Source: Bifidobacterium subtile
GTDB taxonomy: Bacteria; Actinomycetota; Actinomycetes; Actinomycetales; Bifidobacteriaceae
DNA length: 64,000 bases
Assembly (NCBI RefSeq): GCF_000741775.1
Contig: NZ_JGZR01000005.1
Span: 62,001 to 126,000 of the forward strand
Direction: 5' to 3'
In this document: piece after piece, positions 1 to 64,000 of the stretch
Layout: the number at the start of each line of letters is the position of its first letter
Numbering within the stretch: position 1 is the stretch's first letter
The notes under the pieces: generated by a model
The model's input: only the letters and a program-made list of their open reading frames with translations
Told to the model about the DNA's origin: nothing
The model's database searches: none
Translations under genes and position numbers: made by a program

Positions 1-1379
1 CCGGACTCACCCACGATGGCCAGCGTCGTGCCGCGCTTGAGCGAGAACGACACGTCATCGACGGCCTTGAACATCTCCTTGTTGCGCGGGAGCTTGAATT
101 CCTTGGTCAGGTGCTCGACGGTGATGATGTGCTCGCTGCGTTCCAGCACGTTCTCGCCTTTGACCTGATGCTCCATCAGGTTTTCGACGCTCTCGCCGCG
201 CTCGTGGGCGGAGATGATGCGCTGCGAGGCCAGCGAAGGCGCCGCAGAGACCAGCCGCTTGGTGTACGGGTGCTGCGGGTGCTGCAGCACTTCGAGCGAA
301 GGACCTGATTCGACGACGCGTCCTTTGTACATCACGACGATGTGCTGGGCGCGTTCCGCAGCCAAACCAAGATCGTGCGTGATGAACAGCACGGCGGTGC
401 CCAGCTCGTCGGTCAGCATATGCAGATGGTCAAGAATCTTCTTCTGCACGGTGACGTCAAGCGCCGAGGTCGGCTCGTCCGCAATCAGCAGATCAGGGCG
501 GCAGGCCAAGCCAATGGCGATCAGCGCGCGCTGGCGCATGCCACCGGAGAATTCGTGCGGGAACTGCCGGGCGCGCACTGCGGCCTGCGGCAGGCCTGCC
601 TCCGAGAGCAGCCCTGCGATGCGATCGTCCTGCGTGGAGCCGGTGACGTGGCTCTTGGCGAGCGCCCAAGCCGCGTCGTCGCCGACGCCAGCCTTGATGA
701 GGTCTTCGGCGACGCGCCAGCGGGTCTGCGAGCCGGGAACCCAGCTCTGGCCGAAGTTCGTCATAAGCTCCTCGGCCTTCCCGGCTTCGACGCCGGCCTG
801 AGTCAGTGCCTCGGACGCGGCCTGCAGCAGCCCTGGCAGCTCGGCCGAGCCGATGAAGGTCTCGTCGTCATTGCCCTTGATCGTCACGTCGTCGCCGGCC
901 AGCGCTTTGGCGAGGTCGGAGCGCTTCTCGTGCGCGACGTCCATATTGTTCGCCTTGAGCGACTCCTTGACCTGGGCACCGATGCGCCAGACGGGGTTGA
1001 GGTTGCTCATCGGGTCCTGCGGCACGAGGCCCATCTTCTCGCCGCGCAGCTGCTCGAAGTCCTTCTGCGTAGCGTTTGTCAGCTCATGGCCTTCGAACTT
1101 GATCGAGCCGCCGACCACATGCCCGGTGCCCGGCAGCAGGCCCAGCACCGCCATCGCGGAGGTGGACTTGCCCGATCCGGACTCCCCCACGATGGCCACC
1201 CACTGCCCCGGGTAGACGTTGAAGGAGGAGTCGCGCACGGCGTGGACCGCGCGGTTCTTGTCCGTGGTGAAATCGATTTCGAGGTTCTTCACCTCAAGCA
1301 GCGGCCCTTGCGCACGCTGCAGGGCTTCGAGTTTGCTTTCGCTATTCGTTGCATCCGTTACATTCATTGTTGCGCTCAT
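1..1379 (-). CDS. oppDF: Peptide ABC transporter ATP-binding protein, fused OppD-OppF type (partial)
   Basis: This is an ATPase of an oligopeptide importer that powers uptake through OppB and OppC at the cytoplasmic face. Reading from the start at 1379, the first nucleotide-binding domain shows a Walker A GESGSGKST near residue 60, a signature FSGGMRQR and a Walker B LLIADEPTSALD. A linker follows, and then a second ABC domain begins (EHLTKEFKLP, later LAIVGESG) and runs off the left edge. Two ABC domains in one chain mean OppD and OppF are fused. An insert of about 60 residues lies between Walker A and the signature of domain 1. The gene starts 21 bp after the oppC stop, so it is probably the last gene of the opp operon. 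The C-terminal half is missing only because of the window edge. Confidence 0.9.
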   Translation of the reverse strand, partial: MSATMNVTDATNSESKLEALQRAQGPLLEVKNLEIDFTTDKNRAVHAVRDSSFNVYPGQWVAIVGESGSGKSTSAMAVLGLLPGTGHVVGGSIKFEGHELTNATQKDFEQLRGEKMGLVPQDPMSNLNPVWRIGAQVKESLKANNMDVAHEKRSDLAKALAGDDVTIKGNDDETFIGSAELPGLLQAASEALTQAGVEAGKAEELMTNFGQSWVPGSQTRWRVAEDLIKAGVGDDAAWALAKSHVTGSTQDDRIAGLLSEAGLPQAAVRARQFPHEFSGGMRQRALIAIGLACRPDLLIADEPTSALDVTVQKKILDHLHMLTDELGTAVLFITHDLGLAAERAQHIVVMYKGRVVESGPSLEVLQHPQHPYTKRLVSAAPSLASQRIISAHERGESVENLMEHQVKGENVLERSEHIITVEHLTKEFKLPRNKEMFKAVDDVSFSLKRGTTLAIVGES

Positions 1380-1400
1380 CGTTATCCTCTTGCTCCTCGC

Positions 1401-2387
1401 TCAGGCCGTACGGCTCTTCGGGTCCAGCGCGTCTTTGACGGCGTCGCCCATCATGATGAAGGCCAGCACGGTGATGGCCAGCGCGGCCGACGGATAGAAC
1501 AGCACCGAGGGGTTGGTGCGCAGGATGGTCTGCGCGTTGGCGATGTCGCCGCCCCAGCTCACGGTGGTCGAGGGCAGGCCGACGCCCAGGAAGCTCAACG
1601 TGGCCTCAAGCACGATATAGGAGCCCAGCGAGGTGGTGCCGATCACGATGATCGGGGCCATGGAGTTGGGGATGATGTGGTTGATCAGGTTGCGCATCGG
1701 CGTCGAGCCCAGCGCCGTGGATGCGGTATTGAATTCGAGGTTCTTCGCCTCCATCACCGCGCCGCGCGCGATGCGGGCCGTGGACACCCAGCCGAACAGG
1801 GTCATCACCAGCACGATCTTCCAGATCGATGACGAGGTGCGGAACATCTGCAGCACCACGATCGCGCCAAGGAGAATCGGCAGCGCCAGGAAGATGTCGG
1901 TCAGTCGGCTGAGGACGGCATCAATCCAGCCGCCGAAGAAGCCCGCCAACGCGCCGATGATCGAGCCGAGCAGCACAACCAGCACTGTGGCGAGGATGCC
2001 GACGCTCAGCGAAGTGCGCGTGCCGTAGACCGTGCGGGTGAACACATCGCAGCCCTGCATGTCGAAGCCGAAGGGATGGCCGTTCGAGGGAGGATTGAGC
2101 GAATTGTCCAGATTGCAGTAGTTCGGGTTCTGCTTCGTGAAGACGCCGGGGAACAGCGCCACGAAGACGATGAAGAGAATCAGCAGCGCGGAGACGATGA
2201 ACAGCGGATTCGTGCGCAGCGTGCGCCAGGCGTCCTGCCACAGGCTGGTGGCCGGCGCGGAGTCGTCGATGGAATCGACGTCCTGCAGCGGCGTTTCGTC
2301 GATCGGAGCCACATAGCGCTCCTGACCGGGCAGCGCGGAGGACTGATCGAAAACTGGTGAAGATGTGCTTGTCATATTGCTAGACAT
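1401..2387 (-). CDS. oppC: Oligopeptide ABC transporter permease OppC
   Basis: Inner-membrane permease of a peptide importer, 328 residues. It has the OppC/DppC layout: a cytoplasmic N-terminus, a first transmembrane helix (NPLFIVSALLILFIVFVALF), a soluble loop with NPNYCNLDNSLNPPS, then five more helices and the binding-protein-dependent transport loop (ARGAVMEAKNLEFNTASTALG). I chose the ATG at 2387 because a GAGGAGG ribosome site lies 11 bases before it; an upstream in-frame ATG at 2411 has no such site and would overlap oppB. It sits 20 bp downstream of oppB and 21 bp upstream of the fused ATPase, so the three are probably cotranscribed. Confidence 0.92.
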   Translation of the reverse strand: MSSNMTSTSSPVFDQSSALPGQERYVAPIDETPLQDVDSIDDSAPATSLWQDAWRTLRTNPLFIVSALLILFIVFVALFPGVFTKQNPNYCNLDNSLNPPSNGHPFGFDMQGCDVFTRTVYGTRTSLSVGILATVLVVLLGSIIGALAGFFGGWIDAVLSRLTDIFLALPILLGAIVVLQMFRTSSSIWKIVLVMTLFGWVSTARIARGAVMEAKNLEFNTASTALGSTPMRNLINHIIPNSMAPIIVIGTTSLGSYIVLEATLSFLGVGLPSTTVSWGGDIANAQTILRTNPSVLFYPSAALAITVLAFIMMGDAVKDALDPKSRTA

Positions 2388-2407
2388 AATATATGTTCCT
2401 CCTCGTC

Positions 2408-3334
2408 TCACGCGTACCGGATGCGGGGGTCGAGCGCCGCGTAGAGCAAGTCCACGAGCAGATTGGCGATCACGAAGATGAGCACGAGCACGGTGACGAT
2501 CGAGACGACCAGGTTGCCTTCGCCTTTCAGGATGCTCTGGTAGGTCAGGTAGCCGATGCCGTGGATGTTGAAGATGGTCTCCGAGATCATCGCGCCGCCC
2601 ATGAGCGCACCGAGATCCTGCCCCAGGTAGGTCACGACCGGAATCATCGAATTGCGGTAGACATGGCGCAGCAGCACGGACTGGTTCGACATGCCTTTGG
2701 CACGCGCGGTGCGCACGTAGTCCTCGGAAAGATTCGAAGAGACTTCGGCCCGCGTCAGGCGGATGATATAGGCCATCGAAACCGACCCCAGCACCATGGC
2801 GGGCATCAGCAGGTCGAGGAAGCCGGGGTCATTGCCCGCGGTCACCGGGAAGATGCGCCATTTGACGCCGAGGAAGTACTGCATGAGGAAGCCGGTGACG
2901 AAGGTGGGCACCGAGATCAGCAGCAGGGAGAAGATGAGGATGACCGAATCGTACCACTTGCCCTTTTTCAGGCCGGAGATGATGCCAAAGACGACGCCGA
3001 AGATCGCTTCGAACACGAAGGCCATCAGCGCGAGTCTGATCGTGACGGGGAAGGCCCGCCCTATCTCCGAAATCACCGGCTGGCCGGCGAAGGTCTGTCC
3101 GAAATCAAGCGTCAGCGCGTTCTTCAAAAAGAGAAGGTACTGGATGATAAACGGTTTATCGAGGTTGTACTCCGCGCGGATCTGGGCTGCGACGGCTTGA
3201 TTGACCGGCTTGTCTCCGAACATCGCCTTGACTGGGTCCCCCGGCAGAGCGAAGACGAGCGCATACACCAACAGCGTCGTTCCGAGAACCACGGGAATCA
3301 TCTGCACGATACGACGCAGAAGATACTTGCCCAT
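2408..3334 (-). CDS. oppB: Oligopeptide ABC transporter permease OppB
   Basis: Membrane permease that pairs with OppC, 308 residues. It begins GKYLLRRIVQMIPVVLGTT, the typical OppB N-terminal helix, and contains the DPP-family loop RAEVSSNLSEDYVRTARAKG followed by helices ending in DPRIRYA. Two in-frame ATGs lie close together. The one at 3334 gives the usual family N-terminus and has AGGAAG and GGAG upstream; the one at 3346 has its purine stretch only one base away. A strong hairpin separates oppB from oppA, so oppB is probably reached by read-through from oppA or by its own promoter. Confidence 0.92.
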   Translation of the reverse strand: MGKYLLRRIVQMIPVVLGTTLLVYALVFALPGDPVKAMFGDKPVNQAVAAQIRAEYNLDKPFIIQYLLFLKNALTLDFGQTFAGQPVISEIGRAFPVTIRLALMAFVFEAIFGVVFGIISGLKKGKWYDSVILIFSLLLISVPTFVTGFLMQYFLGVKWRIFPVTAGNDPGFLDLLMPAMVLGSVSMAYIIRLTRAEVSSNLSEDYVRTARAKGMSNQSVLLRHVYRNSMIPVVTYLGQDLGALMGGAMISETIFNIHGIGYLTYQSILKGEGNLVVSIVTVLVLIFVIANLLVDLLYAALDPRIRYA

Positions 3335-3562
3335 CGGTTGCTCCATTCTTCCTTATGACTTTGTGGCGATTGAGGGCGCGAAAGCCCCCATGCAACCGCC
3401 AGCAAGTTTGTTTCGCCAGTGTACCGCACCTAGCGTTCGCTGGGTGTTTCGAAATCATCGAACTGTGCGCCATGCCACAATTCGGGCGCCTAGCTCAGGC
3501 ACCTGGACACAGTGACGAAGGTACAGTGACGAAAACCAATAATCAACATTACACAAAAATAA

Positions 3563-3606
3563 AATGCGGGGAGAACGCAAGCTTTGCACTTGGTTCTCCC
3601 CGCATT
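3563..3606 (-). terminator. Intrinsic terminator after oppA
   Basis: A perfect 14-bp stem (AATGCGGGGAGAAC at 3563-3576 and its complement at 3593-3606) with a 16-base loop. On the minus strand it is followed by a T-rich run (TTTTATTTTTG). It lies between oppA and oppB, so it probably attenuates expression of oppBC-DF relative to the binding protein. Confidence 0.85.
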
Positions 3607-3681
3607 CCTTAATTCACATGCCTCGCGTGATGGCGCTAGCTCCAAGCAGGCGCAGCGTCAGCCACGCGGCAATGGCAGCGG

Positions 3682-5318
3682 CTACTTGGTGATCTGCGAA
3701 TAGACCGGAACGGTCTTCCAATTCATCTCGAAGCCCTTGACGCCCTTCGCCGCCACGCCGTTGTTGTTCATGTAGTACAGCGGTACGGACGGCAGGTCGT
3801 TGAGGAGGATCTCCTGAGACTGCTGGTAGATCTTGTTGGCGTCATCGACGGAGGAGGCGGCATACGCCTTGGTCATGAGCTCGTCGAACTTCGGGTTCTT
3901 GTAATCGCCGTCGTTCGAGCCGTTGCCGTCAGCCGCAGCGGAATCGTAGAGCTGATAGAGGTAGTTCTCCGGCGACGGGTAGTCCGGCTGCCAGCCAGTG
4001 CGGAAGGCTCCCTTGATGGAGCGCTTGGTGATGGCATCGCGGAACTCCTGGAAGGTAGGAACCGGCGAAGTGGCGACCTTGATGCCCAGATTGTTCTTCA
4101 GCTGATTCACGACGGCGTCGTAGAACGGCTTGGCTCCGCCATCGGCGTTGAAGGAGAAGGTGAGCGTGTCGTTGTACTTGGAGATGGCGTCGGCCTGCTT
4201 CCACAGATCCTGCGCCTTGCTCTTGTTGAACTTGAGGTTGTCGTTGCCCTTGAGCGAATCGGAGTAGCCCGGGGTGAGCGGCGAGGTAAATTCGACGGCG
4301 GGGGTGTTGATGCCGTTCATGACCTTGGCGATCAGCGTCTTGCGGTCAAGAGCCATGGAGATGGCCTGGCGGCGCAGCACGCCTTCCTTGGTCGTGGTCT
4401 CGAAGTGCGGCAGGTTTGACGGGATCGTGAAGGACTGGAAGACCGAGCCGGGCTTGCTGTAGGCCTGGACGGTGTCATCGGTTTTGAAGGTCTTGGTATC
4501 GGCCGCAGGCACGGTGTTCATCACATCGAGATTGCCGCCCTGAACATCAGCGTAGGCCGCATCCGTGCTGGTGTAGTTGACGAGATCGATGCCATCGTTC
4601 TGGACCTTGACGTTGCCCTTGTAATCGGTGTTCTTGACCAAGGAGATCTTCTTGTTGTGCTCCCAGGACTTGAACTTGTAGGGGCCGTTGCCGACCGGCT
4701 TCTCGCCGAAGGCCTTCGGGTCCTTGTAGAAGGACTCCGGAAGCGGGGCGAAGCCGCTGTAGCCGACCTTGATCGGGAAGGTGGCATCGGCCTGCGTCAG
4801 ATCGACGGTGAAAGTATGGTCGTCGACGACTTTGAGGCCGGAGAGCTGCTCGTCGCCCTTGAGATTGTTGGCATCCTGCAGCGCGTCATAGCCCTTGATC
4901 TGCGAGAAGAAGGAGGAGTTCAGGTATGCGTTCTTCGCGTTCGCGGTATAGCTCCACGCCTTGGTGAAGGACTGCGCGGTCACCGGCGTGCCGTCGGTGA
5001 ACTTCCAGCCGTCCTTGATCTTGATCGTGTACTGCGTGTTGTCGGAGTTCGGAGTGATGGAATCGGCGACTTCGTTGGAGGGGTCGCCCTTGGCATCGAA
5101 CGACACCAGCTGGGAGAACAGCAGATCAATGGCGTTGCCCCCCCTACCTCATTGGTGTTGCCGGGAATCAGCGGATTCTGCGGCTCGGTGTTGAATCCCG
5201 AAATAATAACCGGTCCGCTGCTTTTGCTGCCGGCATCGCTGCCGGAGCCGCCGCAGCCGCTCAGCAGCATGGCAAACGACAATGCCGCAGCTGCCAGAGC
5301 AAGTGCTTTCTTCTTCAT
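3682..5318 (-). pseudogene. oppA: OppA-like peptide-binding lipoprotein, frameshifted at a homopolymer
   Basis: Extracellular solute-binding protein (SBP_bac_5 family) that delivers peptides to OppBC. The start at 5318 follows an AGGAG site and encodes a lipoprotein signal with the lipobox LLSGC. The reading frame breaks at a run of seven C (seven G on the coding strand) at 5138-5144, and the rest of the domain continues to 3682 in another frame (QLVSFDAKGDPSNEV onward). One extra G, or two fewer, would join the frames as NEVGGGNAIDLLFSQL or NEVGGNAID, giving about 545 residues, normal for the family. The rest of the gene is intact, which argues against old decay. It could be a sequencing error, a fresh mutation or a phase-variable switch. 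No in-frame initiation for the second part is obvious. Confidence 0.85.
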
Positions 5319-5677
5319 CTATTTCTCCTGTTCAGTAGGGTGCAAGGACGCCGAAGAATCCCTGCTTCATGCAAAAGAGGCCGCAAAAATCCGACCTCCC
5401 TGCTGATTGACCTCCATTCTTGTACTCATGCCGGTAAATTGCAATCGCCCTCGCAAAATCCACGCAGACCTGCGCTTAGGGCATATTCATGGAAATCACA
5501 AAGCGTATTTGCACTGAGATTTCAATATATCTCCAGCATGTGGACAACTTGGGCAAACGGTGTCTGACCTTGCTTTATGGAGCGAATACGGCGGCAATGA
5601 TGTTACGAGCGTGTTAATTCATGGGTAATTGCGCGGGCTTGCCCGGATGAATGTGCGATGAACACGTCTCGTGCCAT

Positions 5678-5707
5678 GCATCTCTATGCATCTCTACGCA
5701 TCTCTAT
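5678..5707. repeat. 10-bp tandem repeat, three copies
   Basis: The unit GCATCTCTAT (GCATCTCTAC in the second copy) occurs three times head to tail. Function unknown. Confidence 0.7.
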
Positions 5708-5841
5708 GCACTTGAAGGCAGCGGGGTGACTGGCAGGAAAAAAACCACTGGCAGCGCGTCAGCGTCGTTTTCGTTCCAGTGCCCCAAGGCAACTGGCAGT
5801 ACAAGGCCGCTTGCTGATGGAGCAAATGCGCATCCTCATGC

Positions 5842-5957
5842 TTAGCGTCCGTTTTGTAGCGCTAGCTGCATCCTGACGCTACAATCCGGACGCTAACGAA
5901 GTCTTACAGACCGTTTTGTAGCGCCGGTCATAATTAGCGCTACAAGACGGACGCTTA
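5842..5957. repeat. Two intergenic palindromes of the GTAGCG family
   Basis: Unit 1 (5842-5896) pairs TTAGCGTCCG with CGGACGCTAA, and inside that TTGTAGCG with CGCTACAA around a 15-base loop. Unit 2 (5911-5950) pairs CCGTTTTGTAGCGC with GCGCTACAAGACGG with one mismatch. Related units occur at 8181-8227 and 32435-32485. There is no T-run, so this looks more like a dispersed palindromic repeat than a terminator. Confidence 0.75.
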
Positions 5958-6136
5958 TCGCCAGTAGTCCACCCAACTGGCAGGAATTGCGCCGCCGCCC
6001 CTGAACTCTGTCTTGTTTGAGACATCAATGGGCGATAAAAGGCATAAACGAAACAGAGTTCAAGCAGCCGGTAGAACTTTTGCAGCACTCCACGCCGCAG
6101 CGCACCAATGCAGCCTGCGGGCATACGGCACAATGC

Positions 6137-7456
6137 TCATGCCCGCGGGAAGGCCTGGCCGTAGCGCGCCTTGAGCTGCTCGATGGAGACATGCGTATAG
6201 CGCTGGGTTGTGCTCAGGGAGGAATGCCCCAGCATCTCCTGCACTTCTCGCAGATCCGCTCCCCCGTCGAGCATATGGGTCGCCGCGCTGTGACGCAGGG
6301 CGTGGGGGGCGATGTCCGGCACGCCGGCCTCGCGCGAACGCTCGTGGACGACGCTGCGGGCTATGCGCTGGTCGAGTCTGGCTGAACGTGCGCCAAGAAA
6401 CAGCGCCTGCCCAGATTGCTCGCCCATCAGCACCGGTCTGCCCTGCGCAATCCACGACTGCAGGGCGCGAGAGGCTGGCTCGCCGAAAGGCACCACGCGC
6501 TGCTTATCGCCTTTGCCCGTGACCTTGAGCGTACGATTGGAGAAGCTCACGTCGCCCAAATCCAGGCCGATTAGCTCTGCCACGCGTATGCCGGTGGCGT
6601 AGAGCGTTTCCATAATGGCCGCATCGCGCAGCGTCAGGGCGTGCTGACGCGCGTCGGCCTTGTCGCGTTGTTCGGCATGGCGGCTGTCGCTGTCGTGCGC
6701 GTCAGACGTGCGACGGCCGCCAGCATGAAGCCCTGGCTGCCGCGCCTGGTCAGCCCCAGACTGACGAAGACCATCGGGGGCCGACCCCTGCTCGCGCTGC
6801 GCTCTCTGTCCTTCTCGTGCGCCTTGCGCCTTCTGTGCCTCCCGCTCTTTCTGCGTGATGTGCGTGTCCTGCGCTTTCTGCCTGCCCTGTTCGTTGCCCA
6901 CCATTTCGGCAGCGACGTCCTCCTCGACCGTCTCCATCAATCGCTGCGCCTGCGACTCGTTGAGCACCGTAGGCAGCACGTCGGGGATCTTCGGCGTCAT
7001 CAGCGCCGCCGCCGGGTCCGTGGCGATTATGTCATGCTCATGCGCCCAAGCGAAGAACCCGCGCACCGCAACGGTTTTGCGCGCCATGCTCGAACGCGCG
7101 TGCGAGCGCGATTCAGCGGCCAGCCACGAGCGCAGACCCTCGATCGTCACCTCGTCAAGCCGCTGCGTGCCGCGCAGGTAGAGCAGATGGAGACACGCAG
7201 TGATATCTGCGGCGTAGGCCTTCAACGTGTTCGCGCTTACGCCGCGATTGGCGCGCATGTAGGTCAGATATCGGTGCATCTCGCCGTCTGCGAGGCTGTT
7301 TGCAGACGTGCCGGTTGCGGATGCTGATGCGGCTGCGGTTGCGGCTGCGAGCGAGTCAGCAGATACATCGTTACGTTGCGCGTGAGCAGCCCCGTCGCCC
7401 ACGTTGCTATCTGCGCTACCGTCAATGCTCATCGCCACATCCGAATCCAAAACCAT
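6137..7456 (-). CDS. xerC: Tyrosine recombinase, XerC type, with a large insertion
   Basis: Site-specific recombinase predicted to act with XerD (at 23046-23972) to resolve chromosome dimers at dif. Of 439 residues, about 57-160 form the SAM-like core-binding domain (MHRYLTYMRANRGVSANTLK) and 272-439 the catalytic domain. The active-site set is complete: R291 in TGIRVAEL, K315 in TGKGDKQR, H386 and R389 in HALRHS, H411 in LGHSS and Y420 in RYTHVS. Between the domains, residues about 181-271 are a Gln/Arg/Glu/Ala-rich low-complexity stretch, and the first 55 residues are also Ala/Ser-rich; XerC is normally about 300 residues. The start is uncertain: the ATG at 7432 (MSIDGS) is an alternative and neither has a strong ribosome site. 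It could be another Xer-like integrase, but no phage genes are nearby. Confidence 0.85.
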   Translation of the reverse strand: MVLDSDVAMSIDGSADSNVGDGAAHAQRNDVSADSLAAATAAASASATGTSANSLADGEMHRYLTYMRANRGVSANTLKAYAADITACLHLLYLRGTQRLDEVTIEGLRSWLAAESRSHARSSMARKTVAVRGFFAWAHEHDIIATDPAAALMTPKIPDVLPTVLNESQAQRLMETVEEDVAAEMVGNEQGRQKAQDTHITQKEREAQKAQGAREGQRAQREQGSAPDGLRQSGADQARQPGLHAGGRRTSDAHDSDSRHAEQRDKADARQHALTLRDAAIMETLYATGIRVAELIGLDLGDVSFSNRTLKVTGKGDKQRVVPFGEPASRALQSWIAQGRPVLMGEQSGQALFLGARSARLDQRIARSVVHERSREAGVPDIAPHALRHSAATHMLDGGADLREVQEMLGHSSLSTTQRYTHVSIEQLKARYGQAFPRA

Positions 7457-7654
7457 GCCCTGCCGTTGCCTAATGAACCGATTATCCCGCTTCGCCCAGC
7501 ATATCGCAGCATCCGCTGCCGCTCGGCGTTATCTACTCGGCGCTGTGCTAGGCTCTATCTGCTAATCTCTATCCACTAATCTGCCATAACGCTGTCTCAG
7601 CCGCGCCCGCTGCTACCGCGCCCTTTCACGTCACGACCACGACCATATGCCGTA

Positions 7655-7738
7655 ACCCTTGATTTGGCGTATTCTCAGCTCACTCGTTACCCTTGATTTG
7701 GTGTATTTCAGCAGTCTCATTACCCTTGATTCGGTATA
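7655..7738. repeat. Three direct repeats of about 19 bp, spaced 33-34 bp
   Basis: The motif ACCCTTGATTTGGYGTAT (third copy ACCCTTGATTCGGTATAA) begins at 7655, 7689 and 7722. The copies are separated by unrelated sequence and lie upstream of the small gene at 7885. Regular spacing suggests a multi-site operator, but this is not known. Confidence 0.7.
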
Positions 7739-7884
7739 AACCTAGTAATTGCAAGGCATGAAAGAGCCTGTTATATCATCGAGTCCTCAGCCAAGCACAC
7801 TGAACAATTCGGGGTATTCAACTACGCTTGGTGGCGCGATTGTTGTTCCATTCTGTTTCACAATCCTGCATAGAAAGGGTGCAT

Positions 7885-8154
7885 ATGCCGATACCGCAGC
7901 ACATACCAGCTGGCGCACGGATTGTGGTGCGCGTCTATGACGGCGTGGACGGACAGGACGGCCGCATGAAGTTTCGCGATTTCATCGGCCATGTGCGCTC
8001 GTGGGATGGGCAGCGCCTCGAACTGACCCGCGATGCGGCGGCCAACGGGTCCCGCCCCGAGCAGGAGGTGAGCCTCGAAGCCGGCACAATCGTAACAGTC
8101 AAGCCGATTCCCGAGCGGCAGGAGCAGCACGGGAATCGGGCGGTCAAACCCTAA
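7885..8154 (+). CDS. Small conserved protein of unknown function (resembles DUF6725 family)
   Basis: 89 residues beginning MPIPQHIPAGARIVVRVYDG. It continues with RMKFRDFIGHVRSWDG and DAAANGSRPEQEVSLEAGTIV, and ends in KPIPERQEQ. I recognise this pattern from small actinobacterial, especially bifidobacterial, proteins annotated only as domain-of-unknown-function, and the family name is from memory. The length and strand pattern suggest a small beta-barrel fold, which is inference. The ATG at 7885 follows AAAGG at suitable distance; an upstream ATG at 7828 lacks a site. It is a single plus-strand gene between minus-strand xerC and tyrA, with three direct repeats upstream and a palindrome downstream. 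No function can be assigned. Confidence 0.7.
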   Translation: MPIPQHIPAGARIVVRVYDGVDGQDGRMKFRDFIGHVRSWDGQRLELTRDAAANGSRPEQEVSLEAGTIVTVKPIPERQEQHGNRAVKP

Positions 8155-8180
8155 GACGCCCCCCTCTTCCGAGTCCTTGA

Positions 8181-8227
8181 TGCCCTTTTTGTGACGCCTA
8201 CTGCGAATTAGCGTCACGAAGGGGGCA
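8181..8227. repeat. Intergenic palindrome related to the GTAGCG family
   Basis: Arms at 8181-8197 and 8211-8227 match at 14 of 17 positions, around the loop CTACTGCGAATTA. The core GTGACGC/GCGTCAC and the poly-T/poly-A flanks resemble the units at 5842-5957. It sits between two convergent genes and could also help terminate one or both. Confidence 0.6.
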
Positions 8228-8256
8228 CTGGCGGCGGCCGCTACTCCGGCTGGCGG

Positions 8257-9384
8257 TCAGATTATCGGCTGACGCCGGATCGCGACGCGATGATCATCGA
8301 GGAAGCGTGCGATTCGCTCTCCCTGCTTCGCTGATTCCAGCAGCTCGCTCTGCCAGCAGGCAGGGTCGATATCGAGCGTGTCCCCTTGCCGTTGGTTCTC
8401 GTTCTCCGTAGAACCGGTACGGGCAACGAGAGCCGCACCCTGCGCCGCCTGCACACCTCGCAAAGCCTGTGCGCCCTGTGCTGTCTGCGCCTTGAAATCG
8501 CGGAACGACTGGCCTGCGGAGAAAAACTCAGCGATGGTGGCCTCGGCGTCATCGTGCAAACCGTCATCATGCTGCAGGTCGTCGGTACTGTGCAGGTCGT
8601 CAGCGCAGTGCAGGTCGTTGGCGAATGCGAGTAGCCGCGCGGCCATATTGCGCAGCAAGACTTCGACATTCGCTCGGTCCTCGTCGATCATCGCACGGGT
8701 GCGATTCGGGTCGGTCAGCGCCACCCTGGTCATGTCACGCCAACTGCCGGCGGCGAGCGCGGCGGCGATATTGCGCTCGGGGCTGGCGCACAGCTCGTTG
8801 ATCATCGCGGTGGCGACGGCATGCGGCATATGGGAGATCAGCGCTGCGGCGCGATCATGCGTCGCATCGTCAAGCACGATGAGCTCGTTGCCCAAGCCAT
8901 TGGTGATGAACCGGGCGACGGCAAGGAAGCGCCGGTATTCGGTCTCAGCGTCGATGGTGACCGCCCACAGCGCACCGTCGTACAGCGCCGGGTCGGAAGC
9001 CTCGAATCCGGAATGCTCGTTGCCCGCCATCGGGTGCGCACCGACATAGCATCCGCTCAAACCAGCCTGAGACACCTGCTCGCGCACCATGCCTTTGACG
9101 CTGCCCACATCGCTCAGCGTGGTCGCCTCCGGGTCGATGGCCGGGGCGAGACGCGCGAGAATACTCGGCATGGCCTTGAGCGGGTTGCAGAGGATAAGCA
9201 GCTCCGGCCTGGCCTGCGCCAAGCCTTCCAAAGTCTCCACGCATTGGATGCCGTCGCGGCGAGCGGCCTCGTAGGGCCTGGGAGTATGGTTCCACGCCAG
9301 CACCTCATACCCGCGGGCGGCGGCGCGACGCGCGAGCGACCCGCCGATCAGTCCAAGGCCGACGATGCCGATTGAAGTCACCAC
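8257..9384 (-). CDS. tyrA: Prephenate dehydrogenase
   Basis: Converts prephenate to 4-hydroxyphenylpyruvate with NAD(P), the tyrosine branch of aromatic amino-acid synthesis, in the cytoplasm. The N-terminus has the Rossmann motif IGIVGLGLIGGSLARR, followed by LSDVGSVKG, GAHPMAGNEHSGFEAS (catalytic histidine region) and SHMPHAVATAM, all typical of TyrA. I chose the GTG at 9384, eight bases after GAGGAGG; a longer frame from 9420 has no better site. It overlaps the pheA stop by seven bases, so the two are translationally coupled. The C-terminal 100 residues are a low-complexity tail rich in Asp, His and Ala-Gln repeats instead of an ACT domain. Confidence 0.9.
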   Translation of the reverse strand: MVTSIGIVGLGLIGGSLARRAAARGYEVLAWNHTPRPYEAARRDGIQCVETLEGLAQARPELLILCNPLKAMPSILARLAPAIDPEATTLSDVGSVKGMVREQVSQAGLSGCYVGAHPMAGNEHSGFEASDPALYDGALWAVTIDAETEYRRFLAVARFITNGLGNELIVLDDATHDRAAALISHMPHAVATAMINELCASPERNIAAALAAGSWRDMTRVALTDPNRTRAMIDEDRANVEVLLRNMAARLLAFANDLHCADDLHSTDDLQHDDGLHDDAEATIAEFFSAGQSFRDFKAQTAQGAQALRGVQAAQGAALVARTGSTENENQRQGDTLDIDPACWQSELLESAKQGERIARFLDDHRVAIRRQPII

Positions 9385-10769
9385 AGCAATTCCCTCCTCG
9401 TGGCAGCAGTATGCTGCCAATCGTCCATACGCGCCATGCGGCGGGTTCGTGCAGATGCTTCACACGCTGCTTCGGATGGCTCGAATAGCTCGGTCGGCTC
9501 AGCTAATTCGTCTGGCGCCTCACCGCGTTGCGCCTCACCGCGTTGCACCTCACCACGTTGCCTCTCACCGCGTTGCACCTCACCGCGTTGCACCTCACCA
9601 CGTTGCATGGTCTCCCTGCGCGATGCACCCTGCCGCACTTCGCCGCGCTGCATGTCGTTGCGTTGCGCATCTTCGTCTAGCATTGCCTCGGCTGGCAGTA
9701 CAGCGGCTGGCATTGCTCCTGTAGCGACGTGCACTCCCCCGGTCGGCAGCATCCACGCATCGACCGGCGGATTGGGACGTTCGCGGCGCGGGTAGACGGC
9801 CAGCGTCTTGACCCAGTCGCCGTGATCGACTACTTCGGCCAGCACCTCGCACAGCGAATCCTGCCACGGGGCAGCATCGATGGTGGCGATGAAGCTGTAC
9901 GTGCCGTCATGGCCCTTGATGGGGCGCGAAATGAAGCTGGTCATGTTCAGCCCCGCGTCGCGCAGCACGTCGAGCAGATTCGCCAGCACGCCCGGTCCGG
10001 TGCTCAGCGGGATGAACGCGATGATGCTTTCGAATTCGGCTACGCCCTGCGCTCTGGCCGCCTGCAGCAGATCGGGAGCCTCATCGCGGGGGCCAAGCAC
10101 CAAGAACTCGGTGCGGGCGCCCTGATAATCCTGCACCTGCTCGGCAAACGTGTGCAAACCATACAGCGGCCCGCAGATAGCCGGCCCCAGCGCGATGCGC
10201 CCCGGCTTGAGATCGCGGCACGCGGCGGCGTTGGATGTCGCCGGAACCGGCAGCAGCTGATATCGCTCGATGAAACGGCGGCACTGCGCCAATCCATGCG
10301 GGTGGGCGCTGACTTCCAGACGTGCAGGAGCGTCGACGTTTGGCGTCGCAGAAGCCGCCTGACCTTCATGAGCCTGATCGTTATGAGTACGGTCATTGCG
10401 TGGCATATCGTCTGATCCCGCAACCGAACCGGCTGCAACGGGCGACATGGGAGACGCGGCCGGATCGTCCGCAAGCGTGAAGGCGTCGAAGGCGATGTCA
10501 GCGCCGATGCGCGCGAATCCCGCCACCCCCTGAACGTCGATCAGCGCGTCAAGGTTGGGAACCACATACCCCTCGACGTTGTTCTCCCAGGCGATGACGC
10601 CCCATCCTCGGCCGCCTTGCACCATGCGAATGATCGCAGGCACGTCTTCGGCGGCGATGAGTTCGGTGCCCTCAGGCGCATACGCCTGTAACGCCCGTTC
10701 AGCGTCGGCTGCCGCCTGATGGGTGAAGGTGCCCTGCGGCCCCAGATAGTACAGTGCCTGTTTCGCCAT
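9378..10769 (-). CDS. pheA: Prephenate dehydratase with repeat-rich tail
   Basis: Makes phenylpyruvate from prephenate in the phenylalanine branch. The dehydratase domain starts YYLGPQGTFTHQAA and has the substrate-side motif WGVIAWENNVEGYV. A second lobe holds a GPAICGPLYGLHTFAEQVQD region. A C-terminal ACT regulatory domain (residues about 267-345, with GPGVLANLLDVLRDAGLNMTSFISRP) is the usual site of phenylalanine feedback. After it comes a tail of about 100 residues with a repeated RGEVQ unit (DNA 9525-9650). Residues about 95-160 are also an odd insert. The ATG at 10769 overlaps the stop of the upstream membrane-protein gene by one base (TGATG). Confidence 0.92.
   Translation of the reverse strand: MAKQALYYLGPQGTFTHQAAADAERALQAYAPEGTELIAAEDVPAIIRMVQGGRGWGVIAWENNVEGYVVPNLDALIDVQGVAGFARIGADIAFDAFTLADDPAASPMSPVAAGSVAGSDDMPRNDRTHNDQAHEGQAASATPNVDAPARLEVSAHPHGLAQCRRFIERYQLLPVPATSNAAACRDLKPGRIALGPAICGPLYGLHTFAEQVQDYQGARTEFLVLGPRDEAPDLLQAARAQGVAEFESIIAFIPLSTGPGVLANLLDVLRDAGLNMTSFISRPIKGHDGTYSFIATIDAAPWQDSLCEVLAEVVDHGDWVKTLAVYPRRERPNPPVDAWMLPTGGVHVATGAMPAAVLPAEAMLDEDAQRNDMQRGEVRQGASRRETMQRGEVQRGEVQRGERQRGEVQRGEAQRGEAPDELAEPTELFEPSEAACEASARTRRMARMDDWQHTAATRRELLW
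9525..9650. repeat. Coding minisatellite in pheA
   Basis: Tandem 15-bp units encode repeats of Arg-Gly-Glu-Val-Gln in the PheA C-terminal tail. On the plus strand they read as variants of CGTTGCACCTCACCG. About seven imperfect copies are visible. Copy number may vary between strains. Confidence 0.8.
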
Positions 10770-11368
10770 CACAGTCCAATCCCCGCGCCGGTTGCGGGCA
10801 CCGCCGCTGCCGGCACAGAATCCTTGGAGTTCCTGGAATTCTTGGCTGACGCGCCATAATCGGCATCATAACCGGTGTCATGACCACTGGCGTAGTCATC
10901 ATCAGCTCGTCTGCCGGGCATCGTAAACAGCGATGCAGGCATCATCAGCAGCGCGACCTGCACCACAATCATGCCGAACAGCCAGAAGTACCCGACATGC
11001 GCACTGAAATACGGCACCGGAGCTCCGAAGCCTATCGGAGTGACCACATCGCCGTGGGGATAGCCCATCGCCATAAGCCATGCCACTGCCGAAGACGCTA
11101 TAAGATGCAGCGCCAGACCGATGGCGCCTGAACGCGATCGTGCGCACCATGTCGACAGGCCGACGATCACCAGCGCCAGCGCCAGACCATAGGGAATATT
11201 CTGCGCCGCGCCCATGCGGTGTGCGAAGGTGCCGACTACGGCGACGCCCATCCCCGCCACCACGCAGATCAGCGCACGAAGCGGCGCATCGAGCTGGTGC
11301 GACCACGGCAGAAAGCGAATTGACTCGTCGTGCGCGTCGCGGTCACTATTCAGGCTGGTTTGGGTCAT
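10769..11368 (-). CDS. Four-helix membrane protein of unknown function
   Basis: 199 residues with four predicted transmembrane helices: LRALICVVAGMGVAVVGTFA, PYGLALALVIVGLSTWCA, AIGLALHLIASSAVAWLMAM and YFWLFGMIVVQVALLMMPA. The N-terminus is hydrophilic and the C-terminal tail is rich in Asp, Ser and Ala. The spacing recalls small actinobacterial membrane proteins without known function, and I do not recognise a family. Its stop overlaps the pheA start, so it heads the pheA-tyrA operon. The context could hint at a link to aromatic metabolites, but the overlap may only reflect gene packing. Confidence 0.75.
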   Translation of the reverse strand: MTQTSLNSDRDAHDESIRFLPWSHQLDAPLRALICVVAGMGVAVVGTFAHRMGAAQNIPYGLALALVIVGLSTWCARSRSGAIGLALHLIASSAVAWLMAMGYPHGDVVTPIGFGAPVPYFSAHVGYFWLFGMIVVQVALLMMPASLFTMPGRRADDDYASGHDTGYDADYGASAKNSRNSKDSVPAAAVPATGAGIGL

Positions 11369-11511
11369 GGCTATCAGTATGCCTCAGCCATTAGTCAAGC
11401 CGGCCGCATCAGGCTCCGGTTTGCGCTGTTAAGCACTGTGTAAGCACTGTTAAACAGGCCCGCCACATGTGGGCCGAAATCGCCACAATACACGAAACAT
11501 GCAATCCCAAG

Positions 11512-11545
11512 AGATCGCAGTGCGTACCAGATCGCAGTACGTACC
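11512..11545. repeat. 17-bp tandem direct repeat upstream of the pheA-tyrA operon
   Basis: AGATCGCAGTGCGTACC is followed at once by AGATCGCAGTACGTACC, with one base difference. It lies about 145 bp before the first gene of the operon and could be a tandem operator; this is inference. Confidence 0.65.
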
Positions 11546-11574
11546 CGGCAACGCCGAAACGCCCAGATATGCGT

Positions 11575-11617
11575 GTGCCTCGGGAAAACTCTTTATACGA
11601 GAACCTTCCCGAGGCAC
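11575..11617 (-). terminator. Hairpin downstream of typA, probable terminator
   Basis: Perfect 12-bp stem GTGCCTCGGGAA/TTCCCGAGGCAC with a 19-base loop, about 55 bp after the typA stop. There is no clear T-run, so its role as a terminator is only probable. Confidence 0.5.
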
Positions 11618-11670
11618 GAGGCACATGGTCACAGCACATGCAAGCCCGGAATCACCGACTCATCACCAGC

Positions 11671-13593
11671 TCACTTGTTGCCGTCGCGGCGACGCTGCTT
11701 GGAGCGCCACTTGTACCAGTCATCGCGGTTCAGCAGCAGCTTGCGCACGCGGATGGCTTCGGGGGTGACCTCGACGCACTCGTCCTCGTTCGCGAAGTCA
11801 AGCGCCTCTTCAAGGCTCATCTTGATCGGCGGGGTCAGGGTTTCGAGCACATCGGCGGTCGCGGAGCGCATGTTGGTCATATGCTTGGCCAGCGTCACGT
11901 TCACGTCGAGCTCGTCAGGCTTGTTGTTGATGCCGACAACCTGGCCCTCATAGACCTGGCTCTGCGGGTCGATGAAGAAGTTGCCGCGTGCCTGCAGGCG
12001 TTGCATGGCGTACGGCGTGGCGATGCCTTGGCGGTCCGAAACCATGGAGCCGTTCTGACGGGTCACGATCTGGCCGGCCCACGGGGCGTAGCCGGCGGAG
12101 ATGGAGCTGGAGATGCCGGTGCCGCGCGTGGCGGACAGCAGCGCGGTGCGGAAGCCGATCAGGCCGCGCGAAGGAACCGTGAACTGCAGCCGAATCCAGC
12201 CGGAGCCGTGGTTGCTCATCGAGTCCATACGGCCCTTGCGGTCGGCCATCAGCTGGGTGACGGTGCCCATGTACTCCTCAGGCACGTCGATGGTGTCGTT
12301 CTCCATCGGCTCGTTGATCTTGCCGTCGATGGTCTTGGTGACCACCTGCGGGCGTCCGACGGTCAGCTCGTAGCCTTCGCGGCGCATCTGCTCGGCGAGA
12401 ATCGCCAGCGCCAGCTCACCGCGGCCCTGCACCTCCCAGGCGTCGGGGCGGTCGGTCGGCAGGACGTGAATCGACACGTTGCCGATGAGCTCATGCTCAA
12501 GACGATCCTTGATCATGCGGGCAGTGAGCTTGTGGTCTTTGCCCTCAGTGCCGGCCAGCGGGGAATCATTGATTGCAAAGGTCATCGAGATGGCCGGCTC
12601 GTCAACGTGAATCAGCGGCAGCGGCTTCGGATCGCTCGGGTCGACAATCGTCTCGCCGATCATGATGTCGCTCACGCCAGCAACAGCAACGATGTCGCCA
12701 GGGCCAGCCTCGTCGACCGGCGCGCGGTCCAGACCCTGCGTGCGCAGGATCTCGGTGAGCTTGAAGTTCTCGATGGAGCCGTCGACACGCGAAAGGCCGT
12801 ACTGCTTGCCCTTGGTCAGCGTGCCGTTGTAGATGCGGATAAGGCCCAAACGGCCCAGATACTCTGAGGCGTCGATGTTGGTGACATGCGCCTGCAGCGG
12901 CGCACCTTCCTCGTATTCGGGGGCGGGAATGTTGGCGATGATCGACTCGAATAGCGGCTCCAAATCGTCGTTGTCGGGCAGACCGCCGTTCTCCGGCACG
13001 TTGGTCGAAGCGTATCCGGCCTTGGCGGCGCAGTAGATCACCGGCAGGTCGAGCAGCGCATCGAGGTCGAGATCGACGCCCTCCTCCATCACATCCTGAG
13101 CCAGACCGAGCAGCAGATCGGTGGCTTCGCTCACGACTTCTTCAATGCGGGCATCAGGGCGATCAACCTTGTTGACGCACAGGATGACGGGCAGCTTGGC
13201 TTCCAGCGCCTTGCGCAGCACGAAACGGGTCTGCGGCAGCGGGCCTTCCGAAGCGTCGACGAGCAGCACCACGCCGTCGACCATCGAAATGCCGCGCTCC
13301 ACCTCGCCGCCGAAATCGGCGTGGCCTGGGGTGTCGATGACGTTAATCGTGATGCCTTCGGGGTGGCCGTACTTCTCGGCCAGCGGGCCGGTGTACTGCA
13401 CGGCCGTGTTCTTGGCGAGAATGGTGATGCCCTTCTCGCGTTCCAGATCGTTCGAGTCCATCACACGGTCAGGAACCTCTTCGCGCTCCGAGAACACATG
13501 CGACTGCTGAAGCATCGCGTTGACAAGCGTCGTCTTGCCGTGATCGACGTGAGCCACAATCGCCACGTTTCGAATATCACCACGTACCGCCAT
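11671..13593 (-). CDS. typA: Translational GTPase TypA/BipA
   Basis: Ribosome-associated GTPase of the EF-G-like family, involved in ribosome assembly and stress responses. 640 residues, the normal length for actinobacterial TypA. G-domain motifs are all present: G1 [10 protein letters not shown]2 EREKGITI, G3 DTPGHADF, G4 NKVDRPDA. Domains II and III follow ([37 protein letters not shown]), and then the TypA-specific C-terminus with [18 protein letters not shown] and [22 protein letters not shown]. The ATG at 13593 follows AGAGAGG by six bases. It appears to be a single-gene transcript. Confidence 0.96.
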
Positions 13594-13882
13594 CGAAAAC
13601 CTCTCTTTAATGTTTCACATTTCCTAGCGTTAATTTCTAGCGTTCTACTTGCCGTTGTATACCGGCCCAACATCGAATGAGTTTCCACCTGTATTTACAC
13701 GCAAACCTTCACTACGATAGCGACGCGGGACGACAGAACGGCGTGAGGGCGCAGCAAGGCCGCATATGAGGCATTCCGACTTATTCGGCACGCTGTGTGC
13801 CATATGCCACGTGCCATGCGATTGCGCTGCCCGAAAACACGTCTCCGTCATGCCCTTGCATGGGCTCTCGCACGGCTGATTG

Positions 13883-15283
13883 CTAGTTCTCCAACTCCTT
13901 CCCCGCACGCTCGGGCAAAGCGAGAGCCGAAAGGCAGGCACACGCGAACACCGCGCCGAACACGATGAACGCGACTGTCTTGCCACCGCCGGCGATGGTC
14001 AGCAGCCACGGCACCAACAATGGTGCGACGATGGCCGCGATGCGCCCTACCGCTGCTGCCGCCCCGGAGCCGGCGGCGCGCAGACGCGTGGGATAGATCT
14101 CCGGCGTCACCGCATATAGCACGCCCCACGCGCCGAGGTTCGCGGCGGACAGCAGCATGCCGAAGACGAGCACGAGGGCCGGGGTACCGGCTTGGGCGAA
14201 GAGGAAGGCGGCCACTGCGGACACTGCGAGGAAGATGCTCAGCGTCTTGCGCCTGCCCCAGACCTCGACGAGCCATGCGGCGAGGAAATACCCGGGAAGC
14301 TGGGCCAGGGATATCGCCAGCGTGTAGCCGAAGGATTTGGTCAGGGAGCCGAACTGATCGGCGAGCAGCGAAGGCATCCAGGTGAAGGCGCCATAGTACG
14401 AGAAATTGACGAAGAACCAGGTGAGCCATATCGCAATCGTGCGCCCGCGATAGCGCTTCCCGAACAGGGTGCGCGTGGGTATCTTGGGCAGCGGCACGCC
14501 GGTGGGCGATGCCACTGGCGCTACGGAACTGGCGGCTTCGAAGTAGCGCACGGCACGCTCGGCCTCCACATCCCGGCCGTGGGCTTCGAGGAAGCGCACG
14601 GATTCGGGGATGTGCACACGTGCGACGATGGCATACAGCAGCGGCAGCGCACCGATGAGCAGCGCCCACCGCCATCCCCAGTCGCCAGTGCTGGGAATCA
14701 CGAAGAAACCGATGGCGGCGGCGATGATCCAGCCCACCGCCCAGAAGGATTCGAGCAGCACGGTCATGCGCCCGCGGTGCTTGGTCGGCGCGAACTCGCT
14801 GACGAGCGTCGAAGCGACCGGCAGCTCGGATCCTAGGCCCAGCCCAATGACGAAACGCGCCGCCAGCAGCGCCACGAGGCTCCACGCGAAGGCCATGGCC
14901 CCGTTGGCTAGGCCGAAAATAATCAGCGTAGCGGTGAATACGGTTTTGCGTCCGACGCGGTCGGCGATGAAGCCGCCGAGGGCCGCGCCTATCGCCATGC
15001 CGACGAAACCGATGGACAGCACCCAGGAGCGCTCGGTATTGCTTAGCGCGAAATGAGGGTCAGCGGCGATTGCGGCGACGACGAAGGAGACGAGACCGAC
15101 GTCCATTGCATCGAAGGCCCAGCCGATGCCCGAGGCGACCAGCAGCTTGCGGTGCGCCGCGTTGAAGGGCAGCCGATCCAGTCGTTCGTTGCGCGTCAGC
15201 GGCCGTTGCCCGGTTTGCGCGGCGCTGGCAGACTGACCGGGAGCGGAGGTCTCGGGGACTGGCATAGCGGATTGGGAAGTCAT
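13883..15283 (-). CDS. MFS transporter, possible niacin transporter (NiaP-like)
   Basis: 466 residues with twelve predicted transmembrane helices. It carries the major facilitator motifs ADRVGRKTVF after helix 2 and PESVRFLEAHGR at the end of the first half, as in the sugar/metabolite-proton symporter group. Helix 1 contains GIGWAFDAMDVGLVSFVVAAI, close to the NiaP/YceI and aromatic-acid symporters. The start follows AAGGAG by five bases. The specific call as a niacin importer rests mainly on context: the gene upstream (15477-16439) looks like NrtR, a regulator that often controls niaP. Without that neighbour it would simply be an organic-acid or aromatic MFS carrier. I saw no second copy of the NrtR palindrome in the 193-bp gap, so the two genes probably share the promoter before nrtR. 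Confidence 0.7.
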   Translation of the reverse strand: MTSQSAMPVPETSAPGQSASAAQTGQRPLTRNERLDRLPFNAAHRKLLVASGIGWAFDAMDVGLVSFVVAAIAADPHFALSNTERSWVLSIGFVGMAIGAALGGFIADRVGRKTVFTATLIIFGLANGAMAFAWSLVALLAARFVIGLGLGSELPVASTLVSEFAPTKHRGRMTVLLESFWAVGWIIAAAIGFFVIPSTGDWGWRWALLIGALPLLYAIVARVHIPESVRFLEAHGRDVEAERAVRYFEAASSVAPVASPTGVPLPKIPTRTLFGKRYRGRTIAIWLTWFFVNFSYYGAFTWMPSLLADQFGSLTKSFGYTLAISLAQLPGYFLAAWLVEVWGRRKTLSIFLAVSAVAAFLFAQAGTPALVLVFGMLLSAANLGAWGVLYAVTPEIYPTRLRAAGSGAAAAVGRIAAIVAPLLVPWLLTIAGGGKTVAFIVFGAVFACACLSALALPERAGKELEN

Positions 15284-15476
15284 AGCGACTCCTTGTCATT
15301 GATTGTCGTTGGATTCGGTTGGTGGAATAAGGGTGGATTAAGTTGGGGTTGGTGAATTTCAGGTTGGGCAGTGAAACCGATTTGCATGGTTTTCGCAATG
15401 CGAGCGCCTGAGCAGCAGTCAGGCGGTCAGCGACGCCGCAGGTCGGCGCACTCGGCTTGCGCGATTGCCGATACCG

Positions 15477-16439
15477 TTATTCGACGCCTTCGGATTGGCG
15501 CATGTCGTGGTGTGGCACGTTCGATGGCGCATCCCTTGGACGCAGCTCCGGCGACAGCACCGAGAGCACCTCTTCGAGGTCGGACTCCGACGCGCTGTTT
15601 CCTCCACGCCACATGACGTCGAATGCCGTGGGACGCTGCCATGCTTCTCGGCTCTCCCGGTCTGATTCGTCGTCTTCGTTGGCGCCCGCGTCGGTGCCTG
15701 AGTCGGCGCTCAAGCCATATGCGTTGCCGCCTTCGCCGGTACTCAGGCCGTACAGCATAGTGTCGCCGCCCGCTTGGGCGCCCGCGTAGCGATACAAGGT
15801 CGCAGGACGCTGTCGGCCATACCGCACCTTTTCATCCGTGGCTTCGAGCTGACTCGAAGCGAGCATGCGTCTGCGGAAATTGGCGAGGTCGATCGGATTG
15901 CCCGACACCGCCTCATAGACGTCGTGCAGCTGAGCCAGGGTGAAGGTCGGCCCGACCAGTTTGGCGACGATGTCAGGGTAGTCGATTTTCGAGCGCAGCC
16001 GCTCCAATGCATAGGCGATGATGCGGCCGTGGTCGAAGGCGAGCGCGGGCAGGTCGTTTTCCGCGAACCATGCGACGTTGTTCGCCTCGTGAAAGTTCTG
16101 GGTCTCGACCGTGCCCACCAAGGCCCAGTACACGACGGAAACCATCGGCAGACCCTCGTAGGATCGCTGCGCATCGCCGAAGGTGTAAAGCTGCTCAAGA
16201 TAGCTGGGGCGCAAATCGGTCGTGGAAGCGAGCGCCTCATACGCCGATTCCTCCAACGAACGATTCGATTGCACGTCGCCGCCGGGCAGCGCCCAGTCGC
16301 CGAGGAAGGGCTGGCGCACCCGGCGGACCAACGGCAGCCAAAACTCGGGTTTGGCTCCTCCCCCGAGCGCCAGAATGACTGTGGATACGCCAATCAGCGG
16401 CTGCTGTCGGCGTCGTTCGGTCACATTGCCCAATCCCAT
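15477..16439 (-). CDS. nrtR: Nudix-type transcriptional regulator, NrtR-like
   Basis: 320 residues. Residues about 10-150 form a Nudix-like domain (STVILALGGG, FLGDWALPGGDVQSNRSLEE). The catalytic Nudix box is degenerate: the expected acidic cluster after LEESAYEA is replaced by LASTTDL. That is typical of NrtR proteins, which sense ADP-ribose compounds without hydrolysing them. Residues about 160-235 look like the C-terminal winged helix (GPTFTLAQLHDVYEAVSG, DLANFRRRML). A disordered tail of about 80 residues follows. The family represses NAD salvage and niacin uptake genes, which fits the MFS gene downstream. A perfect palindrome lies 30 bp before the start, consistent with autoregulation. 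The start follows AAAGGCGG. Confidence 0.8.
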   Translation of the reverse strand: MGLGNVTERRRQQPLIGVSTVILALGGGAKPEFWLPLVRRVRQPFLGDWALPGGDVQSNRSLEESAYEALASTTDLRPSYLEQLYTFGDAQRSYEGLPMVSVVYWALVGTVETQNFHEANNVAWFAENDLPALAFDHGRIIAYALERLRSKIDYPDIVAKLVGPTFTLAQLHDVYEAVSGNPIDLANFRRRMLASSQLEATDEKVRYGRQRPATLYRYAGAQAGGDTMLYGLSTGEGGNAYGLSADSGTDAGANEDDESDRESREAWQRPTAFDVMWRGGNSASESDLEEVLSVLSPELRPRDAPSNVPHHDMRQSEGVE

Positions 16440-16468
16440 GCCATACCGCCTTTCACGCTCGATGCATT

Positions 16469-16493
16469 ATTTATAGTCATCATGACTATAAAT
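16469..16493. promoter_or_regulatory. Predicted NrtR operator
   Basis: A 25-bp perfect palindrome: ATTTATAGTCAT, one central C, then ATGACTATAAAT. It is 30 bp upstream of nrtR, in the position of an autorepressor site. Its TATAGTCAT half-site resembles known NrtR motifs as I remember them. Confidence 0.7.
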
Positions 16494-16520
16494 CAAATCA
16501 CCGCGTGACACACGGCAGGA

Positions 16521-16559
16521 GGCTCACATTTTTTGCATGCGCTGAAAAAAGTGCGAGCC
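16521..16559. repeat. Palindrome of the GCTCACAC family, copy 1
   Basis: Left arm GGCTCACATTTTTT and right arm AAAAAAGTGCGAGCC around GCATGCGCTG. It is closely related to the two perfect copies at 49030 and 49161. It lies between the nrtR operator and the scpB stop and could terminate the scpB transcript. Confidence 0.7.
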
Positions 16560-16580
16560 GAAGACCGTAGACCAAACTTT

Positions 16581-17516
16581 CTACTCGATTCGCATTGAGC
16601 CTTCATGCTCTTCCGCTTCGTCGCGCACCGTTGCGCTCTCTTCCATTTCCCGCTTTTCCACTTCCGTCTTTTCCATTTCATCTATGGGCGGCATGAACGG
16701 GGCCAACGAGGGCAATTGGTCGAGCGAATCCAAACCCATATGCTCCAAGAACAGCCCGGACGTCGCCAGCAGCGCCGCGCGGGATTCCGGGTCTATGCCT
16801 TCCTCACGTATCAGCCCGCGCACGACAAGCGAGCGGATTACGCCATCCGAGTTCACGCCGCGGATAGCTGCGACCTGGGCGCGGGTCACCGGCTGACGAT
16901 ACGCGATGATCGCCAGCGCCTCAAGGGCCGCCTGCGACAGGCGTGCGGTCTGCCCATCAGTCACGAATGCGGCGACGACCGGCTCGTAATCCGCCCGGTT
17001 GGCGAATTGCCAGCCGCGCACGGTATGCCGCAGCTCGAAGCCGCGCAATACGCCAGTCGAACCGTTGCCGTCAATGGAGCTGCAAGAGTCGTCAGATTTG
17101 CTGGTATCGGCGCGGTCGGCAAGATTGACGCGGCCGACGGAACTGGCGGATTTAGCGGAATCTTGGGATTCTACATGGCTGGCGAAAGCGGCTTCATCGA
17201 CAGCCTCGCCCCGGCCTGCAATGCCTTGGCCTGCCATATTCCCACGCCCGTCGTAGTCCGCCTGCAACGCCGCCAACGCCACATCGACCTGAGCCTCGTC
17301 GACGGCAAGCACCCGCGCCAAGTCGGCGGACTGCTGCGGCTGATCGGCAACCATGAGAATCGCTTCAAGACACCCGCGCAGGCCGCCGGGGAAATCCTCG
17401 ACATCGAAATCGACGTATTCCGGACGGGCAGGCGGCGCAGTGCGCTCTTGCGACGCGGCGGCGGACGGATTCGGCCCAGGCCACAGCCCCTGTGGCGTTT
17501 GCATTTCACCGCTCAT
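16581..17516 (-). CDS. scpB: Segregation and condensation protein B
   Basis: Subunit of the SMC-ScpAB complex that folds and segregates the chromosome. 311 residues. The first winged helix (LRGCLEAILMVADQPQQSADLARVL) and the second (SQAALEALAIIAYRQPVTRAQVAAIRGVNSDGVIRSLVVRGLI) are intact. They are separated by an acidic, serine-rich insert of about 60 residues (about 95-155) that is absent from most ScpB proteins. The C-terminus is a Glu/Met-rich tail. The ATG overlaps the scpA stop (ATGA), which implies translational coupling and balanced stoichiometry. Confidence 0.93.
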   Translation of the reverse strand: MSGEMQTPQGLWPGPNPSAAASQERTAPPARPEYVDFDVEDFPGGLRGCLEAILMVADQPQQSADLARVLAVDEAQVDVALAALQADYDGRGNMAGQGIAGRGEAVDEAAFASHVESQDSAKSASSVGRVNLADRADTSKSDDSCSSIDGNGSTGVLRGFELRHTVRGWQFANRADYEPVVAAFVTDGQTARLSQAALEALAIIAYRQPVTRAQVAAIRGVNSDGVIRSLVVRGLIREEGIDPESRAALLATSGLFLEHMGLDSLDQLPSLAPFMPPIDEMEKTEVEKREMEESATVRDEAEEHEGSMRIE

Positions 17517-18457
17517 GCGAAATCCCCCTCGCTTATCGTCAGCTCGGCATGCTCGTCGGCGTCCGCCGCCCAGCGGATAAATAAGGTCTCAAATGGCCCG
17601 GACTGCTTGAACTGCACTGCGCCCTGCTTGAAGAAGGTGAGCAGGGCAAGAAATCGTGCGACGACTTCGATGCGCGACGTCGCATCAGCGCTCAATGCGG
17701 CGAACGTCATCGATCCTTCGTTTCCCAGCGCCCGCAGTCGATCGCGCACCAAGGCCGATTGGGCCTGCAGGTCCACCATCGGCACGTGCAATTGATGCAG
17801 CGAGACCTGATCGACGGGTGCATTCGCAAGCGCATGAGCAGCCAACGCCGCAAGCTCATCCGCTCCCAGCGTCCAGACCAGTTCGGGCAGCATCGCCGCA
17901 ACCGCGTCATCCACGACTGCAGGATGAGGAAAACGCCCGGAATTCGCGGCGAAGCGCGCACGGAAATCCCCTGCGGCACGTTTGAAAGCGCGGTATTGCA
18001 CAAGTCGGGCGAAGAGCAGATCGCGTTCGCGCAGCGCCTCGATGCTCTGCTCGTCACGCTCGCCCTGCTCGTCGCCCGGCAGGAGCGCGGCGCTTTTCGC
18101 CTCGACCAGAATCGAAGCCACGTCAAGGAAGGCGCTGGCCTCGTCCATATGCTGCGCGAACTGGCTTGACGGGGTCGGCTGGTCCGGCGACGCTTCCTGA
18201 TCCGGTGACACTGCTTGGCTCGGCAACGCCGACTGTCCCGCCGCCACCGACTGGTCCGGTGACACAGTCTGCCCCGACGCCAAACCAAGCCGCCGCACAT
18301 ACGCCAGAAACTCCTCGGTGATGGCCGAAAGCGACACCTCGGTCACCTCAAGCCGTCTGTTCGCAATCATGCCCAGCAGCACGTCGAACGGCCCGGCATA
18401 GCCTTCGACGTCTACTTGGAAGCCGGAAACCGGCATTTCCTCGGCAGCAAGCGTCAT
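17513..18457 (-). CDS. scpA: Segregation and condensation protein A
   Basis: Kleisin subunit bridging SMC heads. About 314 residues. The N-terminal domain has FQVDVEGYAGPFDVLLGMIANRRLEVTEVSLSAITEEFLAY, diagnostic of ScpA. The C-terminus contains the winged-helix sequence TSRIEVVARFLALLTFFKQGAVQFKQ. Residues about 62-100 are an insert of repeated Ser-Pro-Asp-Gln-like units (VSPDQ, ASPDQ, PSSQ). Either the ATG at 18457 or the GTG at 18460 could start it; neither has a clear ribosome site, so it probably relies on coupling to parA, whose stop is seven bases upstream. Confidence 0.93.
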   Translation of the reverse strand: MTLAAEEMPVSGFQVDVEGYAGPFDVLLGMIANRRLEVTEVSLSAITEEFLAYVRRLGLASGQTVSPDQSVAAGQSALPSQAVSPDQEASPDQPTPSSQFAQHMDEASAFLDVASILVEAKSAALLPGDEQGERDEQSIEALRERDLLFARLVQYRAFKRAAGDFRARFAANSGRFPHPAVVDDAVAAMLPELVWTLGADELAALAAHALANAPVDQVSLHQLHVPMVDLQAQSALVRDRLRALGNEGSMTFAALSADATSRIEVVARFLALLTFFKQGAVQFKQSGPFETLFIRWAADADEHAELTISEGDFA

Positions 18458-18463
18458 CACACG

Positions 18464-19528
18464 CTATGCGACGATGCCGCGTGCGATGAGTTCGCGGGCG
18501 ACCTCGCGGTACTCCTTCGCCGTCTTGTGCCCGGGCGCGTACACCGTGATCGGCGCGGCGGCGACATTCGCATCGGGCAGCTTAATGGAGCGCGAGATCA
18601 CCGAATGGAAGACCTTTTCCTGGAAGGCCTCGTAGATGCGCTGCAGCACCTCTTCGCAGTGCAGGGTGCGGGTATACATCGTGACCAGCACGCCATGGAC
18701 CTCAAGGCTGGGGTTGATGCGCGAGCGCACCTTGTCGATCGATTGCATGAGCAGCGCCACGCCACGCAGCGCGAAGAATTCGGCGGCCACGGGAATGATC
18801 ACGCCGTCGGCGGCCGTCAGCGCATTGACCGTCAAGAGGCCCAGCGAGGGCTGGCAGTCGATGATGATGACATCGTATTCGTTGCGCACCTGGCGCAGCA
18901 CGCTGGCGAGTATCTGCTCGCGCCCGACCTCAGTGACCAGCTGCACTTCGGCTGCCGACAGATCGATGTTCGCCGGCATGATGTCAAGATTCTCGAACTC
19001 GGTATGCTGCACGATCTCGTGCACGTCAACCGAGGTGTCGAACAGTGCGGTGTACACCGTGTTCTCAACGGTGTTCGCATTGATGCCAAGGCCTACGGTG
19101 GCCGCCCCCTGCGGGTCGAAGTCGACGATGAGCACGCGCCTGCCGTACTGGCTCAGCGCCCCGCCGATATTGATGGAGCTGGTGGTCTTGCCTACGCCGC
19201 CCTTCTGGTTGCACATGGCGATGATCCGCGCCGGACCATGCTGATGCAGGGGTTTTGGCGCGGGAAAGGTCTCATATTCGCGACCAAGCAGATCAGTAGG
19301 CATATTCTTCACCATATCAAGAGGCCTGTTCACCGCCCCATGCGCCGAATCAGCCGCACCGAGCATATCGTCTGCATCGTCAACGGCCGGAATGCGCAAG
19401 GTGCCCGAGATCGGCAGCTGCGCCTGCACGGCATGCGCACGGCGAGCATTCGACTGCGAAGCATCCGAATCGCGCGGCTCCTTGGCTGCCTTGGCAACCT
19501 CAGCGGCCCACCGGCTCTCGTACGGCAT
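18464..19528 (-). CDS. parA: ParA/Soj family chromosome partitioning ATPase
   Basis: About 354 residues. After an N-terminal extension of about 100 residues comes the deviant Walker A motif CNQKGGVGKTTSSINIG, then VLIVDFDPQGAATVGLG, YDVIIIDCQPSLGLLTVNAL and VTMYTRTLHCEEVLQRI, all typical of ParA ATPases. It lies just before scpA and scpB, a common actinobacterial arrangement and distinct from the parA-parB pair near the origin. It probably helps load or position SMC-ScpAB. The second of two adjacent ATGs (19528) is better spaced from GGAGG. The true ParA of oriC could be elsewhere. Confidence 0.92.
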   Translation of the reverse strand: MPYESRWAAEVAKAAKEPRDSDASQSNARRAHAVQAQLPISGTLRIPAVDDADDMLGAADSAHGAVNRPLDMVKNMPTDLLGREYETFPAPKPLHQHGPARIIAMCNQKGGVGKTTSSINIGGALSQYGRRVLIVDFDPQGAATVGLGINANTVENTVYTALFDTSVDVHEIVQHTEFENLDIMPANIDLSAAEVQLVTEVGREQILASVLRQVRNEYDVIIIDCQPSLGLLTVNALTAADGVIIPVAAEFFALRGVALLMQSIDKVRSRINPSLEVHGVLVTMYTRTLHCEEVLQRIYEAFQEKVFHSVISRSIKLPDANVAAAPITVYAPGHKTAKEYREVARELIARGIVA

Positions 19529-19764
19529 CATTCCTCCGTTCCAGGCCTTTCACCGACATGATTCTCGCCAATCTTGGCATGCTCACCACCGCAGACGTTT
19601 ATCGCTCACAAAGGAACATCATAACGCGCACATCATAACGCACACGGCACATTCAGCCGTATATTCAGCCGCGCGTAGTACGTGCAGTGCACGAGACCCA
19701 GCGCAGCGCCGCAAACTGAGTTCGCCCCATCCCGCATGCTTTGCGTCGGACTTGCCAAAACAGA
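19529..19764. other. Upstream region of parA
   Basis: With the terminator at 19765-19822 this makes a 332-base gap. It should contain the promoter for the parA-scpA-scpB operon on the minus strand. I could not identify a convincing -35/-10 pair or a gene. Confidence 0.5.
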
Positions 19765-19822
19765 GAACCGCAGCCGCGAGGCGGCCAAGCTCGAAAGCTC
19801 GGCCGCCTCGCGGCTGCGGTTC
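19765..19822 (-). terminator. Strong intrinsic terminator of the phosphoesterase-lipoprotein operon
   Basis: A perfect 22-bp GC-rich stem (19765-19786 with 19801-19822, outer end GAACCGCAGCCGCG) closed by a short inner AGCT/AGCT helix. On the minus strand it is followed by TCTGTTTTG. It lies 39 bp after the last gene of the operon. Confidence 0.9.
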
Positions 19823-19860
19823 AGTATCCTTATAGGAAGATAACGCCTGAGAGGACGAAA

Positions 19861-20427
19861 TCAGTCGTCTTCGAGCACGTAATCCCATCCGGCGGCTGAG
19901 GGACCGCCATCCGGGTGGAAGCGCAGCAGCCCTTCGCCGCCCGGCAGCGACGTGCGCAGCTTTATCGTGAGCTGCTGCCCAGCTGCGAGCTTCTTGGGCA
20001 GGCCTGGAGTCGGTATGAGCGCGTGCGTGGCTCCGGCGTTGTCGAGTATGTCGAAGACGCTCGCGGAGAGCGGCACATCGGCGCCGCCCGGGGCCGCGGT
20101 GTTCGTGAGCGTAGCGGTGAATACGCTCGGTATGTCGGTCGCCTCTTCCTTCGTATCGCTTGGATACTCAGGGCCAGCGATATCGATCTTCAGCTGCGCC
20201 TTGCCTACCGATACGAGCACCGGGCTGCCAGGGTACGACAGCGCGGGCTTGTCGGCGCTGCCGTGCGCAATCGATGCCGAGCGAGCCGAAGGCAGGTAGC
20301 TCGGCATGTCGCCGATTGAGTTCGCAATAGATGCCGATGACTGGGCACCGCCGCACGCACCCAGTGCGATCGTCATGGCGACCATCGCGCTGAGCAGTCC
20401 GGCTGTTTTCACTATTCTGCGCATCAT
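19861..20427 (-). CDS. Predicted lipoprotein of unknown function
   Basis: 188 residues. A signal peptide ends in the lipobox ALGAC, so the mature protein should be lipid-anchored outside the membrane. The rest is a single beta-rich domain (VSVGKAQLKIDIAGPEYPSD, FTATLTNTAAPGGADVPLSASVFDILD, GQQLTIKLRTSLPGGEGLLRF) that looks like an immunoglobulin-type fold resembling DUF4352-like extracellular domains. That fold assignment is inference. The ATG overlaps the stop of the upstream phosphoesterase gene (ATGA), so the two are coexpressed and both act at the cell surface. I recognise no specific family. Confidence 0.8.
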   Translation of the reverse strand: MMRRIVKTAGLLSAMVAMTIALGACGGAQSSASIANSIGDMPSYLPSARSASIAHGSADKPALSYPGSPVLVSVGKAQLKIDIAGPEYPSDTKEEATDIPSVFTATLTNTAAPGGADVPLSASVFDILDNAGATHALIPTPGLPKKLAAGQQLTIKLRTSLPGGEGLLRFHPDGGPSAAGWDYVLEDD

Positions 20428-22856
20428 GCCTCGTGAGCCTCGTGACGACGACGGACCAGCAGGACCGTGACGCCGCCCACAATCAGGGCGAGCGCTGCCA
20501 CGAGAAGCGCAATGCCAGTGGTCATATCGACGCCTGTGGAAGCGAGCGGGCCGCTGGCCTGAGGCTTCGCGGCGGCATTCGCCTTAGGTTGCTTGCCGGC
20601 CGGATTCGAAGGCGAAGTGCCCTGCGGCGCGGTCTGCGTCGGAGTTCCCGCTGGCGTGGTCTTCGTCGGGGTCGGGGTCGGATTCGCAGTCTGGTCAACC
20701 GCTGCATTCGTGAACACATCAGCGCCGAAGGGAGTGAGCCCATCCTGCGCCGCGAAACCGAGGTGGCCGAGGCCATCGAGGCCGCCGCTGACGCTGCCTG
20801 CGGTCAGCTGCTTCGTGTCATTGCCCTTCACAACCTGGAAGATGTCTTCCATCGTACGCAGCCACGAGTAGTGGTTGTAGTACGTGCTGGAAACGGTTCC
20901 GGGCTTGATGAGCGGGGAGATGAGCACGGAGCCCGAATCGCCGCCGCCAGGAGTTGCATCCTGCGCATCGAAGGTCGAGAGCGGCGATTCGCCGGGGTTC
21001 AGGTGGCCGGGAACGCCGGTCGCGGAGAGCGTGACGTCGGCGACCGCAGCAGTCGTCTTCAGTGCGTTGCCCTGCTGATCGACAAGCTTGAAGGATGCGT
21101 TCGTCACGGGATCCGAAGGCTTGGCGACGAGGTTCGGACCTTCGTTCGCCACGGAGCCAACGAAGGCGCCGGCGGGGATTCCCGCGCCAGTGACCGCGCG
21201 GCCGATGTCGGAGACGCTCACCGCGCCCTGCAGCGTGTCAGTGCCGGCTGCAGCGGTGACGGCGAGATCCTTGGCGCCCGAGAAGGAGGAGCTCGTGTTC
21301 TTCGCGCCCGAAACGCAGTTGCTCTTGTCGGCGTTCACAAGTGCCGTGTCCTGCTCGCATGACGGCGGTCGGGTGATGTAGCCGTTATCGCCAGGGCCAG
21401 GGTAGAGCTGATTGCCGTTCTCGTCCGCAGCAAGCGGCGTGTTCGGGCCGGTCGGCTCCCAATCGACGCCTTTCCCGTTGATGCTCTGTCCGGCGAGATC
21501 CGCCTTGATGTAGTTCTGGGCCATCGGACCGGGTGCCGGGAAGGTGTTCGCGGAGTACTGCTTATAGCCTTCGGCGAAGTCCTTGATCGTCGGGGTCTTG
21601 TAGCTGTACCGCTCATTGCCCGCCGCGTCCTGCGCGACCTTGGTCTGGTCGGTCGCGTTGTTGAACGACATGCTGTAGAAGGGCGGATTCGCCTCGTCGA
21701 AGGTGACGTCGATCAGGCCGCCGTCCTTGAAGGCCGCCGAACGCTCAATGAGCGGGATGTAGTACTTGAGCCACAGATCCGCCGCGTACAGTCCGCCGGT
21801 GTGGTTCGTGGGCGGCGTCGTCAGCGGCAGCGCGTAATTCGGATTGCCGTTCGCATCGAACACGCCCGAGAGGTTGTTGCCCACGCAGGTGGGGTCGTGC
21901 GCGTCGGAGCAGTTGTTCGGCGTGATCCAGTTGAACGCCGGCACCTGGTCGGCGGGCTTCTTAAGGTCGGAGATCAGGCCCAGGCTGGGATCGTCGAGAT
22001 TGGCGATGTGGTTCGCGTCGGTCATCGTGCCGTCTGCGGGGGCGGTCAGCGCGTCCTTGCCGGTGTTGTCGTCGCCGATGATTGAGTGGAACCACGGGAA
22101 GGGGAAGTGCTTGGCGACATACTGATCATTCGACTGCGCCCCGGTGAACGAGGTGACGCCATTCGCCTTGTCGCTGGCCGAAGTGCTCATCACTCTGGGG
22201 TTGGTGGTGGGGTTGTTGGCTGCGGTGCCGGGGCCGCCACCAAGCGCATCCTCGCGTCCGGGCTGGTTGTGCAGGTCCTGCGCGTAGCCCTTCCAGCTGA
22301 CGCCTGCCGCGTCGAACTGGTTGAACAGCGTGGGGATGTCCTTCGGGAAGGTGCAGCCGTTCTCGCCGTTCGCGGCGTTCGCGCCAGCTGGGGAGAGCAG
22401 CTGTCCGAAGTTGTCGGTCCGCCCGAAGTTCGCGCCGGTGTGGCTTGCGACGATATTCTTATTCGTGCCGAAATCGAAGTTCTTGTAGCTGCAGTCCGAC
22501 TGCAGATCGTTGGAAGTGGCCTGCCCGGATGCCAAGGAAATGTAGTTGTCCTGGCTGTAGTGGCCGGTGCCGAAGTAGTTCGTGAGCAGCGCTCCCTGAG
22601 CGGGGAGGTCCTTCCAGAGGTAGCTGTTCTGGTTCAGGCCAGTGAAGGTAGCGTCATATGATTTGTTTTCGAGAACGATCGTCCATACGTGCTTGACTTG
22701 GCCGGGCTTCAGTCCCGTCTGCGTGATGGTGTCGGTGGTCTGGGTGCCGCTTGCGAAGGCCGCAGGAACCATGGCGAAGCTGCCGATGGTTATCAAGGAG
22801 ACGGCGGCCGCAGTGGCCGCCCTACTGATATATTTGAGAGATTTCACATATCCCAA
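20424..22856 (-). CDS. Secreted, wall-anchored phosphoesterase (phospholipase C/acid phosphatase family)
   Basis: 810 residues. The N-terminal signal peptide ends near VPAAFA. The catalytic domain belongs to the alkaline-phosphatase-like phosphoesterase family: HVWTIVLENKSYDATFTGLN (metal-ligand Glu-Asn), then YFGTGHYSQDNYISLASGQ, FNWITPNNCSDAHDPTCVGN and GLIDVTFDEANPP. The family hydrolyses phosphate esters or phospholipids. Near the C-terminus a Thr/Pro-rich linker precedes LASTG, a hydrophobic helix and the charged tail RRRHEAHEA. This is a variant sorting signal of the LAxTG kind used by actinobacterial class E sortases. The start is TTG at 22856 or GTG at 22847. It is followed by a coupled lipoprotein and preceded by a 38-bp tandem repeat. 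Confidence 0.87.
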   Translation of the reverse strand: MGYVKSLKYISRAATAAAVSLITIGSFAMVPAAFASGTQTTDTITQTGLKPGQVKHVWTIVLENKSYDATFTGLNQNSYLWKDLPAQGALLTNYFGTGHYSQDNYISLASGQATSNDLQSDCSYKNFDFGTNKNIVASHTGANFGRTDNFGQLLSPAGANAANGENGCTFPKDIPTLFNQFDAAGVSWKGYAQDLHNQPGREDALGGGPGTAANNPTTNPRVMSTSASDKANGVTSFTGAQSNDQYVAKHFPFPWFHSIIGDDNTGKDALTAPADGTMTDANHIANLDDPSLGLISDLKKPADQVPAFNWITPNNCSDAHDPTCVGNNLSGVFDANGNPNYALPLTTPPTNHTGGLYAADLWLKYYIPLIERSAAFKDGGLIDVTFDEANPPFYSMSFNNATDQTKVAQDAAGNERYSYKTPTIKDFAEGYKQYSANTFPAPGPMAQNYIKADLAGQSINGKGVDWEPTGPNTPLAADENGNQLYPGPGDNGYITRPPSCEQDTALVNADKSNCVSGAKNTSSSFSGAKDLAVTAAAGTDTLQGAVSVSDIGRAVTGAGIPAGAFVGSVANEGPNLVAKPSDPVTNASFKLVDQQGNALKTTAAVADVTLSATGVPGHLNPGESPLSTFDAQDATPGGGDSGSVLISPLIKPGTVSSTYYNHYSWLRTMEDIFQVVKGNDTKQLTAGSVSGGLDGLGHLGFAAQDGLTPFGADVFTNAAVDQTANPTPTPTKTTPAGTPTQTAPQGTSPSNPAGKQPKANAAAKPQASGPLASTGVDMTTGIALLVAALALIVGGVTVLLVRRRHEAHEA

Positions 22857-22918
22857 GATAATTTCTCACAGTGTCTTCTCAGCAGACGAAAAGTGAATTA
22901 TAGGGAATATCATAATGA

Positions 22919-23032
22919 ATTCCAAGAGACACTGCGAATTTTGAGAGACGCCGCGTATTCCAAGAGACACTGCGAATTTTGAGAGACGCCGCAAATCCCG
23001 AGAAACACTGCGAATCCCAAATAACGCCGAAG
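22919..23032. repeat. 38-bp tandem repeat, three copies, made of 19-bp half-units
   Basis: Copies start at 22919, 22957 and 22995. The first two are nearly identical and the third has diverged. Each unit contains two related 19-bp halves, ATTCCAAGAGACACTGCGA and ATTTTGAGAGACGCCGCGT. The array fills the space between the xerD stop and the phosphoesterase start, so it may act as a set of operator sites. Copies are contiguous without spacers, so this is not a CRISPR array. Confidence 0.9.
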
Positions 23033-23045
23033 ATGGCTTTGTCCG

Positions 23046-23972
23046 TCATCGCGCCCGCGGATGGGAGGTCAGGTAGGTTTCGATGAGATTCTCGGGGCTG
23101 ACATGCGTGTAGATCTGCGTGGTGGTGACCGAAGCGTGGCCGAGCAGCTCCTGCACGGTGCGCACGTCGGCGCCGCCTTGAATCAGATGCGTCGCGAAGG
23201 AATGGCGCAGGGTGTGCGGGTGCAGCGGACGGTCGATATGGGCCCGCTCCCCCGCGAGCCGGATGATCTCCCACACGCTCTGGCGCGACAGCCGCCTGCC
23301 GCGCTTGTTGAGGAATATGGCCCGCCGCTCCGGGGTGCCCTTGGCCTTGCGTTCCAAAGCCGAGCGTCCAGCATTGAGATACGCAGTCAATGCCTCCTGC
23401 GCATATCTTCCGACCGGCATCAGCCGCTGCTTCGAACCTTTGCCCGTCAGCCGCGCGACATGCTCATCCATATCGATGTCGTTCAGGTCCGCGCCGACCG
23501 CCTCCGAGACGCGCGAGCCTGTCGCGTACATGAATTCGAGCAGCGCGTGATCGCGCAGCACAACCGGATCATCGCTGCCATGCATCGCCGCCGCATCCAG
23601 CAGCCGCCCTACTTCGTCGATGCTGAGCACATCGGGCAGATCGCTTGAGGCTTTCGGCGCCTTCACCGCTGCGGCGACATCATCGGCGACCGCATGCTGC
23701 GCGAGCGCGAACTTGTGGAACTCATGGATGCTGGCGAGCCGACGCGCCTTGCTTCGTGCGCTCTCCCCCGCTGCATCAAGGCAGGCGACGTAATCCTCTA
23801 CATCCTGTTTGGCGACCGCATTCGGCGTGTCGGTTCCACGGCCGCGCAGCCAGTCGGCATACCGGCGGATATCGGATTCGTATGCCTTCACCGTCGCCCG
23901 CGAAAGTCCGCGCTCCACATCGATATGCGCGAGAAACTGCTCAAGCAGCGCATCGAATCCGTTCCGTTCCAT
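23046..23972 (-). CDS. xerD: Tyrosine recombinase XerD
   Basis: Partner of XerC in dif recombination for chromosome dimer resolution. 308 residues, the usual length. The N-terminal core-binding domain starts with FLAHIDVERGLSRATVKAYESDI. Active-site residues are all present: R154 in TGSRVSEA, K178 in TGKGSKQR, H253 and R256 in HPHTLRHS, H279 in LGHAS and Y288 in IYTHVS. It lacks the long insertion seen in the XerC of this window. In many actinobacteria xerD lies directly before parA-scpA-scpB. Here the secreted phosphoesterase pair is placed between them, which suggests that pair was inserted. Confidence 0.93.
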   Translation of the reverse strand: MERNGFDALLEQFLAHIDVERGLSRATVKAYESDIRRYADWLRGRGTDTPNAVAKQDVEDYVACLDAAGESARSKARRLASIHEFHKFALAQHAVADDVAAAVKAPKASSDLPDVLSIDEVGRLLDAAAMHGSDDPVVLRDHALLEFMYATGSRVSEAVGADLNDIDMDEHVARLTGKGSKQRLMPVGRYAQEALTAYLNAGRSALERKAKGTPERRAIFLNKRGRRLSRQSVWEIIRLAGERAHIDRPLHPHTLRHSFATHLIQGGADVRTVQELLGHASVTTTQIYTHVSPENLIETYLTSHPRAR

Positions 23973-24009
23973 ACCGACCTATCCTAGGCAAAAGCGCAGC
24001 ACATATGCG

Positions 24010-24077
24010 AAACCCCATGTCATGCACGCCATATATCGCAATATCTCACGACATATGCCATGCACATCATGGGGTTT
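24010..24077. terminator. Hairpin downstream of rplT, possible terminator
   Basis: A 10-bp perfect stem AAACCCCATG/CATGGGGTTT with a long inner loop of 48 bases. The T-run (TTTTTA) is on the plus strand, and on the minus strand only TTT follows. It lies between rplT and xerD, both minus, so its role is uncertain. Confidence 0.4.
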
Positions 24078-24158
24078 TTATCAGGCTGCGCTGTATTAAT
24101 TACACAGTGCCAATTTACACAGTGCCCAGAAACGAACACCGCCAGCCGAAATCAGCAA

Positions 24159-24542
24159 TCAGGCAGCGACCGGGGCGTTGACATCCTCGGGAAGCGCGGC
24201 CTTGGCCTGCTCCACGATCGCCTTGAAGGTGTCGGGATCGGAGACGGCCAGCTCGGCCAGAGCGCGACGGTCGAGATCGATGTCGGCCAGCTTCAGGCCC
24301 TGCATGAAGCGGTTGTAGGTGATGCCTTCGGCGCGGACGGCAGCGTTGATGCGCTGGATCCACAGCTTGCGGAAGTCGCCCTTGCGCGCCTTGCGGTCGC
24401 GGAAGTTGTAGTTGAATGAATGCAGGAGCTGTTCCTTGGCCCTGCGGTAGGAGCGAGAGCGCTGGCCGCGGTAGCCGGAAGCCCTTTCGAGAACGACGCG
24501 ACGCTTCTTATGAGCGTTCACTGCGCGCTTGACACGTGCCAT
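24159..24542 (-). CDS. rplT: 50S ribosomal protein L20
   Basis: Ribosomal protein bL20, an early 23S rRNA-binding assembly protein. 127 residues with the typical basic start [15 protein letters not shown], the arginine-rich helix [17 protein letters not shown] and the globular part [23 protein letters not shown]. It is the third gene of the conserved infC-rpmI-rplT operon and is 46 bp after rpmI. A weak AAGAAG site precedes the start. Confidence 0.98.
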
Positions 24543-24588
24543 AGTAGTATCTTCTTTCTTTGTCTAGCGTCTATACACTCGTCGCGGT

Positions 24589-24783
24589 TCAGCGGCCGAG
24601 CAGCTTCTTCATGTTCTTGCTCTGCGCGGGCGCGAGAACCTGGTCGGCCTTCAGGGCGCGACGCTTGCGCGCGGACTTGTGCTCGAGGTTGTGTCGCATG
24701 GCGCTGCCGGCCTGCATGAGCTTGCCCGAGCCGGTGACGCGGACGCGCTTCTTGGCTGCGGAATTGGTTTTCATCTTCGGCAT
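24589..24783 (-). CDS. rpmI: 50S ribosomal protein L35
   Basis: Ribosomal protein bL35, 64 residues, starting [20 protein letters not shown] and ending NMKKLLGR, the normal length and pattern. An AAGGAGG site lies six bases upstream. It sits between infC and rplT in the standard order. Confidence 0.97.
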
Positions 24784-24901
24784 TGCTGCCCTCCTTGTGG
24801 TTACTGCACAAATATTTCGTCATCGCATACTATCCGATGACTCGCTGATCAGCCGGGGAATCAACTCCGGCGTGACATTTTTCGGTATCCGGCCTTCCGG
24901 C

Positions 24902-25585
24902 TCAGGCCTTTTTCGCCGTTTGCCCGGAGGCTTGGTCTGCCGACGTTTCGGCCGCGGTTTTCTCGGCTTCGTCCGCATGGTTCTTGGCGGCCAAGCGTGC
25001 GGCCTGGCGAGCCTGGCGCTCGGCGCGCGATTCGGCGCCGCGGCGGCGTTGCTCGGACTGCGTGTGCACCTTCTTGGCCTTGGGCGTCAGCGTCATGATG
25101 ATGTTGCGCCCTTCCTGCTTGGGGTAGGATTCGACGCTGCCGTATTCGGCAACCTCGTCGGCCAGGCGTTCCAGCAGCTCAACGCCGCCGATCGGGCGTG
25201 ACTGCTCGCGCCCGCGCAGCATGATCGTGACCTTGACCTTGTCGCCGCCGTTCAGGAACCGCGTCACATGACCCTTCTTGACCTCGAAGTCATGCTCGTC
25301 GATCTTGAGGCGGAAGCGAATCTCCTTGATTTCCGCCGTGTTCTGATTGCGGCGGGCCTCGCGGGCCTTGATCTTCTCGGTGTACTTGAATTTGCCGTAG
25401 TCGATGAGCTTGGCGACCGGAGGCTTCGCGTTCGGTGCCACCTCGACGAGGTCAAGGTTCGCTTCCTTGGCCAGATTCAATGCGACCGTGGTCGCGATGA
25501 CGCCGACCTGCTCGCCATTCGGCCCGATTAGGCGCACCTGAGGGACGCGAATCTCGTCGTTGATACGTGGTTCGTCGCTGATAAT
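24902..25585 (-). CDS. infC: Translation initiation factor IF-3
   Basis: Binds the 30S subunit and checks start-codon choice. The two domains are clear: [28 protein letters not shown] and [25 protein letters not shown]. The Ala/Lys-rich tail of about 50 residues is long for the family but common in actinobacteria. I place the start at the ATT at 25585 (ATC at 25582 is the alternative), because AAGGA lies eight bases before it and the protein then begins where other IF-3 proteins do. The upstream ATG at 25612 has no ribosome site. AUU/AUC starts in infC are the known basis of IF-3 autoregulation. First gene of the operon with rpmI and rplT. Confidence 0.93.
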
Positions 25586-25970
25586 GACTCCAATCCTTAT
25601 GTTCCTTCTCATGGGACCCAGGCGGAAACGCAGCTGCTCGAATTCATGGCATAAGGCAGGCGCTATTCAGCACAGAACGCGCTGATAAGCGCAGTCCCGA
25701 TGCCATTTGCCTCTGCATGCTCAGCTCGGAATCATATCCGCCTGCCGAATCATGCGGCTCATGCCGTGAACCCGAAGCCATAGCAAGCTTCCAGGTGGGG
25801 TCTCCCCACTTTCTTGATTTCTCAAGCCAATCAACTAGTGTACCATGCCTGCGGACAAAGCCGGGCGACCACGTCGGCTGCCCGGCTTTGCCCCACTCGA
25901 AGACGTCGCAACGCATGCGAGACGCATACAGGGTGCATGCGAAAAAACGCTCGCGGGAGCAGCGGCGGCG
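25586..25970 (-). promoter_or_regulatory. infC leader region with two tight hairpins
   Basis: The leader before infC holds two neighbouring hairpins on the minus strand: CTTGA-GAAA-TCAAG (25813-25826) and GTGGGG-AGA-CCCCAC (25795-25809), followed by more pairing potential toward the start. Such structured leaders are common in front of infC-rpmI-rplT and can mediate control by L20 or by IF-3, but I cannot match this to a specific class. The region also carries the asnB terminator at 25857-25889. There is no gene here. Confidence 0.45.
25857..25889 (-). terminator. Probable terminator of asnB
   Basis: Perfect 10-bp stem AAAGCCGGGC/GCCCGGCTTT with a 13-base loop, about 80 bp after the asnB stop. 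The T-run on the minus strand is short. Confidence 0.6.
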
Positions 25971-27854
25971 CTACCGTTCGGACAGCGGCTCGGGCTTGTC
26001 GCCGTCATGCACGAAGAACACGTCGTACCAGGTCAGGAAGGTGTACACCGTCCAGATCTTGCGTCGGTCGTTCGTCTTGCCTTCGTAGTTGTCGTCGAGC
26101 ATCTTCAGCAGCGCGTCCTGATCGAAGAACTCGCGTACGTAGTCGCGTTCGAACACCGCGCGGACCTGCTTGTAGTACTTCTCCTCGCCCAGCCAGATCT
26201 TGACCGGCGTGGGGAAGCCGAGCTTGGTGCGGTCGGACGAGGCCTTGGGCAGGTGCCGCGCCGCGGCCCGGCGGAAGGCGTATTTGGCCTGCGCATCGCG
26301 GATCAGATACTTGGTGGGCACCTTCTCGGCGACCTTCATTAATTCCTGGTCCAGCAGCGGCACGCGCAGCTCCAATGAGTGCGCCATCGTGAGCTTGTCG
26401 GCCTTGAGCAGAATGTCGCCCGGCATCCACTGGTGAATATCGAGGTACTGCTTCTTCTTGATCTCGGAAAGCCCCTGCCCTTTGATGCGCGCATACGTCT
26501 TGTCGACGATGTCATGGACGCCGGGAGCCTCGCGATAACGCGGCGCGAGCAGCTGCTGGGCCTCGTTCTCCTCGAAGACCTTGGCCTGGCCGATGAAGAA
26601 CTCTTCGGAGGGCGCGAGATTCGCATACAGCTGCGTCGCGCCGTGGAACGTCTTGTTCTTCGCCCAATGCGCGACGGCATGCCGCGCCCTTGCCGGCAGA
26701 TGGGTGAGCGCGCGCGTGACGCCCGCTATGACCTTCGACTTGGTGTGCAGGCCGTAATCGTCGTAGCCGGCGAACAGTTCGTCGGCGCCTTCGCCGCTCA
26801 GCACCACTTTGAGATCCCGGGCGGCCAATTGGGACAGGAAGAACAGCGGCACGCAGGAAGGATTCGAATCAGGCTCGTCCAGATGCCATTGAATCTGCGG
26901 GAAGTACGAGAAGGCCTCCTCTTCGTCGATGATCTCGGCGGTGTTGGAGAGCTTGAGCTTGTCGGCAAGCTCCTTGGCCTGGGTCGATTCATTGTAGCCC
27001 GCGCCGAAACCGACCGAATACGTGTGCTCGGGCCGTGCGATGGCAGCCACATAGCTGGAATCGACGCCGCTCGACAAGAAGGAACCAACCTCCACATCCG
27101 CGATTTCATGCGCCTTCACCGAGTCGATCACCGAATGGTCGATGCGGTCGACCAACGCGTCGAGCTCCTGCGTGCTCTCGCCGAATGCCGTGTCCCAATA
27201 TTCGTGGATGTCCATGTTCCCGTCGCGATAGGTGAAGTAGTGCCCCTCTTTGAGCTTGAACACGCCTTTGAAGAAGGTCTCCTCGATGGCCGGATACTGG
27301 AAAGTGAGATAGGGCTTGAGCGCCTTGTCATTGAGCTCCTTGACGAAATCGGGATGCTGCAGCAGGCTTTTGATCTCGGAGGCGTACATGAAGGTGCCGT
27401 TCATCACGGTGTAGTACAGCGGCTTGATGCCGAAATGGTCGCGCGCGCCGAACAGCTCGTTCGTCTTGGAATCCCAGATCACGAAGGCGAACATGCCGCG
27501 CAGCTTCGTCAGCACGCCGGCGCCCCACTGCTCGTAGCCGTGCAGAATCACTTCGGTGTCGGCCTTCGTGGAGAAAGTGTGGCCCAACTTGATAAGCTCC
27601 ACGCGCAGCGGCTGGAAGTTGTAGATCTCGCCGTTGAAGGTGATGGCCATCGTGCGATCCTCGTTGTAGATCGGCTGGTCACCGCCCTTGAGATCGATGA
27701 TGCTCAGCCGCCTGAACCCAAGCGCCGCATGCTCATCGATGCAGTGGCCCTCGCTGTCCGGCCCGCGATGGGCGATGATGTCGGTCATCTTCTTGAGAAT
27801 GCGTTCCTTGGCATCAATGGGAGCGTCGCTCACAAACCCGGCTATTCCGCACAT
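25971..27854 (-). CDS. asnB: Asparagine synthase (glutamine-hydrolysing)
   Basis: Makes asparagine from aspartate, ATP and glutamine. 627 residues. The class II glutaminase domain starts MCGIAGF, with Cys2 as the nucleophile, and has RGPDSEGH, SIIDLKGGDQPI and FNGEIYN. The synthetase domain has the pyrophosphate loop SFLSSGVDSSYVAA near residue 240, then VVLSGEGADELFAGYDDYG and the C-terminal GDILLKADKLTMAHSLELRVPLLD. All key motifs are intact. The ATG follows AGAAGGG. It appears monocistronic between infC and the spermidine-synthase-like gene. Confidence 0.95.
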   Translation of the reverse strand: MCGIAGFVSDAPIDAKERILKKMTDIIAHRGPDSEGHCIDEHAALGFRRLSIIDLKGGDQPIYNEDRTMAITFNGEIYNFQPLRVELIKLGHTFSTKADTEVILHGYEQWGAGVLTKLRGMFAFVIWDSKTNELFGARDHFGIKPLYYTVMNGTFMYASEIKSLLQHPDFVKELNDKALKPYLTFQYPAIEETFFKGVFKLKEGHYFTYRDGNMDIHEYWDTAFGESTQELDALVDRIDHSVIDSVKAHEIADVEVGSFLSSGVDSSYVAAIARPEHTYSVGFGAGYNESTQAKELADKLKLSNTAEIIDEEEAFSYFPQIQWHLDEPDSNPSCVPLFFLSQLAARDLKVVLSGEGADELFAGYDDYGLHTKSKVIAGVTRALTHLPARARHAVAHWAKNKTFHGATQLYANLAPSEEFFIGQAKVFEENEAQQLLAPRYREAPGVHDIVDKTYARIKGQGLSEIKKKQYLDIHQWMPGDILLKADKLTMAHSLELRVPLLDQELMKVAEKVPTKYLIRDAQAKYAFRRAAARHLPKASSDRTKLGFPTPVKIWLGEEKYYKQVRAVFERDYVREFFDQDALLKMLDDNYEGKTNDRRKIWTVYTFLTWYDVFFVHDGDKPEPLSER

Positions 27855-28073
27855 AACAGTCCCTTCTTATAGAACGCATGGGTCATTCGCAGCATACAAG
27901 TCTGTCTATGGTTTTCCTATTCGCAGCCTTCAGCCTAGCAGTGCCATTGTCCGCGTCACGTTAATGGCGGGATTTCGACCATCTCCTTCACACGAAACGT
28001 CATGCTGCCAGGCTTGCCATGCCGCAGGTCGTCGTTGCGACTTTGCCTCGACACAGCTCCCGCATCCACGGGC

Positions 28074-29774
28074 TTATTGCAGCTCCAACAGCCCTTGGAT
28101 GCCTTCGGTGCGCAGAATCTCCCGATACGGCTCGGCCTGCTGCGCGATAAGCTCGTCGATGGCGTGCATGCCGAGCAGCTCCACCGGCGCCCTGTCGTCG
28201 GTCAGGATCATCGCGCCGTCGTGCGACCGGGCTGGCGGCGCAAGCCGGCCGGCGACCTCCCCCATCGCCCATTCCAGGTCGTCATCATGCGTGCGCGCGG
28301 CGGTGACGGCTTGCAGCGCGTCGGATTTGCCGGACTGGATGATGCCGCTATCGCTGGCGCCTTGGCCCGAATTATCATTATCCGACGCGCCGCTGCCTTT
28401 GCCGGACGTCTTGGCGAAGAGCTCGCGGTTGGTCGTGTCGGGCACGTCGGCGGTCAATATGTTCCGCCGCCCGAAAACGCTGGCGATGGTGCCGGTCAGC
28501 GCCTCGTTGATCGAGCCCTCGCCGTCGGAGATCATATTCATATTGACGACCATCACCCCGCCGGGATTGAGATGCTGCCGCACCATCGTGAAGAACTCGG
28601 TGGAGCTCATCTGAAAGGGAATCGTGATGTCCTGGTAGGCGTCGACCATGATCACGTCGTAGCGGCTTGTGCTTGCGGCGAGCCAGGCGCGACCGTCGTA
28701 GGTGCTGACCGGAATATCCTGCGGCTCCTTGAAATACTCGCCCGCCAGCGCCGTGATCTTCTCGTCGATTTCCACGCCGGTGATGCGCATATCGGGATAG
28801 TACTGGCGCAGCTGACGCGCGTAGGTTCCCGTGCCCATGCCGAGAATCAGCGCGGAATCGGCATGATCGGCAAGCGCCGAAGCGGCGAGCGCGGTGTCGT
28901 AGTACATGCCGGTCAGGCCCGGCTGCTTCATCGTCACCGATTGGACCCCGAAGAGCACATTGGTCGACAATATGGTGCGGTCGGACAGGTTCTTGACCTG
29001 CAGATAGTTGTAGATCGACTCGCCTTCGTAGGCCAGTCCGCGTTCCCAGAAGGCGAAGCCGCTCATGGGCGAGGCGATGGCGGAAGCGATGAAGATGACC
29101 GCGCTGATGGCGCTAACTACGAGACGGACTTTGGAAGCGATGAAATACGTGAGCGCGAGAGCCAGCAGGAGGCCGGAGAATATCAGGAAGGTCACGAAGG
29201 TGCCGACCGCCGGAATCGTGACGAAGGTCGGCAGGAAGGTGCCCAGAATCGAGCCGATGGTGTTGCAGGCGCTTAAGCGGCCGACCACGGAGGCGTTGTC
29301 GTCCAGCGAATCGGTGGCGAATTTGACCAGGCCTGGGGTCACGGTGCCCAAAAGAAACAGCGGCGGCACGAAGATCAGCATGCAGCTGATGAACGCGGCG
29401 ATCACCAGGAAATTCGTCGACACCGTGACGACGAGCAGGCCCGAAACGGCGATGATGAGGTACTTGCCCAACAGCGGAATAAGCGCTATCCACACCGCCG
29501 CGATCATCAGGCGCATATAGAGCTTGTCGGGGTTGGGATCGCGGTCGGCCTTGCGTCCGCCCCACACGCTGCCCAGCGCCAATGCGATCATAATCGTGCC
29601 GATGATGATGGTCCAGACGATCTGCGAGCTGGAGAAGTACGGCGCAAGCAGGCGCGATGCGCCCAGTTCGGCGGCCATCACGGCCATGCCGGAGAAGAAC
29701 TCGGTGACGTACAGGAACATCTTCGAGCGCAGAATCGGGCGTATGTGGGTCGTCGTAGTGGTCGCGGTGGTCAT
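28074..29774 (-). CDS. Membrane protein with spermidine-synthase-like methyltransferase domain
   Basis: 566 residues from the ATG at 29774, which follows AGAGGGG. The first half has seven to eight hydrophobic helices (MFLYVTEFFSGMAVMAAELG, WTIIIGTIMIALALGSVWGG and others). The C-terminal half is a soluble Rossmann domain of the spermidine synthase superfamily: ALILGMGTGTYARQL, MRITGVEIDEKI, VSTYDGRAWLA and YDVIMVDAYQ. This fused architecture is widespread in bacteria and is annotated as a fused MFS/spermidine synthase; the true substrate is unknown in most cases. An insert rich in Gly/Ser/Asp (GKGSGASDNDNSGQGASDSG) interrupts the C-terminal region. A polyamine role should not be assumed. A longer frame from 29903 is unlikely. 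Confidence 0.82.
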   Translation of the reverse strand: MTTATTTTTHIRPILRSKMFLYVTEFFSGMAVMAAELGASRLLAPYFSSSQIVWTIIIGTIMIALALGSVWGGRKADRDPNPDKLYMRLMIAAVWIALIPLLGKYLIIAVSGLLVVTVSTNFLVIAAFISCMLIFVPPLFLLGTVTPGLVKFATDSLDDNASVVGRLSACNTIGSILGTFLPTFVTIPAVGTFVTFLIFSGLLLALALTYFIASKVRLVVSAISAVIFIASAIASPMSGFAFWERGLAYEGESIYNYLQVKNLSDRTILSTNVLFGVQSVTMKQPGLTGMYYDTALAASALADHADSALILGMGTGTYARQLRQYYPDMRITGVEIDEKITALAGEYFKEPQDIPVSTYDGRAWLAASTSRYDVIMVDAYQDITIPFQMSSTEFFTMVRQHLNPGGVMVVNMNMISDGEGSINEALTGTIASVFGRRNILTADVPDTTNRELFAKTSGKGSGASDNDNSGQGASDSGIIQSGKSDALQAVTAARTHDDDLEWAMGEVAGRLAPPARSHDGAMILTDDRAPVELLGMHAIDELIAQQAEPYREILRTEGIQGLLELQ

Positions 29775-29874
29775 AATCCCCTCTTTGCAGCAAGCGTATC
29801 GCGAGCCTATCAGACTGGTGTGAATGCGGGCAGGGGCTCGCGTTTGCTTTAGCATGTGGGCTAGAGTGGCAGCC

Positions 29875-30738
29875 ATGAGCCAAGAGAATCGGGTATGCGT
29901 CATCTTCGCAGCAGGGCAATATTACGGGGCGATGCCGAGCGTGCCCGCGGGGCTGCTCGCAGCCAAGGGCGGCCGGCATGAAATCGCTCGCGAAACCATC
30001 GATGATACGCATGACGATAATTCTCATGGGTCGGCGGGCGCAGCCGCTCCGGCTCCCCATCCGTTGGTAATCGCAGCTGATGCCGGGCTCGACCATGCGC
30101 GGGCCGCCGATGTCGCCGCTGATATCGTGATCGGCGATTTCGATTCCGTGCAGGGCGGCATACCCGATGACGGGCGCACGCTGCGGCTTCCGGCGCTCAA
30201 GGACGACCCCGATATGCTCTCCGCGCTGAAAGTCGGCTGGAATCGCGGAGCACGCGAATTCCATATTCTCGGCGGGTTGGGGGGCAGAATCGACCATACC
30301 ATCGCCAACATCCAGCTCATGGGGCTGCTGGCCCAGCATGGCGGCGTCGGATTCCTGTATGGCGACGGCGCCATCGTCACCGCCATCACCGACAGCGAGC
30401 TCGCCTTTCAGGCGCATGCCGCGATGCCAGGCGGCATGGTGTCGGTGTTCGCGCAGTCGGATTCGGCGCACGACGTGAACGAGCCGGGGCTGAAATATCA
30501 GCTGCGGCACGCGACCCTGACCAACAGCGTCGTGCAGGGCGTGAGCAACGAGTTCCTGCCGGGCATTGCCAGCGCGATCAACGTGCATGACGGCACGCTT
30601 ATCGTCACCTTCCCCATCGCCACGCCCATGCCGGCGATTACGCGCTACCGGGAATTCTCTGGCGATCTGGGGCCGCTCGACACCGAAATCTCGCCGATTC
30701 TGGCCGACCAGTTCACGAATCGCGCATTCAACCATTAA
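29875..30738 (+). CDS. thiN: Thiamine pyrophosphokinase
   Basis: Transfers pyrophosphate from ATP to thiamine to make TPP. 287 residues. Catalytic motifs are clear: IAADAGLDHA, IGDFDSVQGG, LKDDPDMLSAL and ILGGLGGRIDHTIANIQLM, followed by the C-terminal thiamine-binding domain. Residues about 34-62 are an insert rich in His/Asp/Ala not seen in most members. No TPP riboswitch is visible upstream. It starts about 100 bp from the divergent spermidine-synthase-like gene and is followed by an ArsC-like gene 14 bp later. The start lacks a good ribosome site; the in-frame ATG at 29854 is an alternative. Confidence 0.88.
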   Translation: MSQENRVCVIFAAGQYYGAMPSVPAGLLAAKGGRHEIARETIDDTHDDNSHGSAGAAAPAPHPLVIAADAGLDHARAADVAADIVIGDFDSVQGGIPDDGRTLRLPALKDDPDMLSALKVGWNRGAREFHILGGLGGRIDHTIANIQLMGLLAQHGGVGFLYGDGAIVTAITDSELAFQAHAAMPGGMVSVFAQSDSAHDVNEPGLKYQLRHATLTNSVVQGVSNEFLPGIASAINVHDGTLIVTFPIATPMPAITRYREFSGDLGPLDTEISPILADQFTNRAFNH

Positions 30739-30751
30739 ACCAGGAGGTTCC

Positions 30752-31147
30752 ATGACCGAACGCAACGCCGACATACCGCTGTTCATCTGCTATTCGCGCT
30801 GCTCGACCTGCGCCAGGGCGCGGCGCTGGCTGGGCGAGCACGATATCGAATTCACCGAGCGCGATATCAAAACCGACAACCCCACCACAACCGAACTCGC
30901 TGCCTGGTACCATGCCAGCGGCCTGCCGATCCGCCGTTTCTTCAACACCTCCGGGCAGGTCTACCGTGCGCTGGGGCTGAAAGACAAGCTGCCTTCAATG
31001 AGCGACGACGAAGCGCTGGAGCTGCTTGCCACCGACGGCATGCTCGTCAAACGCCCGATCATTGTGACCGCTCACGCCATTTTGGTCGGATTCGCGCCCG
31101 AGGTGTGGCGCACGTCACTGGCAAGTACACACGGCGGGATAGAGTAG
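30752..31147 (+). CDS. ArsC/Spx-family protein
   Basis: 131 residues. It has the thioredoxin-fold N-terminus LFICYSRCSTCARARRWLGE with Cys17 and Cys20 in a CxxC arrangement, then IEFTERDIKTDNPTTTELAAWY and LVKRPIIVTAHAILVGF. The last of these matches the conserved xKRPI segment of ArsC/YffB/Spx proteins. The three arginines that define true arsenate reductases are not clearly conserved, so a redox or Spx-type role is equally possible. An AGGAGG site precedes the ATG. It is 14 bp behind thiN and likely cotranscribed. Confidence 0.82.
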   Translation: MTERNADIPLFICYSRCSTCARARRWLGEHDIEFTERDIKTDNPTTTELAAWYHASGLPIRRFFNTSGQVYRALGLKDKLPSMSDDEALELLATDGMLVKRPIIVTAHAILVGFAPEVWRTSLASTHGGIE

Positions 31148-31217
31148 AGACCGTTGGTAAACAATGGCCGGGGCGCGCAGGCGCGCGCCCGAGCCTGATC
31201 CCTAAGGGAGTAAATTT

Positions 31218-32273
31218 ATGACAGTGAAGATTGGTATCAACGGCTTTGGCCGTATCGGGCGTCTCGCGTTCCGCCGTATCCTCAAGCTCCAGGAGCGTGG
31301 TGGACAGGCCGGTGACATCGAGGTTGCAGCCATCAACGATCTGACCACCCCGTCCATGCTCGCCTACCTGCTCAAGTACGACAGCACCCAGGGATCCTTC
31401 CGTCATGATGACGGAACGGCATACGATGTGACTTCCACCGACACCGCCATCGTGGTGGACGGCAAGTCCTACACGGTCTACGCCGAGCGCGACGCCCGCA
31501 ACTTGGCGTGGGTGAAGAACGACGGCGTCGAGTTCGTGCTCGAGTGCACCGGCTTCTACACCTCCGCCGAGAAGTCCCAGGCTCACCTGGACGCCGGCGC
31601 CAAGAAGGTGCTCATCTCCGCTCCGGCGAAGGACGACACCACTCCGACCGTCGTGGCTGGCGTGAACGACGATATCCTGACGGCCGATGACAACATCGTG
31701 TCCGCAGGCTCCTGCACCACCAACTCCTTGGCCGCCATGGTCAAGACGCTGGACGACAGCTTCGGCATCAAGGCCGGCTTCATGACCACCATCCACGCCT
31801 ACACCGGCACCCAGATGATCCTCGATGGGCCTCGCTCCAAGACGGGCCGCGCCAACCGCGCCGCCGCCGTCAACACGATCGAGCACTCCACCGGCGCCGC
31901 CAAGGCCATCGGCAAGGTAGTCCCCTCCGTGCAGGGCAAGCTGCAGGGCCACGCTCAGCGCGTCGCCGTCCCTGACGGCTCCGTCACCGAGCTGACTTCC
32001 GTGCTGGAGAAGTCCGCGACCGCCGACGAGATCAACGAGGTCTTCAAGAAGGCCTTCTCGGATTCTGAAACCTACGGCTACAATGCCGACGGCATCGTGA
32101 CCTCCGACATCATCGGCGACACCCACGGCGGCGTCTTCGATCCGACGCAGACCGCTGTCAACGAGGTCGACGGCGTCACCTTGGTGCGCACCGTTGCCTT
32201 CTATGACAACGAGAACGGCTTCACCTGCAACATGATCCGCACGCTGATGAAGTTCGCCGAAGTCTCCAAGTGA
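31218..32273 (+). CDS. gap: Glyceraldehyde-3-phosphate dehydrogenase
   Basis: Central glycolytic enzyme that produces 1,3-bisphosphoglycerate with NAD. 351 residues. The NAD-binding start is [19 protein letters not shown], and the active-site cysteine lies in [19 protein letters not shown]. The histidine partner and the phosphate-site segment are in the [14 protein letters not shown] and [24 protein letters not shown] regions. AAGGGAG precedes the start by seven bases. Codon use is strongly biased toward preferred codons, consistent with high expression, and a strong terminator follows. Confidence 0.97.
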
Positions 32274-32334
32274 GTGATCGCGGCTCGTCCGCGTCATCGC
32301 TAGCTGGCTGGCCATAGGCGTATTCAGTTTGCCG

Positions 32335-32387
32335 CTTTGCCCCTGCCGGGCTTTGAGCATTATGCTCTTTGCCCGGCAGGGGCAAAG
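32335..32387 (+). terminator. Strong terminator after gap
   Basis: A perfect 17-bp stem (CTTTGCCCCTGCCGGGC and its complement) with an inner 6-bp helix GAGCAT/ATGCTC. It starts 62 bp after the gap stop. It may act on both strands. Confidence 0.88.
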
Positions 32388-32434
32388 TCGTTTCCGCCGT
32401 CCACCGTTATCGAGTTACCGCGACGCCGTGATGC

Positions 32435-32485
32435 TTGGCGTCCGTTCTACAGCGGCATCCATAGGCTGGCGCTACAAAAATGGAC
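32435..32485. repeat. Palindrome of the GTAGCG family, diverged copy
   Basis: TTGGCGTCCGTTCTACAGCG on the left and GCGCTACAAAAATGGAC on the right around a short loop. It resembles the units at 5842-5957 in both arms. It lies in the gap-ybaK spacer just after the gap terminator. Confidence 0.6.
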
Positions 32486-32671
32486 TATAAAATCTCTAAA
32501 CCAGCCGTTAGCGGCAGAACTGCAGCGTTAAGCCCTTGGTATAGCCGCAATCCGATTTCTAAGCCGGCCGCTAAGGATGGCAAAGGCCGGGAAAACCCGC
32601 GGAGGCGTCGTCATGCGCGACGCGAGCAGCTGCACGGCTCAAATATCGTCTCTATGCGATACAACGAAAGC

Positions 32672-33214
32672 ATGTCGAAACGAAGCAAGCACGCAACGGG
32701 CGGTAAAGACGAGGGGACCAACGGCACAGCTGCCAAAGGAGGCACGCCCGCCATCGCACAGCTGCGCAAAGCCGGGGTGCCTTTCGAAACCTACGAATAC
32801 GAGCACTCCTCCGATCATATGGACGAGGGATACGGCATCGAGGCCGCGCAACGGCTCGGACTCGACCCGCATCAGATCTTCAAGACGCTGATGGCCGATA
32901 CCGGCAGCGAGCGCGTGATCGGCATCGTGCCGGTCAGCGGGCATCTCGATCTCAAAGCGCTGGCCGCGGCAGTCGGCGCGAAGAAGGCCGCCATGGCCGA
33001 CCCGGATGCGGCGCAGCGCGAAAGCGGCTACGTGCTCGGCGGCATTTCGCCGTTTGGCCAGCGCACCCGGCATCGCACCGTGCTTGACGAAAGCGCGCTG
33101 AATTTCGATTCCATACTGGTGTCGGGCGGCAAGCGCGGACTCGATGTCTCGGTCAACCCTGCAGATCTCGTCACGCTGCTGCGCGCTGCAACCGCTTCCA
33201 TCGCCACGTGGTGA
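32672..33214 (+). CDS. ybaK: YbaK/EbsC-family Cys-tRNA(Pro) deacylase
   Basis: Hydrolyses Cys mischarged onto tRNA-Pro. 180 residues. The core motifs are GTPAIAQLRKAGVPFETYEYEH, GIEAAQRLGLDPHQIFKTLMAD, VIGIVPVSGHLDLKALAAAVGAKKAAMAD and GYVLGGISPFGQRTRHRTVLDE, and the last is highly conserved in the family. I chose the ATG at 32672 since the deacylase domain begins soon after; the in-frame ATG at 32654 is an alternative and no ribosome site is strong. A separate promoter is likely, because the gap terminator lies in between. Confidence 0.92.
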   Translation: MSKRSKHATGGKDEGTNGTAAKGGTPAIAQLRKAGVPFETYEYEHSSDHMDEGYGIEAAQRLGLDPHQIFKTLMADTGSERVIGIVPVSGHLDLKALAAAVGAKKAAMADPDAAQRESGYVLGGISPFGQRTRHRTVLDESALNFDSILVSGGKRGLDVSVNPADLVTLLRAATASIATW

Positions 33215-33320
33215 GGAGCGCTGCCGCAGCAAGCAAATACGGCAATAACTTCACCACCATGCAGCGGCTCCGCTATCCGATGAATTCACCATCCGCTGTC
33301 CGCTTATGATGAGCCGTCGT

Positions 33321-33344
33321 CTCGTGGTGATGCGTCACCACGAG
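33321..33344 (+). terminator. Hairpin after ybaK, possible terminator
   Basis: A perfect 10-bp stem CTCGTGGTGA/TCACCACGAG with the loop TGCG. There is no T-run. It lies between ybaK and the aldose epimerase gene on the same strand. Confidence 0.45.
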
Positions 33345-33460
33345 GCGCAAGCGGAAACACCGGTAAGACCATTGCTCGCAGTAGAGTGGCACTGTCAATC
33401 ATCATGGCTCGCGGCAACGATTCGCCGCGGGCTTTCCACAACGATATGGGAGATGCGATC

Positions 33461-34414
33461 ATGCCATCCGCTAACCTGCCTCCTCGCTCGGGCCGGCAAT
33501 TTTCCTTGAAGCATGGCGACTACGTCGCAGTGGTCACCGAGCTCGGCGCATCGCTGCGCGAACTCGCCTACCAAAGCAAGGAGGTCGTCTGCTCATGGCC
33601 GGCCGACGAGACCGCGCCATGCAGCAACGGGCGGGTGCTCATCCCCTTCCCTAACCGCATCGCCGACGGCGCATACACCTTCGGCGGCACGACCTACCAG
33701 CTCTCCATCGACGAGATCGAGCGTCGCAACGCCATCCACGGCTACGGCTATCGCTCGTACTGGGAGCTTGAAACGCTTGAGGACGACCGGGTGACGCTTT
33801 CATGGCGCGTTCCGCAGATATCCGGATACCCCTTCTATCTCCTCGTCACCGCCGATTATCGCCTAACGGACGACGGCCTGCATCTGCGCATCACCGCCGC
33901 GAACCATGGTAAGCAGCGTGCCCCATGGGCCTTCGGGCTGCACCCGTGGTTCGCCAACGGATTCGACGGCTATGGCGACGAGATCGATGGGTTCAACGCC
34001 CAGTGCCGCGTGACGATTCCCGGCGACACGCATGTGACCGTCGACGAGCGTCTGCTGCCCACCGGGACCGAGCCAGTGGACGGCACGAAATACGATCTGC
34101 GCGAAGGCCAGCTGCTCACCCAGCAGCCCTATGACGACGCGTGGACCGATCTGCACCACGCTGCCGATGGCACGACGACCGCCGAGTTCGAGCGCCCTGA
34201 CGGGCTGGCGGTACAGGTCGTCGGTGATGAGAGCATCACCTCCTTCCAAGTGTGCACCGGAACCGGCTTCCCGGCGTTCAAGCATCCTTCCGGCGTGGCG
34301 ATCGAACCGCAGACCGCGTATGCGAACGCCTTCAACACCGGCAAGGATCTCATCGCCATCGAGCCGGGAGATACGGCGTCCACGTCGCTGCTCATTCACG
34401 CCGAGCAGCGTTGA
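33461..34414 (+). CDS. Aldose 1-epimerase family protein
   Basis: 317 residues. It interconverts alpha and beta anomers of hexoses or related sugars. Motifs: VVTELGASLRELAYQ near the start, LIPFPNRIADGAYTFGGTTYQL, ERRNAIHGYGYRSYWE, WAFGLHPWFANG (the conserved histidine of the active site), and CTGTGFPAFKHPSGVAIEPQTAYANAFN near the end with the catalytic Glu. The ATG at 33461 follows GGGAG by eight bases; a longer frame from 33386 has no such site. It is either a galactose mutarotase (galM) or a YeaD-like glucose-6-phosphate 1-epimerase; the motifs fit the first better. No sugar genes are next to it. Confidence 0.87.
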   Translation: MPSANLPPRSGRQFSLKHGDYVAVVTELGASLRELAYQSKEVVCSWPADETAPCSNGRVLIPFPNRIADGAYTFGGTTYQLSIDEIERRNAIHGYGYRSYWELETLEDDRVTLSWRVPQISGYPFYLLVTADYRLTDDGLHLRITAANHGKQRAPWAFGLHPWFANGFDGYGDEIDGFNAQCRVTIPGDTHVTVDERLLPTGTEPVDGTKYDLREGQLLTQQPYDDAWTDLHHAADGTTTAEFERPDGLAVQVVGDESITSFQVCTGTGFPAFKHPSGVAIEPQTAYANAFNTGKDLIAIEPGDTASTSLLIHAEQR

Positions 34415-34554
34415 CGGCTCGGGGAACTCGACCTTGCAGGCATCGCAGACCATGCCGATGCGCATCGGCTAATGAAAAGTCGTCCGCCTTGTCAACGTCG
34501 TGCGGGTGTGCGATAATCCCCTAGGCTAACAAACGTTGAGTAAAGGAGTCCATC

Positions 34555-34629
34555 ATGGGTATGCGCGGACGCAAGCGCAAGGATCGCCGTAAGAAGGCCG
34601 CCAATCACGGCAAAAGGCCAAATGCCTGA
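34555..34629 (+). CDS. Ribosomal protein bL37-like micro-protein (24 residues)
   Basis: A 24-codon gene with an ideal AAGGAG site six bases upstream. It begins MGMRGRKRKDRR and ends ANHGKRPNA. It is dominated by Arg and Lys and strongly resembles the mycobacterial 50S protein bL37 (MAKRGRKKRDR... NHGKRPNA as I remember it), with the same length and identical C-terminus. bL37 was found in mycobacterial ribosome structures and is missed by most gene callers because of its size. It has its own terminator 36 bp later. It was not expected from automatic gene calls in this window. Confidence 0.85.
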   Translation: MGMRGRKRKDRRKKAANHGKRPNA

Positions 34630-34664
34630 TTTCTGCCGGCGCGTCGAGCGCCACGGCATTCATA

Positions 34665-34701
34665 AATAGGCTCCGAGGAACTTGCTTCCCCGGAGCCTAT
34701 T
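34665..34701 (+). terminator. Terminator after the bL37-like gene
   Basis: An 11-bp perfect stem AATAGGCTCCG/CGGAGCCTATT with an inner GGAA/TTCC extension, followed by TTGCTATCTTGTTG. Confidence 0.8.
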
Positions 34702-34742
34702 GCTATCTTGTTGCTATCTCAGCGAACCCATACGCCGGTAAG

Positions 34743-34816
34743 TGACCCCGGCCGGATTCGAACCGGCGACCTTGAAATTAGAAGTTTCCTGCTCTATCCA
34801 ACTGAGCTACGGGGCC
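34743..34816 (-). tRNA. tRNA-Arg, anticodon TCT
   Basis: A 74-base cloverleaf on the minus strand. The acceptor stem is GGCCCCG/CGGGGTC with one G-T pair, the D arm GCTC/GAGC, the anticodon loop CTTCTAA with anticodon TCT, the T arm GCCGG-TTCGAAT-CCGGC, and the discriminator A. CCA is not encoded. The first anticodon-stem pair looks mismatched (G-A). It reads the rare AGA codon. Confidence 0.95.
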
Positions 34817-34980
34817 AAACAACGAAACGACACTTTAGCAGCACCTCCGTATCATCGCTTCGCTTGGCGGCTCCGGCACTGACGCGATCACGGCGCAACC
34901 GCCGCGCGAACAGCGCCGGACGTCCCGCCACGAACGCTTTCGGCCGCACACGCTCCGAGGCTCTGCTATAACGTATAGGT

Positions 34981-35664
34981 ATGAATGAAAACGCCTGTGA
35001 CGAATCGGACATGCTGCATACGCCCAGACTGATCCTGCGCCGCTGGCAGGTCGGGAACGAAATCGAGATTTCCGCGCAATACTCCTACGCCACCAATCCG
35101 GACGTCACCAGAGCCAGCGGCTGGGCGCCTTATGACGACATCGAGGAGTGCCGCAGCTACCACGACAAGGTCCAGGCGCCCGATCCGGAGTGCTTCGCGA
35201 TCATTCTCAAGCGGACCGGCCTGCCTATCGGATCCATCGCGTTCAAGCCGCTGCCCGCCGCCCAGAAGCTTCCGGACGGCGGCGATCCGGCTGCCTGCCG
35301 CGAAGTGGGATTCTGGCTGGGCGAGCCGCACTGGGGCCGCGGCTTCATGCCGGAGGCGCTTAGGGCGATGCTGCGCCACGGCTTCGAGAATCTGGGCCTC
35401 AGCACCGTATACGCCCGTCATTTTCTGGACAACACCCGTTCGCGCATTCTGCTGGAACATTGCGGATTCGCTTACGACCACACCGAATACGACAACTCCT
35501 TCCCCTCGCTCGGCGAAATCCGGGACGAGGATGTGCTCGCGCTCACCGCGCAGAACTGGCGCGAACGGCGCAAGCAGCTGAACGTGCCCGACGCGCCGAA
35601 GCACATCGGCTCGGGCGCGTATTGGGGCAGCGACCCCACCATCGCGAAGCGGCCGCAGTGCTGA
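34981..35664 (+). CDS. GNAT-family acetyltransferase (RimJ/RimL-like)
   Basis: 227 residues. The N-terminal signature LHTPRLILRRWQ is typical of the RimJ/RimL group that acetylates ribosomal protein N-termini or other amines. The acetyl-CoA-binding region is REVGFWLGEPHWGRGFMPEALRAMLRHGFENLGLSTVYARH, and the final strands are SRILLEHCGFAYDHTEYD. The C-terminal 30 residues are unusual and not part of the fold. It starts 164 bp from the tRNA and appears monocistronic. The substrate cannot be told from sequence. Confidence 0.88.
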   Translation: MNENACDESDMLHTPRLILRRWQVGNEIEISAQYSYATNPDVTRASGWAPYDDIEECRSYHDKVQAPDPECFAIILKRTGLPIGSIAFKPLPAAQKLPDGGDPAACREVGFWLGEPHWGRGFMPEALRAMLRHGFENLGLSTVYARHFLDNTRSRILLEHCGFAYDHTEYDNSFPSLGEIRDEDVLALTAQNWRERRKQLNVPDAPKHIGSGAYWGSDPTIAKRPQC

Positions 35665-35889
35665 ATATGCTGATGTCGTGACTTTCACTACGCTGCGATT
35701 TCCAATACATGGCGAACTTCGACGCGACGGCCTTCAACGTGACGGCCTTCAAAGCAATGTCCTTCGATAACAATGACGATTTCGATGCGATGACACGTTC
35801 AATGCAATGACCGAGTAGCCCACGGCTGACGCGAATCCGATGATTCCATGGTGCAATAATCGTCACAATGCGATGAAATGCGATGAATA

Positions 35890-37089
35890 ATGCATCGTGT
35901 CTTATCGCATGGATACCATGGGCACATGGGGATGCATAGGGAAACGCCACATGGCGACAGCGCAAACGGCAGTGCGCTTGGACAGACTGCAGGTAAGTCC
36001 GCGGCGGCTTTCGCCCCATTCGATCATCGCCCGTGCGGCGAGAAGAACCTCACTTTCACCTATATGCAGCAGACCTTCGCCACGGCGGGCTTGGCCTGGG
36101 ATGAATTCGATCAGGACGGCCTCCATCTGCATGACGCCCAGGGCGCGTTCACCGGAGCGGCGCTGCTGCTCTCCGATCAGAACCCTTTTGCTGTGAAATG
36201 CGCGGTTTTCGCTGGAGACACCAAAACGCAACTCAAGGACCGCGTTGAAATCCGCGGCTCGGCGCTGCGCCAGATCAACGATGCCGCGCATTTCCTCACG
36301 CTGCATAATATCGACGGCCAGTGGCCCGAGGCGGCGCTGCACGAATCGCTGGTCAACGCCGTGCTGCATCGCGATTACGAGTATTCGGGGCCGATTCTCG
36401 TCAACGTCTTCTCCAATCGCATCGAGATCGTCTCGCTGGGCGGCCTCGTCCGCGGCCTGCAGATCAACGATCTGCTCAACGGCATCTGCCAGCCGCGCAA
36501 TGCTTGGCTTGTGCCGATATCCACTGCATTGGGAATCGGCGAGAACTATGGCACGGGCATCCCGCGCATCATGGACGCATACGCCACCAGCTCGGCCAGC
36601 CCGCAGTTGCGCGTCGGTCCCTCCTCCGTGGCGATGGTCCTCCCCGTGCCGGTGCTCGACGACGAGTCGTGGAATGAGGAGAACGAAGGACACGACGGCG
36701 GCGACGATGACGAGCATCAGCGTACCGAGCCCGCGGCCAAGCGCTACGCATTCCCCGAGCTGCGGCCCTACATCACGCAGGATCACGCGCAGGCTCTGGT
36801 CGGCGCCAGAGTAATCGGCGTCGCCCCGCTTTCCACGCTGGTGCTCGGCACCGGGGCGACGCCCGAGGAGCAGCCGCTCGAGCCGCCCCATTCCTATGTC
36901 GTGCAAATGCTCGAGGAAGTGACGCTGCATCTCATGGCGAGCAACGGCGTTGCCTTAGTGCGCAAGGATCTCGAAATGCAGTTGGGCCTGAGCCGCAACC
37001 AAACAGCCTATCTGCTGCGTAGTCTGACCAGGCAGGGCAAGATTCGCAGGGTCGGTCACTCGCGGGCCACGCGATATTATCTGAGCTGA
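35890..37089 (+). CDS. ATP-binding (HATPase_c_4/AlbA_2-like) transcriptional regulator
   Basis: 399 residues. Residues about 50-130 look like the end of an AlbA_2 (Schlafen-type) domain (FTGAALLLSDQNPFAVKCAVF). Residues about 135-260 hold an ATPase of the HATPase_c_4 family, with ALHESLVNAVLHRDYEYSGPI and GENYGTGIPRIMDAY. The C-terminus (LEMQLGLSRNQTAYLLRSLTRQGKIRRVGHSRATRYYLS) is a winged helix. Such proteins are annotated as putative transcriptional regulators, and the role of ATP binding is unknown. An acidic insert (NEENEGHDGGDDDEHQ) separates the parts. The AlbA_2 domain appears shortened at the N-terminus. The start is uncertain; the ATG at 35926 is an alternative. Confidence 0.75.
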   Translation: MHRVLSHGYHGHMGMHRETPHGDSANGSALGQTAGKSAAAFAPFDHRPCGEKNLTFTYMQQTFATAGLAWDEFDQDGLHLHDAQGAFTGAALLLSDQNPFAVKCAVFAGDTKTQLKDRVEIRGSALRQINDAAHFLTLHNIDGQWPEAALHESLVNAVLHRDYEYSGPILVNVFSNRIEIVSLGGLVRGLQINDLLNGICQPRNAWLVPISTALGIGENYGTGIPRIMDAYATSSASPQLRVGPSSVAMVLPVPVLDDESWNEENEGHDGGDDDEHQRTEPAAKRYAFPELRPYITQDHAQALVGARVIGVAPLSTLVLGTGATPEEQPLEPPHSYVVQMLEEVTLHLMASNGVALVRKDLEMQLGLSRNQTAYLLRSLTRQGKIRRVGHSRATRYYLS

Positions 37090-37176
37090 TTGCAATCTGC
37101 ATCGACGATCGGCATTGCCGCCTTCTGACCGATTGCGTCAATGCCGCAACGATATGGCCCGCGACACGACGGTTTA

Positions 37177-37212
37177 GCAGTTCGGCAGTTCGGCAATTCA
37201 GCAGTTCGGCAG
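37177..37212. repeat. 8-bp tandem repeat
   Basis: Unit GCAGTTCG repeats about four and a half times, the third copy being GCAATTCA. It lies between two convergent genes. Variable copy number would be expected. Confidence 0.75.
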
Positions 37213-37291
37213 CATAAGCGCACCACGGGCGTGCAAATGTCTGCCGAGCATCCTTAGCGCCAATCTCCTGAGACCGCTTAGCGGCGTGGAC

Positions 37292-38407
37292 TCAGATACC
37301 CGTATCTCGGCGAATTCGGGCACGATGCGACATGGCCCGTATCTGAGCGTAATAGCGCTCCTCGTTCAGGCCGTCAACGGTGGGAGTGTTGCGCAGCGTC
37401 ACCCCGTCCAGCCCGCCGGCCGCAGCGATTCGAGCGAGCAGATCGCGATGCCACGCCTCGTCCAGAATCGCTTCGAGACGGCGGCAGCCCAAAGAATACA
37501 TCGCGCACACCAGCGCATGGCCTCCCCAGTTCGAGGTGCCCGCCACGATGAGCTCGCGCGTGGCGACACTACAGGCGATATGCGTACCGTCCGCGACGGC
37601 GCCTTCGATGGCGAATCGCGCGATGCGACCCATGCCTATCTCATTGCCGCCGTCGCCGATGCCGATCGTATGCAGGCCAAGCGAAGCCAGGCGGCTGAGC
37701 GGGGCCGTCCACTCGAGGATGTCCATGCCGCGCATATTCCTCGGTATGCCATCGAGCGACGGACCGACGCGTTCGATGAATATGACCGTGTCGATGGATC
37801 GCGCCCGCACCAACGTCGTAACGGACTCCAGCCACGCGGCGAAACGCTCACCCCCGGGAGCGATGAGCACATGGTCGTCAGGCAGCGTGCCGTGCGCCGC
37901 CGCAGCGACCACCGGCTCGCACCATGCATCGCTGACCAGCCAAGCGTCTCCCCCTATGGAGCGCAGCGCGGAGCACAGCTCCACAGCCCCTGCGGGGCCA
38001 TCGGTTTCAGCGGCCGGGTACCGGGCATGCGGGATGTAGAACCCGGTCACGACCAGCGCCTTACGTCTGGCGCCTGCGGAGAGCCAGCGTGCGGCCCGGA
38101 ACAGATCGCCCTTCACGAAGGTCATGAGCGTCTCGCTGCCGCGTCCCACATCGTGGGCGGCCATGGTCTGGATGCCGGTCACATTGCGATAACGCCGCCA
38201 CACGCCCAACGACGCCCACAGGAGCCGGATGCCATTCCCTTTGCCGCTGCGCACCGCCTTGCTGGGCGCATTGTTTTTGGCACCGCTGTTTTTGAAGATA
38301 CCGCTATTGAGAACACTGCCCTTGAAAGCCTTGCCTTCGCGGGCGGCTCCTTCGCGGGCATCCTCTTCGCGAGCGACGTCCTCGTGCGCATAGTGGCCGT
38401 TGTTCAT
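37292..38407 (-). CDS. DUF4392 protein, D-glutamate cyclase-like
   Basis: 371 residues. The first 60 are low complexity. The rest matches the DUF4392 family: VTGFYIPHARYPAAETDGPAGAVELCSALRSIGG, FIERVGPSLDGIPRNMRGMDI, LGLHTIGIGDGGNEIGMGRI and HIACSVATRELIVAGTSNWGGHALVCAM. In vertebrates this domain forms the C-terminal half of D-glutamate cyclase (DGLUCY), which interconverts D-glutamate and 5-oxo-D-proline. Its ATG overlaps the accC stop (ATGA), so it is the last gene of the 5-oxoproline cluster. The N-terminal partner domain of the vertebrate enzyme, DUF1445, is a separate gene at 43134-43931. Activity here is inferred from family and context. Confidence 0.85.
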   Translation of the reverse strand: MNNGHYAHEDVAREEDAREGAAREGKAFKGSVLNSGIFKNSGAKNNAPSKAVRSGKGNGIRLLWASLGVWRRYRNVTGIQTMAAHDVGRGSETLMTFVKGDLFRAARWLSAGARRKALVVTGFYIPHARYPAAETDGPAGAVELCSALRSIGGDAWLVSDAWCEPVVAAAAHGTLPDDHVLIAPGGERFAAWLESVTTLVRARSIDTVIFIERVGPSLDGIPRNMRGMDILEWTAPLSRLASLGLHTIGIGDGGNEIGMGRIARFAIEGAVADGTHIACSVATRELIVAGTSNWGGHALVCAMYSLGCRRLEAILDEAWHRDLLARIAAAGGLDGVTLRNTPTVDGLNEERYYAQIRAMSHRARIRRDTGI

Positions 38408-40197
38408 AGCACCTCACCCAACTGCTGGCCGAATTCGACGAAATCTCCCGCCGCCGCCTGACTGCGCAGCACGCCGGCACGGGAAGCAGCGACCTGCGTC
38501 TCCATCTTCATGGCTTCGATGACGACGACGGGCTCGTCCTCATCCACGCTCGCCCCGTCCTCAACCAGCCAACGGACCACCGTACCGGCGAGCGGGGAGA
38601 CAATGGCATCGTCAGATTGGGCATTCTGCGCGTCATTGCTCGCCTGGCCGTCGCAGCCATGACTCGCGGTTGAATCCGGCGCATCACCACGCCCGCCAGC
38701 CGATGCCGCAAGCGCATTCAGCTGCGCACCCAACTGTGCGGGCAGGCCGAGTTCGACGCGCCTGCCATCGAGTTCAATCCAGGTGCGCGTCACGGCTTCG
38801 CTGTCCGCGCGCGTGCCCGGAGTCCCGCCGTCAAGCGACTCGGATGCGGTGCGCGGCAGGAACGCCTCTTCAATCCACCGGGTGTAGACGCTGAAGCGCC
38901 CCTCGTCGGCGAAGTCGGGTTCGCGCAACACGGCTTTGTCGAATGGCACGACGGTGGGCACGCCTTCGATATGCAGCTCGTCAAGAGCGTGCCGCATGCG
39001 TCTGATGCACTCGACACGGGTGCCAGCGTGGACGATGAGCTTGGCGAGCATCGAATCGAACTGATCCGGGATTTTCGAACCCGCGGCGATACCGGTGTCG
39101 AATCGCACGCCGGGTCCGCTCGGCGAGCGCAATGCGCTGATGACGCCGGGGAACGGCACGAAACCCCGAGCGGGATCCTCCGCGTTGATGCGGCATTCGA
39201 TCGCATGCCCGCGCGTATCCGGTCGCAGGCCGGCGAGCGACCCGCCTTCGGCGATGCGCAGCTGCTCGCGGACCAAATCGATGCCGCTGACCATTTCGGT
39301 GACCGGATGCTCGACCTGGATGCGCGTGTTCACTTCCATGAAGGACATCGTCCCGTCGTCGGCGACGAGGAATTCCACCGTGCCAGCGCCCACGTAGCCG
39401 ACTTGCGAGCAGATCGCCACGGCGGCATCCTCAAGACGCGCGGTCGTTTCATCGCTCAGGAACGGCGCAGGAGCCTCTTCGATGAGCTTCTGGTTGCGCC
39501 GCTGCAGCGAGCAATCCCTCGTGCCTACGGCGATCACGGTGCCGCAGGCGTCGCCAAGCACCTGCACCTCCACATGGCGCGGCCGGTCCAGAAAACGCTC
39601 GATGAAGCAGTCGCCATTGCCGAAGGCGAGTTCGGCCTCATGGGTCGCTGTCGCAAACGCCTCGCGTACCTCGTCGAGCCGGCGCACGACCTTGAGCCCC
39701 CGTCCGCCGCCGCCATGTACGGCTTTGATCGCCAGCGGCAGCCCGTATTCCTTGGCGAAATCCACGACTTCGGCGGGGTCATGCACCGGAGCCGTGGTGC
39801 CGGGAGCCATAGGCGCCCCGACCTCGGCGGCGATGGCGCGGGCCTGCACCTTGTCGCCCAGCGCTCGAATCGCGTCTGGACTCGGACCTATCCATATCAT
39901 GCCGGCGTCGATTACCGCCTGCGCAAAATCGGCGTTCTCCGAGAGGAAGCCGTAGCCCGGATGCACCGCGTCGGCCTTGGCTTCGCGGGCGACGCGCATG
40001 ATCGCCTCAATGCTCAGGTAGGTCTGCTGCGAGCTGCGGCCATGCAGGGCGTAGGCCTCGTCGGCTAGATTGACGAATAGCGCATCCGCATCGTCGTCGG
40101 CGTATACGGCGATCGCCGTGCGCCCGTCGTCGTGGCAGGCATGGATGATGCGCACGGCGATCTCCCCACGATTGGCTATTACAATCCGCTGCATCAT
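38404..40197 (-). CDS. Biotin carboxylase fused to a biotin carrier domain
   Basis: 597 residues. The biotin carboxylase part begins RIVIANRGEIAVRIIHACHD and has the ATP-grasp segment LAIKAVHGGGGRGLKVV, DCSLQRRNQKLIEEAPAP and MEVNTRIQVEHPVTEMV. The C-terminal biotinyl domain has the lysine in EAMKMETQV. A low-complexity linker of about 40 residues (AASAGGRGDAPDS...) joins them. There is no carboxyltransferase of the acyl-CoA type next to it; instead it overlaps, by ATGA, the fused PxpB-PxpC gene, whose domains share the fold of urea-carboxylase carboxyltransferase. This implies that the cluster acts through carboxybiotin. Its start overlaps the pxpBC stop, again by ATGA. Confidence 0.93.
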   Translation of the reverse strand: MMQRIVIANRGEIAVRIIHACHDDGRTAIAVYADDDADALFVNLADEAYALHGRSSQQTYLSIEAIMRVAREAKADAVHPGYGFLSENADFAQAVIDAGMIWIGPSPDAIRALGDKVQARAIAAEVGAPMAPGTTAPVHDPAEVVDFAKEYGLPLAIKAVHGGGGRGLKVVRRLDEVREAFATATHEAELAFGNGDCFIERFLDRPRHVEVQVLGDACGTVIAVGTRDCSLQRRNQKLIEEAPAPFLSDETTARLEDAAVAICSQVGYVGAGTVEFLVADDGTMSFMEVNTRIQVEHPVTEMVSGIDLVREQLRIAEGGSLAGLRPDTRGHAIECRINAEDPARGFVPFPGVISALRSPSGPGVRFDTGIAAGSKIPDQFDSMLAKLIVHAGTRVECIRRMRHALDELHIEGVPTVVPFDKAVLREPDFADEGRFSVYTRWIEEAFLPRTASESLDGGTPGTRADSEAVTRTWIELDGRRVELGLPAQLGAQLNALAASAGGRGDAPDSTASHGCDGQASNDAQNAQSDDAIVSPLAGTVVRWLVEDGASVDEDEPVVVIEAMKMETQVAASRAGVLRSQAAAGDFVEFGQQLGEVL

Positions 40198-42110
40198 GCC
40201 GCCTTCTTTGCTTGTTGCCTATCAGTCTGCTGAATATCCTGCTGGTTGCCTGTCCGTTCAGCGCCGTTGCAATCAGCGCCGTGCGGGTCGGCATCGAGCC
40301 GATCGACGCCGGCCCGATCTGCGTTCATCGCATCGGTATTCATTCCAGCGGTGTCCATCCCATCGCCTTCGACACCCATGCTGACTGAAACACTGTCTGC
40401 GGCGCCATCCGCGGCAGTACCCGGGTCACGGCCCGGCACTCGGAACCGCACCAGCGCACCCGCTGGCAATTGGCCCGCGAGCGCCAGCGAATCCGGGTCG
40501 AGCACGGCGATCACCGGGTAGCCACCAGTCACTGGATGGTCGCGCAGGAACAGCACCGGCTGGCCATTGCCGGGCACCTCGATGGCTCCAGCCACCGTGC
40601 CTTCGCTGTCCAGCTCCCTTGTCACGATCCGCTCCAACGGTCGTTCGGCATTCAGCCGCAGCCCGACACGATCGGAGCGCGTCGTCACGCTCCAGCATTG
40701 GCCAAGCAAGTCATCGATGGCCTGCGCGGTGAACCAGTCGTCGCGCGGCCCGAGTGCCGCGGTCAGTTCGGTGACCGATCCGCGTGCCGGCAGGCGCGAC
40801 CAGTCGACGCCGTGCCCGGTTATCGTGTGAGGCTCGTCGGTAAAGCCAAGAAAATCATCGGCGCGAATCGGTCCGGGGCCGATATGCGACATCGTGTCGC
40901 CGGAAGCGCTGCCCAGCACTTGCTCGACCGCAAAGCCGCCCTGCACGGCAAGATAGTCACGCAATCCGTCGCGCAGAGTCCCCAGCTCCACGCTGTCGCC
41001 ATCGTTCAGGATGAACGCCTCCTGACGCGCTATGGCAGTAAAGGAGCCGTCCTTCCCGCAGATGATGATCGGCGCCCGCGCACCCGCCAGCGCGACCACT
41101 GCCTCACCTATGGCGGCGAAGCATGCCCCTCCGCCGGCGATTTCGATTGCCGGCGTGCCGGCAGGATTGCCGACAAGCGCATTGGCCCGATGCAATGCCG
41201 TCGGGTCCGCCGCGCCGGAGGCGGTCACGCCCATGCTCGCAGCCGTGCGGCCGTCATCCTCGAATATGGCGAAGGCACCGGGCCGTACCACGCGCAGACC
41301 ATGTACGAGCACTGGCGTTGGCGCAGATCCGGCCCGTCGCCGAGTCGTCTGCTGGCCCTGTCGGCCCTGTCGAGCGGCGATGCCGACGCGATTCGCTGCG
41401 GCAGACGAATCGGCGTCTGCATCGGTCCCATCCGCCGCACTGCGATTGCTGCCGCCAACGGCGCCGATTCGCTCATGGGATACGCAGAATCGAACGCTGT
41501 CGCCCGGCTGTATCAGCGCCGGCGGGTCATGCCGCTCATCCCACAGCGCGACTGGCGTGAAGCCGATCAGCTGCCAGCCGCCCGAACTCGCGCGCGGATA
41601 GACGCCGCTGTACGCGCCGGCGAGTCCGACAGAACCCGCCGGCACGCGCAGCCGCGGTTCTTGGCGGCGTGGCACATTGAACAACGGGTCGTCGCCCGTC
41701 AAATACGCGAATCCTGGCGCGAAGCCGACGAAGGCCGCCGTCCACGAACATGACGTATGCCGCTCGACCAGCTGCTGCGGAGAGATGCCCAGCATGGCGG
41801 CGACCGCGTCCAAATCCTCGCCATCGTAGATGACCGGCACATCGACGGTGCGGCTCTCGCGGGCCGATTGGGGCTTATCGCTGCGCAGATCGCGGATTGC
41901 ATGCTCGATCGACATGCGCGAGACTTCCAGCGGCTCGAAGCGCACGAGCAGCGTGCGTGCGGCCGGCACGATTTCAGTAAGCCGCGCCAGGCAGGAGTCG
42001 CCTTCGCGCTGCCGCTGGGAGATGGCATCGAACAGGCTCATGACATCGTGCGCGTCTCCGGCATCGAGTTCTACGAGCAGCGCCGAGGTGCCGACGTTCA
42101 GGAAGCGCAT
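40194..42110 (-). CDS. Fused 5-oxoprolinase subunits B and C (PxpB-PxpC; KipI-KipA)
   Basis: 638 residues. Residues 1-210 are the PxpB/KipI domain ([73 protein letters not shown]). Residues about 250-560 are the PxpC/KipA domain ([79 protein letters not shown]). The two are normally separate genes. PxpA, PxpB and PxpC together hydrolyse 5-oxoproline to glutamate with ATP. The linker (residues 215-250) and C-terminus are low complexity. It overlaps pxpA by 13 bases and accC by four. Confidence 0.92.
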
Positions 42111-42952
42111 GGCCGGCCCTCACCCGCGAACGATGACAATGCGACGCCGTTCGATTCCAAGCGCTCGCGCACCGCCCGCGCCATATCCACGGCGCTGGGA
42201 CTGTCGCCGTGCACGCAGATGGAGTCGGCGTCGATACGGATCATCGTCCCATCGATGGCCTCGATGGTGCCGCCGGCAACGAGCTTCGCGATACGATCGG
42301 CCACCTCGCCCACGTCATGGATGACCGCGCCGGATTGCGAGCGCGGGACCAGTCGGCCGTCAGGCATGTAGGCGCGGTCGGCGAAGGCCTCGCTAAAGAC
42401 GCGCAGCCCGGCATCGGCGGCGATGAGGCCAACGACCGAGCCGGGCAAAGTGAGCAATCCCAGCGACGAGTCGACGGTCATGATGGCGTCGACGACGGCA
42501 CGAGCCTGCGTTTCGTCCACGGCGATGCGGTTGTACAGCGCCCCGTGCGGCTTGACGTATGACACGCTGGCTCCCACGCTTGCGGCGATGCCTTCGAGCG
42601 CCGCGATCTGGTAGATGACGTCGGCCTTGAGATCTCCCGGCTGCTCATCGAGAAAACGCCGTCCGAATCCGGAAAGGTCGCGGTAGGCCACGTGAGCGCC
42701 GATGCACACATGGTTGGCTGCGGCTTGAGACGCCGTGCGCAGGATCCCTGCGGGGTCGCCCGCATGGAATCCGCAGGCGATGTTCGCACTGGTCACCACA
42801 TCGAGCAGGGCCTTGTCGTCACCGAGCGTCCAGCGGCCGAAGCTCTCCCCCATATCGCTGTTCAGGTCGACGCTCTTCGCGCCGGCGCCGCTGGGACCGC
42901 TGCGTGCCGCGCGGGCGGAACCGGAAGCGCTGTCGTCCTCGTCGAAAACCAT
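42098..42952 (-). CDS. pxpA: 5-oxoprolinase subunit A (PxpA; LamB/YcsF family)
   Basis: About 284 residues. Typical family motifs are [90 protein letters not shown], and [21 protein letters not shown] at the end. PxpA works with PxpB and PxpC on 5-oxoproline, a cyclic form of glutamate that arises spontaneously and from peptide turnover. The ATG at 42952 is eleven bases after GGAGG. An upstream ATG at 42988 is also possible. The first 25 residues are a weakly conserved acidic extension. Confidence 0.93.
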
Positions 42953-43133
42953 TACTGTGCCATCCTCCCTGTGTTGTCGATGATCCATACCGTCGATGAT
43001 TCCAATGTCGATATTTGCGAGGCTGCGTGTGATTGCCGGTGACCGTGCGCTGCCTGATACGCCACGCCTCAGCTGCGATTATGCACCTGTGTCATATACC
43101 GCTGTGCCATATGCCGCTGTGTCTTATGCACTG

Positions 43134-43931
43134 CTACGCCATGTACTGGCGATCGGGAACATCGGTGATGAACATGTACCCCGGCGCATGGGTTATGGCG
43201 AAGGGCGGACGCGAGGCCATGACCGCGGCCTGCGGGGTGACGCCGCACGCCCAGAACATGGGGATGTCTCCCGGTTCGAGAACAGGCGCGTCGCCGTAAT
43301 CGGGATGGGCGATGTCGCCGATGCCGATGCCTGCCGGGTCGCCCACCCATACCGGGGCCCCGTGGACGCCCGGATAGCGGCCTGAAATCCGCGCGGCCTG
43401 GGCCACTTGGCTCGGCTGGATGCCGCGCATCGAGACGACCATAGTGGAGCTGAACCGGCCCGCGTCGGCGCAGCGAATCGAGGTGTCGTACATCGGCACG
43501 TTGGCACCGGCAATAATATGACGCACTGGGATGCCTGCGTCCATCAGTGGGAATTCGAAGGTGAAGCTGCAGCCGATCAGGAAGGTGACCAGATCGTCAT
43601 GCTCGTCCCAAACATCGCGGATGTCGTCACAGGTGTCGGCCAGCTCGCCGTCTCGCCATATGCGGTAGCGTCCGATGTCGGTGCGGATGTCGGCCCCCGG
43701 AGCGATCTTCGGCTCGTATGATCCCGCGTCGAGCACCTCCAGAATGGGGCAGGGCTTCGGATTGCGCTGGGCGAACAGCAGGAAGTCGAAGGCGTACTCC
43801 TTCGGCAGGCTGATCATATTCGCCTGCGCGTATCCGCGGGCGATGCCGCAGGTCGGGCGCGCCTGCCCGTCCCTGAAAGCGCGGCGGGCCTGGGCGGGCG
43901 AAGCTGAAGCGTCGAGCGAGATGTGTTCCAT
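43134..43931 (-). CDS. DUF1445 family protein (YcsI-like putative hydro-lyase)
   Basis: 265 residues. Family motifs are [92 protein letters not shown] and [36 protein letters not shown]. The domain is the N-terminal half of vertebrate D-glutamate cyclase and is annotated as a hydro-lyase in bacteria, where it is often near kipI/kipA-type genes. It lies 181 bp upstream of pxpA and should share its transcript. I chose the ATG at 43931, close to the usual start. The other half of the vertebrate enzyme is the DUF4392 gene at 37292-38407. Confidence 0.88.
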
Positions 43932-44209
43932 GCGGCTTATCCGTCCTTCGAATCGAGATTTCGTGCGCATGCGGGCGGCTGGTCTCCTTCCGCGTCGCAC
44001 TGCATTCCACGGTAAGCGCAAGAGGTTAAACGCGGATTACCATTGTCGAAACATGTGTTAACCGTGTCGCGCGGCAGCGGCCCCGTAGCCGCTCAGCACG
44101 CAGGTGTTCGCGACTTGGCTGCGTTGGTTGCGCGCCGATACGCGCCAAGGAGCGCACCGGTAATGTCGATGCGTTATCTTGTGCTTGAATCCAATGGAAA
44201 AGGAGCATC

Positions 44210-45172
44210 ATGGACTCGATCATTCTGGGTGTTGGCGGCAAGGACCTGTTCGCGCCGGAGCGCACTTCCCCGACCGATTCTGACAAGAATCTGATTCGCA
44301 TCGTCGATCCGCATTACCGCTGCGTGTCGCCCTTCGATCTGAGCGTGCTGCGCGGCGACGGCGTGTTCGAGGCGACCACAGTGTGGCACGGCTACCCGAT
44401 TTCCCTGGAGAACCATCTCAAGCGGCTGTCGAATTCAGCGCGGCTGATGGACATGCCCCAGCCGAATCATCAGGCGTTCGTCGCGGCGATCAACGAGGTC
44501 ATCGCGCAGTACGACGATCCCGAGCCGGCCCCTTTGCTGCGCATTCTCGTGTCGCGCGGCATGGACCCTGACACCGGCATCGGCAAAACGAACTACGGCA
44601 CGCCCAGCGTGTGGATGTTCCTGGACGGGCGTGGCACGCTGCACGATACCGCCCCGATCACGCTGACCTCGCTCAGCCGAGGCTATGCCAGCGATGTCAC
44701 CGCGCGTGCGCCGTGGCTGCTCAACGGCGCGAAGACCCTGAGCTACGCAGTCAATCAGGCGATGCATCGCGAATGCCGGCGGCGTGGAGTTAATGACGCG
44801 GTGACCTATACCGCCGACGGTTTCACGCTCGAATGCCCGAATTCGTCGATCGTGGCGCAGTACGGCGACAGCCTCATCACCCCCGACCCGCGCATCGGCA
44901 TCCTCAACGGCACCTCGCAGCGCGAGATGTTCGCCTGGGCACGGCAGGAAGGCTTGGATATCAAGTACTCAAAACTGCCCATCGATCAGCTGCGCGAAGC
45001 CGACCGGCTGTTCATCACGCACGGCGGCTGGGTCATCCCTGTGTCCGCGCTTGACGGACGTGTCTACGACGTTGACGAAACCCAGGTCGCCGGCATCAAC
45101 GACGCCATCCACTCCGGCCGCACCCATGACGACGCGCTGTCGATCGGGCCGTTGGGAGCTTACGAGGAGTAG
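44210..45172 (+). CDS. PLP-dependent class IV aminotransferase (aminodeoxychorismate lyase-like)
   Basis: 320 residues. The class IV fold motifs are FDLSVLRGDGVFEATTVWHGYP, ENHLKRLSNSARLMDM and LLRILVSRGMDPDTGIG, with the catalytic lysine in LNGAKTLSYAVNQAM. Then come CPNSSIVAQYGDSLITPDPRIGILNGTSQREMFAWA and LFITHGGWVIPVSALDGR. The group includes aminodeoxychorismate lyase (pabC), branched-chain aminotransferases and D-amino-acid aminotransferase, and the substrate cannot be fixed from sequence. It is divergent from the 5-oxoproline cluster with a 278-bp shared upstream region, so a D-glutamate role is possible but unproven. An AAAAGGAG site precedes the start. Confidence 0.85.
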   Translation: MDSIILGVGGKDLFAPERTSPTDSDKNLIRIVDPHYRCVSPFDLSVLRGDGVFEATTVWHGYPISLENHLKRLSNSARLMDMPQPNHQAFVAAINEVIAQYDDPEPAPLLRILVSRGMDPDTGIGKTNYGTPSVWMFLDGRGTLHDTAPITLTSLSRGYASDVTARAPWLLNGAKTLSYAVNQAMHRECRRRGVNDAVTYTADGFTLECPNSSIVAQYGDSLITPDPRIGILNGTSQREMFAWARQEGLDIKYSKLPIDQLREADRLFITHGGWVIPVSALDGRVYDVDETQVAGINDAIHSGRTHDDALSIGPLGAYEE

Positions 45173-45211
45173 ACGAGGGCCGTGCCGGGCGAAACTCGGG
45201 CGTGGCCATCA

Positions 45212-45345
45212 TCTATTAGGCAGATTTCCCATGGAACCGTTCGCAAGCGGCGTTCCGAGGCAATTCCATGCGACTAGAAATGGCGCAATTGCAAGGTTTA
45301 CGGGACAACATGGTAGGTGTGTACTTCGCGCATGTGCCTAATAGA
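45212..45345. repeat. Short inverted repeat pair bounding about 130 bp
   Basis: TCTATTAGGCA at 45212-45222 and its exact complement TGCCTAATAGA at 45335-45345. It could be the ends of a tiny non-autonomous element or long-range pairing in an RNA. No flanking duplication was seen. Confidence 0.4.
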
Positions 45346-45365
45346 CGAAAAAAGTGCCTAGTACT

Positions 45366-45404
45366 TGATTTTCAGCGGTGATTTTCAGCGGTGATTTTCA
45401 GCGG
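45366..45404. repeat. 13-bp tandem repeat, three copies
   Basis: TGATTTTCAGCGG occurs three times head to tail with identical sequence, about 70 bp after the dnaG stop. Confidence 0.8.
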
Positions 45405-45471
45405 CGTTCCGGTTCTGCCATCGGTTTGGCCCATTGCGCCATGTTGACCAAGCGTTCGTTTCCCAGAGCTG

Positions 45472-47604
45472 CTAGGCCACGTTGCCATAGACCTGCGTCT
45501 GCAGGTCCTTGCGGGCGGTTTCCATCGTGGTGATGTCGCCCAGCAGCGTGATCTTCTCCTCGCCGTCGGGCAGCTGCGACATTTTGCGCTTGGCGGCACC
45601 GATGCGTCGCATGAAGCCTATATCGAGCAGCCGAGCCAAAAGCTCGGAGGCATAGCGCCGTTCAGCCGGGCTGGGCGCACGCAGCTGCACAGGCGCGGCT
45701 TGGCCGTTCTGGGCATTCTGGCCGTTCTGAGCCGATGAATTGGCTGTGTCGCGAGGGTTGGGCGGCAAAGGCAGCGGCATGACGGCCAGCTCGTTGATGA
45801 CCTGCTCAAGCAGCGGCCCGCCAGCCTTGGTGAGGTTGTGAATCCACAAACCCTGCGGCGTGTCGTCACTCGGCAGTCCGCCTGCGGCAGCCACCGCCTG
45901 GAACAGCGAGCGGAACACCAAAGTCATGAAGTTCGACAGGCTCAATTGCGCGAACCACGCGCGGTCGATGGCGCGGGGCACCTGAATGAGCGTGGCCATG
46001 AACTGCTGCTCGCAGATGAACACGGCGTCGTCGATGCGGTAGTAGGTCTGCTCGTTGGCGTCGCGGCGTTCGAGCGCCTTGCGGCGGGCCGGATTCGCAT
46101 ACGGATCCTCGCCGCGCTCCCCGCGCCCCGCAAAACCGCCGGAAGCGCCTGAGCCGCCCATGCCGCCGCCCGAGGCCGCGCCGCCGAAGCGTCGTTTCGG
46201 CGCATAGGCGTCATCGTCGCGCACGTTGAGCTGCCGACGTGCGGCATTGACCTCGCGGCGCATGATGTCGAGGTCCACGCCGATGCGGCGCGTCGCCTTG
46301 CGCGTGTAGATGTCCAGCAGCGAGCGGTCGCGTATCTGCGCGATCAGCGGGGCCGTGGCCTTGACCGCGCCCATCTGGCCGGTCGTGTACGACGTGTCGA
46401 AGCGCGCGATGGCGGCGTCGATCACGAAATCATACAGCGGCTTCGCATGCTCGATGAGCGAGCTCACCGCCTCGTTGCCCTGCTCCAAACGCAGGTCGCA
46501 GGGGTCGAGGTTGCCGTCGGCGACCGCCACGAAGGTCTGCGAGAGGAACGCAGAATCAAGCGCGAAGGCATGCAGCGCCGCCTTCTGCCCCGCCGCATCG
46601 CCGTCGAAAGTGAATACGATGCGCGAGCTGAGCGACTGCCCTTCTACGTTGAGCGGCCCGATGAGCTGCACGGCCCCGAGCGAATCGTCGGAGATGAGCC
46701 GGCGCACGATCTTGGCGTGCTCCGCGCCGAAGGCGGTGCCGCAGGTCGCCACGGCGGTGTCGATGCCGGCCAAATGACAGGCCATCACATCCGTGTAGCC
46801 TTCGACGATAACCGCCTGGCGCTTCTTGACGATGGCGGATTTGGCCAGGTCGATGCCGTAGAGCACCTGCGTTTTGCGGTAGAGCTGCGTGTCCGGGGTG
46901 TTGATGTATTTCGCGCCGATCGTATCATCGTCATAGAGCTTTCGTGCGCCGAAGCCCAGCGTGCGCCCGGTCGAGTCACGGATAGGCCAGGTCGCCCGCC
47001 CGCGGAAGTAGTCGTAGACGCCGCGCTGGCCTTGTCGCGCGAGCCCGGCGTCCAGCATCTCCTGCTGGGTGAAGCCTTTGGCGGCCAAATAGCGCACGAG
47101 ATTGTCCCAGCCCTGCGGCGCGTACCCGCAGCCGAAGCGTTCGCAGTCGGCCTGGCTGAAATTACGGCCGCCAAGCAGCTTGCGGGCCGCGAGCGCCTCC
47201 TTGCTCATGATCTGCGAGACGAAGAAGCGCTGCGCCTCCTCGTTCGCATCCAGCAGCCGCGTGCGCTTCGAGCCGGAATGCTCCTCGCGGCCCGACCCAG
47301 CCTCGTAATGCAGCTCGATATGGTATTTGTCGGCCAGCAACTCCACGGCCTCGCGAAAGTCGATGTTCTCCTGCTGCTCGACGTAGCCGAACACGTCGCC
47401 GCCCAGCCCGCAGCCGAAACAGTGCCAGACGCCCAGCGACGGCCGCACCGAGAAGCTTGGCGTCTTCTCGTCATGGAAGGGGCACAGCCCTACGTAGGTG
47501 CCGGTTCCCGAAGGCTTGAGCGTCACGGACGCAGACACGATGTCGTACAGGTCCGCGGCGGCGCGCACCTTCTCCACATCTTCCTTCAGAATCATTCCAG
47601 CCAT
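45472..47604 (-). CDS. dnaG: DNA primase
   Basis: Makes RNA primers for replication. 710 residues. The N-terminal zinc finger has the CHC2-type ligands in LCPFHDEKTPSF and WHCFGCGLGGDVF, followed by the RNA polymerase core and the Toprim segment IVEGYTDVMACHLAGI, AVATCGTAFGAEH and IVFTFDGDAAGQKAAL. The C-terminal region should bind DnaB helicase. A Gly-rich loop (GGAASGGGMGGSGASGGFAGRG) sits between core and C-terminal domain. It is 65 bp downstream of dgt on the same strand, so the two may be cotranscribed. The ATG at 47604 follows AGGGCG. Confidence 0.95.
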   Translation of the reverse strand: MAGMILKEDVEKVRAAADLYDIVSASVTLKPSGTGTYVGLCPFHDEKTPSFSVRPSLGVWHCFGCGLGGDVFGYVEQQENIDFREAVELLADKYHIELHYEAGSGREEHSGSKRTRLLDANEEAQRFFVSQIMSKEALAARKLLGGRNFSQADCERFGCGYAPQGWDNLVRYLAAKGFTQQEMLDAGLARQGQRGVYDYFRGRATWPIRDSTGRTLGFGARKLYDDDTIGAKYINTPDTQLYRKTQVLYGIDLAKSAIVKKRQAVIVEGYTDVMACHLAGIDTAVATCGTAFGAEHAKIVRRLISDDSLGAVQLIGPLNVEGQSLSSRIVFTFDGDAAGQKAALHAFALDSAFLSQTFVAVADGNLDPCDLRLEQGNEAVSSLIEHAKPLYDFVIDAAIARFDTSYTTGQMGAVKATAPLIAQIRDRSLLDIYTRKATRRIGVDLDIMRREVNAARRQLNVRDDDAYAPKRRFGGAASGGGMGGSGASGGFAGRGERGEDPYANPARRKALERRDANEQTYYRIDDAVFICEQQFMATLIQVPRAIDRAWFAQLSLSNFMTLVFRSLFQAVAAAGGLPSDDTPQGLWIHNLTKAGGPLLEQVINELAVMPLPLPPNPRDTANSSAQNGQNAQNGQAAPVQLRAPSPAERRYASELLARLLDIGFMRRIGAAKRKMSQLPDGEEKITLLGDITTMETARKDLQTQVYGNVA

Positions 47605-47669
47605 AGCGCCCTACAATACCCCACCCGGTGCAGCAGGCGGCTCGCCGAAGCACACAGCCGAAAACGCGC

Positions 47670-48956
47670 CTAACACAGAATCGAGTGCATCGCCAGCGCC
47701 GAGCCGTCGGTGAGATTGGCAACCTGATCGACGGCTACTCTCAGACGCTCGGCATCGCTGTTGGCTTCGTTCCAGTCCTGCAGGAACACGGCTTCCAAGG
47801 CGTCGCTGGGCCGCGGGGAGTCGGCCATGAGCACATCGACCAGATCCTCGACGATGGCCTGTTCCTGCTGGTGCATGGGTTCGTGCTCGCGCGGCTCCAT
47901 CACGAAATAGACGGCGATGCCCTTGAGGATCACGATCTCGTACTCGGTCTGCTCGGGAATGACGACCGAGGCGCTGTATCGCGTCAGCGGGCCGTCGCCG
48001 TAGCGCTCGCGCGTGGCAGCTTCCACCGACCCGGCGAAGCGGCCGATCAGGGCGCTGGTGATGTTCTTGAGCTGGGCCAAGGCCCCGCGAGAGCCGTTGA
48101 AATGCGTGGGGAACATATGCTCAGCCCGCAGCCGTCGTAAGGCCGCGAGCAGCTTGTCGGCGTCCCATTTCGCACCGTACCACGCCCGCGTGTCCCCGAT
48201 GAGCGCGTCGATGATACGCGCGTCGGCCAACGCCATCGGGTTGAAGGCTCCTGTCGCGATCGCATCTTCGACATCATGCACGCTGTAGGCGATGTCGTCG
48301 CTCAGGTCCATCACTTGGCATTCCATCGGCTTCGTGGCCTTCGGTGCGCCCTGCTTGAGCCAGTTGAACACGTCGACATCATCCGGGTACACGCAGTATT
48401 TCGCGCTGCGCTCACCCTTGGGATGCTGCGCGGCCTCGGCCAGCGTCCACGGGTATTTCACGGCGGCATCCAGCGAGGCACGGGTCAGGTTGACGCCGGC
48501 CGAGCGGCCGTCGGCGTGAAAGACCTTGGGCTCCAGCCGCGTGAGCAGTCGCAGGGTCTGCGCGTTGCCTTCGAAGCCGCCGATGTCAGCGGCGATGGCG
48601 GCCAGCGCCTTCTCGCCGTTGTGTCCGAAGGGCGGATGGCCGAGGTCATGCGCCAGGCAGGCGCAATCCACCACGTCGGGGTCGCAGCCGAGCATCATGC
48701 CGATCTGGCGGCCAATCTGCGCCACCTCAAGCGTATGCGTCAGCCTGGTTCGGGCGAAATCGTCCGTCCCGGCCACCAGAATCTGGCTTTTCGCGCCGAG
48801 TCTGCGCAATGCGGAAGAGTGAATCAGGCGTGCACGATCACGTTCGAAGGCGGTGCGGGAGCGTGATTTCGGCGGCTCTTCCGCCCACCGTTCCTCGTCG
48901 AAGGCGTCGTAGCCCTCGTCGCCCAGCACCTGCTCGCCATCTCGCGTTGTTCCCAT
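47670..48956 (-). CDS. dgt: dGTP triphosphohydrolase-like HD protein
   Basis: Hydrolyses dNTPs, mainly dGTP, to nucleoside and tripolyphosphate. 428 residues. The metal-binding HD motif set is present: RTRLTHTLEVAQIGRQIG, CLAHDLGHPPFGHNGEKAL and DLSDDIAYSVHDVEDAI. The family signature RLIHSSALRRLGAKSQIL is near the N-terminus. The order dgt then dnaG is a well-known actinobacterial arrangement. No good ribosome site is visible before the ATG. Confidence 0.93.
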   Translation of the reverse strand: MGTTRDGEQVLGDEGYDAFDEERWAEEPPKSRSRTAFERDRARLIHSSALRRLGAKSQILVAGTDDFARTRLTHTLEVAQIGRQIGMMLGCDPDVVDCACLAHDLGHPPFGHNGEKALAAIAADIGGFEGNAQTLRLLTRLEPKVFHADGRSAGVNLTRASLDAAVKYPWTLAEAAQHPKGERSAKYCVYPDDVDVFNWLKQGAPKATKPMECQVMDLSDDIAYSVHDVEDAIATGAFNPMALADARIIDALIGDTRAWYGAKWDADKLLAALRRLRAEHMFPTHFNGSRGALAQLKNITSALIGRFAGSVEAATRERYGDGPLTRYSASVVIPEQTEYEIVILKGIAVYFVMEPREHEPMHQQEQAIVEDLVDVLMADSPRPSDALEAVFLQDWNEANSDAERLRVAVDQVANLTDGSALAMHSILC

Positions 48957-49029
48957 AACACCAGCATAGGGCTACGCCCCGCGTTTGGGGAGGGTCGCAC
49001 GGCCTTTCGCTGCGTCTACGTGTTTTACA

Positions 49030-49066
49030 GCTCACACTTTTTAGCTGGCCTTGAAAAAGTGTGAGC
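49030..49066. repeat. Palindrome of the GCTCACAC family, copy 2
   Basis: Perfect 13-bp arms GCTCACACTTTTT and AAAAAGTGTGAGC around an 11-base loop. It lies in the alr-dgt spacer. A near-identical copy is 95 bp away. Confidence 0.85.
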
Positions 49067-49160
49067 CAAACAAACAATGGCAATGTTAGTTTTCCGCACC
49101 GCACATGGTGCAGTCTCAACGTTTGCCATCCGAAATACACGCACATGAAATGCGCGTTTT

Positions 49161-49197
49161 GCTCACACTTTTTTCAGGCCAGTCAAAAAGTGTGAGC
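49161..49197. repeat. Palindrome of the GCTCACAC family, copy 3
   Basis: Same 13-bp arms as copy 2, with a different 11-base loop (TCAGGCCAGTC). It starts 15 bp after the alr stop on the minus strand and might serve as the alr terminator. Confidence 0.85.
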
Positions 49198-49211
49198 CGC
49201 ACAAGCAATTC

Positions 49212-50570
49212 CTACAGCACGCTTGCGGGGTCGAGCTTGGCAAGATCCTCGGCACTCAGCACTTCGTTCGCATGCGTATACAGCCTTGGGATGCGATTGC
49301 GCAGGCAGGTGAAAATCTCGTAGCTGATGGTGTCGGCGGCGCGCGCCCAGTCGTCGGCCGTCGGCTCGGCGAATTTCTCGCCACGGCCAGGGCCGAAGAG
49401 CTTGACGGTGTCGCCTTCGTGGATGCCGAGTCGTGCGGCAGAACCATGCAGATCGAGGATGAACTGGTCCATGCACACGCGCCCGGAAACGCGCATAAGC
49501 TTCGGCCCTGCGGCAATCATAACGCGCACCGGGCCGCCGGGCTTGACAGTATGCTTGGCCCCGCGCTCGTCGAATCCGGAGGCTGAGCGGTGAATGCCAT
49601 CCGCATAGCCCAGCGGCACGATGGCGGTGCTGGTCTCGCCCTCGGTGATATACGTGCGGCCGTAGGAGACGCCATGCCCTTCTTCCACGTCCTTGACGGT
49701 GCCCAGCTGGGCTTGCAGGGTCATGGCCGGCGTCAACGCGTAATCCTGCGGCGTGCCCATCGCCGGGTCGGCTTCGTAACCGTACAGCGCGATGCCCGGT
49801 CGGGTCAGCTCGAAATGAATCTCGGGGCGGGTCAGCGTGGCGGCGGTGTTCGCCAGGTGCCGGATCTCCGGTTCGATGCCGGCCGTGCGCATGCGGCGCT
49901 CGAAATCATGAAAGTGCTCGATCTGTCTATCGGTGGAATCCACGAATTCGGGGACGTTTGGCGCATCAGCTACGGCGAGATGGCTCCACAGCCCGACGAC
50001 ATGCAGCACGCCTTCCTTGGCCAACGGAACCAGCTCCTGCAAAGCCGCGTCGAAGCCCTGCTCGGTGAAGCCGTTGCGTCCGAAGCCCGTGTCCACCTTG
50101 ATATGCACACGGGCCGGGCAACCCAGCTGCCGGGCCGCATCGGCCAGCGCATCGATGCCCGACAGCGAGCCGAGCGAGATGTCGATGTCGTTGGCGATAA
50201 GCTCGTCAAACGGCACCGACAGGCCGTTGTAGACCCAGGTGAGAATATGGCAGCGATCCGGCCCGATGCCGGCCTTGCGCAGGGCCAGCGCCTCATGCGA
50301 TTGCGCCGTGCCAAGCCATGTGGCCCCGCCGGCCAGCGCCGCGAGCGCCGCGGGAATCAGCCCATGCCCGTAAGCATCGGCCTTGACCACGCCCATCACC
50401 GCCGTGCCGGATTTCGGCCCGCCCACCACATCGATCAGATGACGCATATTGTCGCGCAGCGCGGCCAAATCGACAATCGCCTGGCCGGGGTATTGCCGCA
50501 GCGCGGCCTCGTAATTCGCTGTGCCTTGGGGGGAGGAGAAGGGCCATGATTCGCATGCATTCGCAGTCAT
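49212..50570 (-). CDS. alr: Alanine racemase
   Basis: PLP enzyme that makes D-alanine for peptidoglycan. 452 residues. The PLP lysine lies in VMGVVKADAYGHGLIPAA, and the second-subunit catalytic tyrosine region is GHGVSYGRTY. Other motifs are HIKVDTGFGRNGF, ELTRPGIALYGYEAD and VCMDQFILDL. About 80 residues longer than classic Alr because of an N-terminal extension and a longer C-terminus, which is within range for actinobacteria. It is the only obvious D-amino-acid enzyme here other than the D-glutamate cluster at 37-44 kb. Confidence 0.94.
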   Translation of the reverse strand: MTANACESWPFSSPQGTANYEAALRQYPGQAIVDLAALRDNMRHLIDVVGGPKSGTAVMGVVKADAYGHGLIPAALAALAGGATWLGTAQSHEALALRKAGIGPDRCHILTWVYNGLSVPFDELIANDIDISLGSLSGIDALADAARQLGCPARVHIKVDTGFGRNGFTEQGFDAALQELVPLAKEGVLHVVGLWSHLAVADAPNVPEFVDSTDRQIEHFHDFERRMRTAGIEPEIRHLANTAATLTRPEIHFELTRPGIALYGYEADPAMGTPQDYALTPAMTLQAQLGTVKDVEEGHGVSYGRTYITEGETSTAIVPLGYADGIHRSASGFDERGAKHTVKPGGPVRVMIAAGPKLMRVSGRVCMDQFILDLHGSAARLGIHEGDTVKLFGPGRGEKFAEPTADDWARAADTISYEIFTCLRNRIPRLYTHANEVLSAEDLAKLDPASVL

Positions 50571-50853
50571 GGCTTCATTGTGACTCGCATCATTGACGAA
50601 GATGCTGCGAGGCCCTCAGTTCGGCCCGCATGTCAGCAGTCCGCCGTGCCCTGCTTGAACCTCAACTCATACGACCCAGCAGCGTGCCTCAGCCGAGCAA
50701 ACAATATTGGGCGCGATGCTGATCCGCATGAGACGGTCGTGTCGTCGGCCAATCCATGCACACTCCTACAGACTGCATCAATCACAATCTCACAGCAATC
50801 CGCGCAAAGCCATGCGCGGGCCATCGCCACCACCTGCGCCCGTCTCGTATCAT

Positions 50854-51393
50854 TTACCACTCGTGGCGCTGATAGGCGATACGCGTCTTATCGGTGTCGC
50901 GGTCGCGCAGGGCGATCAGGCCGCACCGGACGAAGCCGCTGCGTTCGAAAACATGCTGCATGGCCTTGTTGTTGGGGTGCGTGTCGGCGCGCACGTTGCC
51001 GTAGCGCTCCGTCACCCAGTCGATGCAGTCGTAGGCGACATGCCCGACCTGCCCCGAGGAGGCGATGCGGTGAATGGTCACATAGGGGTCGCCGTCGAGC
51101 CAGCTGCCGTCGATGTCGTGGTAGGTCGGGTCCTCTCCTGTGCACAGCGCAAACTGGGCGAGGATGCGTTCTGCCCCAGTTTCGTTATCGCCTTCGCGCT
51201 CTACCAGCAGCATCGTGCGGCATTCGGCGATGTCGGCGCGCACGGTGCTTTCGCGCGGGAAGGAATCGCCCCACTGGGTCGGATTGCCATTCGCCGCCAT
51301 CACCGCGCGGGCATGTGCGTAGATGCGCTGGATGCGCTCGTAATCGCGCATAGTCGCATGACGGAACCGACGGGAGGACGCAATGCTGCCCAT
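50854..51393 (-). CDS. GNAT-family acetyltransferase
   Basis: About 179 residues. The GNAT fold is visible in FRHATMRDYERIQRIYAHARAVMAANG, VTIHRIASSGQVGHVAYDCIDWV and VRADTHPNNKAMQHVFERSGFVRCGLI, the last being the usual motif B of this group. The substrate is unknown. It ends 283 bp before the alr start on the same strand. I chose the ATG at 51393, which follows AGGTGG by about ten bases. The long inverted repeat at 51546-51752 lies just upstream. Confidence 0.87.
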   Translation of the reverse strand: MGSIASSRRFRHATMRDYERIQRIYAHARAVMAANGNPTQWGDSFPRESTVRADIAECRTMLLVEREGDNETGAERILAQFALCTGEDPTYHDIDGSWLDGDPYVTIHRIASSGQVGHVAYDCIDWVTERYGNVRADTHPNNKAMQHVFERSGFVRCGLIALRDRDTDKTRIAYQRHEW

Positions 51394-51545
51394 ATAACCA
51401 CAACCACCTTGAGCCGAACTGAACAATGGAAAGAATCGGCCGCTAGGCTATCACGCCGCCCTCCCAGCATGGCGTCGCAAGGTGTTTAGACCCGTTTCCA
51501 ACAGCATTGGCCTCGGAATTCCGTTTTCCAGGATGCTATTGCCCG

Positions 51546-51752
51546 TTATCTCGCTTATGTGTGGCGTTATTTCAAGCCCGCGGAGGTCTATCTGCGTTAT
51601 GTGAGGCGCTAATACTGTGAGGCTCCATATACCAGCGGCCGAAAACGGCGATTTTAGCACCCCCGATACTCGACGCTTTGTGAAATAGCGCCTCACATAA
51701 CGCAGATAGACCTCTGCGGCACCCCCCATAACGCCACACATAAGTGAGATAC
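51546..51752. repeat. Long inverted repeat with nested TTATGTG units
   Basis: Left arm 51546-51613 and right arm 51685-51752 are near-perfect reverse complements over blocks of about 17 and 27 bases (CTTATGTGTGGCGTTAT, AGGTCTATCTGCGTTATGTG), separated by a less-conserved stretch; the central loop is about 70 bases. Each arm holds two copies of TTATGTGWGGCGYTA, four in all. It lies in the 469-base gap between luxS and the acetyltransferase gene. No gene is inside. It could form a long RNA hairpin or be a miniature transposon-like element. Confidence 0.9.
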
Positions 51753-51862
51753 AACTCGACAGCAGGCTATTTCCTATCGCAAGCTTCCATCGAACCGACC
51801 GAGACCGCAATATTTTCGGATTCCAGCGCCCTCAGACCACGGTATTTTCGGATATGGCGCCC

Positions 51863-52381
51863 TCAAACCACCTTGCGCTCGAAGGCGTCGGAGCTGATAC
51901 CTTGGGCGAGGATGTCCTTGCACCATTCCTTGGCGGTGAACAGGCTGTGGTCGCGGTAGTTGCCGCAGCTCTCGATCGTGGTGGCCGGCACGTCGTCCCA
52001 CGTGGCTTCGAAAGCGATGAATTCCAAGGATTCCTTGAGCGCCTTGGCCACGTCCACCGTGGAGTGCTCGCCCCAGGTCAGCAGGTGGAATCCGGTGCGG
52101 CAGCCGAAGGGCGAGCAGTCGATGTAGCCCGGGATGCGCTCGCGCAGCAGCACGGCGATGGTGTGCTCGATGGTGTGCAGGCCTGCGGTCGGGATGGCGT
52201 TCTCATTCGGCTGTACGAGGCGCAGGTCGTAGTTGGAGATCACGTCGCCGTTCGGGCCGGTTTCAGTGTCGATGTAGCGCACGTATGGCGCCTTCACCTT
52301 GGTGTGGTCGAGCTGAAAGCTCTCCGGCTGCGGTTTGCTGTCTTGCGCCTTGGCTGCTTGGGTTGCGGTATCCGTTGGCAT
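51863..52381 (-). CDS. luxS: S-ribosylhomocysteine lyase (LuxS)
   Basis: Cleaves S-ribosylhomocysteine to homocysteine and the autoinducer-2 precursor, part of the activated methyl cycle. 172 residues. The metal-binding motif HTIEH and the catalytic Cys in [12 protein letters not shown] are present, and [12 protein letters not shown] is typical of the N-terminus. The ATG at 52381 follows GGAGG. A longer frame from 52456 is unlikely. Downstream genes on the same strand could turn the homocysteine made by LuxS into cysteine (CBS and cystathionine gamma-lyase). Confidence 0.96.
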
Positions 52382-52778
52382 GATTCCTCCATTCGTGCAT
52401 AAGCGACATTCGGCTCTCCGGCGCATCTCGCGCGGAGAATTCGTCACTATGAGCATCCTACGCCGTGCATGGTTTTGCGTGCAGCCAAGTTTTCGCTCAG
52501 CAAGTACGCCAAATGTTATGACTGGCTATATGCGGAAGTGATGCCGGGTTGAATGTCGGCTGCTGAACATCGGATGTCCGTTTCCATGCTGCTCATACTT
52601 TGCACTGTTATCATTTCCCCGGATTGTGACGTTTTGAGATCGTCTGAAGTATGATTTGTGTCAATTTCCCGGGAACTTGTCACGAAATAGTTCATAGCGG
52701 GTCGCGGCGGCAACCACTTAATTCGGATAGCGCAGCGTTCGGCCTGCGCAGCGTTCGAACCGCGTAGTGTCCACTCCG
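52382..52778. other. Intergenic region between recQ and luxS
   Basis: 397 bases between the recQ stop and the luxS start. It should contain the luxS promoter on the minus strand. I see no gene, clear terminator or known riboswitch in it. Confidence 0.5.
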
Positions 52779-54902
52779 CTACTCTTCGAACGAGCGGATG
52801 GCTTCCATAAAGCGCTTGCCGTAGAGGTTGAGCTTGTTCTCCCCCACGCCGTTGACTGCGAGGAACTGCGCATTGGTCACTGGGCGAATGCGCGTCATAT
52901 CACGCAGGGTCTTGTCGGAGAAGACGATGTAGGGCGGCTTGCCGATCTCACGCGCGATATCGCGGCGCAGGACCCGCAGTCGTTCGAACAGCGGTTCGTC
53001 GACCTCGGTATCCATACTGGCATCCGAGCCAAGCGTCTGTCCGGACCGCTTCGCCTGACCGATTCGCCCGCCAACCGCAGCAGGCCGCTCGACACGCTTG
53101 ATCTCATAATGGAAATCGCCGCTGGCCGTCACTGCGGCTCGCGGCCCGAAATGCACGACGGGCAGCCGCCCTTCGGACACGGTCAGGAAGCCGTCCGTGG
53201 TCATCTGGTTGAGCACGTCGCGCACGCGGGCCTGCGGCACCTGTTCGAGCACCCCATAGCTCGGGCAGGAGTCGAGGTGACGGGCGAGAAGATCCTGGGT
53301 CTTCGAGCCTCGCAGCACGGCCACGATCTTGCCCATGCCGAAGCTCTGATTGAGGTCATGCACGCATCGGCTGATCGAGCGCGCGATGTCGGTGACGTCG
53401 ATGGTGGCGAAGGTGCTCAGGCAGTTGGCGCAATTGCCGCAGCCGTTGGGTTTGGCTGGCGTCGGGTCGTTGCCCGTTGGGTCGTCGTCCGAAGCGGCAT
53501 GCGCTGATTCGTCTTGGGAAGGCGCGGATTGCGCCGCATTTGCGTTGGCGGCGGATTGCGCCGTTTCGGCAGCTTCGGCATGCGCAGCGCCCGTCCCTGC
53601 CGGAGCGCCAGCGGTCGGGTCGGCAAAATACCGCGTCATATAGGCGTGCAGGCATTCGGTCGTACGGCAGTAGCCGATCATCGCGTCGAGCAGCCGGCGC
53701 TTGCTCAGCCGCACGACCTCGCGTTCATCCTCGCTCATGCGGTCGTTTTGCGAATCCATGTCGAGTAGGCGGCGGCGCGTGACGATATCGCTGTCGTTCC
53801 ATAGCAGCGTGCAACGGCTCGGTTCGCCGTCGCGCCCGGCACGGCCCGCCTCCTGATAGTAGGCCTCGATGCTTTCGGGCATGTTGTGGTGGATGACGTA
53901 GCGCACATTGGATTTGTCGATGCCCATGCCGAAGGCGTTCGTGGCCACGACAACCGACGCGGCATCGGTGACGAAGGCGCGCTGGGCATCATTGCGGTTC
54001 TGCGCCGACATGCCGCCGTGGTAGGCGACCGCGGGCACGCCGCGCTCGGCCAGCAGCCCCGCGAGCGCCTCGGTCTCCTTGCGCGTGGCGCAGTAGACGA
54101 TGCCGGACTCGTCGGCGTGGTCGATGGCGTAGTTCGCTATCCAGACGTTCTTGGCGTTCGTCGGCATGCGCAGAATATCGAAGAACAGATTCGGCCGGTC
54201 GAAGCCGGTCACTGTCACCTGCGGATGCTGCAAGTTCAGCAGCGCGACGATATCGCGCCGGACATGCTGCGTGGCGGTCGCGGTGAACGCGGCCACGGTC
54301 GGGCGGCTCGGCAAGGCGGCGATGAATTCGCCAATGCCCAGATACGACGAACGGAAATCCTGGCCCCATTGCGAGACGCAATGCGCCTCGTCCACGGTGA
54401 TAAGCGAAATCGGCACTCGCGCCGCGAAAGAGCGCATCCGTTCGGTTTCCAGGCGTTCCGGCGCGACATAGAGCAGCTTCACGTCGCCGCGCGCCGCCTG
54501 GGCGAGCACCATGCCCTGCTCGTCCATATCCTGCGTGGTGTTGATATACGCCGCCGGAATGCCGAGGTCGTTCAGGGCGTCGACCTGATCGCGCATCAGG
54601 GAGATCAGCGGCGAGATGACGATGGTCAGTCCCGGCAGCAGCGTGGCCGGAATCTGGTAGCAGATCGACTTGCCCGCGCCGGTGGGCATGACGCCCAGCA
54701 CGTCGCGCCCGGCAAGGATCGCGTCGACCAGCCCCGCCTGCCCGGTGCGGAATGAGTCGTAGCCAAAATACCGGTGCAGCGCGTCGAGCGCGGCCTGCTG
54801 CGATTGAGCGCGATACGGCTCGGCCTCGCGCGATTCAGCGCGAGGCGATTCGATCTGCTGCAGCTCGGTTACAAGCGACTCAGTTGGATGCGACGGTGTC
54901 AT
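52779..54902 (-). CDS. recQ: ATP-dependent DNA helicase RecQ
   Basis: 3'-5' helicase in recombination and repair. 707 residues. Walker A GVMPTGAGKSICYQIPA, DEAH-type motif TVDEAHCVSQWG, motif VI QEAGRAGRDGEPS. The zinc-binding cysteines are split: MIGYCRTTECLHAYMTRYF and, after an Ala-rich insert of about 70 residues, NGCGNCANCLS. The C-terminal HRDC domain (FERLRVLRRDIAREIGKPPYIVFSDKTL) is intact. The insert in the zinc site is unusual, though it sits in a loop. It lies between luxS and the transsulfuration gene, which is probably coincidental. Confidence 0.94.
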   Translation of the reverse strand: MTPSHPTESLVTELQQIESPRAESREAEPYRAQSQQAALDALHRYFGYDSFRTGQAGLVDAILAGRDVLGVMPTGAGKSICYQIPATLLPGLTIVISPLISLMRDQVDALNDLGIPAAYINTTQDMDEQGMVLAQAARGDVKLLYVAPERLETERMRSFAARVPISLITVDEAHCVSQWGQDFRSSYLGIGEFIAALPSRPTVAAFTATATQHVRRDIVALLNLQHPQVTVTGFDRPNLFFDILRMPTNAKNVWIANYAIDHADESGIVYCATRKETEALAGLLAERGVPAVAYHGGMSAQNRNDAQRAFVTDAASVVVATNAFGMGIDKSNVRYVIHHNMPESIEAYYQEAGRAGRDGEPSRCTLLWNDSDIVTRRRLLDMDSQNDRMSEDEREVVRLSKRRLLDAMIGYCRTTECLHAYMTRYFADPTAGAPAGTGAAHAEAAETAQSAANANAAQSAPSQDESAHAASDDDPTGNDPTPAKPNGCGNCANCLSTFATIDVTDIARSISRCVHDLNQSFGMGKIVAVLRGSKTQDLLARHLDSCPSYGVLEQVPQARVRDVLNQMTTDGFLTVSEGRLPVVHFGPRAAVTASGDFHYEIKRVERPAAVGGRIGQAKRSGQTLGSDASMDTEVDEPLFERLRVLRRDIAREIGKPPYIVFSDKTLRDMTRIRPVTNAQFLAVNGVGENKLNLYGKRFMEAIRSFEE

Positions 54903-54971
54903 GCCTTCGAGTCTATAGCCGCGTGCTTATTTTGCCACGAGCAGCCTTGTCAGATCAAACGCAAATCTCAC

Positions 54972-54998
54972 GCTGATTGCAGCGTTCTAGCAATCAGC
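54972..54998. repeat. Short hairpin upstream of recQ
   Basis: Perfect 9-bp stem GCTGATTGC/GCAATCAGC with a 9-base loop, adjacent to the nested palindrome at 55004-55120. Confidence 0.7.
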
Positions 54999-55003
54999 AA
55001 CGC

Positions 55004-55120
55004 TCAGCGTACGTTATTCGGCACGTTCGCCAAGAACGTATCGGAAAACGTACACTGACGCACGGCCAGTGTACGTTTTCCGATATCCGAAGCCTTTTCG
55101 ATATGGAAAACGTACGCTGA
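55004..55120. repeat. Nested palindrome built on AACGTAC
   Basis: An inner perfect 18-bp stem (ATCGGAAAACGTACACTG at 55040-55057 with its complement at 55067-55084) lies inside an outer 12-bp inverted repeat (TCAGCGTACGTT at 55004-55015 and its complement at 55109-55120). Four copies of an AACGTAC-type core result. It sits between recQ and the cystathionine gamma-lyase gene. Confidence 0.85.
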
Positions 55121-55171
55121 ACGCACAGCAGCCCAATAGCCCAATGTTCTGCCGTGCTGTGGCCCACAGCG

Positions 55172-56356
55172 TTACTGCGCAATCGCTGCGAAGGCCTGAT
55201 CGAGGTCGGCGATGAGGTCGTCCACGCCTTCGATGCCGACCGACAGCCGCACCAAGTTGTCAGGCACTTCCAAAGTCGTGCCGGAAACCGAGGCGTGCGT
55301 CATGGCTGCGGGGTGCTCGACAAGCGATTCGACGCCGCCCAGGGACTCGGCGAGCGTGAAGATCTTCGTCGCTCCGGCGAAGGCCCGTGCGGCCTCTCCC
55401 CCGGCGGCGAGCTGGATGGAGATCATGCCGCCGAAGCCGCCGTGCATCTGGCGCGCCGCGATGTCGTGGCCCGGATGGCTTTCCAGACCCGGATACCATA
55501 CATGCTCCACTTCGCTATGCTGTTCAAGCCACTGCGCGATGGCGAGCGCGTTTTTGCTGTGCTGCTTGACGCGCAGCTCAAGCGTCTTGAGTCCGCGAAT
55601 CTCAAGCCATGCATCGAAGGGCGAAGGCACTGCGCCTGCCGCATTCTGCAGGAAGGCGACCTTCTCGGCCGTCTTGTCGTCATCCACGAGCACCGCGCCG
55701 CCGACCACGTCGGAGTGGCCGCCGATGTACTTGGTGGTCGAATACACCACCACGTCAGCGCCATCCTGCAGCGGGTGCTGCAACACCGGCGAGGCGAAGG
55801 TGTTGTCGACCGCGACCTTGGTGCCGTGGGCATGCGCGAGCGCCGCCGTGGCCGCGATGTCGGTGATGCTCAGCAGCGGATTGCTGGGCGTCTCCACCCA
55901 CACGTAGGCGTATTGGCGCTGCGCCAATGCCGCGCTGACCGCCGTGGGGTCGGTGATGTCGACGACGTCGAGCGTGATGCCCCACGGCACGAACACCTTG
56001 GACAGCAGCCGGTAGGTGCCGCCGTAGACGTCATTGCCGAGCAGAATCGCGTCGCCGGGCTTGAGCGTGGCGCGCAGCAGCACGTCGATGGCGGCCAGTC
56101 CAGAGGCGAAGGATATCGAGTGTTTTGCGCCTTCCACTGCCGCCAGCTGCTTGTCGAAGGAGGTTCTTGTGGGGTTGACGGACCGGCTGTAGTCGTAGCC
56201 GCCGCGCAGGCCGCCGACCCCGTCCTGCTTGAAGGTCGAGGTCATATAGATCGGCGTCGAGACCGCGCCCGTTGTGGGGTCTGGCTCCTGACCTGCGTGG
56301 ATGGCGCGAGTGGAGAGGGCGGCGGTTGCGGCGGTGGCGATATTCTCGGTGGTCAT
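55172..56356 (-). CDS. Cystathionine gamma-lyase/gamma-synthase family enzyme
   Basis: 394 residues, a Cys/Met-metabolism PLP enzyme. Motifs are TRAIHAGQEPDPTTGAVSTPIYMTST, FASGLAAIDVLL, YVWVETPSNPLL and the PLP lysine in VYSTTKYIGGHSDVVGG; then VEHPAAMTHASV and LVRLSVGIEGVDDLI. The family includes gamma-synthase (metB) and gamma-lyase. With a cystathionine beta-synthase-like enzyme next door, a gamma-lyase role in reverse transsulfuration is plausible, but sequence alone does not decide. The ATG at 56356 follows AAGGAG by nine bases; a longer frame from 56593 has no support. Confidence 0.92.
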   Translation of the reverse strand: MTTENIATAATAALSTRAIHAGQEPDPTTGAVSTPIYMTSTFKQDGVGGLRGGYDYSRSVNPTRTSFDKQLAAVEGAKHSISFASGLAAIDVLLRATLKPGDAILLGNDVYGGTYRLLSKVFVPWGITLDVVDITDPTAVSAALAQRQYAYVWVETPSNPLLSITDIAATAALAHAHGTKVAVDNTFASPVLQHPLQDGADVVVYSTTKYIGGHSDVVGGAVLVDDDKTAEKVAFLQNAAGAVPSPFDAWLEIRGLKTLELRVKQHSKNALAIAQWLEQHSEVEHVWYPGLESHPGHDIAARQMHGGFGGMISIQLAAGGEAARAFAGATKIFTLAESLGGVESLVEHPAAMTHASVSGTTLEVPDNLVRLSVGIEGVDDLIADLDQAFAAIAQ

Positions 56357-56627
56357 TGTGGATTGCTCCTTGTGGTTGTTGATGTTGGAACGATTGTATG
56401 GTGTCTGCCCGGCGTTTTCGGGCCGAGCTGAACGATGGATACAGGTTGTTGAGCGTTTGCGTTGGGATAGTGCGTATATGGCTGCCGGAGCAACAGCGTA
56501 CAGGACCTTGCTTGGATTGCGCTGGCGTTGGCTATTGGAGATTGACTGTGCAATCGCGACAATGCAGAACCAGCGCCGTGGTCTTGGGGCCAATCTTTGG
56601 CCGATCCGGGGCCAAACAAGCTGCCAG

Positions 56628-57836
56628 TTATGCGGTCACCGACGACGCCTCCTTTGCATCACTGGCGACGTCTGTGCCCGTGCCCCCGATGACATTTGCC
56701 GGCACGCGCACCTCGCCGTCCGCGCCGACCAACGGCTCGGGCGTGGTCGCTTCGACGACATCCGCGTAGCCATGCGCCCGCATCCACTCGTCGTCGAAGA
56801 TTTTGTCAAGGTAGCCACGGCCCGAATCGGGCAGCAGCACGACCACGAGGTCGTCTGCAGCGAGATGATGATCGCGAGCATACTGCACGGCCGCCGCGAC
56901 CGCCATGCCGGAGCTCCCGCCGACGAGCAGGCCCTCCTCGCGAGCCAGCCTACGGGTCATCAGGAAAGCCTGCTCGTCGCTGATCTGCACGATGCTGTCA
57001 GGGATGGACTGGTCGAAGGCCTTGGGATAGAAGTCCTCGCCCACGCCTTCGATGTCATAGACATGCACATTAGCGGGGTCGGAATAGATCGAGCCTTCCG
57101 GATCGGCACCGACGACCGTCACCGCGCCGTCGGAGACCTCTTTGAGGTAGCGCCCGGTGCCGGAAATCGTGCCGCCCGTGCCGATGCCTGCGACGAAATG
57201 AGTGACGCGATGCTCGCTGTCACGCCAGATCTCGGGCCCGGTGGTCTCGTAATGGCTCAACGGGCCGTTCTCGTTGGAGTACTGGTTCGGCTTGAACGCG
57301 CCGGGAATCGTGCGTGCGAGCCGGTCGGAGACCTGATAGTACGATCGCGGGTCCTGCGGCTCCACGTTCGTCGGAGTCACCACGACTTCGGCGCTGTAGG
57401 CACGCAGCACGGCCCGTTTGGATTCCGAGACCTTGTCAGGCAGGACGAATATGGTCCGGTATCCGCGCTGCTGGGCCACCAGCGCCAGCCCCACGCCGGT
57501 GTTGCCGCTGGTCGGCTCGACGATGACGCCGCCGGGCTTAAGCTGCCCGGAACGCTCTGCGGCCTCGATGATGCGCTGCGCGATGCGGTCCTTGCTCGAC
57601 CCGCCGGGATTGAGGTATTCGACCTTCACCGCGATGGTCGCGTCGACATCGCTCGCAACGCGATTCAGCCGCACTAGCGGCGTATCGCCGATAAGTTCGG
57701 TCACCGAGGATGCGATGCCGCCAGAGCGGGTGTCGGCAAAGTGCGCGTCCGAAACAGAGGCATAGGAAGAGTCGTCAGCAGGTTCATCCGCAACGGAATG
57801 AATAGTGAAATCGATTGTGGCGGGAATGGTCATCAT
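56628..57836 (-). CDS. Cystathionine beta-synthase-like PLP enzyme without regulatory domain
   Basis: 402 residues. The fold-type II cysteine synthase/CBS core includes IGDTPLVRLNRV, KVEYLNPGGSSKDRIAQRII with the PLP lysine, VEPTSGNTGVGLAL, the glycine loop VAGIGTGGTISGTGRYLKE and LLVGGSSGMAV. SYYQVSDRLART and KPNQYSNENGPLSHYETTGPEI resemble CBS more than cysteine synthase, as does LLPDSGRGYLDKIFDDEWM. The C-terminal tandem CBS (Bateman) domain found in many CBS enzymes is absent. It probably condenses serine and homocysteine. It is 271 bp upstream of the gamma-lyase gene on the same strand. The start was taken at the ATG at 57836; TTG at 57884 is possible. Confidence 0.85.
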   Translation of the reverse strand: MMTIPATIDFTIHSVADEPADDSSYASVSDAHFADTRSGGIASSVTELIGDTPLVRLNRVASDVDATIAVKVEYLNPGGSSKDRIAQRIIEAAERSGQLKPGGVIVEPTSGNTGVGLALVAQQRGYRTIFVLPDKVSESKRAVLRAYSAEVVVTPTNVEPQDPRSYYQVSDRLARTIPGAFKPNQYSNENGPLSHYETTGPEIWRDSEHRVTHFVAGIGTGGTISGTGRYLKEVSDGAVTVVGADPEGSIYSDPANVHVYDIEGVGEDFYPKAFDQSIPDSIVQISDEQAFLMTRRLAREEGLLVGGSSGMAVAAAVQYARDHHLAADDLVVVLLPDSGRGYLDKIFDDEWMRAHGYADVVEATTPEPLVGADGEVRVPANVIGGTGTDVASDAKEASSVTA

Positions 57837-58499
57837 CGTCTCGTTTTCCGCGATGCGCTTGGCGCTTATCGCTTGATATTTCAAGTCTTACGGTCTTGGG
57901 TTCTACGTTGTCCGTAGCTCACAGACGTGAGAGCGGCGGACGGAGATTGCGCGATATCAGCATCGAGAGAAGACGATGGGCAAACGATGTTTTAAGCCGA
58001 GACGACGACGGAAGCGAATGACGCCAATAGCAACAACACAACCAAAACAACGCCGAAATTCCGCAGCAATGCCATGTGCAGTTGATTATGCTCCGTGTGC
58101 CATACCCAAGGAATCGCAGCAAACCAAGCCGCGTCGTTCGCCACCTGGATTCCGGCTTATGCCATTGCCTTTGCACAATGTCGCTGCATGAGCAAAACAC
58201 TGCAAGTCTCATGCCGTGAAATGTAAACGCTGCAAATCCAGAACAGCCAGGATGCTGTATTGCTGAACTCTACAACGGAAAATCCCTACAGCACCACGAA
58301 ACCACCCATTCGATGATTGCGATTCGTACAGATTACCCGGATTACGAACCAGCAATCACGTATCAAGCGCTGCAAACCAGCAATATTTCAATCCAGCAAG
58401 TACAAGTATGTGACTTGAGTCATCGTCTCTTCAATTATGCGTCGTTGCCCGCACGCCTTCAGTGGCATCGGTCAGAGACAACAACAACATAAGAGGTAA
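57837..58499. other. Upstream region of the CBS-like gene
   Basis: About 660 bases without a believable gene; a 97-residue frame here has no recognisable features. It contains two palindromes with TGACT/AGTCA half-sites, TGACTTGAGTCA at 58411-58422 and the edge of GGTAAGTCATGACTCATACC (58495-58514), which could be regulator sites. Confidence 0.5.
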
Positions 58500-58830
58500 G
58501 TCATGACTCATACCATAGCACAGCACCGCGCTCCTGCGTGTCGCGGTCTCGGTACGAACGGCCCTGCGCTGAATCGCTAAGAGGGCAGGCCCGACCGATC
58601 CATGAAGTGCGCAGCCTTATGGGGCTGCAAGGGTAAAGTTCCCGATCAAGGGCTACGCGGCGTTGCCGGGCGCATGGTCGGCCCATAGGCAACGCGCGAA
58701 CCCGCCAAAGGTTCGAAGGCGACCGCTTGGACGTCGTTAATTCGCGGCAGCCGCGATATGCGAGCGCTTTGCCAGGGAAACCGGCCACGGGGCGGCGTCC
58801 TCGGCAAGGCTATGCCGCTATGCCGCCATG
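58500..58830. other. Structured GC-rich intergenic region, candidate noncoding RNA
   Basis: About 330 bases with many short stable stems: GCAGCC/GGCTGC, CGTTGCC/GGCAACG enclosing GGGC/GCCC, GAACC/GGTTC, GGG/CCC around TAAAGTT, and CCGCG/CGCGG. Neither strand has a convincing reading frame. I checked by eye for conserved parts of RNase P RNA, tmRNA, SRP RNA and T-box leaders, and found none. It may be an independent RNA or a long leader of the CBS-gamma-lyase operon on the minus strand. The strand is not decided. Confidence 0.4.
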
Positions 58831-58833
58831 TTG

Positions 58834-61014
58834 CTACAATCCTTGCGCGTTCCCGGTGCTCTGAAGAGCCTGCGAGGCCTTCACCAGCCGCTCGTAGTAT
58901 CCCTTCGCCTTCAGCCAGGCAATGCTTCGGGTGTACTGTTTGGTCACGCCATAGTAGAAGCCGCTAGGAGTATTGAGGGCCGTGGCAGGACCGGCCGCGC
59001 CGCTTGGGATGCCATCGAGGACATCGGGATGCTGATCCCGCAGCATGAACTGCAGCCCGATCACATCCTGGCTGTCCGAGGAGCTACCATCGCTTGGAGC
59101 GCTGGGAGCGAACATATCGGTAAGCTGCTGCGCAGGCAGCGATTTGTAGTCTTCGTCCAGCAACGCCGCAAGCGTCTGCGCGTCATGCGAGCTGAACATC
59201 AGCTCACCTGCCGATATGCCGGCAAGATCGTCGCCGTAGGTGCTGCCGCCCGCGAATCCGCTCACGGTGAAGGCTCCCAGATGATCGTATCCGATGATGC
59301 GTTCGATGCTGTTGGCCTGTCGGTAGCCGGACGAGTTGAGCAAATCTACAAAGGGCCGGCTCCCGCGCAGGAAAGTGTCGTCAATCGCGTACTCCCGGCG
59401 CAACGTGGAGTGCGATGGCAGCGCGGCGTGCGATGCGAGCGTATATTCGATGCCTATGGCACCGGACCAGTACGAATCGCCATCCGACGCAGAGTTTCCC
59501 TTCGGCACCTCGGGTCGCTGCGTGGCGATCTGCTCATGCAGGGTGCGCAGCTCGCTGATCGCATGAGGGTCGGTCAGGGTGATCGTCTGCCCGTAGAAGG
59601 GTCGCAATGGCATGCCGCCGAGATTCACCGTCACCGACGACACATCCGTTTGCTTCGGCACGCGACGCTCGTACCCGGTCACATCCACGGTCGTCATAGT
59701 GAGGAACAGCGCAGCGAGTACCGCAAAGACGCCGAAGCGCCTGAAGCTGGCCATGTCGAATACTTTCGTGGTCTTGCGCAGCAGCATGGTGATGACCACG
59801 AAACTGACTATTGCGCCGATAACGGCCCCGAACAGGAACAGCGCACGCGGAGGCTGGGTCGATTGCGCATTACCATTGCCGATGGCGATGAAGATGAACC
59901 CCAATATGCACATACCCAGAAAAACCACCAAAATCGAGACAGCGACCTCGAAGCCGCGGAACGCCACCGCATCGCCGGCCCGCTCCGAACGGAAAGCACG
60001 GTAGAGCAGCCCTGCGCCGATGAGGGCAGCAACGCCTGCAGCAACGAAAACCAGCAAGGCGGTCACATTGCTCATATGCGTGCCGTTGGCCATAAGGTAG
60101 CCGACTGGGTGCAGCCAATCCGCACGGCTCAGGCCCGAGGGTGGGAAGCCGTAGAGAAAAGCGCGAGCCATAGCATTGACAATGGCGTAGGCCGCGGCGA
60201 CGATGCCGTTGAGCAGCGCCGCCACAACGAATGCGATGCCCGCGTTGCCCGTCGCCACGCTCGCCAGCACTGAGAACGCATAGACAAGAGCAATGGCGAT
60301 AGCGCTTACCAGCAGCCACCGCAGCAGCGTGCCGATATCGCTGATCGCAGTCTTCGGATCATCAGCGTAATAGATGCCGAACGCGTAGCTGTTCCCATCG
60401 ACGACGCGATCCGAAAAACCGTGGGATCCAAGGCGCACGAAGGGCAGCAGGCTCAGCGTGAGCAGCAGCTGCGGAACAGCCACAAGCACCAGTCCCGAAA
60501 GCGCATTGCTGGCGAACAGCGCGGTGCGGGTGACGGGCAAGGCGTGGATGGCGTTCGTCTTGCCCGTGGAATCGAGATAGCGGAACAGCATCACCGCGAT
60601 CAGCGCGGGGAATACGACCTGATAGCCCACAAACCCTACGTTGGCGTCCTCGAGAAACATGCGCAGCGTCCATGAACGTGATTCCGAATCGCTGAGCACC
60701 AGCGCTACCGGACCGGAGACAAGCAATGCCGCCAGGCCGACGAGCGCGAGCGGCCACAGGCGTCTGAGATTCTCCATGACGATGGCGCCGCTGATGAACC
60801 TGCCCGTCCCGCGTTCAGCGGCATGCGGGGCTGCGCCGCCCGCAGGAGCGGTCTTGCCGGACACGACCGGATTGACTGCGCCAGTCGCGCCGACTGCGCC
60901 GGTCGCAGTTGCCGCAGCGAACGAAGCTGCCGCAGCAGGCAATTCGGCGCTGAACGCGACGCTGGCTCCAGCAGCCGATTCGACAATGGCTTCATAGCCT
61001 CGACGTATACTCAT
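58834..61014 (-). CDS. ABC transporter permease-like membrane protein (YtrC-type)
   Basis: About 726 residues. An N-terminal Ala/Gly-rich extension precedes helix 1 (WPLALVGLAALLVSGPVALVL). Nine or so more helices follow, for example VFPALIAVMLFRYLDSTG, LVSAIAIALVYAFSVLASVA, FEVAVSILVVFLGMCILGFIFIA and FGVFAVLAALFLTMTTVD. From about residue 480 a long soluble domain (TDVSSVTVNLGGMPLRPFYGQTITLTDP) lies outside. I recall similar permeases paired with GntR-ATPase genes under DUF6449. It partners the ATPase whose stop it overlaps by 23 bases. The substrate is unknown; in YtrABC-like systems the regulator usually responds to cell-envelope stress. Confidence 0.8.
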   Translation of the reverse strand: MSIRRGYEAIVESAAGASVAFSAELPAAAASFAAATATGAVGATGAVNPVVSGKTAPAGGAAPHAAERGTGRFISGAIVMENLRRLWPLALVGLAALLVSGPVALVLSDSESRSWTLRMFLEDANVGFVGYQVVFPALIAVMLFRYLDSTGKTNAIHALPVTRTALFASNALSGLVLVAVPQLLLTLSLLPFVRLGSHGFSDRVVDGNSYAFGIYYADDPKTAISDIGTLLRWLLVSAIAIALVYAFSVLASVATGNAGIAFVVAALLNGIVAAAYAIVNAMARAFLYGFPPSGLSRADWLHPVGYLMANGTHMSNVTALLVFVAAGVAALIGAGLLYRAFRSERAGDAVAFRGFEVAVSILVVFLGMCILGFIFIAIGNGNAQSTQPPRALFLFGAVIGAIVSFVVITMLLRKTTKVFDMASFRRFGVFAVLAALFLTMTTVDVTGYERRVPKQTDVSSVTVNLGGMPLRPFYGQTITLTDPHAISELRTLHEQIATQRPEVPKGNSASDGDSYWSGAIGIEYTLASHAALPSHSTLRREYAIDDTFLRGSRPFVDLLNSSGYRQANSIERIIGYDHLGAFTVSGFAGGSTYGDDLAGISAGELMFSSHDAQTLAALLDEDYKSLPAQQLTDMFAPSAPSDGSSSDSQDVIGLQFMLRDQHPDVLDGIPSGAAGPATALNTPSGFYYGVTKQYTRSIAWLKAKGYYERLVKASQALQSTGNAQGL

Positions 61015-61927
61015 CATTCCCCCTATCAAGTTCGTAGATGAAAATCTCTTCGAGCGTCAGCGGTATGCGGTCGAAGATGACCGGCTTGGCTGCTGCCGCG
61101 AAACGATCAAGTTCCTGTTGGCTGTTCTTGACGATGAGGAAGTCGACCGAGCCGCTGGACCATTGCTTGAGCACATTGAGGTCGCGATAGGCGTCGATGC
61201 CCGTTCGCGCGTCGCTCCCCTGCGCATTGCCTGCACTGCTTGCGTTGCTGCCGAAGGACACCTGCAGCTTGTGGATATCGGATTTGAGATCGTCTAGATC
61301 CCGTTCGATGAACACCTTGCCGTGGTCGATGGCGCAGATGCTGTCGCAGAACCCTTCCATCTCGCGCAGGTTGTGCGAGGATATGACAGTGGTCATGCCC
61401 CGGTCGGCCGACGCGCCCACGATCAGCTCCCAGATGCGTTTGCGCACCAGCGGGTCGAGCCCATCGATCGGCTCGTCAAGGATGAGGTAGTCCGGCTCGC
61501 TCGCGAATCCGAGCGCGAAGACCGCCTGCTTGCGCATGCCTTTCGACATGCGCGAGATGCGTTTATCGCGATCGAGATGGAAATGCTGCAGCGTCACGTC
61601 GAGGATCGCGGCGTTCCAATGCGGGAACATGCGGCCGAAAAACCGCGCAAGTTCGTTGATGGTGTACGGGCCGTAAAATGCCAAATCGTCAGGGATGTAC
61701 CACAGCCGCTGCTTGACCGCCGGATTCTCGTACACCGGTGTGCCGTCGAACATGATGGTGCCGGAGTCCTGCCGCGTCACGCCGCACAGCATGTTCAGGA
61801 TGGTGGTTTTGCCTGATCCGTTGGTGCCGACGAGGCCGTAGATCGACCCGGGTTTGACGGTCATATCGATGTCGTCGATGGCTCGCAGGCCGTCGAAGGA
61901 TTTGGTTACCGATCGCACTTCTATCAT
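60992..61927 (-). CDS. ABC transporter ATP-binding protein (YtrB-type)
   Basis: 311 residues. Walker A GLVGTNGSGKTTILNML, then the signature ISRMSKGMRKQAVFALG (variant of LSGGQ, common in exporters of this group), Walker B YLILDEPIDGLDP and a switch histidine in VISSHNLREMEGF. The C-terminus after residue 220 is a less-conserved accessory region. It lies between a GntR regulator gene (63 bp upstream) and the large permease it overlaps. It is probably the motor of a self-regulated export system. Confidence 0.93.
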   Translation of the reverse strand: MIEVRSVTKSFDGLRAIDDIDMTVKPGSIYGLVGTNGSGKTTILNMLCGVTRQDSGTIMFDGTPVYENPAVKQRLWYIPDDLAFYGPYTINELARFFGRMFPHWNAAILDVTLQHFHLDRDKRISRMSKGMRKQAVFALGFASEPDYLILDEPIDGLDPLVRKRIWELIVGASADRGMTTVISSHNLREMEGFCDSICAIDHGKVFIERDLDDLKSDIHKLQVSFGSNASSAGNAQGSDARTGIDAYRDLNVLKQWSSGSVDFLIVKNSQQELDRFAAAAKPVIFDRIPLTLEEIFIYELDRGNDEYTSRL

Positions 61928-61990
61928 TGCGTCTCCTTTGGCGTGATTGGCGTGTTCGGTCTGGCGTTGTGCTGCTTGGTCGCGTGCAAA

Positions 61991-62404
61991 CTAGGTTGCA
62001 TGCCCGGCCTGATCTGCCGATGCCAGCTTCGGCTCTGCGTTTTGCACCAGCTCATTCACCATGCGGGCGAAGACCTGCCTGTCGGGTATGAGCAGACGCA
62101 GTTCGCGCAGCGCGTCGGCGAGTTTGGACCGCGTCTCGTTGATGAGCGCATCGTCGGGCGTGATGTCTTGCGGGGCGTACGCAAAGCTGCCTACGCCGGA
62201 CACCGTGTAGATATATCCTTGCGATTCCAGTTCCCTGAACGCCTTCTGCACGGTATTCGGGTTGACGGTGAGCTGCTTGGAGAGCTCGCGCACGGACGGC
62301 AGCTTGGCATCCGGAGCGATCACGCCGCTGAGGATCTGCTCCTTGATGCCGAATATCACCTGCTCGTATATCGATTTGCGGCTCTTGAGATCGATGTCTA
62401 TCAT
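61991..62404 (-). CDS. GntR-family regulator, YtrA subfamily
   Basis: 137 residues. The winged helix spans about 10-75 (SIYEQVIFGIKEQILSGVIAPDAKLPSVRELSKQLTVNPNTVQKAFRELESQGYIYTVSGVGSF), with the GntR signature. The short helical C-terminus (KLADALRELRLLI...) is typical of the YtrA subfamily, which has no large effector domain. First gene of the operon with the ABC ATPase and permease. A strong palindrome lies about 65 bp upstream of its start, so autorepression is likely. The inducer is unknown. Confidence 0.93.
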   Translation of the reverse strand: MIDIDLKSRKSIYEQVIFGIKEQILSGVIAPDAKLPSVRELSKQLTVNPNTVQKAFRELESQGYIYTVSGVGSFAYAPQDITPDDALINETRSKLADALRELRLLIPDRQVFARMVNELVQNAEPKLASADQAGHAT

Positions 62405-62469
62405 CCCGGGAACCTTTCTGCACGAGTTGTACTTAGCGCCTTTGCGATGACGCCAATCTGCATACCAAC

Positions 62470-62490
62470 TGTATTATATCACATAATACA
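62470..62490. promoter_or_regulatory. Predicted operator of the GntR regulator
   Basis: A 21-bp palindrome TGTATTATATCACATAATACA, symmetric except for one internal pair. It lies 66 bp upstream of the gntR start, in the promoter region. Confidence 0.7.
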
Positions 62491-62736
62491 CTCTGCATCG
62501 TGCCGCAGCTGCGTAATCCCGAAATCCAGCAATGCAGCAATCCATTAGTGCAAGGATCGACGCAAAGGAATATTCGCTAAGCCGACTCTCCCCCACCCCG
62601 CCCCAGCAGCCAATCCAAGGCATACACTTGCCGTATGCCTTCATGGAAGGAAGGCCGCTCATCATCAAGCGTGATCAACGTTTTCGGATAATTGTCGCGC
62701 ACCGTCTGCAGCGAAGACAGCTCGCGCTTCAGCGTA
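62491..62736. other. Intergenic region between the GntR operon and the downstream membrane gene
   Basis: The 475-base gap holds the GntR operator, this unremarkable stretch and the hairpin at 62737-62792. No gene is visible. Confidence 0.5.
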
Positions 62737-62792
62737 AATAAAACGCATTTTATTTATTCTGAAAACAGCACAAGATAAAAATGCGTTTTATT
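62737..62792 (-). terminator. AT-rich hairpin after the membrane protein gene
   Basis: Perfect 15-bp arms AATAAAACGCATTTT and AAAATGCGTTTTATT with a 26-base loop. On the minus strand a T-rich stretch is within the second arm. It lies 88 bp after the stop of the gene at the right end and probably terminates it. Confidence 0.65.
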
Positions 62793-62879
62793 TTGTCTGC
62801 TCTGCATATAGGGCTAGCGCAGCCTTTGCCAAGGCCTAGCACCCTGTGGCAGTTGTTTCCAAATCCTGGCTTAGGAGAT

Positions 62880-64000
62880 TCAGCGTGCCACGCTGGCGGA
62901 TGCCACCCCTGCCGGCTCAGGCAGCGCTTTCGTCTTGCGGTCGGTGAAAATGCCAATGACGCTGGTCAGGCCTAGGACGATGCCGGCTACGGTGAACACC
63001 TTGCCGAAGGCATGTGAGATCTCGTTGTTTTTGGTGTCGCCGATGGAATCGAACACGGCGCTCAGGGTTTTGCCTTGATCGACTTTGCCGATGCCGTTGG
63101 TCAGCTTGCCGGCGCCCTTGGCAAGGTTTTGGCCACCCTGCGCGGCGGCTTTGCTTCCCTCGGCGAGCGAGGCGCTGCCCTGCTGCGCGGACGCCAGACC
63201 GGTTCCGAGTGTGTTGGAGCCTTGTGCGAGTGTGGTGAGTCCTGCGGAAAGCGACGATGATGCCGATTGCAGTGCGCTTCCGGACTGGTTGAGCTTATCG
63301 AGACCATCGGAGAGCTGGCTGATGCCGCCGTGCAGCTGGTCTCGGGCTTGGGCTGCGCCGGAGTCGAGCGCGTGAGCGCCCTGAGCCAATGTTGTGATTC
63401 CTTGGGAGAACTGGCCGTCGGGCTGGAACTGGCTCGAAAGGCTGTCGGCCCCTTTGGACAGCTCGGCCGTGGCTGCGTTGAGCGAGCTGCCGGAAGCGAC
63501 GATGTTGCTCTGCCCGGAGACTGCCGCCTGCGATTCCAAGGCTTTGACGAAATCGGACTCGTTCGTGACGCTGCTGCTGGTGCCGGCCGTATACAGCGCA
63601 ACGAGATTCGACAGCGCCGGAATCTGCTGCTCGCAGTTGCTCGTCGCAGCACTGGTCGCAGCGTTCGAGCACGAGGTTTGCAATGCGGCGAGTTGAGCCG
63701 TGTATGCCTTGAGGAGCTGAGCGGAGTTCGGGTTGGTGCTGATCATGGCGTAATACATCGCCGCCGAAGCGTTCGTGTATGCGGTCATATGCTGCGAAAG
63801 CTGGGATGCGCCGGAAGCTAGGCTGTCGGCTCCGTCTCGGACAGCGGTGCCCGTGGCGGCATCCGAACCATTTGCAGCACTACCCGACACATCACTTGCC
63901 GCAGATCTCGCGTTCATCTGCGCCAACAGCTGCTGTGCGCCGGCGTCCAACGTTGAGGCGCCCGATGCCAACGCATTCAATGCGTCGTCGGATTTCGCAT
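62880..64000 (-). CDS. YhgE/Pip- or MMPL-like membrane protein, C-terminal part
   Basis: A frame open to the right edge encodes at least 373 residues. It consists mainly of heptad-like repeats of the kind LASGASTLDAG, LAQGAHALDSG, LAQGSNTLGTG and LAEGSKAAAQG, typical of the extracellular stalk of YhgE/Pip proteins and of some actinobacterial MMPL exporters. Near the end is a helix (FTVAGIVLGLTSVIGIF) followed by a basic tail ending SVAR. The N-terminal domain that would tell which family this is lies outside the window. It has its own hairpin terminator downstream. Confidence 0.8.
   Translation of the reverse strand, partial: AKSDDALNALASGASTLDAGAQQLLAQMNARSAASDVSGSAANGSDAATGTAVRDGADSLASGASQLSQHMTAYTNASAAMYYAMISTNPNSAQLLKAYTAQLAALQTSCSNAATSAATSNCEQQIPALSNLVALYTAGTSSSVTNESDFVKALESQAAVSGQSNIVASGSSLNAATAELSKGADSLSSQFQPDGQFSQGITTLAQGAHALDSGAAQARDQLHGGISQLSDGLDKLNQSGSALQSASSSLSAGLTTLAQGSNTLGTGLASAQQGSASLAEGSKAAAQGGQNLAKGAGKLTNGIGKVDQGKTLSAVFDSIGDTKNNEISHAFGKVFTVAGIVLGLTSVIGIFTDRKTKALPEPAGVASASVAR

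Follow-up and report, generated by a model that had tools for sequence, protein, structure and literature searches.

A conserved Bifidobacterium gene unit that may couple a biotin-driven 5-oxoprolinase to a split D-glutamate cyclase

Genes of the locus

The window, i.e., the whole 64,000-nucleotide stretch of Bifidobacterium subtile DNA that was analyzed, contains six genes of interest:

43134..43931, minus strand: DUF1445 gene, 265 aa; PF07286 D-Glu_cyclase, NF003969 putative hydro-lyase
42098..42988, minus strand: PxpA gene (LamB/YcsF), 296 aa; 5-oxoprolinase ring-opening subunit; Pfam LamB_YcsF, NF003814
40194..42110, minus strand: PxpB-PxpC fusion gene (PxpBC), 638 aa; Pfam CT_C_D and CT_A_B
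38404..40197, minus strand: gene for an AccA3-type biotin carboxylase (BC) with C-terminal biotin carrier (BCCP), 597 aa; Biotin_carb_N, CPSase_L_D2, Biotin_carb_C, Biotin_lipoyl
37292..38407, minus strand: DUF4392 gene, 371 aa; PF14336 GLUCM-like_C
44210..45172, plus strand: divergent class IV aminotransferase gene, PRK07849/Rv0812-like, 320 aa; candidate D-glutamate-using transaminase

The five minus-strand genes lie where an earlier note on this DNA had placed them, with matching open reading frames and Pfam domains. According to the ORF coordinates, the PxpA, PxpBC, BC and DUF4392 genes overlap successively by 13, 4 and 4 bases, and a gap of 145 bases separates DUF1445 from PxpA. The closest known operons, PxpABC of B. 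subtilis and pxpTABC of C. glutamicum, likewise hold PxpA, PxpB and PxpC homologues together. However, in B. subtile PxpB and PxpC are fused, a dedicated BC/BCCP, DUF1445 and DUF4392 are added, and no transporter or regulator gene was found among the genes of the unit.

PxpA and PxpB exceed their 5-oxoprolinase cut-offs (NF003814, 359.7 bits vs. 226; TIGR00370, 153 bits vs. 145.55). The PxpC part passes Pfam CT_A_B (PF02626, 235.5 bits vs. 25) and fails both TIGR00724 (195 bits vs. 230.2) and the equivalog NF045499 (136.1 bits vs. 500), so it is termed PxpC-like rather than filed as PxpC. In PxpBC, Pfam recognizes carboxyltransferase domains and no others (CT_C_D and CT_A_B), and the protein has the carboxyltransferase fold of urea carboxylase; the linker at about residues 216-266 is of low confidence. 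With the single-chain urea carboxylase model TIGR02712, one of the two chains scored 519.8 bits and the other 115.2 bits, below its cut-off of 1303.85. Urea carboxylase (K. lactis, PDB 3va7, and bacterial fused forms), whose amide N-carboxylation is the chemistry modelled here, shares the BC, BCCP, CT_A_B and CT_C_D domains, whereas in B. subtile these are spread over two chains in the order PxpB-PxpC rather than PxpC-PxpB, with PxpA in place of allophanate hydrolase.

Conservation of the unit and its putative D-glutamate side

PxpBC is present in 23 of 112 Bifidobacterium genomes, all 23 of which also carry DUF1445, PxpA, BC and the class IV aminotransferase. DUF4392 is found in 21/23, the remaining two loci stopping at a contig edge, and among 37 genomes of the genus DUF4392 and PxpBC marked the identical 6. 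Since the set is common to all 23 PxpBC-bearing genomes among the 112, it reflects more than chance, and the five genes plus the aminotransferase very probably form one functional unit in Bifidobacterium. Decayed remnants of the cluster were seen in two genomes (G373 and G379). The expectation that the two DUF genes and the carboxylase co-occur with pxpABC was thus borne out within the genus, which shows no variation in the set, and not outside it, where uncut pxpC loci mostly lack BC (71/93), DUF1445 (67/93) and DUF4392 (92/93).

DUF1445 and DUF4392 clearly pass their Pfam cut-offs (PF07286, 211.8 bits vs. 25; PF14336, 220 bits vs. 27.9), which upholds their assignment as a split pair of the DGLUCY type. 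Vertebrate DGLUCY unites the two domains, DUF1445 being its N-terminal DUF, whereas in B. subtile they occupy two chains, encoded at opposite ends of the operon with three genes between, and do not form the single DGLUCY chain. DUF1445 accompanies DUF4392 in 39/80 loci, on the same strand in 39/39. The six acidic residues of the DUF4392 metal site (E134, D136, E212, D252, E256 and D345) are kept in 88/88 sequences, a few of which are duplicates. DGLUCY produces 5-oxo-D-proline (PMC5339696), and, judged from sequence, there is about an even chance that DUF1445/DUF4392 act on D-glutamate/5-oxo-D-proline. That gut bacteria have DGLUCY homologues in split form has been published before: PMC12547972 tabulates 0 full-length and 6 split gut homologues of human GLUCM.

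The earlier note had also proposed a pathway from D-glutamate to L-glutamate. This route fails for stereochemical reasons: DGLUCY gives 5-oxo-D-proline, the known substrate of the Pxp enzyme is 5-oxo-L-proline (PMC13274462), and inversion of the α-carbon is not known for any of the genes present. An unrecognized racemization of 5-oxoproline by DUF1445 or DUF4392 would supply the only missing step, the other parts being present here and, without BC, in one Bacillota lineage. However, the unit contains no known racemase, the "racemase" link of DUF4392 is a similarity to a protein annotated as racemase (PMC5339696), and the solved DUF4392 structure is nearest to the RecJ core, with a metal site (PMC5132392), making such a conversion very improbable.

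The aminotransferase was found in 23/23 PxpBC-bearing genomes vs. 11/89 others of the genus, and no cluster remnant was found in the stretches read of eight aminotransferase-bearing Bifidobacterium genomes. Among pxpC loci, a class IV aminotransferase is present in 11/11 with DUF4392 vs. 1/107 without. The set of pxp, DUF4392 and aminotransferase represents about two lineages: Bifidobacterium supplies 9/11 loci, and the remaining two, both from Bacillota, group as sisters in the PxpC phylogeny. These two Bacillota genomes combine DUF1445, DUF4392, pxpBC and a D-amino-acid-transaminase-like gene, without BC. The aminotransferase therefore belongs to the unit on the strength of its distribution in the genus and this similar company in Bacillota. 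It passes NF005888 (aminodeoxychorismate lyase, 366 bits vs. 273) and fails the D-amino-acid transaminase model TIGR01121 (46.3 bits vs. 277.45); for the Bacillota counterparts D-amino-acid transaminase is the best match, yet they too score below that cut-off (235 and 221 bits). The NF005888 match would suit a folate aminodeoxychorismate lyase that merely adjoins the cluster. Against this rather improbable reading stand the strong association in Bifidobacterium, the Bacillota neighborhoods and Rv0812, a relative in the same class IV subfamily (PRK07849), which performs both reactions and prefers D-Glu over D-Ala (PMC8105722). In addition, no PabB partner was found in the B. subtile genome (a 27-contig draft, 98.48% complete), in which the one chorismate-binding TIGR00553 match is TrpE; this cut-off was passed in just 4/14 control genomes and is therefore strict, so that the argument leans on the single match being TrpE. 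The lyase name is thus doubtful, and from sequence comparison the odds that the enzyme acts on D-glutamate may be called balanced.

Biotin carboxylase and PxpBC

The biotinyl-lysine motif EAMKME (Lys564) is conserved in 6/6 aligned sequences, and the best PDB match of the BC is AccA3 (E 8.5e-187). A BC adjoins pxpC in 31/102 uncut non-urea-carboxylase loci (22/93 outside Bifidobacterium), and most, 71/102, lack one nearby. This arrangement recurs on several separate branches of the PxpC phylogeny, where 6-7 changes are required to explain the BC label and the starred branches force at least 4 of these. No alignment column passed the test applied for separating BC-linked from unlinked PxpC; at 28 columns, conservation reaches 90% or more in the BC-linked, unlinked and urea-carboxylase-like sets alike. 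Outside Bifidobacterium, DUF1445 is little commoner at pxpC loci with BC (8/22) than without (18/71).

A homologous assembly is seen in PDB 9yx5, the Mycobacterium smegmatis long chain acyl-CoA carboxylase complex, which contains AccA3 and to which the PxpB/PxpC homologues MSMEG_0435-MSMEG_0436 are bound; the structure is evidence of binding rather than of catalysis. AccA3 is there also used by acyl-CoA carboxylases, whereas the B. subtile BC gene overlaps pxpBC by 4 bases. PxpA is absent, within the stretch read, from the mycobacteria-like loci (L173 and L176-L178), and therefore MSMEG_0435-0436 need not be a 5-oxoprolinase.

The invariance of the BC in the genus, the overlapping genes and the BC-pxpC loci elsewhere thus sustain the claim that the BC belongs with PxpBC, and the proposal of a carboxybiotin-driven lactam hydrolysis stands, strengthened by those loci and by 9yx5. 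We consider it somewhat more probable than the contrary that the BC drives PxpBC in the Bifidobacterium unit. Two unrelated functions could instead share the operon, namely an ordinary phosphorylating PxpABC for 5-oxo-L-proline and a DUF1445/DUF4392 damage-control pair, with the BC a spare ACC alpha subunit. The many pxpC loci without BC fit this, as do the phosphorylation of 5-oxoproline by PxpBC, which is an assumption in the literature (PMC13274462), and the low Mn-dependent phosphatase activity of the DUF4392 protein TON_0340 (PMC5132392). However, the recurrence of BC beside pxpBC in separate branches, the four overlapping genes of a set invariant in 23 genomes, the carboxyltransferase-only domains of PxpBC and a second BC/BCCP in the B. 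subtile genome, adjoined by its own carboxyl transferase, render it unlikely. BC/BCCP, PxpBC and PxpA might also use another amide, ureido or lactam compound (urea, hydantoin or another lactam), the 5-oxoproline name having been carried over. The missed PxpC equivalog cut-off and the urea carboxylase fold would agree with this, as would MSMEG_0435-0436, annotated as allophanate hydrolase and upregulated under nitrogen limitation (PMC4617892). The 5-oxoprolinase scores of PxpA and PxpB argue against it, as do the DUF1445/DUF4392 pair, pointing to glutamate/5-oxoproline, and the absence of allophanate hydrolase among the five genes by Pfam and NCBIfam, and we regard another substrate as improbable.

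A proposed two-enantiomer module

The preferred outline is a two-enantiomer glutamate/5-oxoproline module, i.e., one unit with a biotin-driven PxpBC and with DUF1445/DUF4392 on the D side. Its probability of roughly 0.42 covers the outline (the unit and the first two roles), not each step. BC/BCCP, PxpBC and PxpA would act jointly as a 5-oxoprolinase with ATP spent by the BC; the basis for this role is gene order, domains, the conserved biotin lysine and the homologous PDB complex. Carboxybiotin on Lys564 would be presented to PxpBC, which would N-carboxylate the 5-oxoproline lactam; PxpA would then hydrolyze the activated ring, and the carbamate would break up to glutamate and CO2. The split cyclase would cover D-glutamate/5-oxo-D-proline, and the aminotransferase might connect D-glutamate with 2-oxoglutarate and D-alanine. 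The net effect would be to bring both 5-oxoproline enantiomers and D-glutamate, e.g., from peptidoglycan turnover, into the glutamate/2-oxoglutarate pool. This direction of flux is doubtful; the equilibrium lies far toward 5-oxoproline (for the L form, Keq is about 0.035; PMC13274462).

More tentatively, prokaryotic 5-oxoprolinase may be biotin-dependent in general, with PxpBC as carboxyltransferase, BC spending ATP and PxpA hydrolyzing the N-carboxy-lactam. The BC would be dedicated in clusters like that of B. subtile and borrowed elsewhere from acetyl-/acyl-CoA carboxylase, as 9yx5 may show, and the Bifidobacterium unit would add a D-arm of split cyclase and transaminase. If so, the published phosphorylation scheme would be wrong, and a nitrogen-scavenging enzyme would be tied to biotin and acyl-CoA carboxylase. 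A 2026 paper (PMC13274462), in which the phosphorylation is still an assumption, reports that most of 984 surveyed genomes encode PxpABC. Because the BC gene is dedicated and overlapping, only a few proteins would be needed to test the carboxybiotin mechanism directly, and the D-arm offers a lead on the role of bacterial relatives of human DGLUCY in a gut genus that meets peptidoglycan D-glutamate.

The unit and its conservation in Bifidobacterium

37292-43931, minus strand: DUF1445, PxpA, a PxpB-PxpC fusion (PxpBC), a biotin carboxylase with biotin carrier domain (BC/BCCP) and DUF4392, running from 43931 down to 37292
44210-45172, plus strand: class IV aminotransferase, divergent from and adjoining the cluster
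35890-37089: putative RecG-like (HATPase_c_4) protein directly beyond DUF4392

The five genes described in the earlier note, including the overlaps of 13, 4 and 4 bases between the last four, were borne out by family models. The carboxylase is an AccA3-type chain carrying both the BC and the carrier domains, and its biotinylation motif EAMKME is present in 6/6 aligned genus sequences. A promoter/terminator scan of positions 43000-44400 found neither element.

DUF4392 and PxpBC occur in an identical set of 6/37 same-genus genomes, and DUF1445 occurs in those six and in G019, a genome whose contig stops inside the cluster. A wider search of the genus found PxpBC in 23/112 genomes, with DUF1445, PxpA, PxpBC, BC and BCCP in all 23 neighbourhoods, the class IV aminotransferase in 23/23 and DUF4392 in 21/23. 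The loci without DUF4392, those of G381 and G405, run off the end of a contig, and in G386, the unit is divided over two contig ends. Among frames of at least 150 residues around the window locus, matches in at least 3/8 other genus loci were obtained only for the five genes, the aminotransferase and antisense frames. DUF1445-PxpA-PxpBC-BC/BCCP-DUF4392 is thus one unit in the genus. Fisher p values were 6e-16 for the aminotransferase and 4e-7 for DUF4392, both ignoring the relatedness of the genomes.

Decayed remnants in two genomes, G379 and G373, show that the unit has also been lost. The G373 locus (L247) and L068, a B. pullorum subsp. saeculare contig, no longer have PxpBC and BC; they retain PxpA and DUF4392, with DUF1445 and the aminotransferase reduced to pieces. 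At the G379 locus (L252), the aminotransferase and DUF1445 persist, with PxpA and DUF4392 in pieces. A dnaG-dgt run beyond the aminotransferase is common to six loci read (G011, G035, G384, G437, G438 and G439). The RecG-like protein adjoins the cluster also in G011, G426 and G439, and G016, whose aminotransferase has no cluster, carries a copy with 35% identity close to that aminotransferase.

Biotin carboxylase beside PxpBC

By Pfam, PxpBC contains carboxyltransferase domains only. In urea carboxylase, the same domains transfer CO2 from biotin onto an amide nitrogen. The simplest reading is that the lactam would be N-carboxylated and then hydrolysed by PxpA. In the literature (PMC13274462, introduction), PxpBC is assumed to phosphorylate 5-oxoproline with ATP. 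Literature searches brought up no paper recognised as dealing with this cluster or with a biotin-dependent PxpABC. The predicted structure of the PxpB-PxpC fusion (mean pLDDT 77.5, low in the linker at residues 216-266 and in the C-terminal tail) has TTHA0988 as its top match (3oep; Z 38.0, rmsd 2.6, 468 residues); further top matches are the M. smegmatis Msmeg0435-Msmeg0436 'allophanate hydrolase' (3mml; Z 37.0, rmsd 1.8, 284 residues), E. coli YbgJK, and K. lactis urea amidolyase and urea carboxylase. That the cluster is itself a urea carboxylase was rejected on the family-model cut-off and the chain architecture.

The pxpC loci form a non-random sample, drawn from a PxpBC search among relatives, a DUF4392 scan (best 80 of 515) and PF02626 searches in three phyla, which gave 39/148 genomes in the window phylum, 21/80 in the Bradyrhizobium phylum and 28/81 in the Clostridiales phylum (that of L128). 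After removal of three duplicates (L066, L070, L240), and with three loci read later (L264, L260, L257), whose contigs are as long as those of L064, L067 and L069, left outside the count, 118 loci were classified: 31 have a BC beside pxpC, meaning that BC is encoded by its own frame no more than 6 kb away, 71 have none, 5 have a fused urea carboxylase and 11 are truncated where the contig or locus stops. Two loci with a BC-like match inside a 1071-residue frame (L211, L212) were excluded from the BC count. PxpA was not seen in 9/71 of the loci lacking BC. The 31 BC loci comprise 9 from Bifidobacterium and 22 others, namely 3 of the same order, 11 in families f32 and f39 of the same phylum and 8 in the Bradyrhizobium phylum; none was found among the sampled loci of the Clostridiales phylum. 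DUF1445 is present in 17/31 BC loci versus 18/71 without BC, but outside Bifidobacterium in 8/22 versus 18/71, and it is thus not clearly tied to BC.

The arrangement of these genes varies. L200, from the Bradyrhizobium phylum, reads PxpA-DUF1445-PxpBC-BC/BCCP, i.e., the Bifidobacterium unit without DUF4392. Four f39 loci (L145, L151, L153, L162) have the order PxpB-PxpC-BCCP-BC-DUF1445-PxpA with BCCP and BC as separate genes, although no PxpA was seen within the sequence read of L162. In six f32 loci (L146, L149, L152, L155, L157, L165), BC is divergent and BCCP lies alongside PxpA.

On a PxpC tree built by a quick method with SH-aLRT support only, BC linkage requires 6-7 changes, at least 4 of them forced by starred branches, which indicates that the association has been repeatedly gained or lost inside one family. 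No alignment column separated the 31 BC-linked from the 69 unlinked PxpC sequences when a uniformity of at least 85% within each group and a different residue in the two groups were required, so that sequence alone did not distinguish biotin-using from non-using PxpBC. For this column comparison only, three loci counted as lacking BC (L148, L161, L170), which lack PxpA and, as in urea carboxylase, have PxpC before PxpB, were put in the urea carboxylase group.

A second BC/BCCP of the window genome is encoded adjacent to a carboxyl transferase (PF01039), and the cluster BC is therefore probably not the housekeeping subunit. Against AccA3, the cluster BC scores 625 bits versus 534 bits for the second BC/BCCP. 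PDB entry 9yx5 (released 2025-11-26) is, by its title, an M. smegmatis long-chain acyl-CoA carboxylase complex with MSMEG_0435-MSMEG_0436 bound, and it holds AccA3 together with chains matching the window PxpB and PxpC. A PxpBC homologue, which may or may not belong to a 5-oxoprolinase, thus binds an AccA3 holoenzyme and probably has no dedicated BC gene. The PxpC of L176 matches the 9yx5 chain at E 1.2e-144 and falls in an unlinked PxpC branch with L173, L177 and L178; these four mycobacteria-like pxpB-pxpC pairs have neither BC nor PxpA in the stretch read, and their role may differ from 5-oxoprolinase. MSMEG_0435-0436 are PxpC/PxpB homologues in a carboxylase complex despite their allophanate hydrolase annotation, and PMC4617892 lists them among urea enzymes. 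The binding of PxpBC to a carboxylase may be regulatory instead. The carboxybiotin-driven lactam hydrolysis proposed in the earlier note is supported by the gene context as a candidate mechanism.

DUF1445, DUF4392 and the proposed fate of D-glutamate

The DUF4392 alignment of the genus, used as a query, gave 515 confirmed matches, of which the best 80 were kept, 25 of these 80 loci having less than 3 kb of sequence on one side. DUF1445 adjoins DUF4392 in 39/80 of these best matches, on the same strand in 39/39, and lies within 2 kb in 33/72 of those outside Bifidobacteriaceae. Outside Bifidobacterium, pxp genes accompany DUF4392 only in L117 and L128 among the best 80 of 515.

According to PMC5339696, DGLUCY, which has both domains, converts D-glutamate to 5-oxo-D-proline, and PMC12547972 already tabulates split gut-bacterial homologues of the human enzyme (0 full-length, 6 split). 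The six acidic residues of TON_0340, described as metal-binding in PMC5132392, are kept in 88/88 sequences (a few duplicated). The same paper reports a low Mn-dependent phosphatase activity for TON_0340, so that we infer the cyclase role of bacterial DUF4392 and keep a phosphatase open as the alternative.

The cyclase would yield 5-oxo-D-proline, the opening of which would give back D-glutamate absent inversion at the alpha carbon. The route from D-glutamate to L-glutamate suggested in the earlier note was thus rejected as the main route, on stereochemistry and for want of a racemase. All genes fit a shared function in handling both enantiomers, in which the transaminase would be the exit for D-glutamate. 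PMC6131576 offers the guess that bacterial D-glutamate cyclase and D-Ala/D-Glu transaminase are more likely anabolic, which would speak against a purely catabolic reading.

The divergent class IV aminotransferase

The aminotransferase occurs in 34/112 genus genomes, i.e., 23/23 with PxpBC versus 11/89 without. Part of the cluster remains in three of these 11 (G373, G379, G019), and the stretches read of the other eight (G016, G026, G030, G374, G385, G388, G396, G422) contain none. The copies in G026, G373 and G385 are fragments. Clusterless copies with an in-frame stop are found at G422:C24:13450-14388 and G385:C1:315687-316070, and the latter, both interrupted and fragmentary, looks as if it is being lost.

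The earlier note had guessed the D-amino-acid aminotransferase family; three results favour this, namely the association with PxpBC in the genus, the pabB search and the Bacillota loci, and the NCBIfam name, aminodeoxychorismate lyase, stands against it. The single pabB-type match of the window genome is TrpE, which scores 687 and 516 bits with anthranilate synthase models (slightly below the cut-offs of 693 and 517.7) and 256 bits with the pabB model (cut-off 328.4). No pabB match above cut-off was found in 46 genus genomes, at a strict cut-off passed in only 4/14 control genomes; G372 has a second pabB-type match of 311 bits. According to PMC8105722, Rv0812 (PDB 6q1q), a relative, catalyses both reactions and prefers D-Glu over D-Ala.

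Among the sampled pxpC loci, a class IV aminotransferase is found in 11/11 with DUF4392 (9 of them Bifidobacterium) versus 1/107 without, as counted by phmmer (E 1e-8, three queries), which may miss divergent members. A different class IV enzyme precedes pxpB-pxpC-DUF1445-(pxpA)-DUF4392 in two Bacillota genomes, which group as sisters in the PxpC tree and are treated as a single lineage. Both enzymes match D-amino-acid transaminase models best (235 and 221 bits, below the cut-off of 277) and contain an Arg-x-His stretch typical of D-amino-acid transaminases. A chance neighbour was rejected on the association across 112 genomes and the same company in Bacillota. The sole sampled pxpC locus having the aminotransferase without DUF4392 is L206 (6160-7089). 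Directly downstream of the Bacillota cluster of L117, at about 9850-18800, lies a phage-like gene run with terminase- and portal-like frames, as judged by eye.
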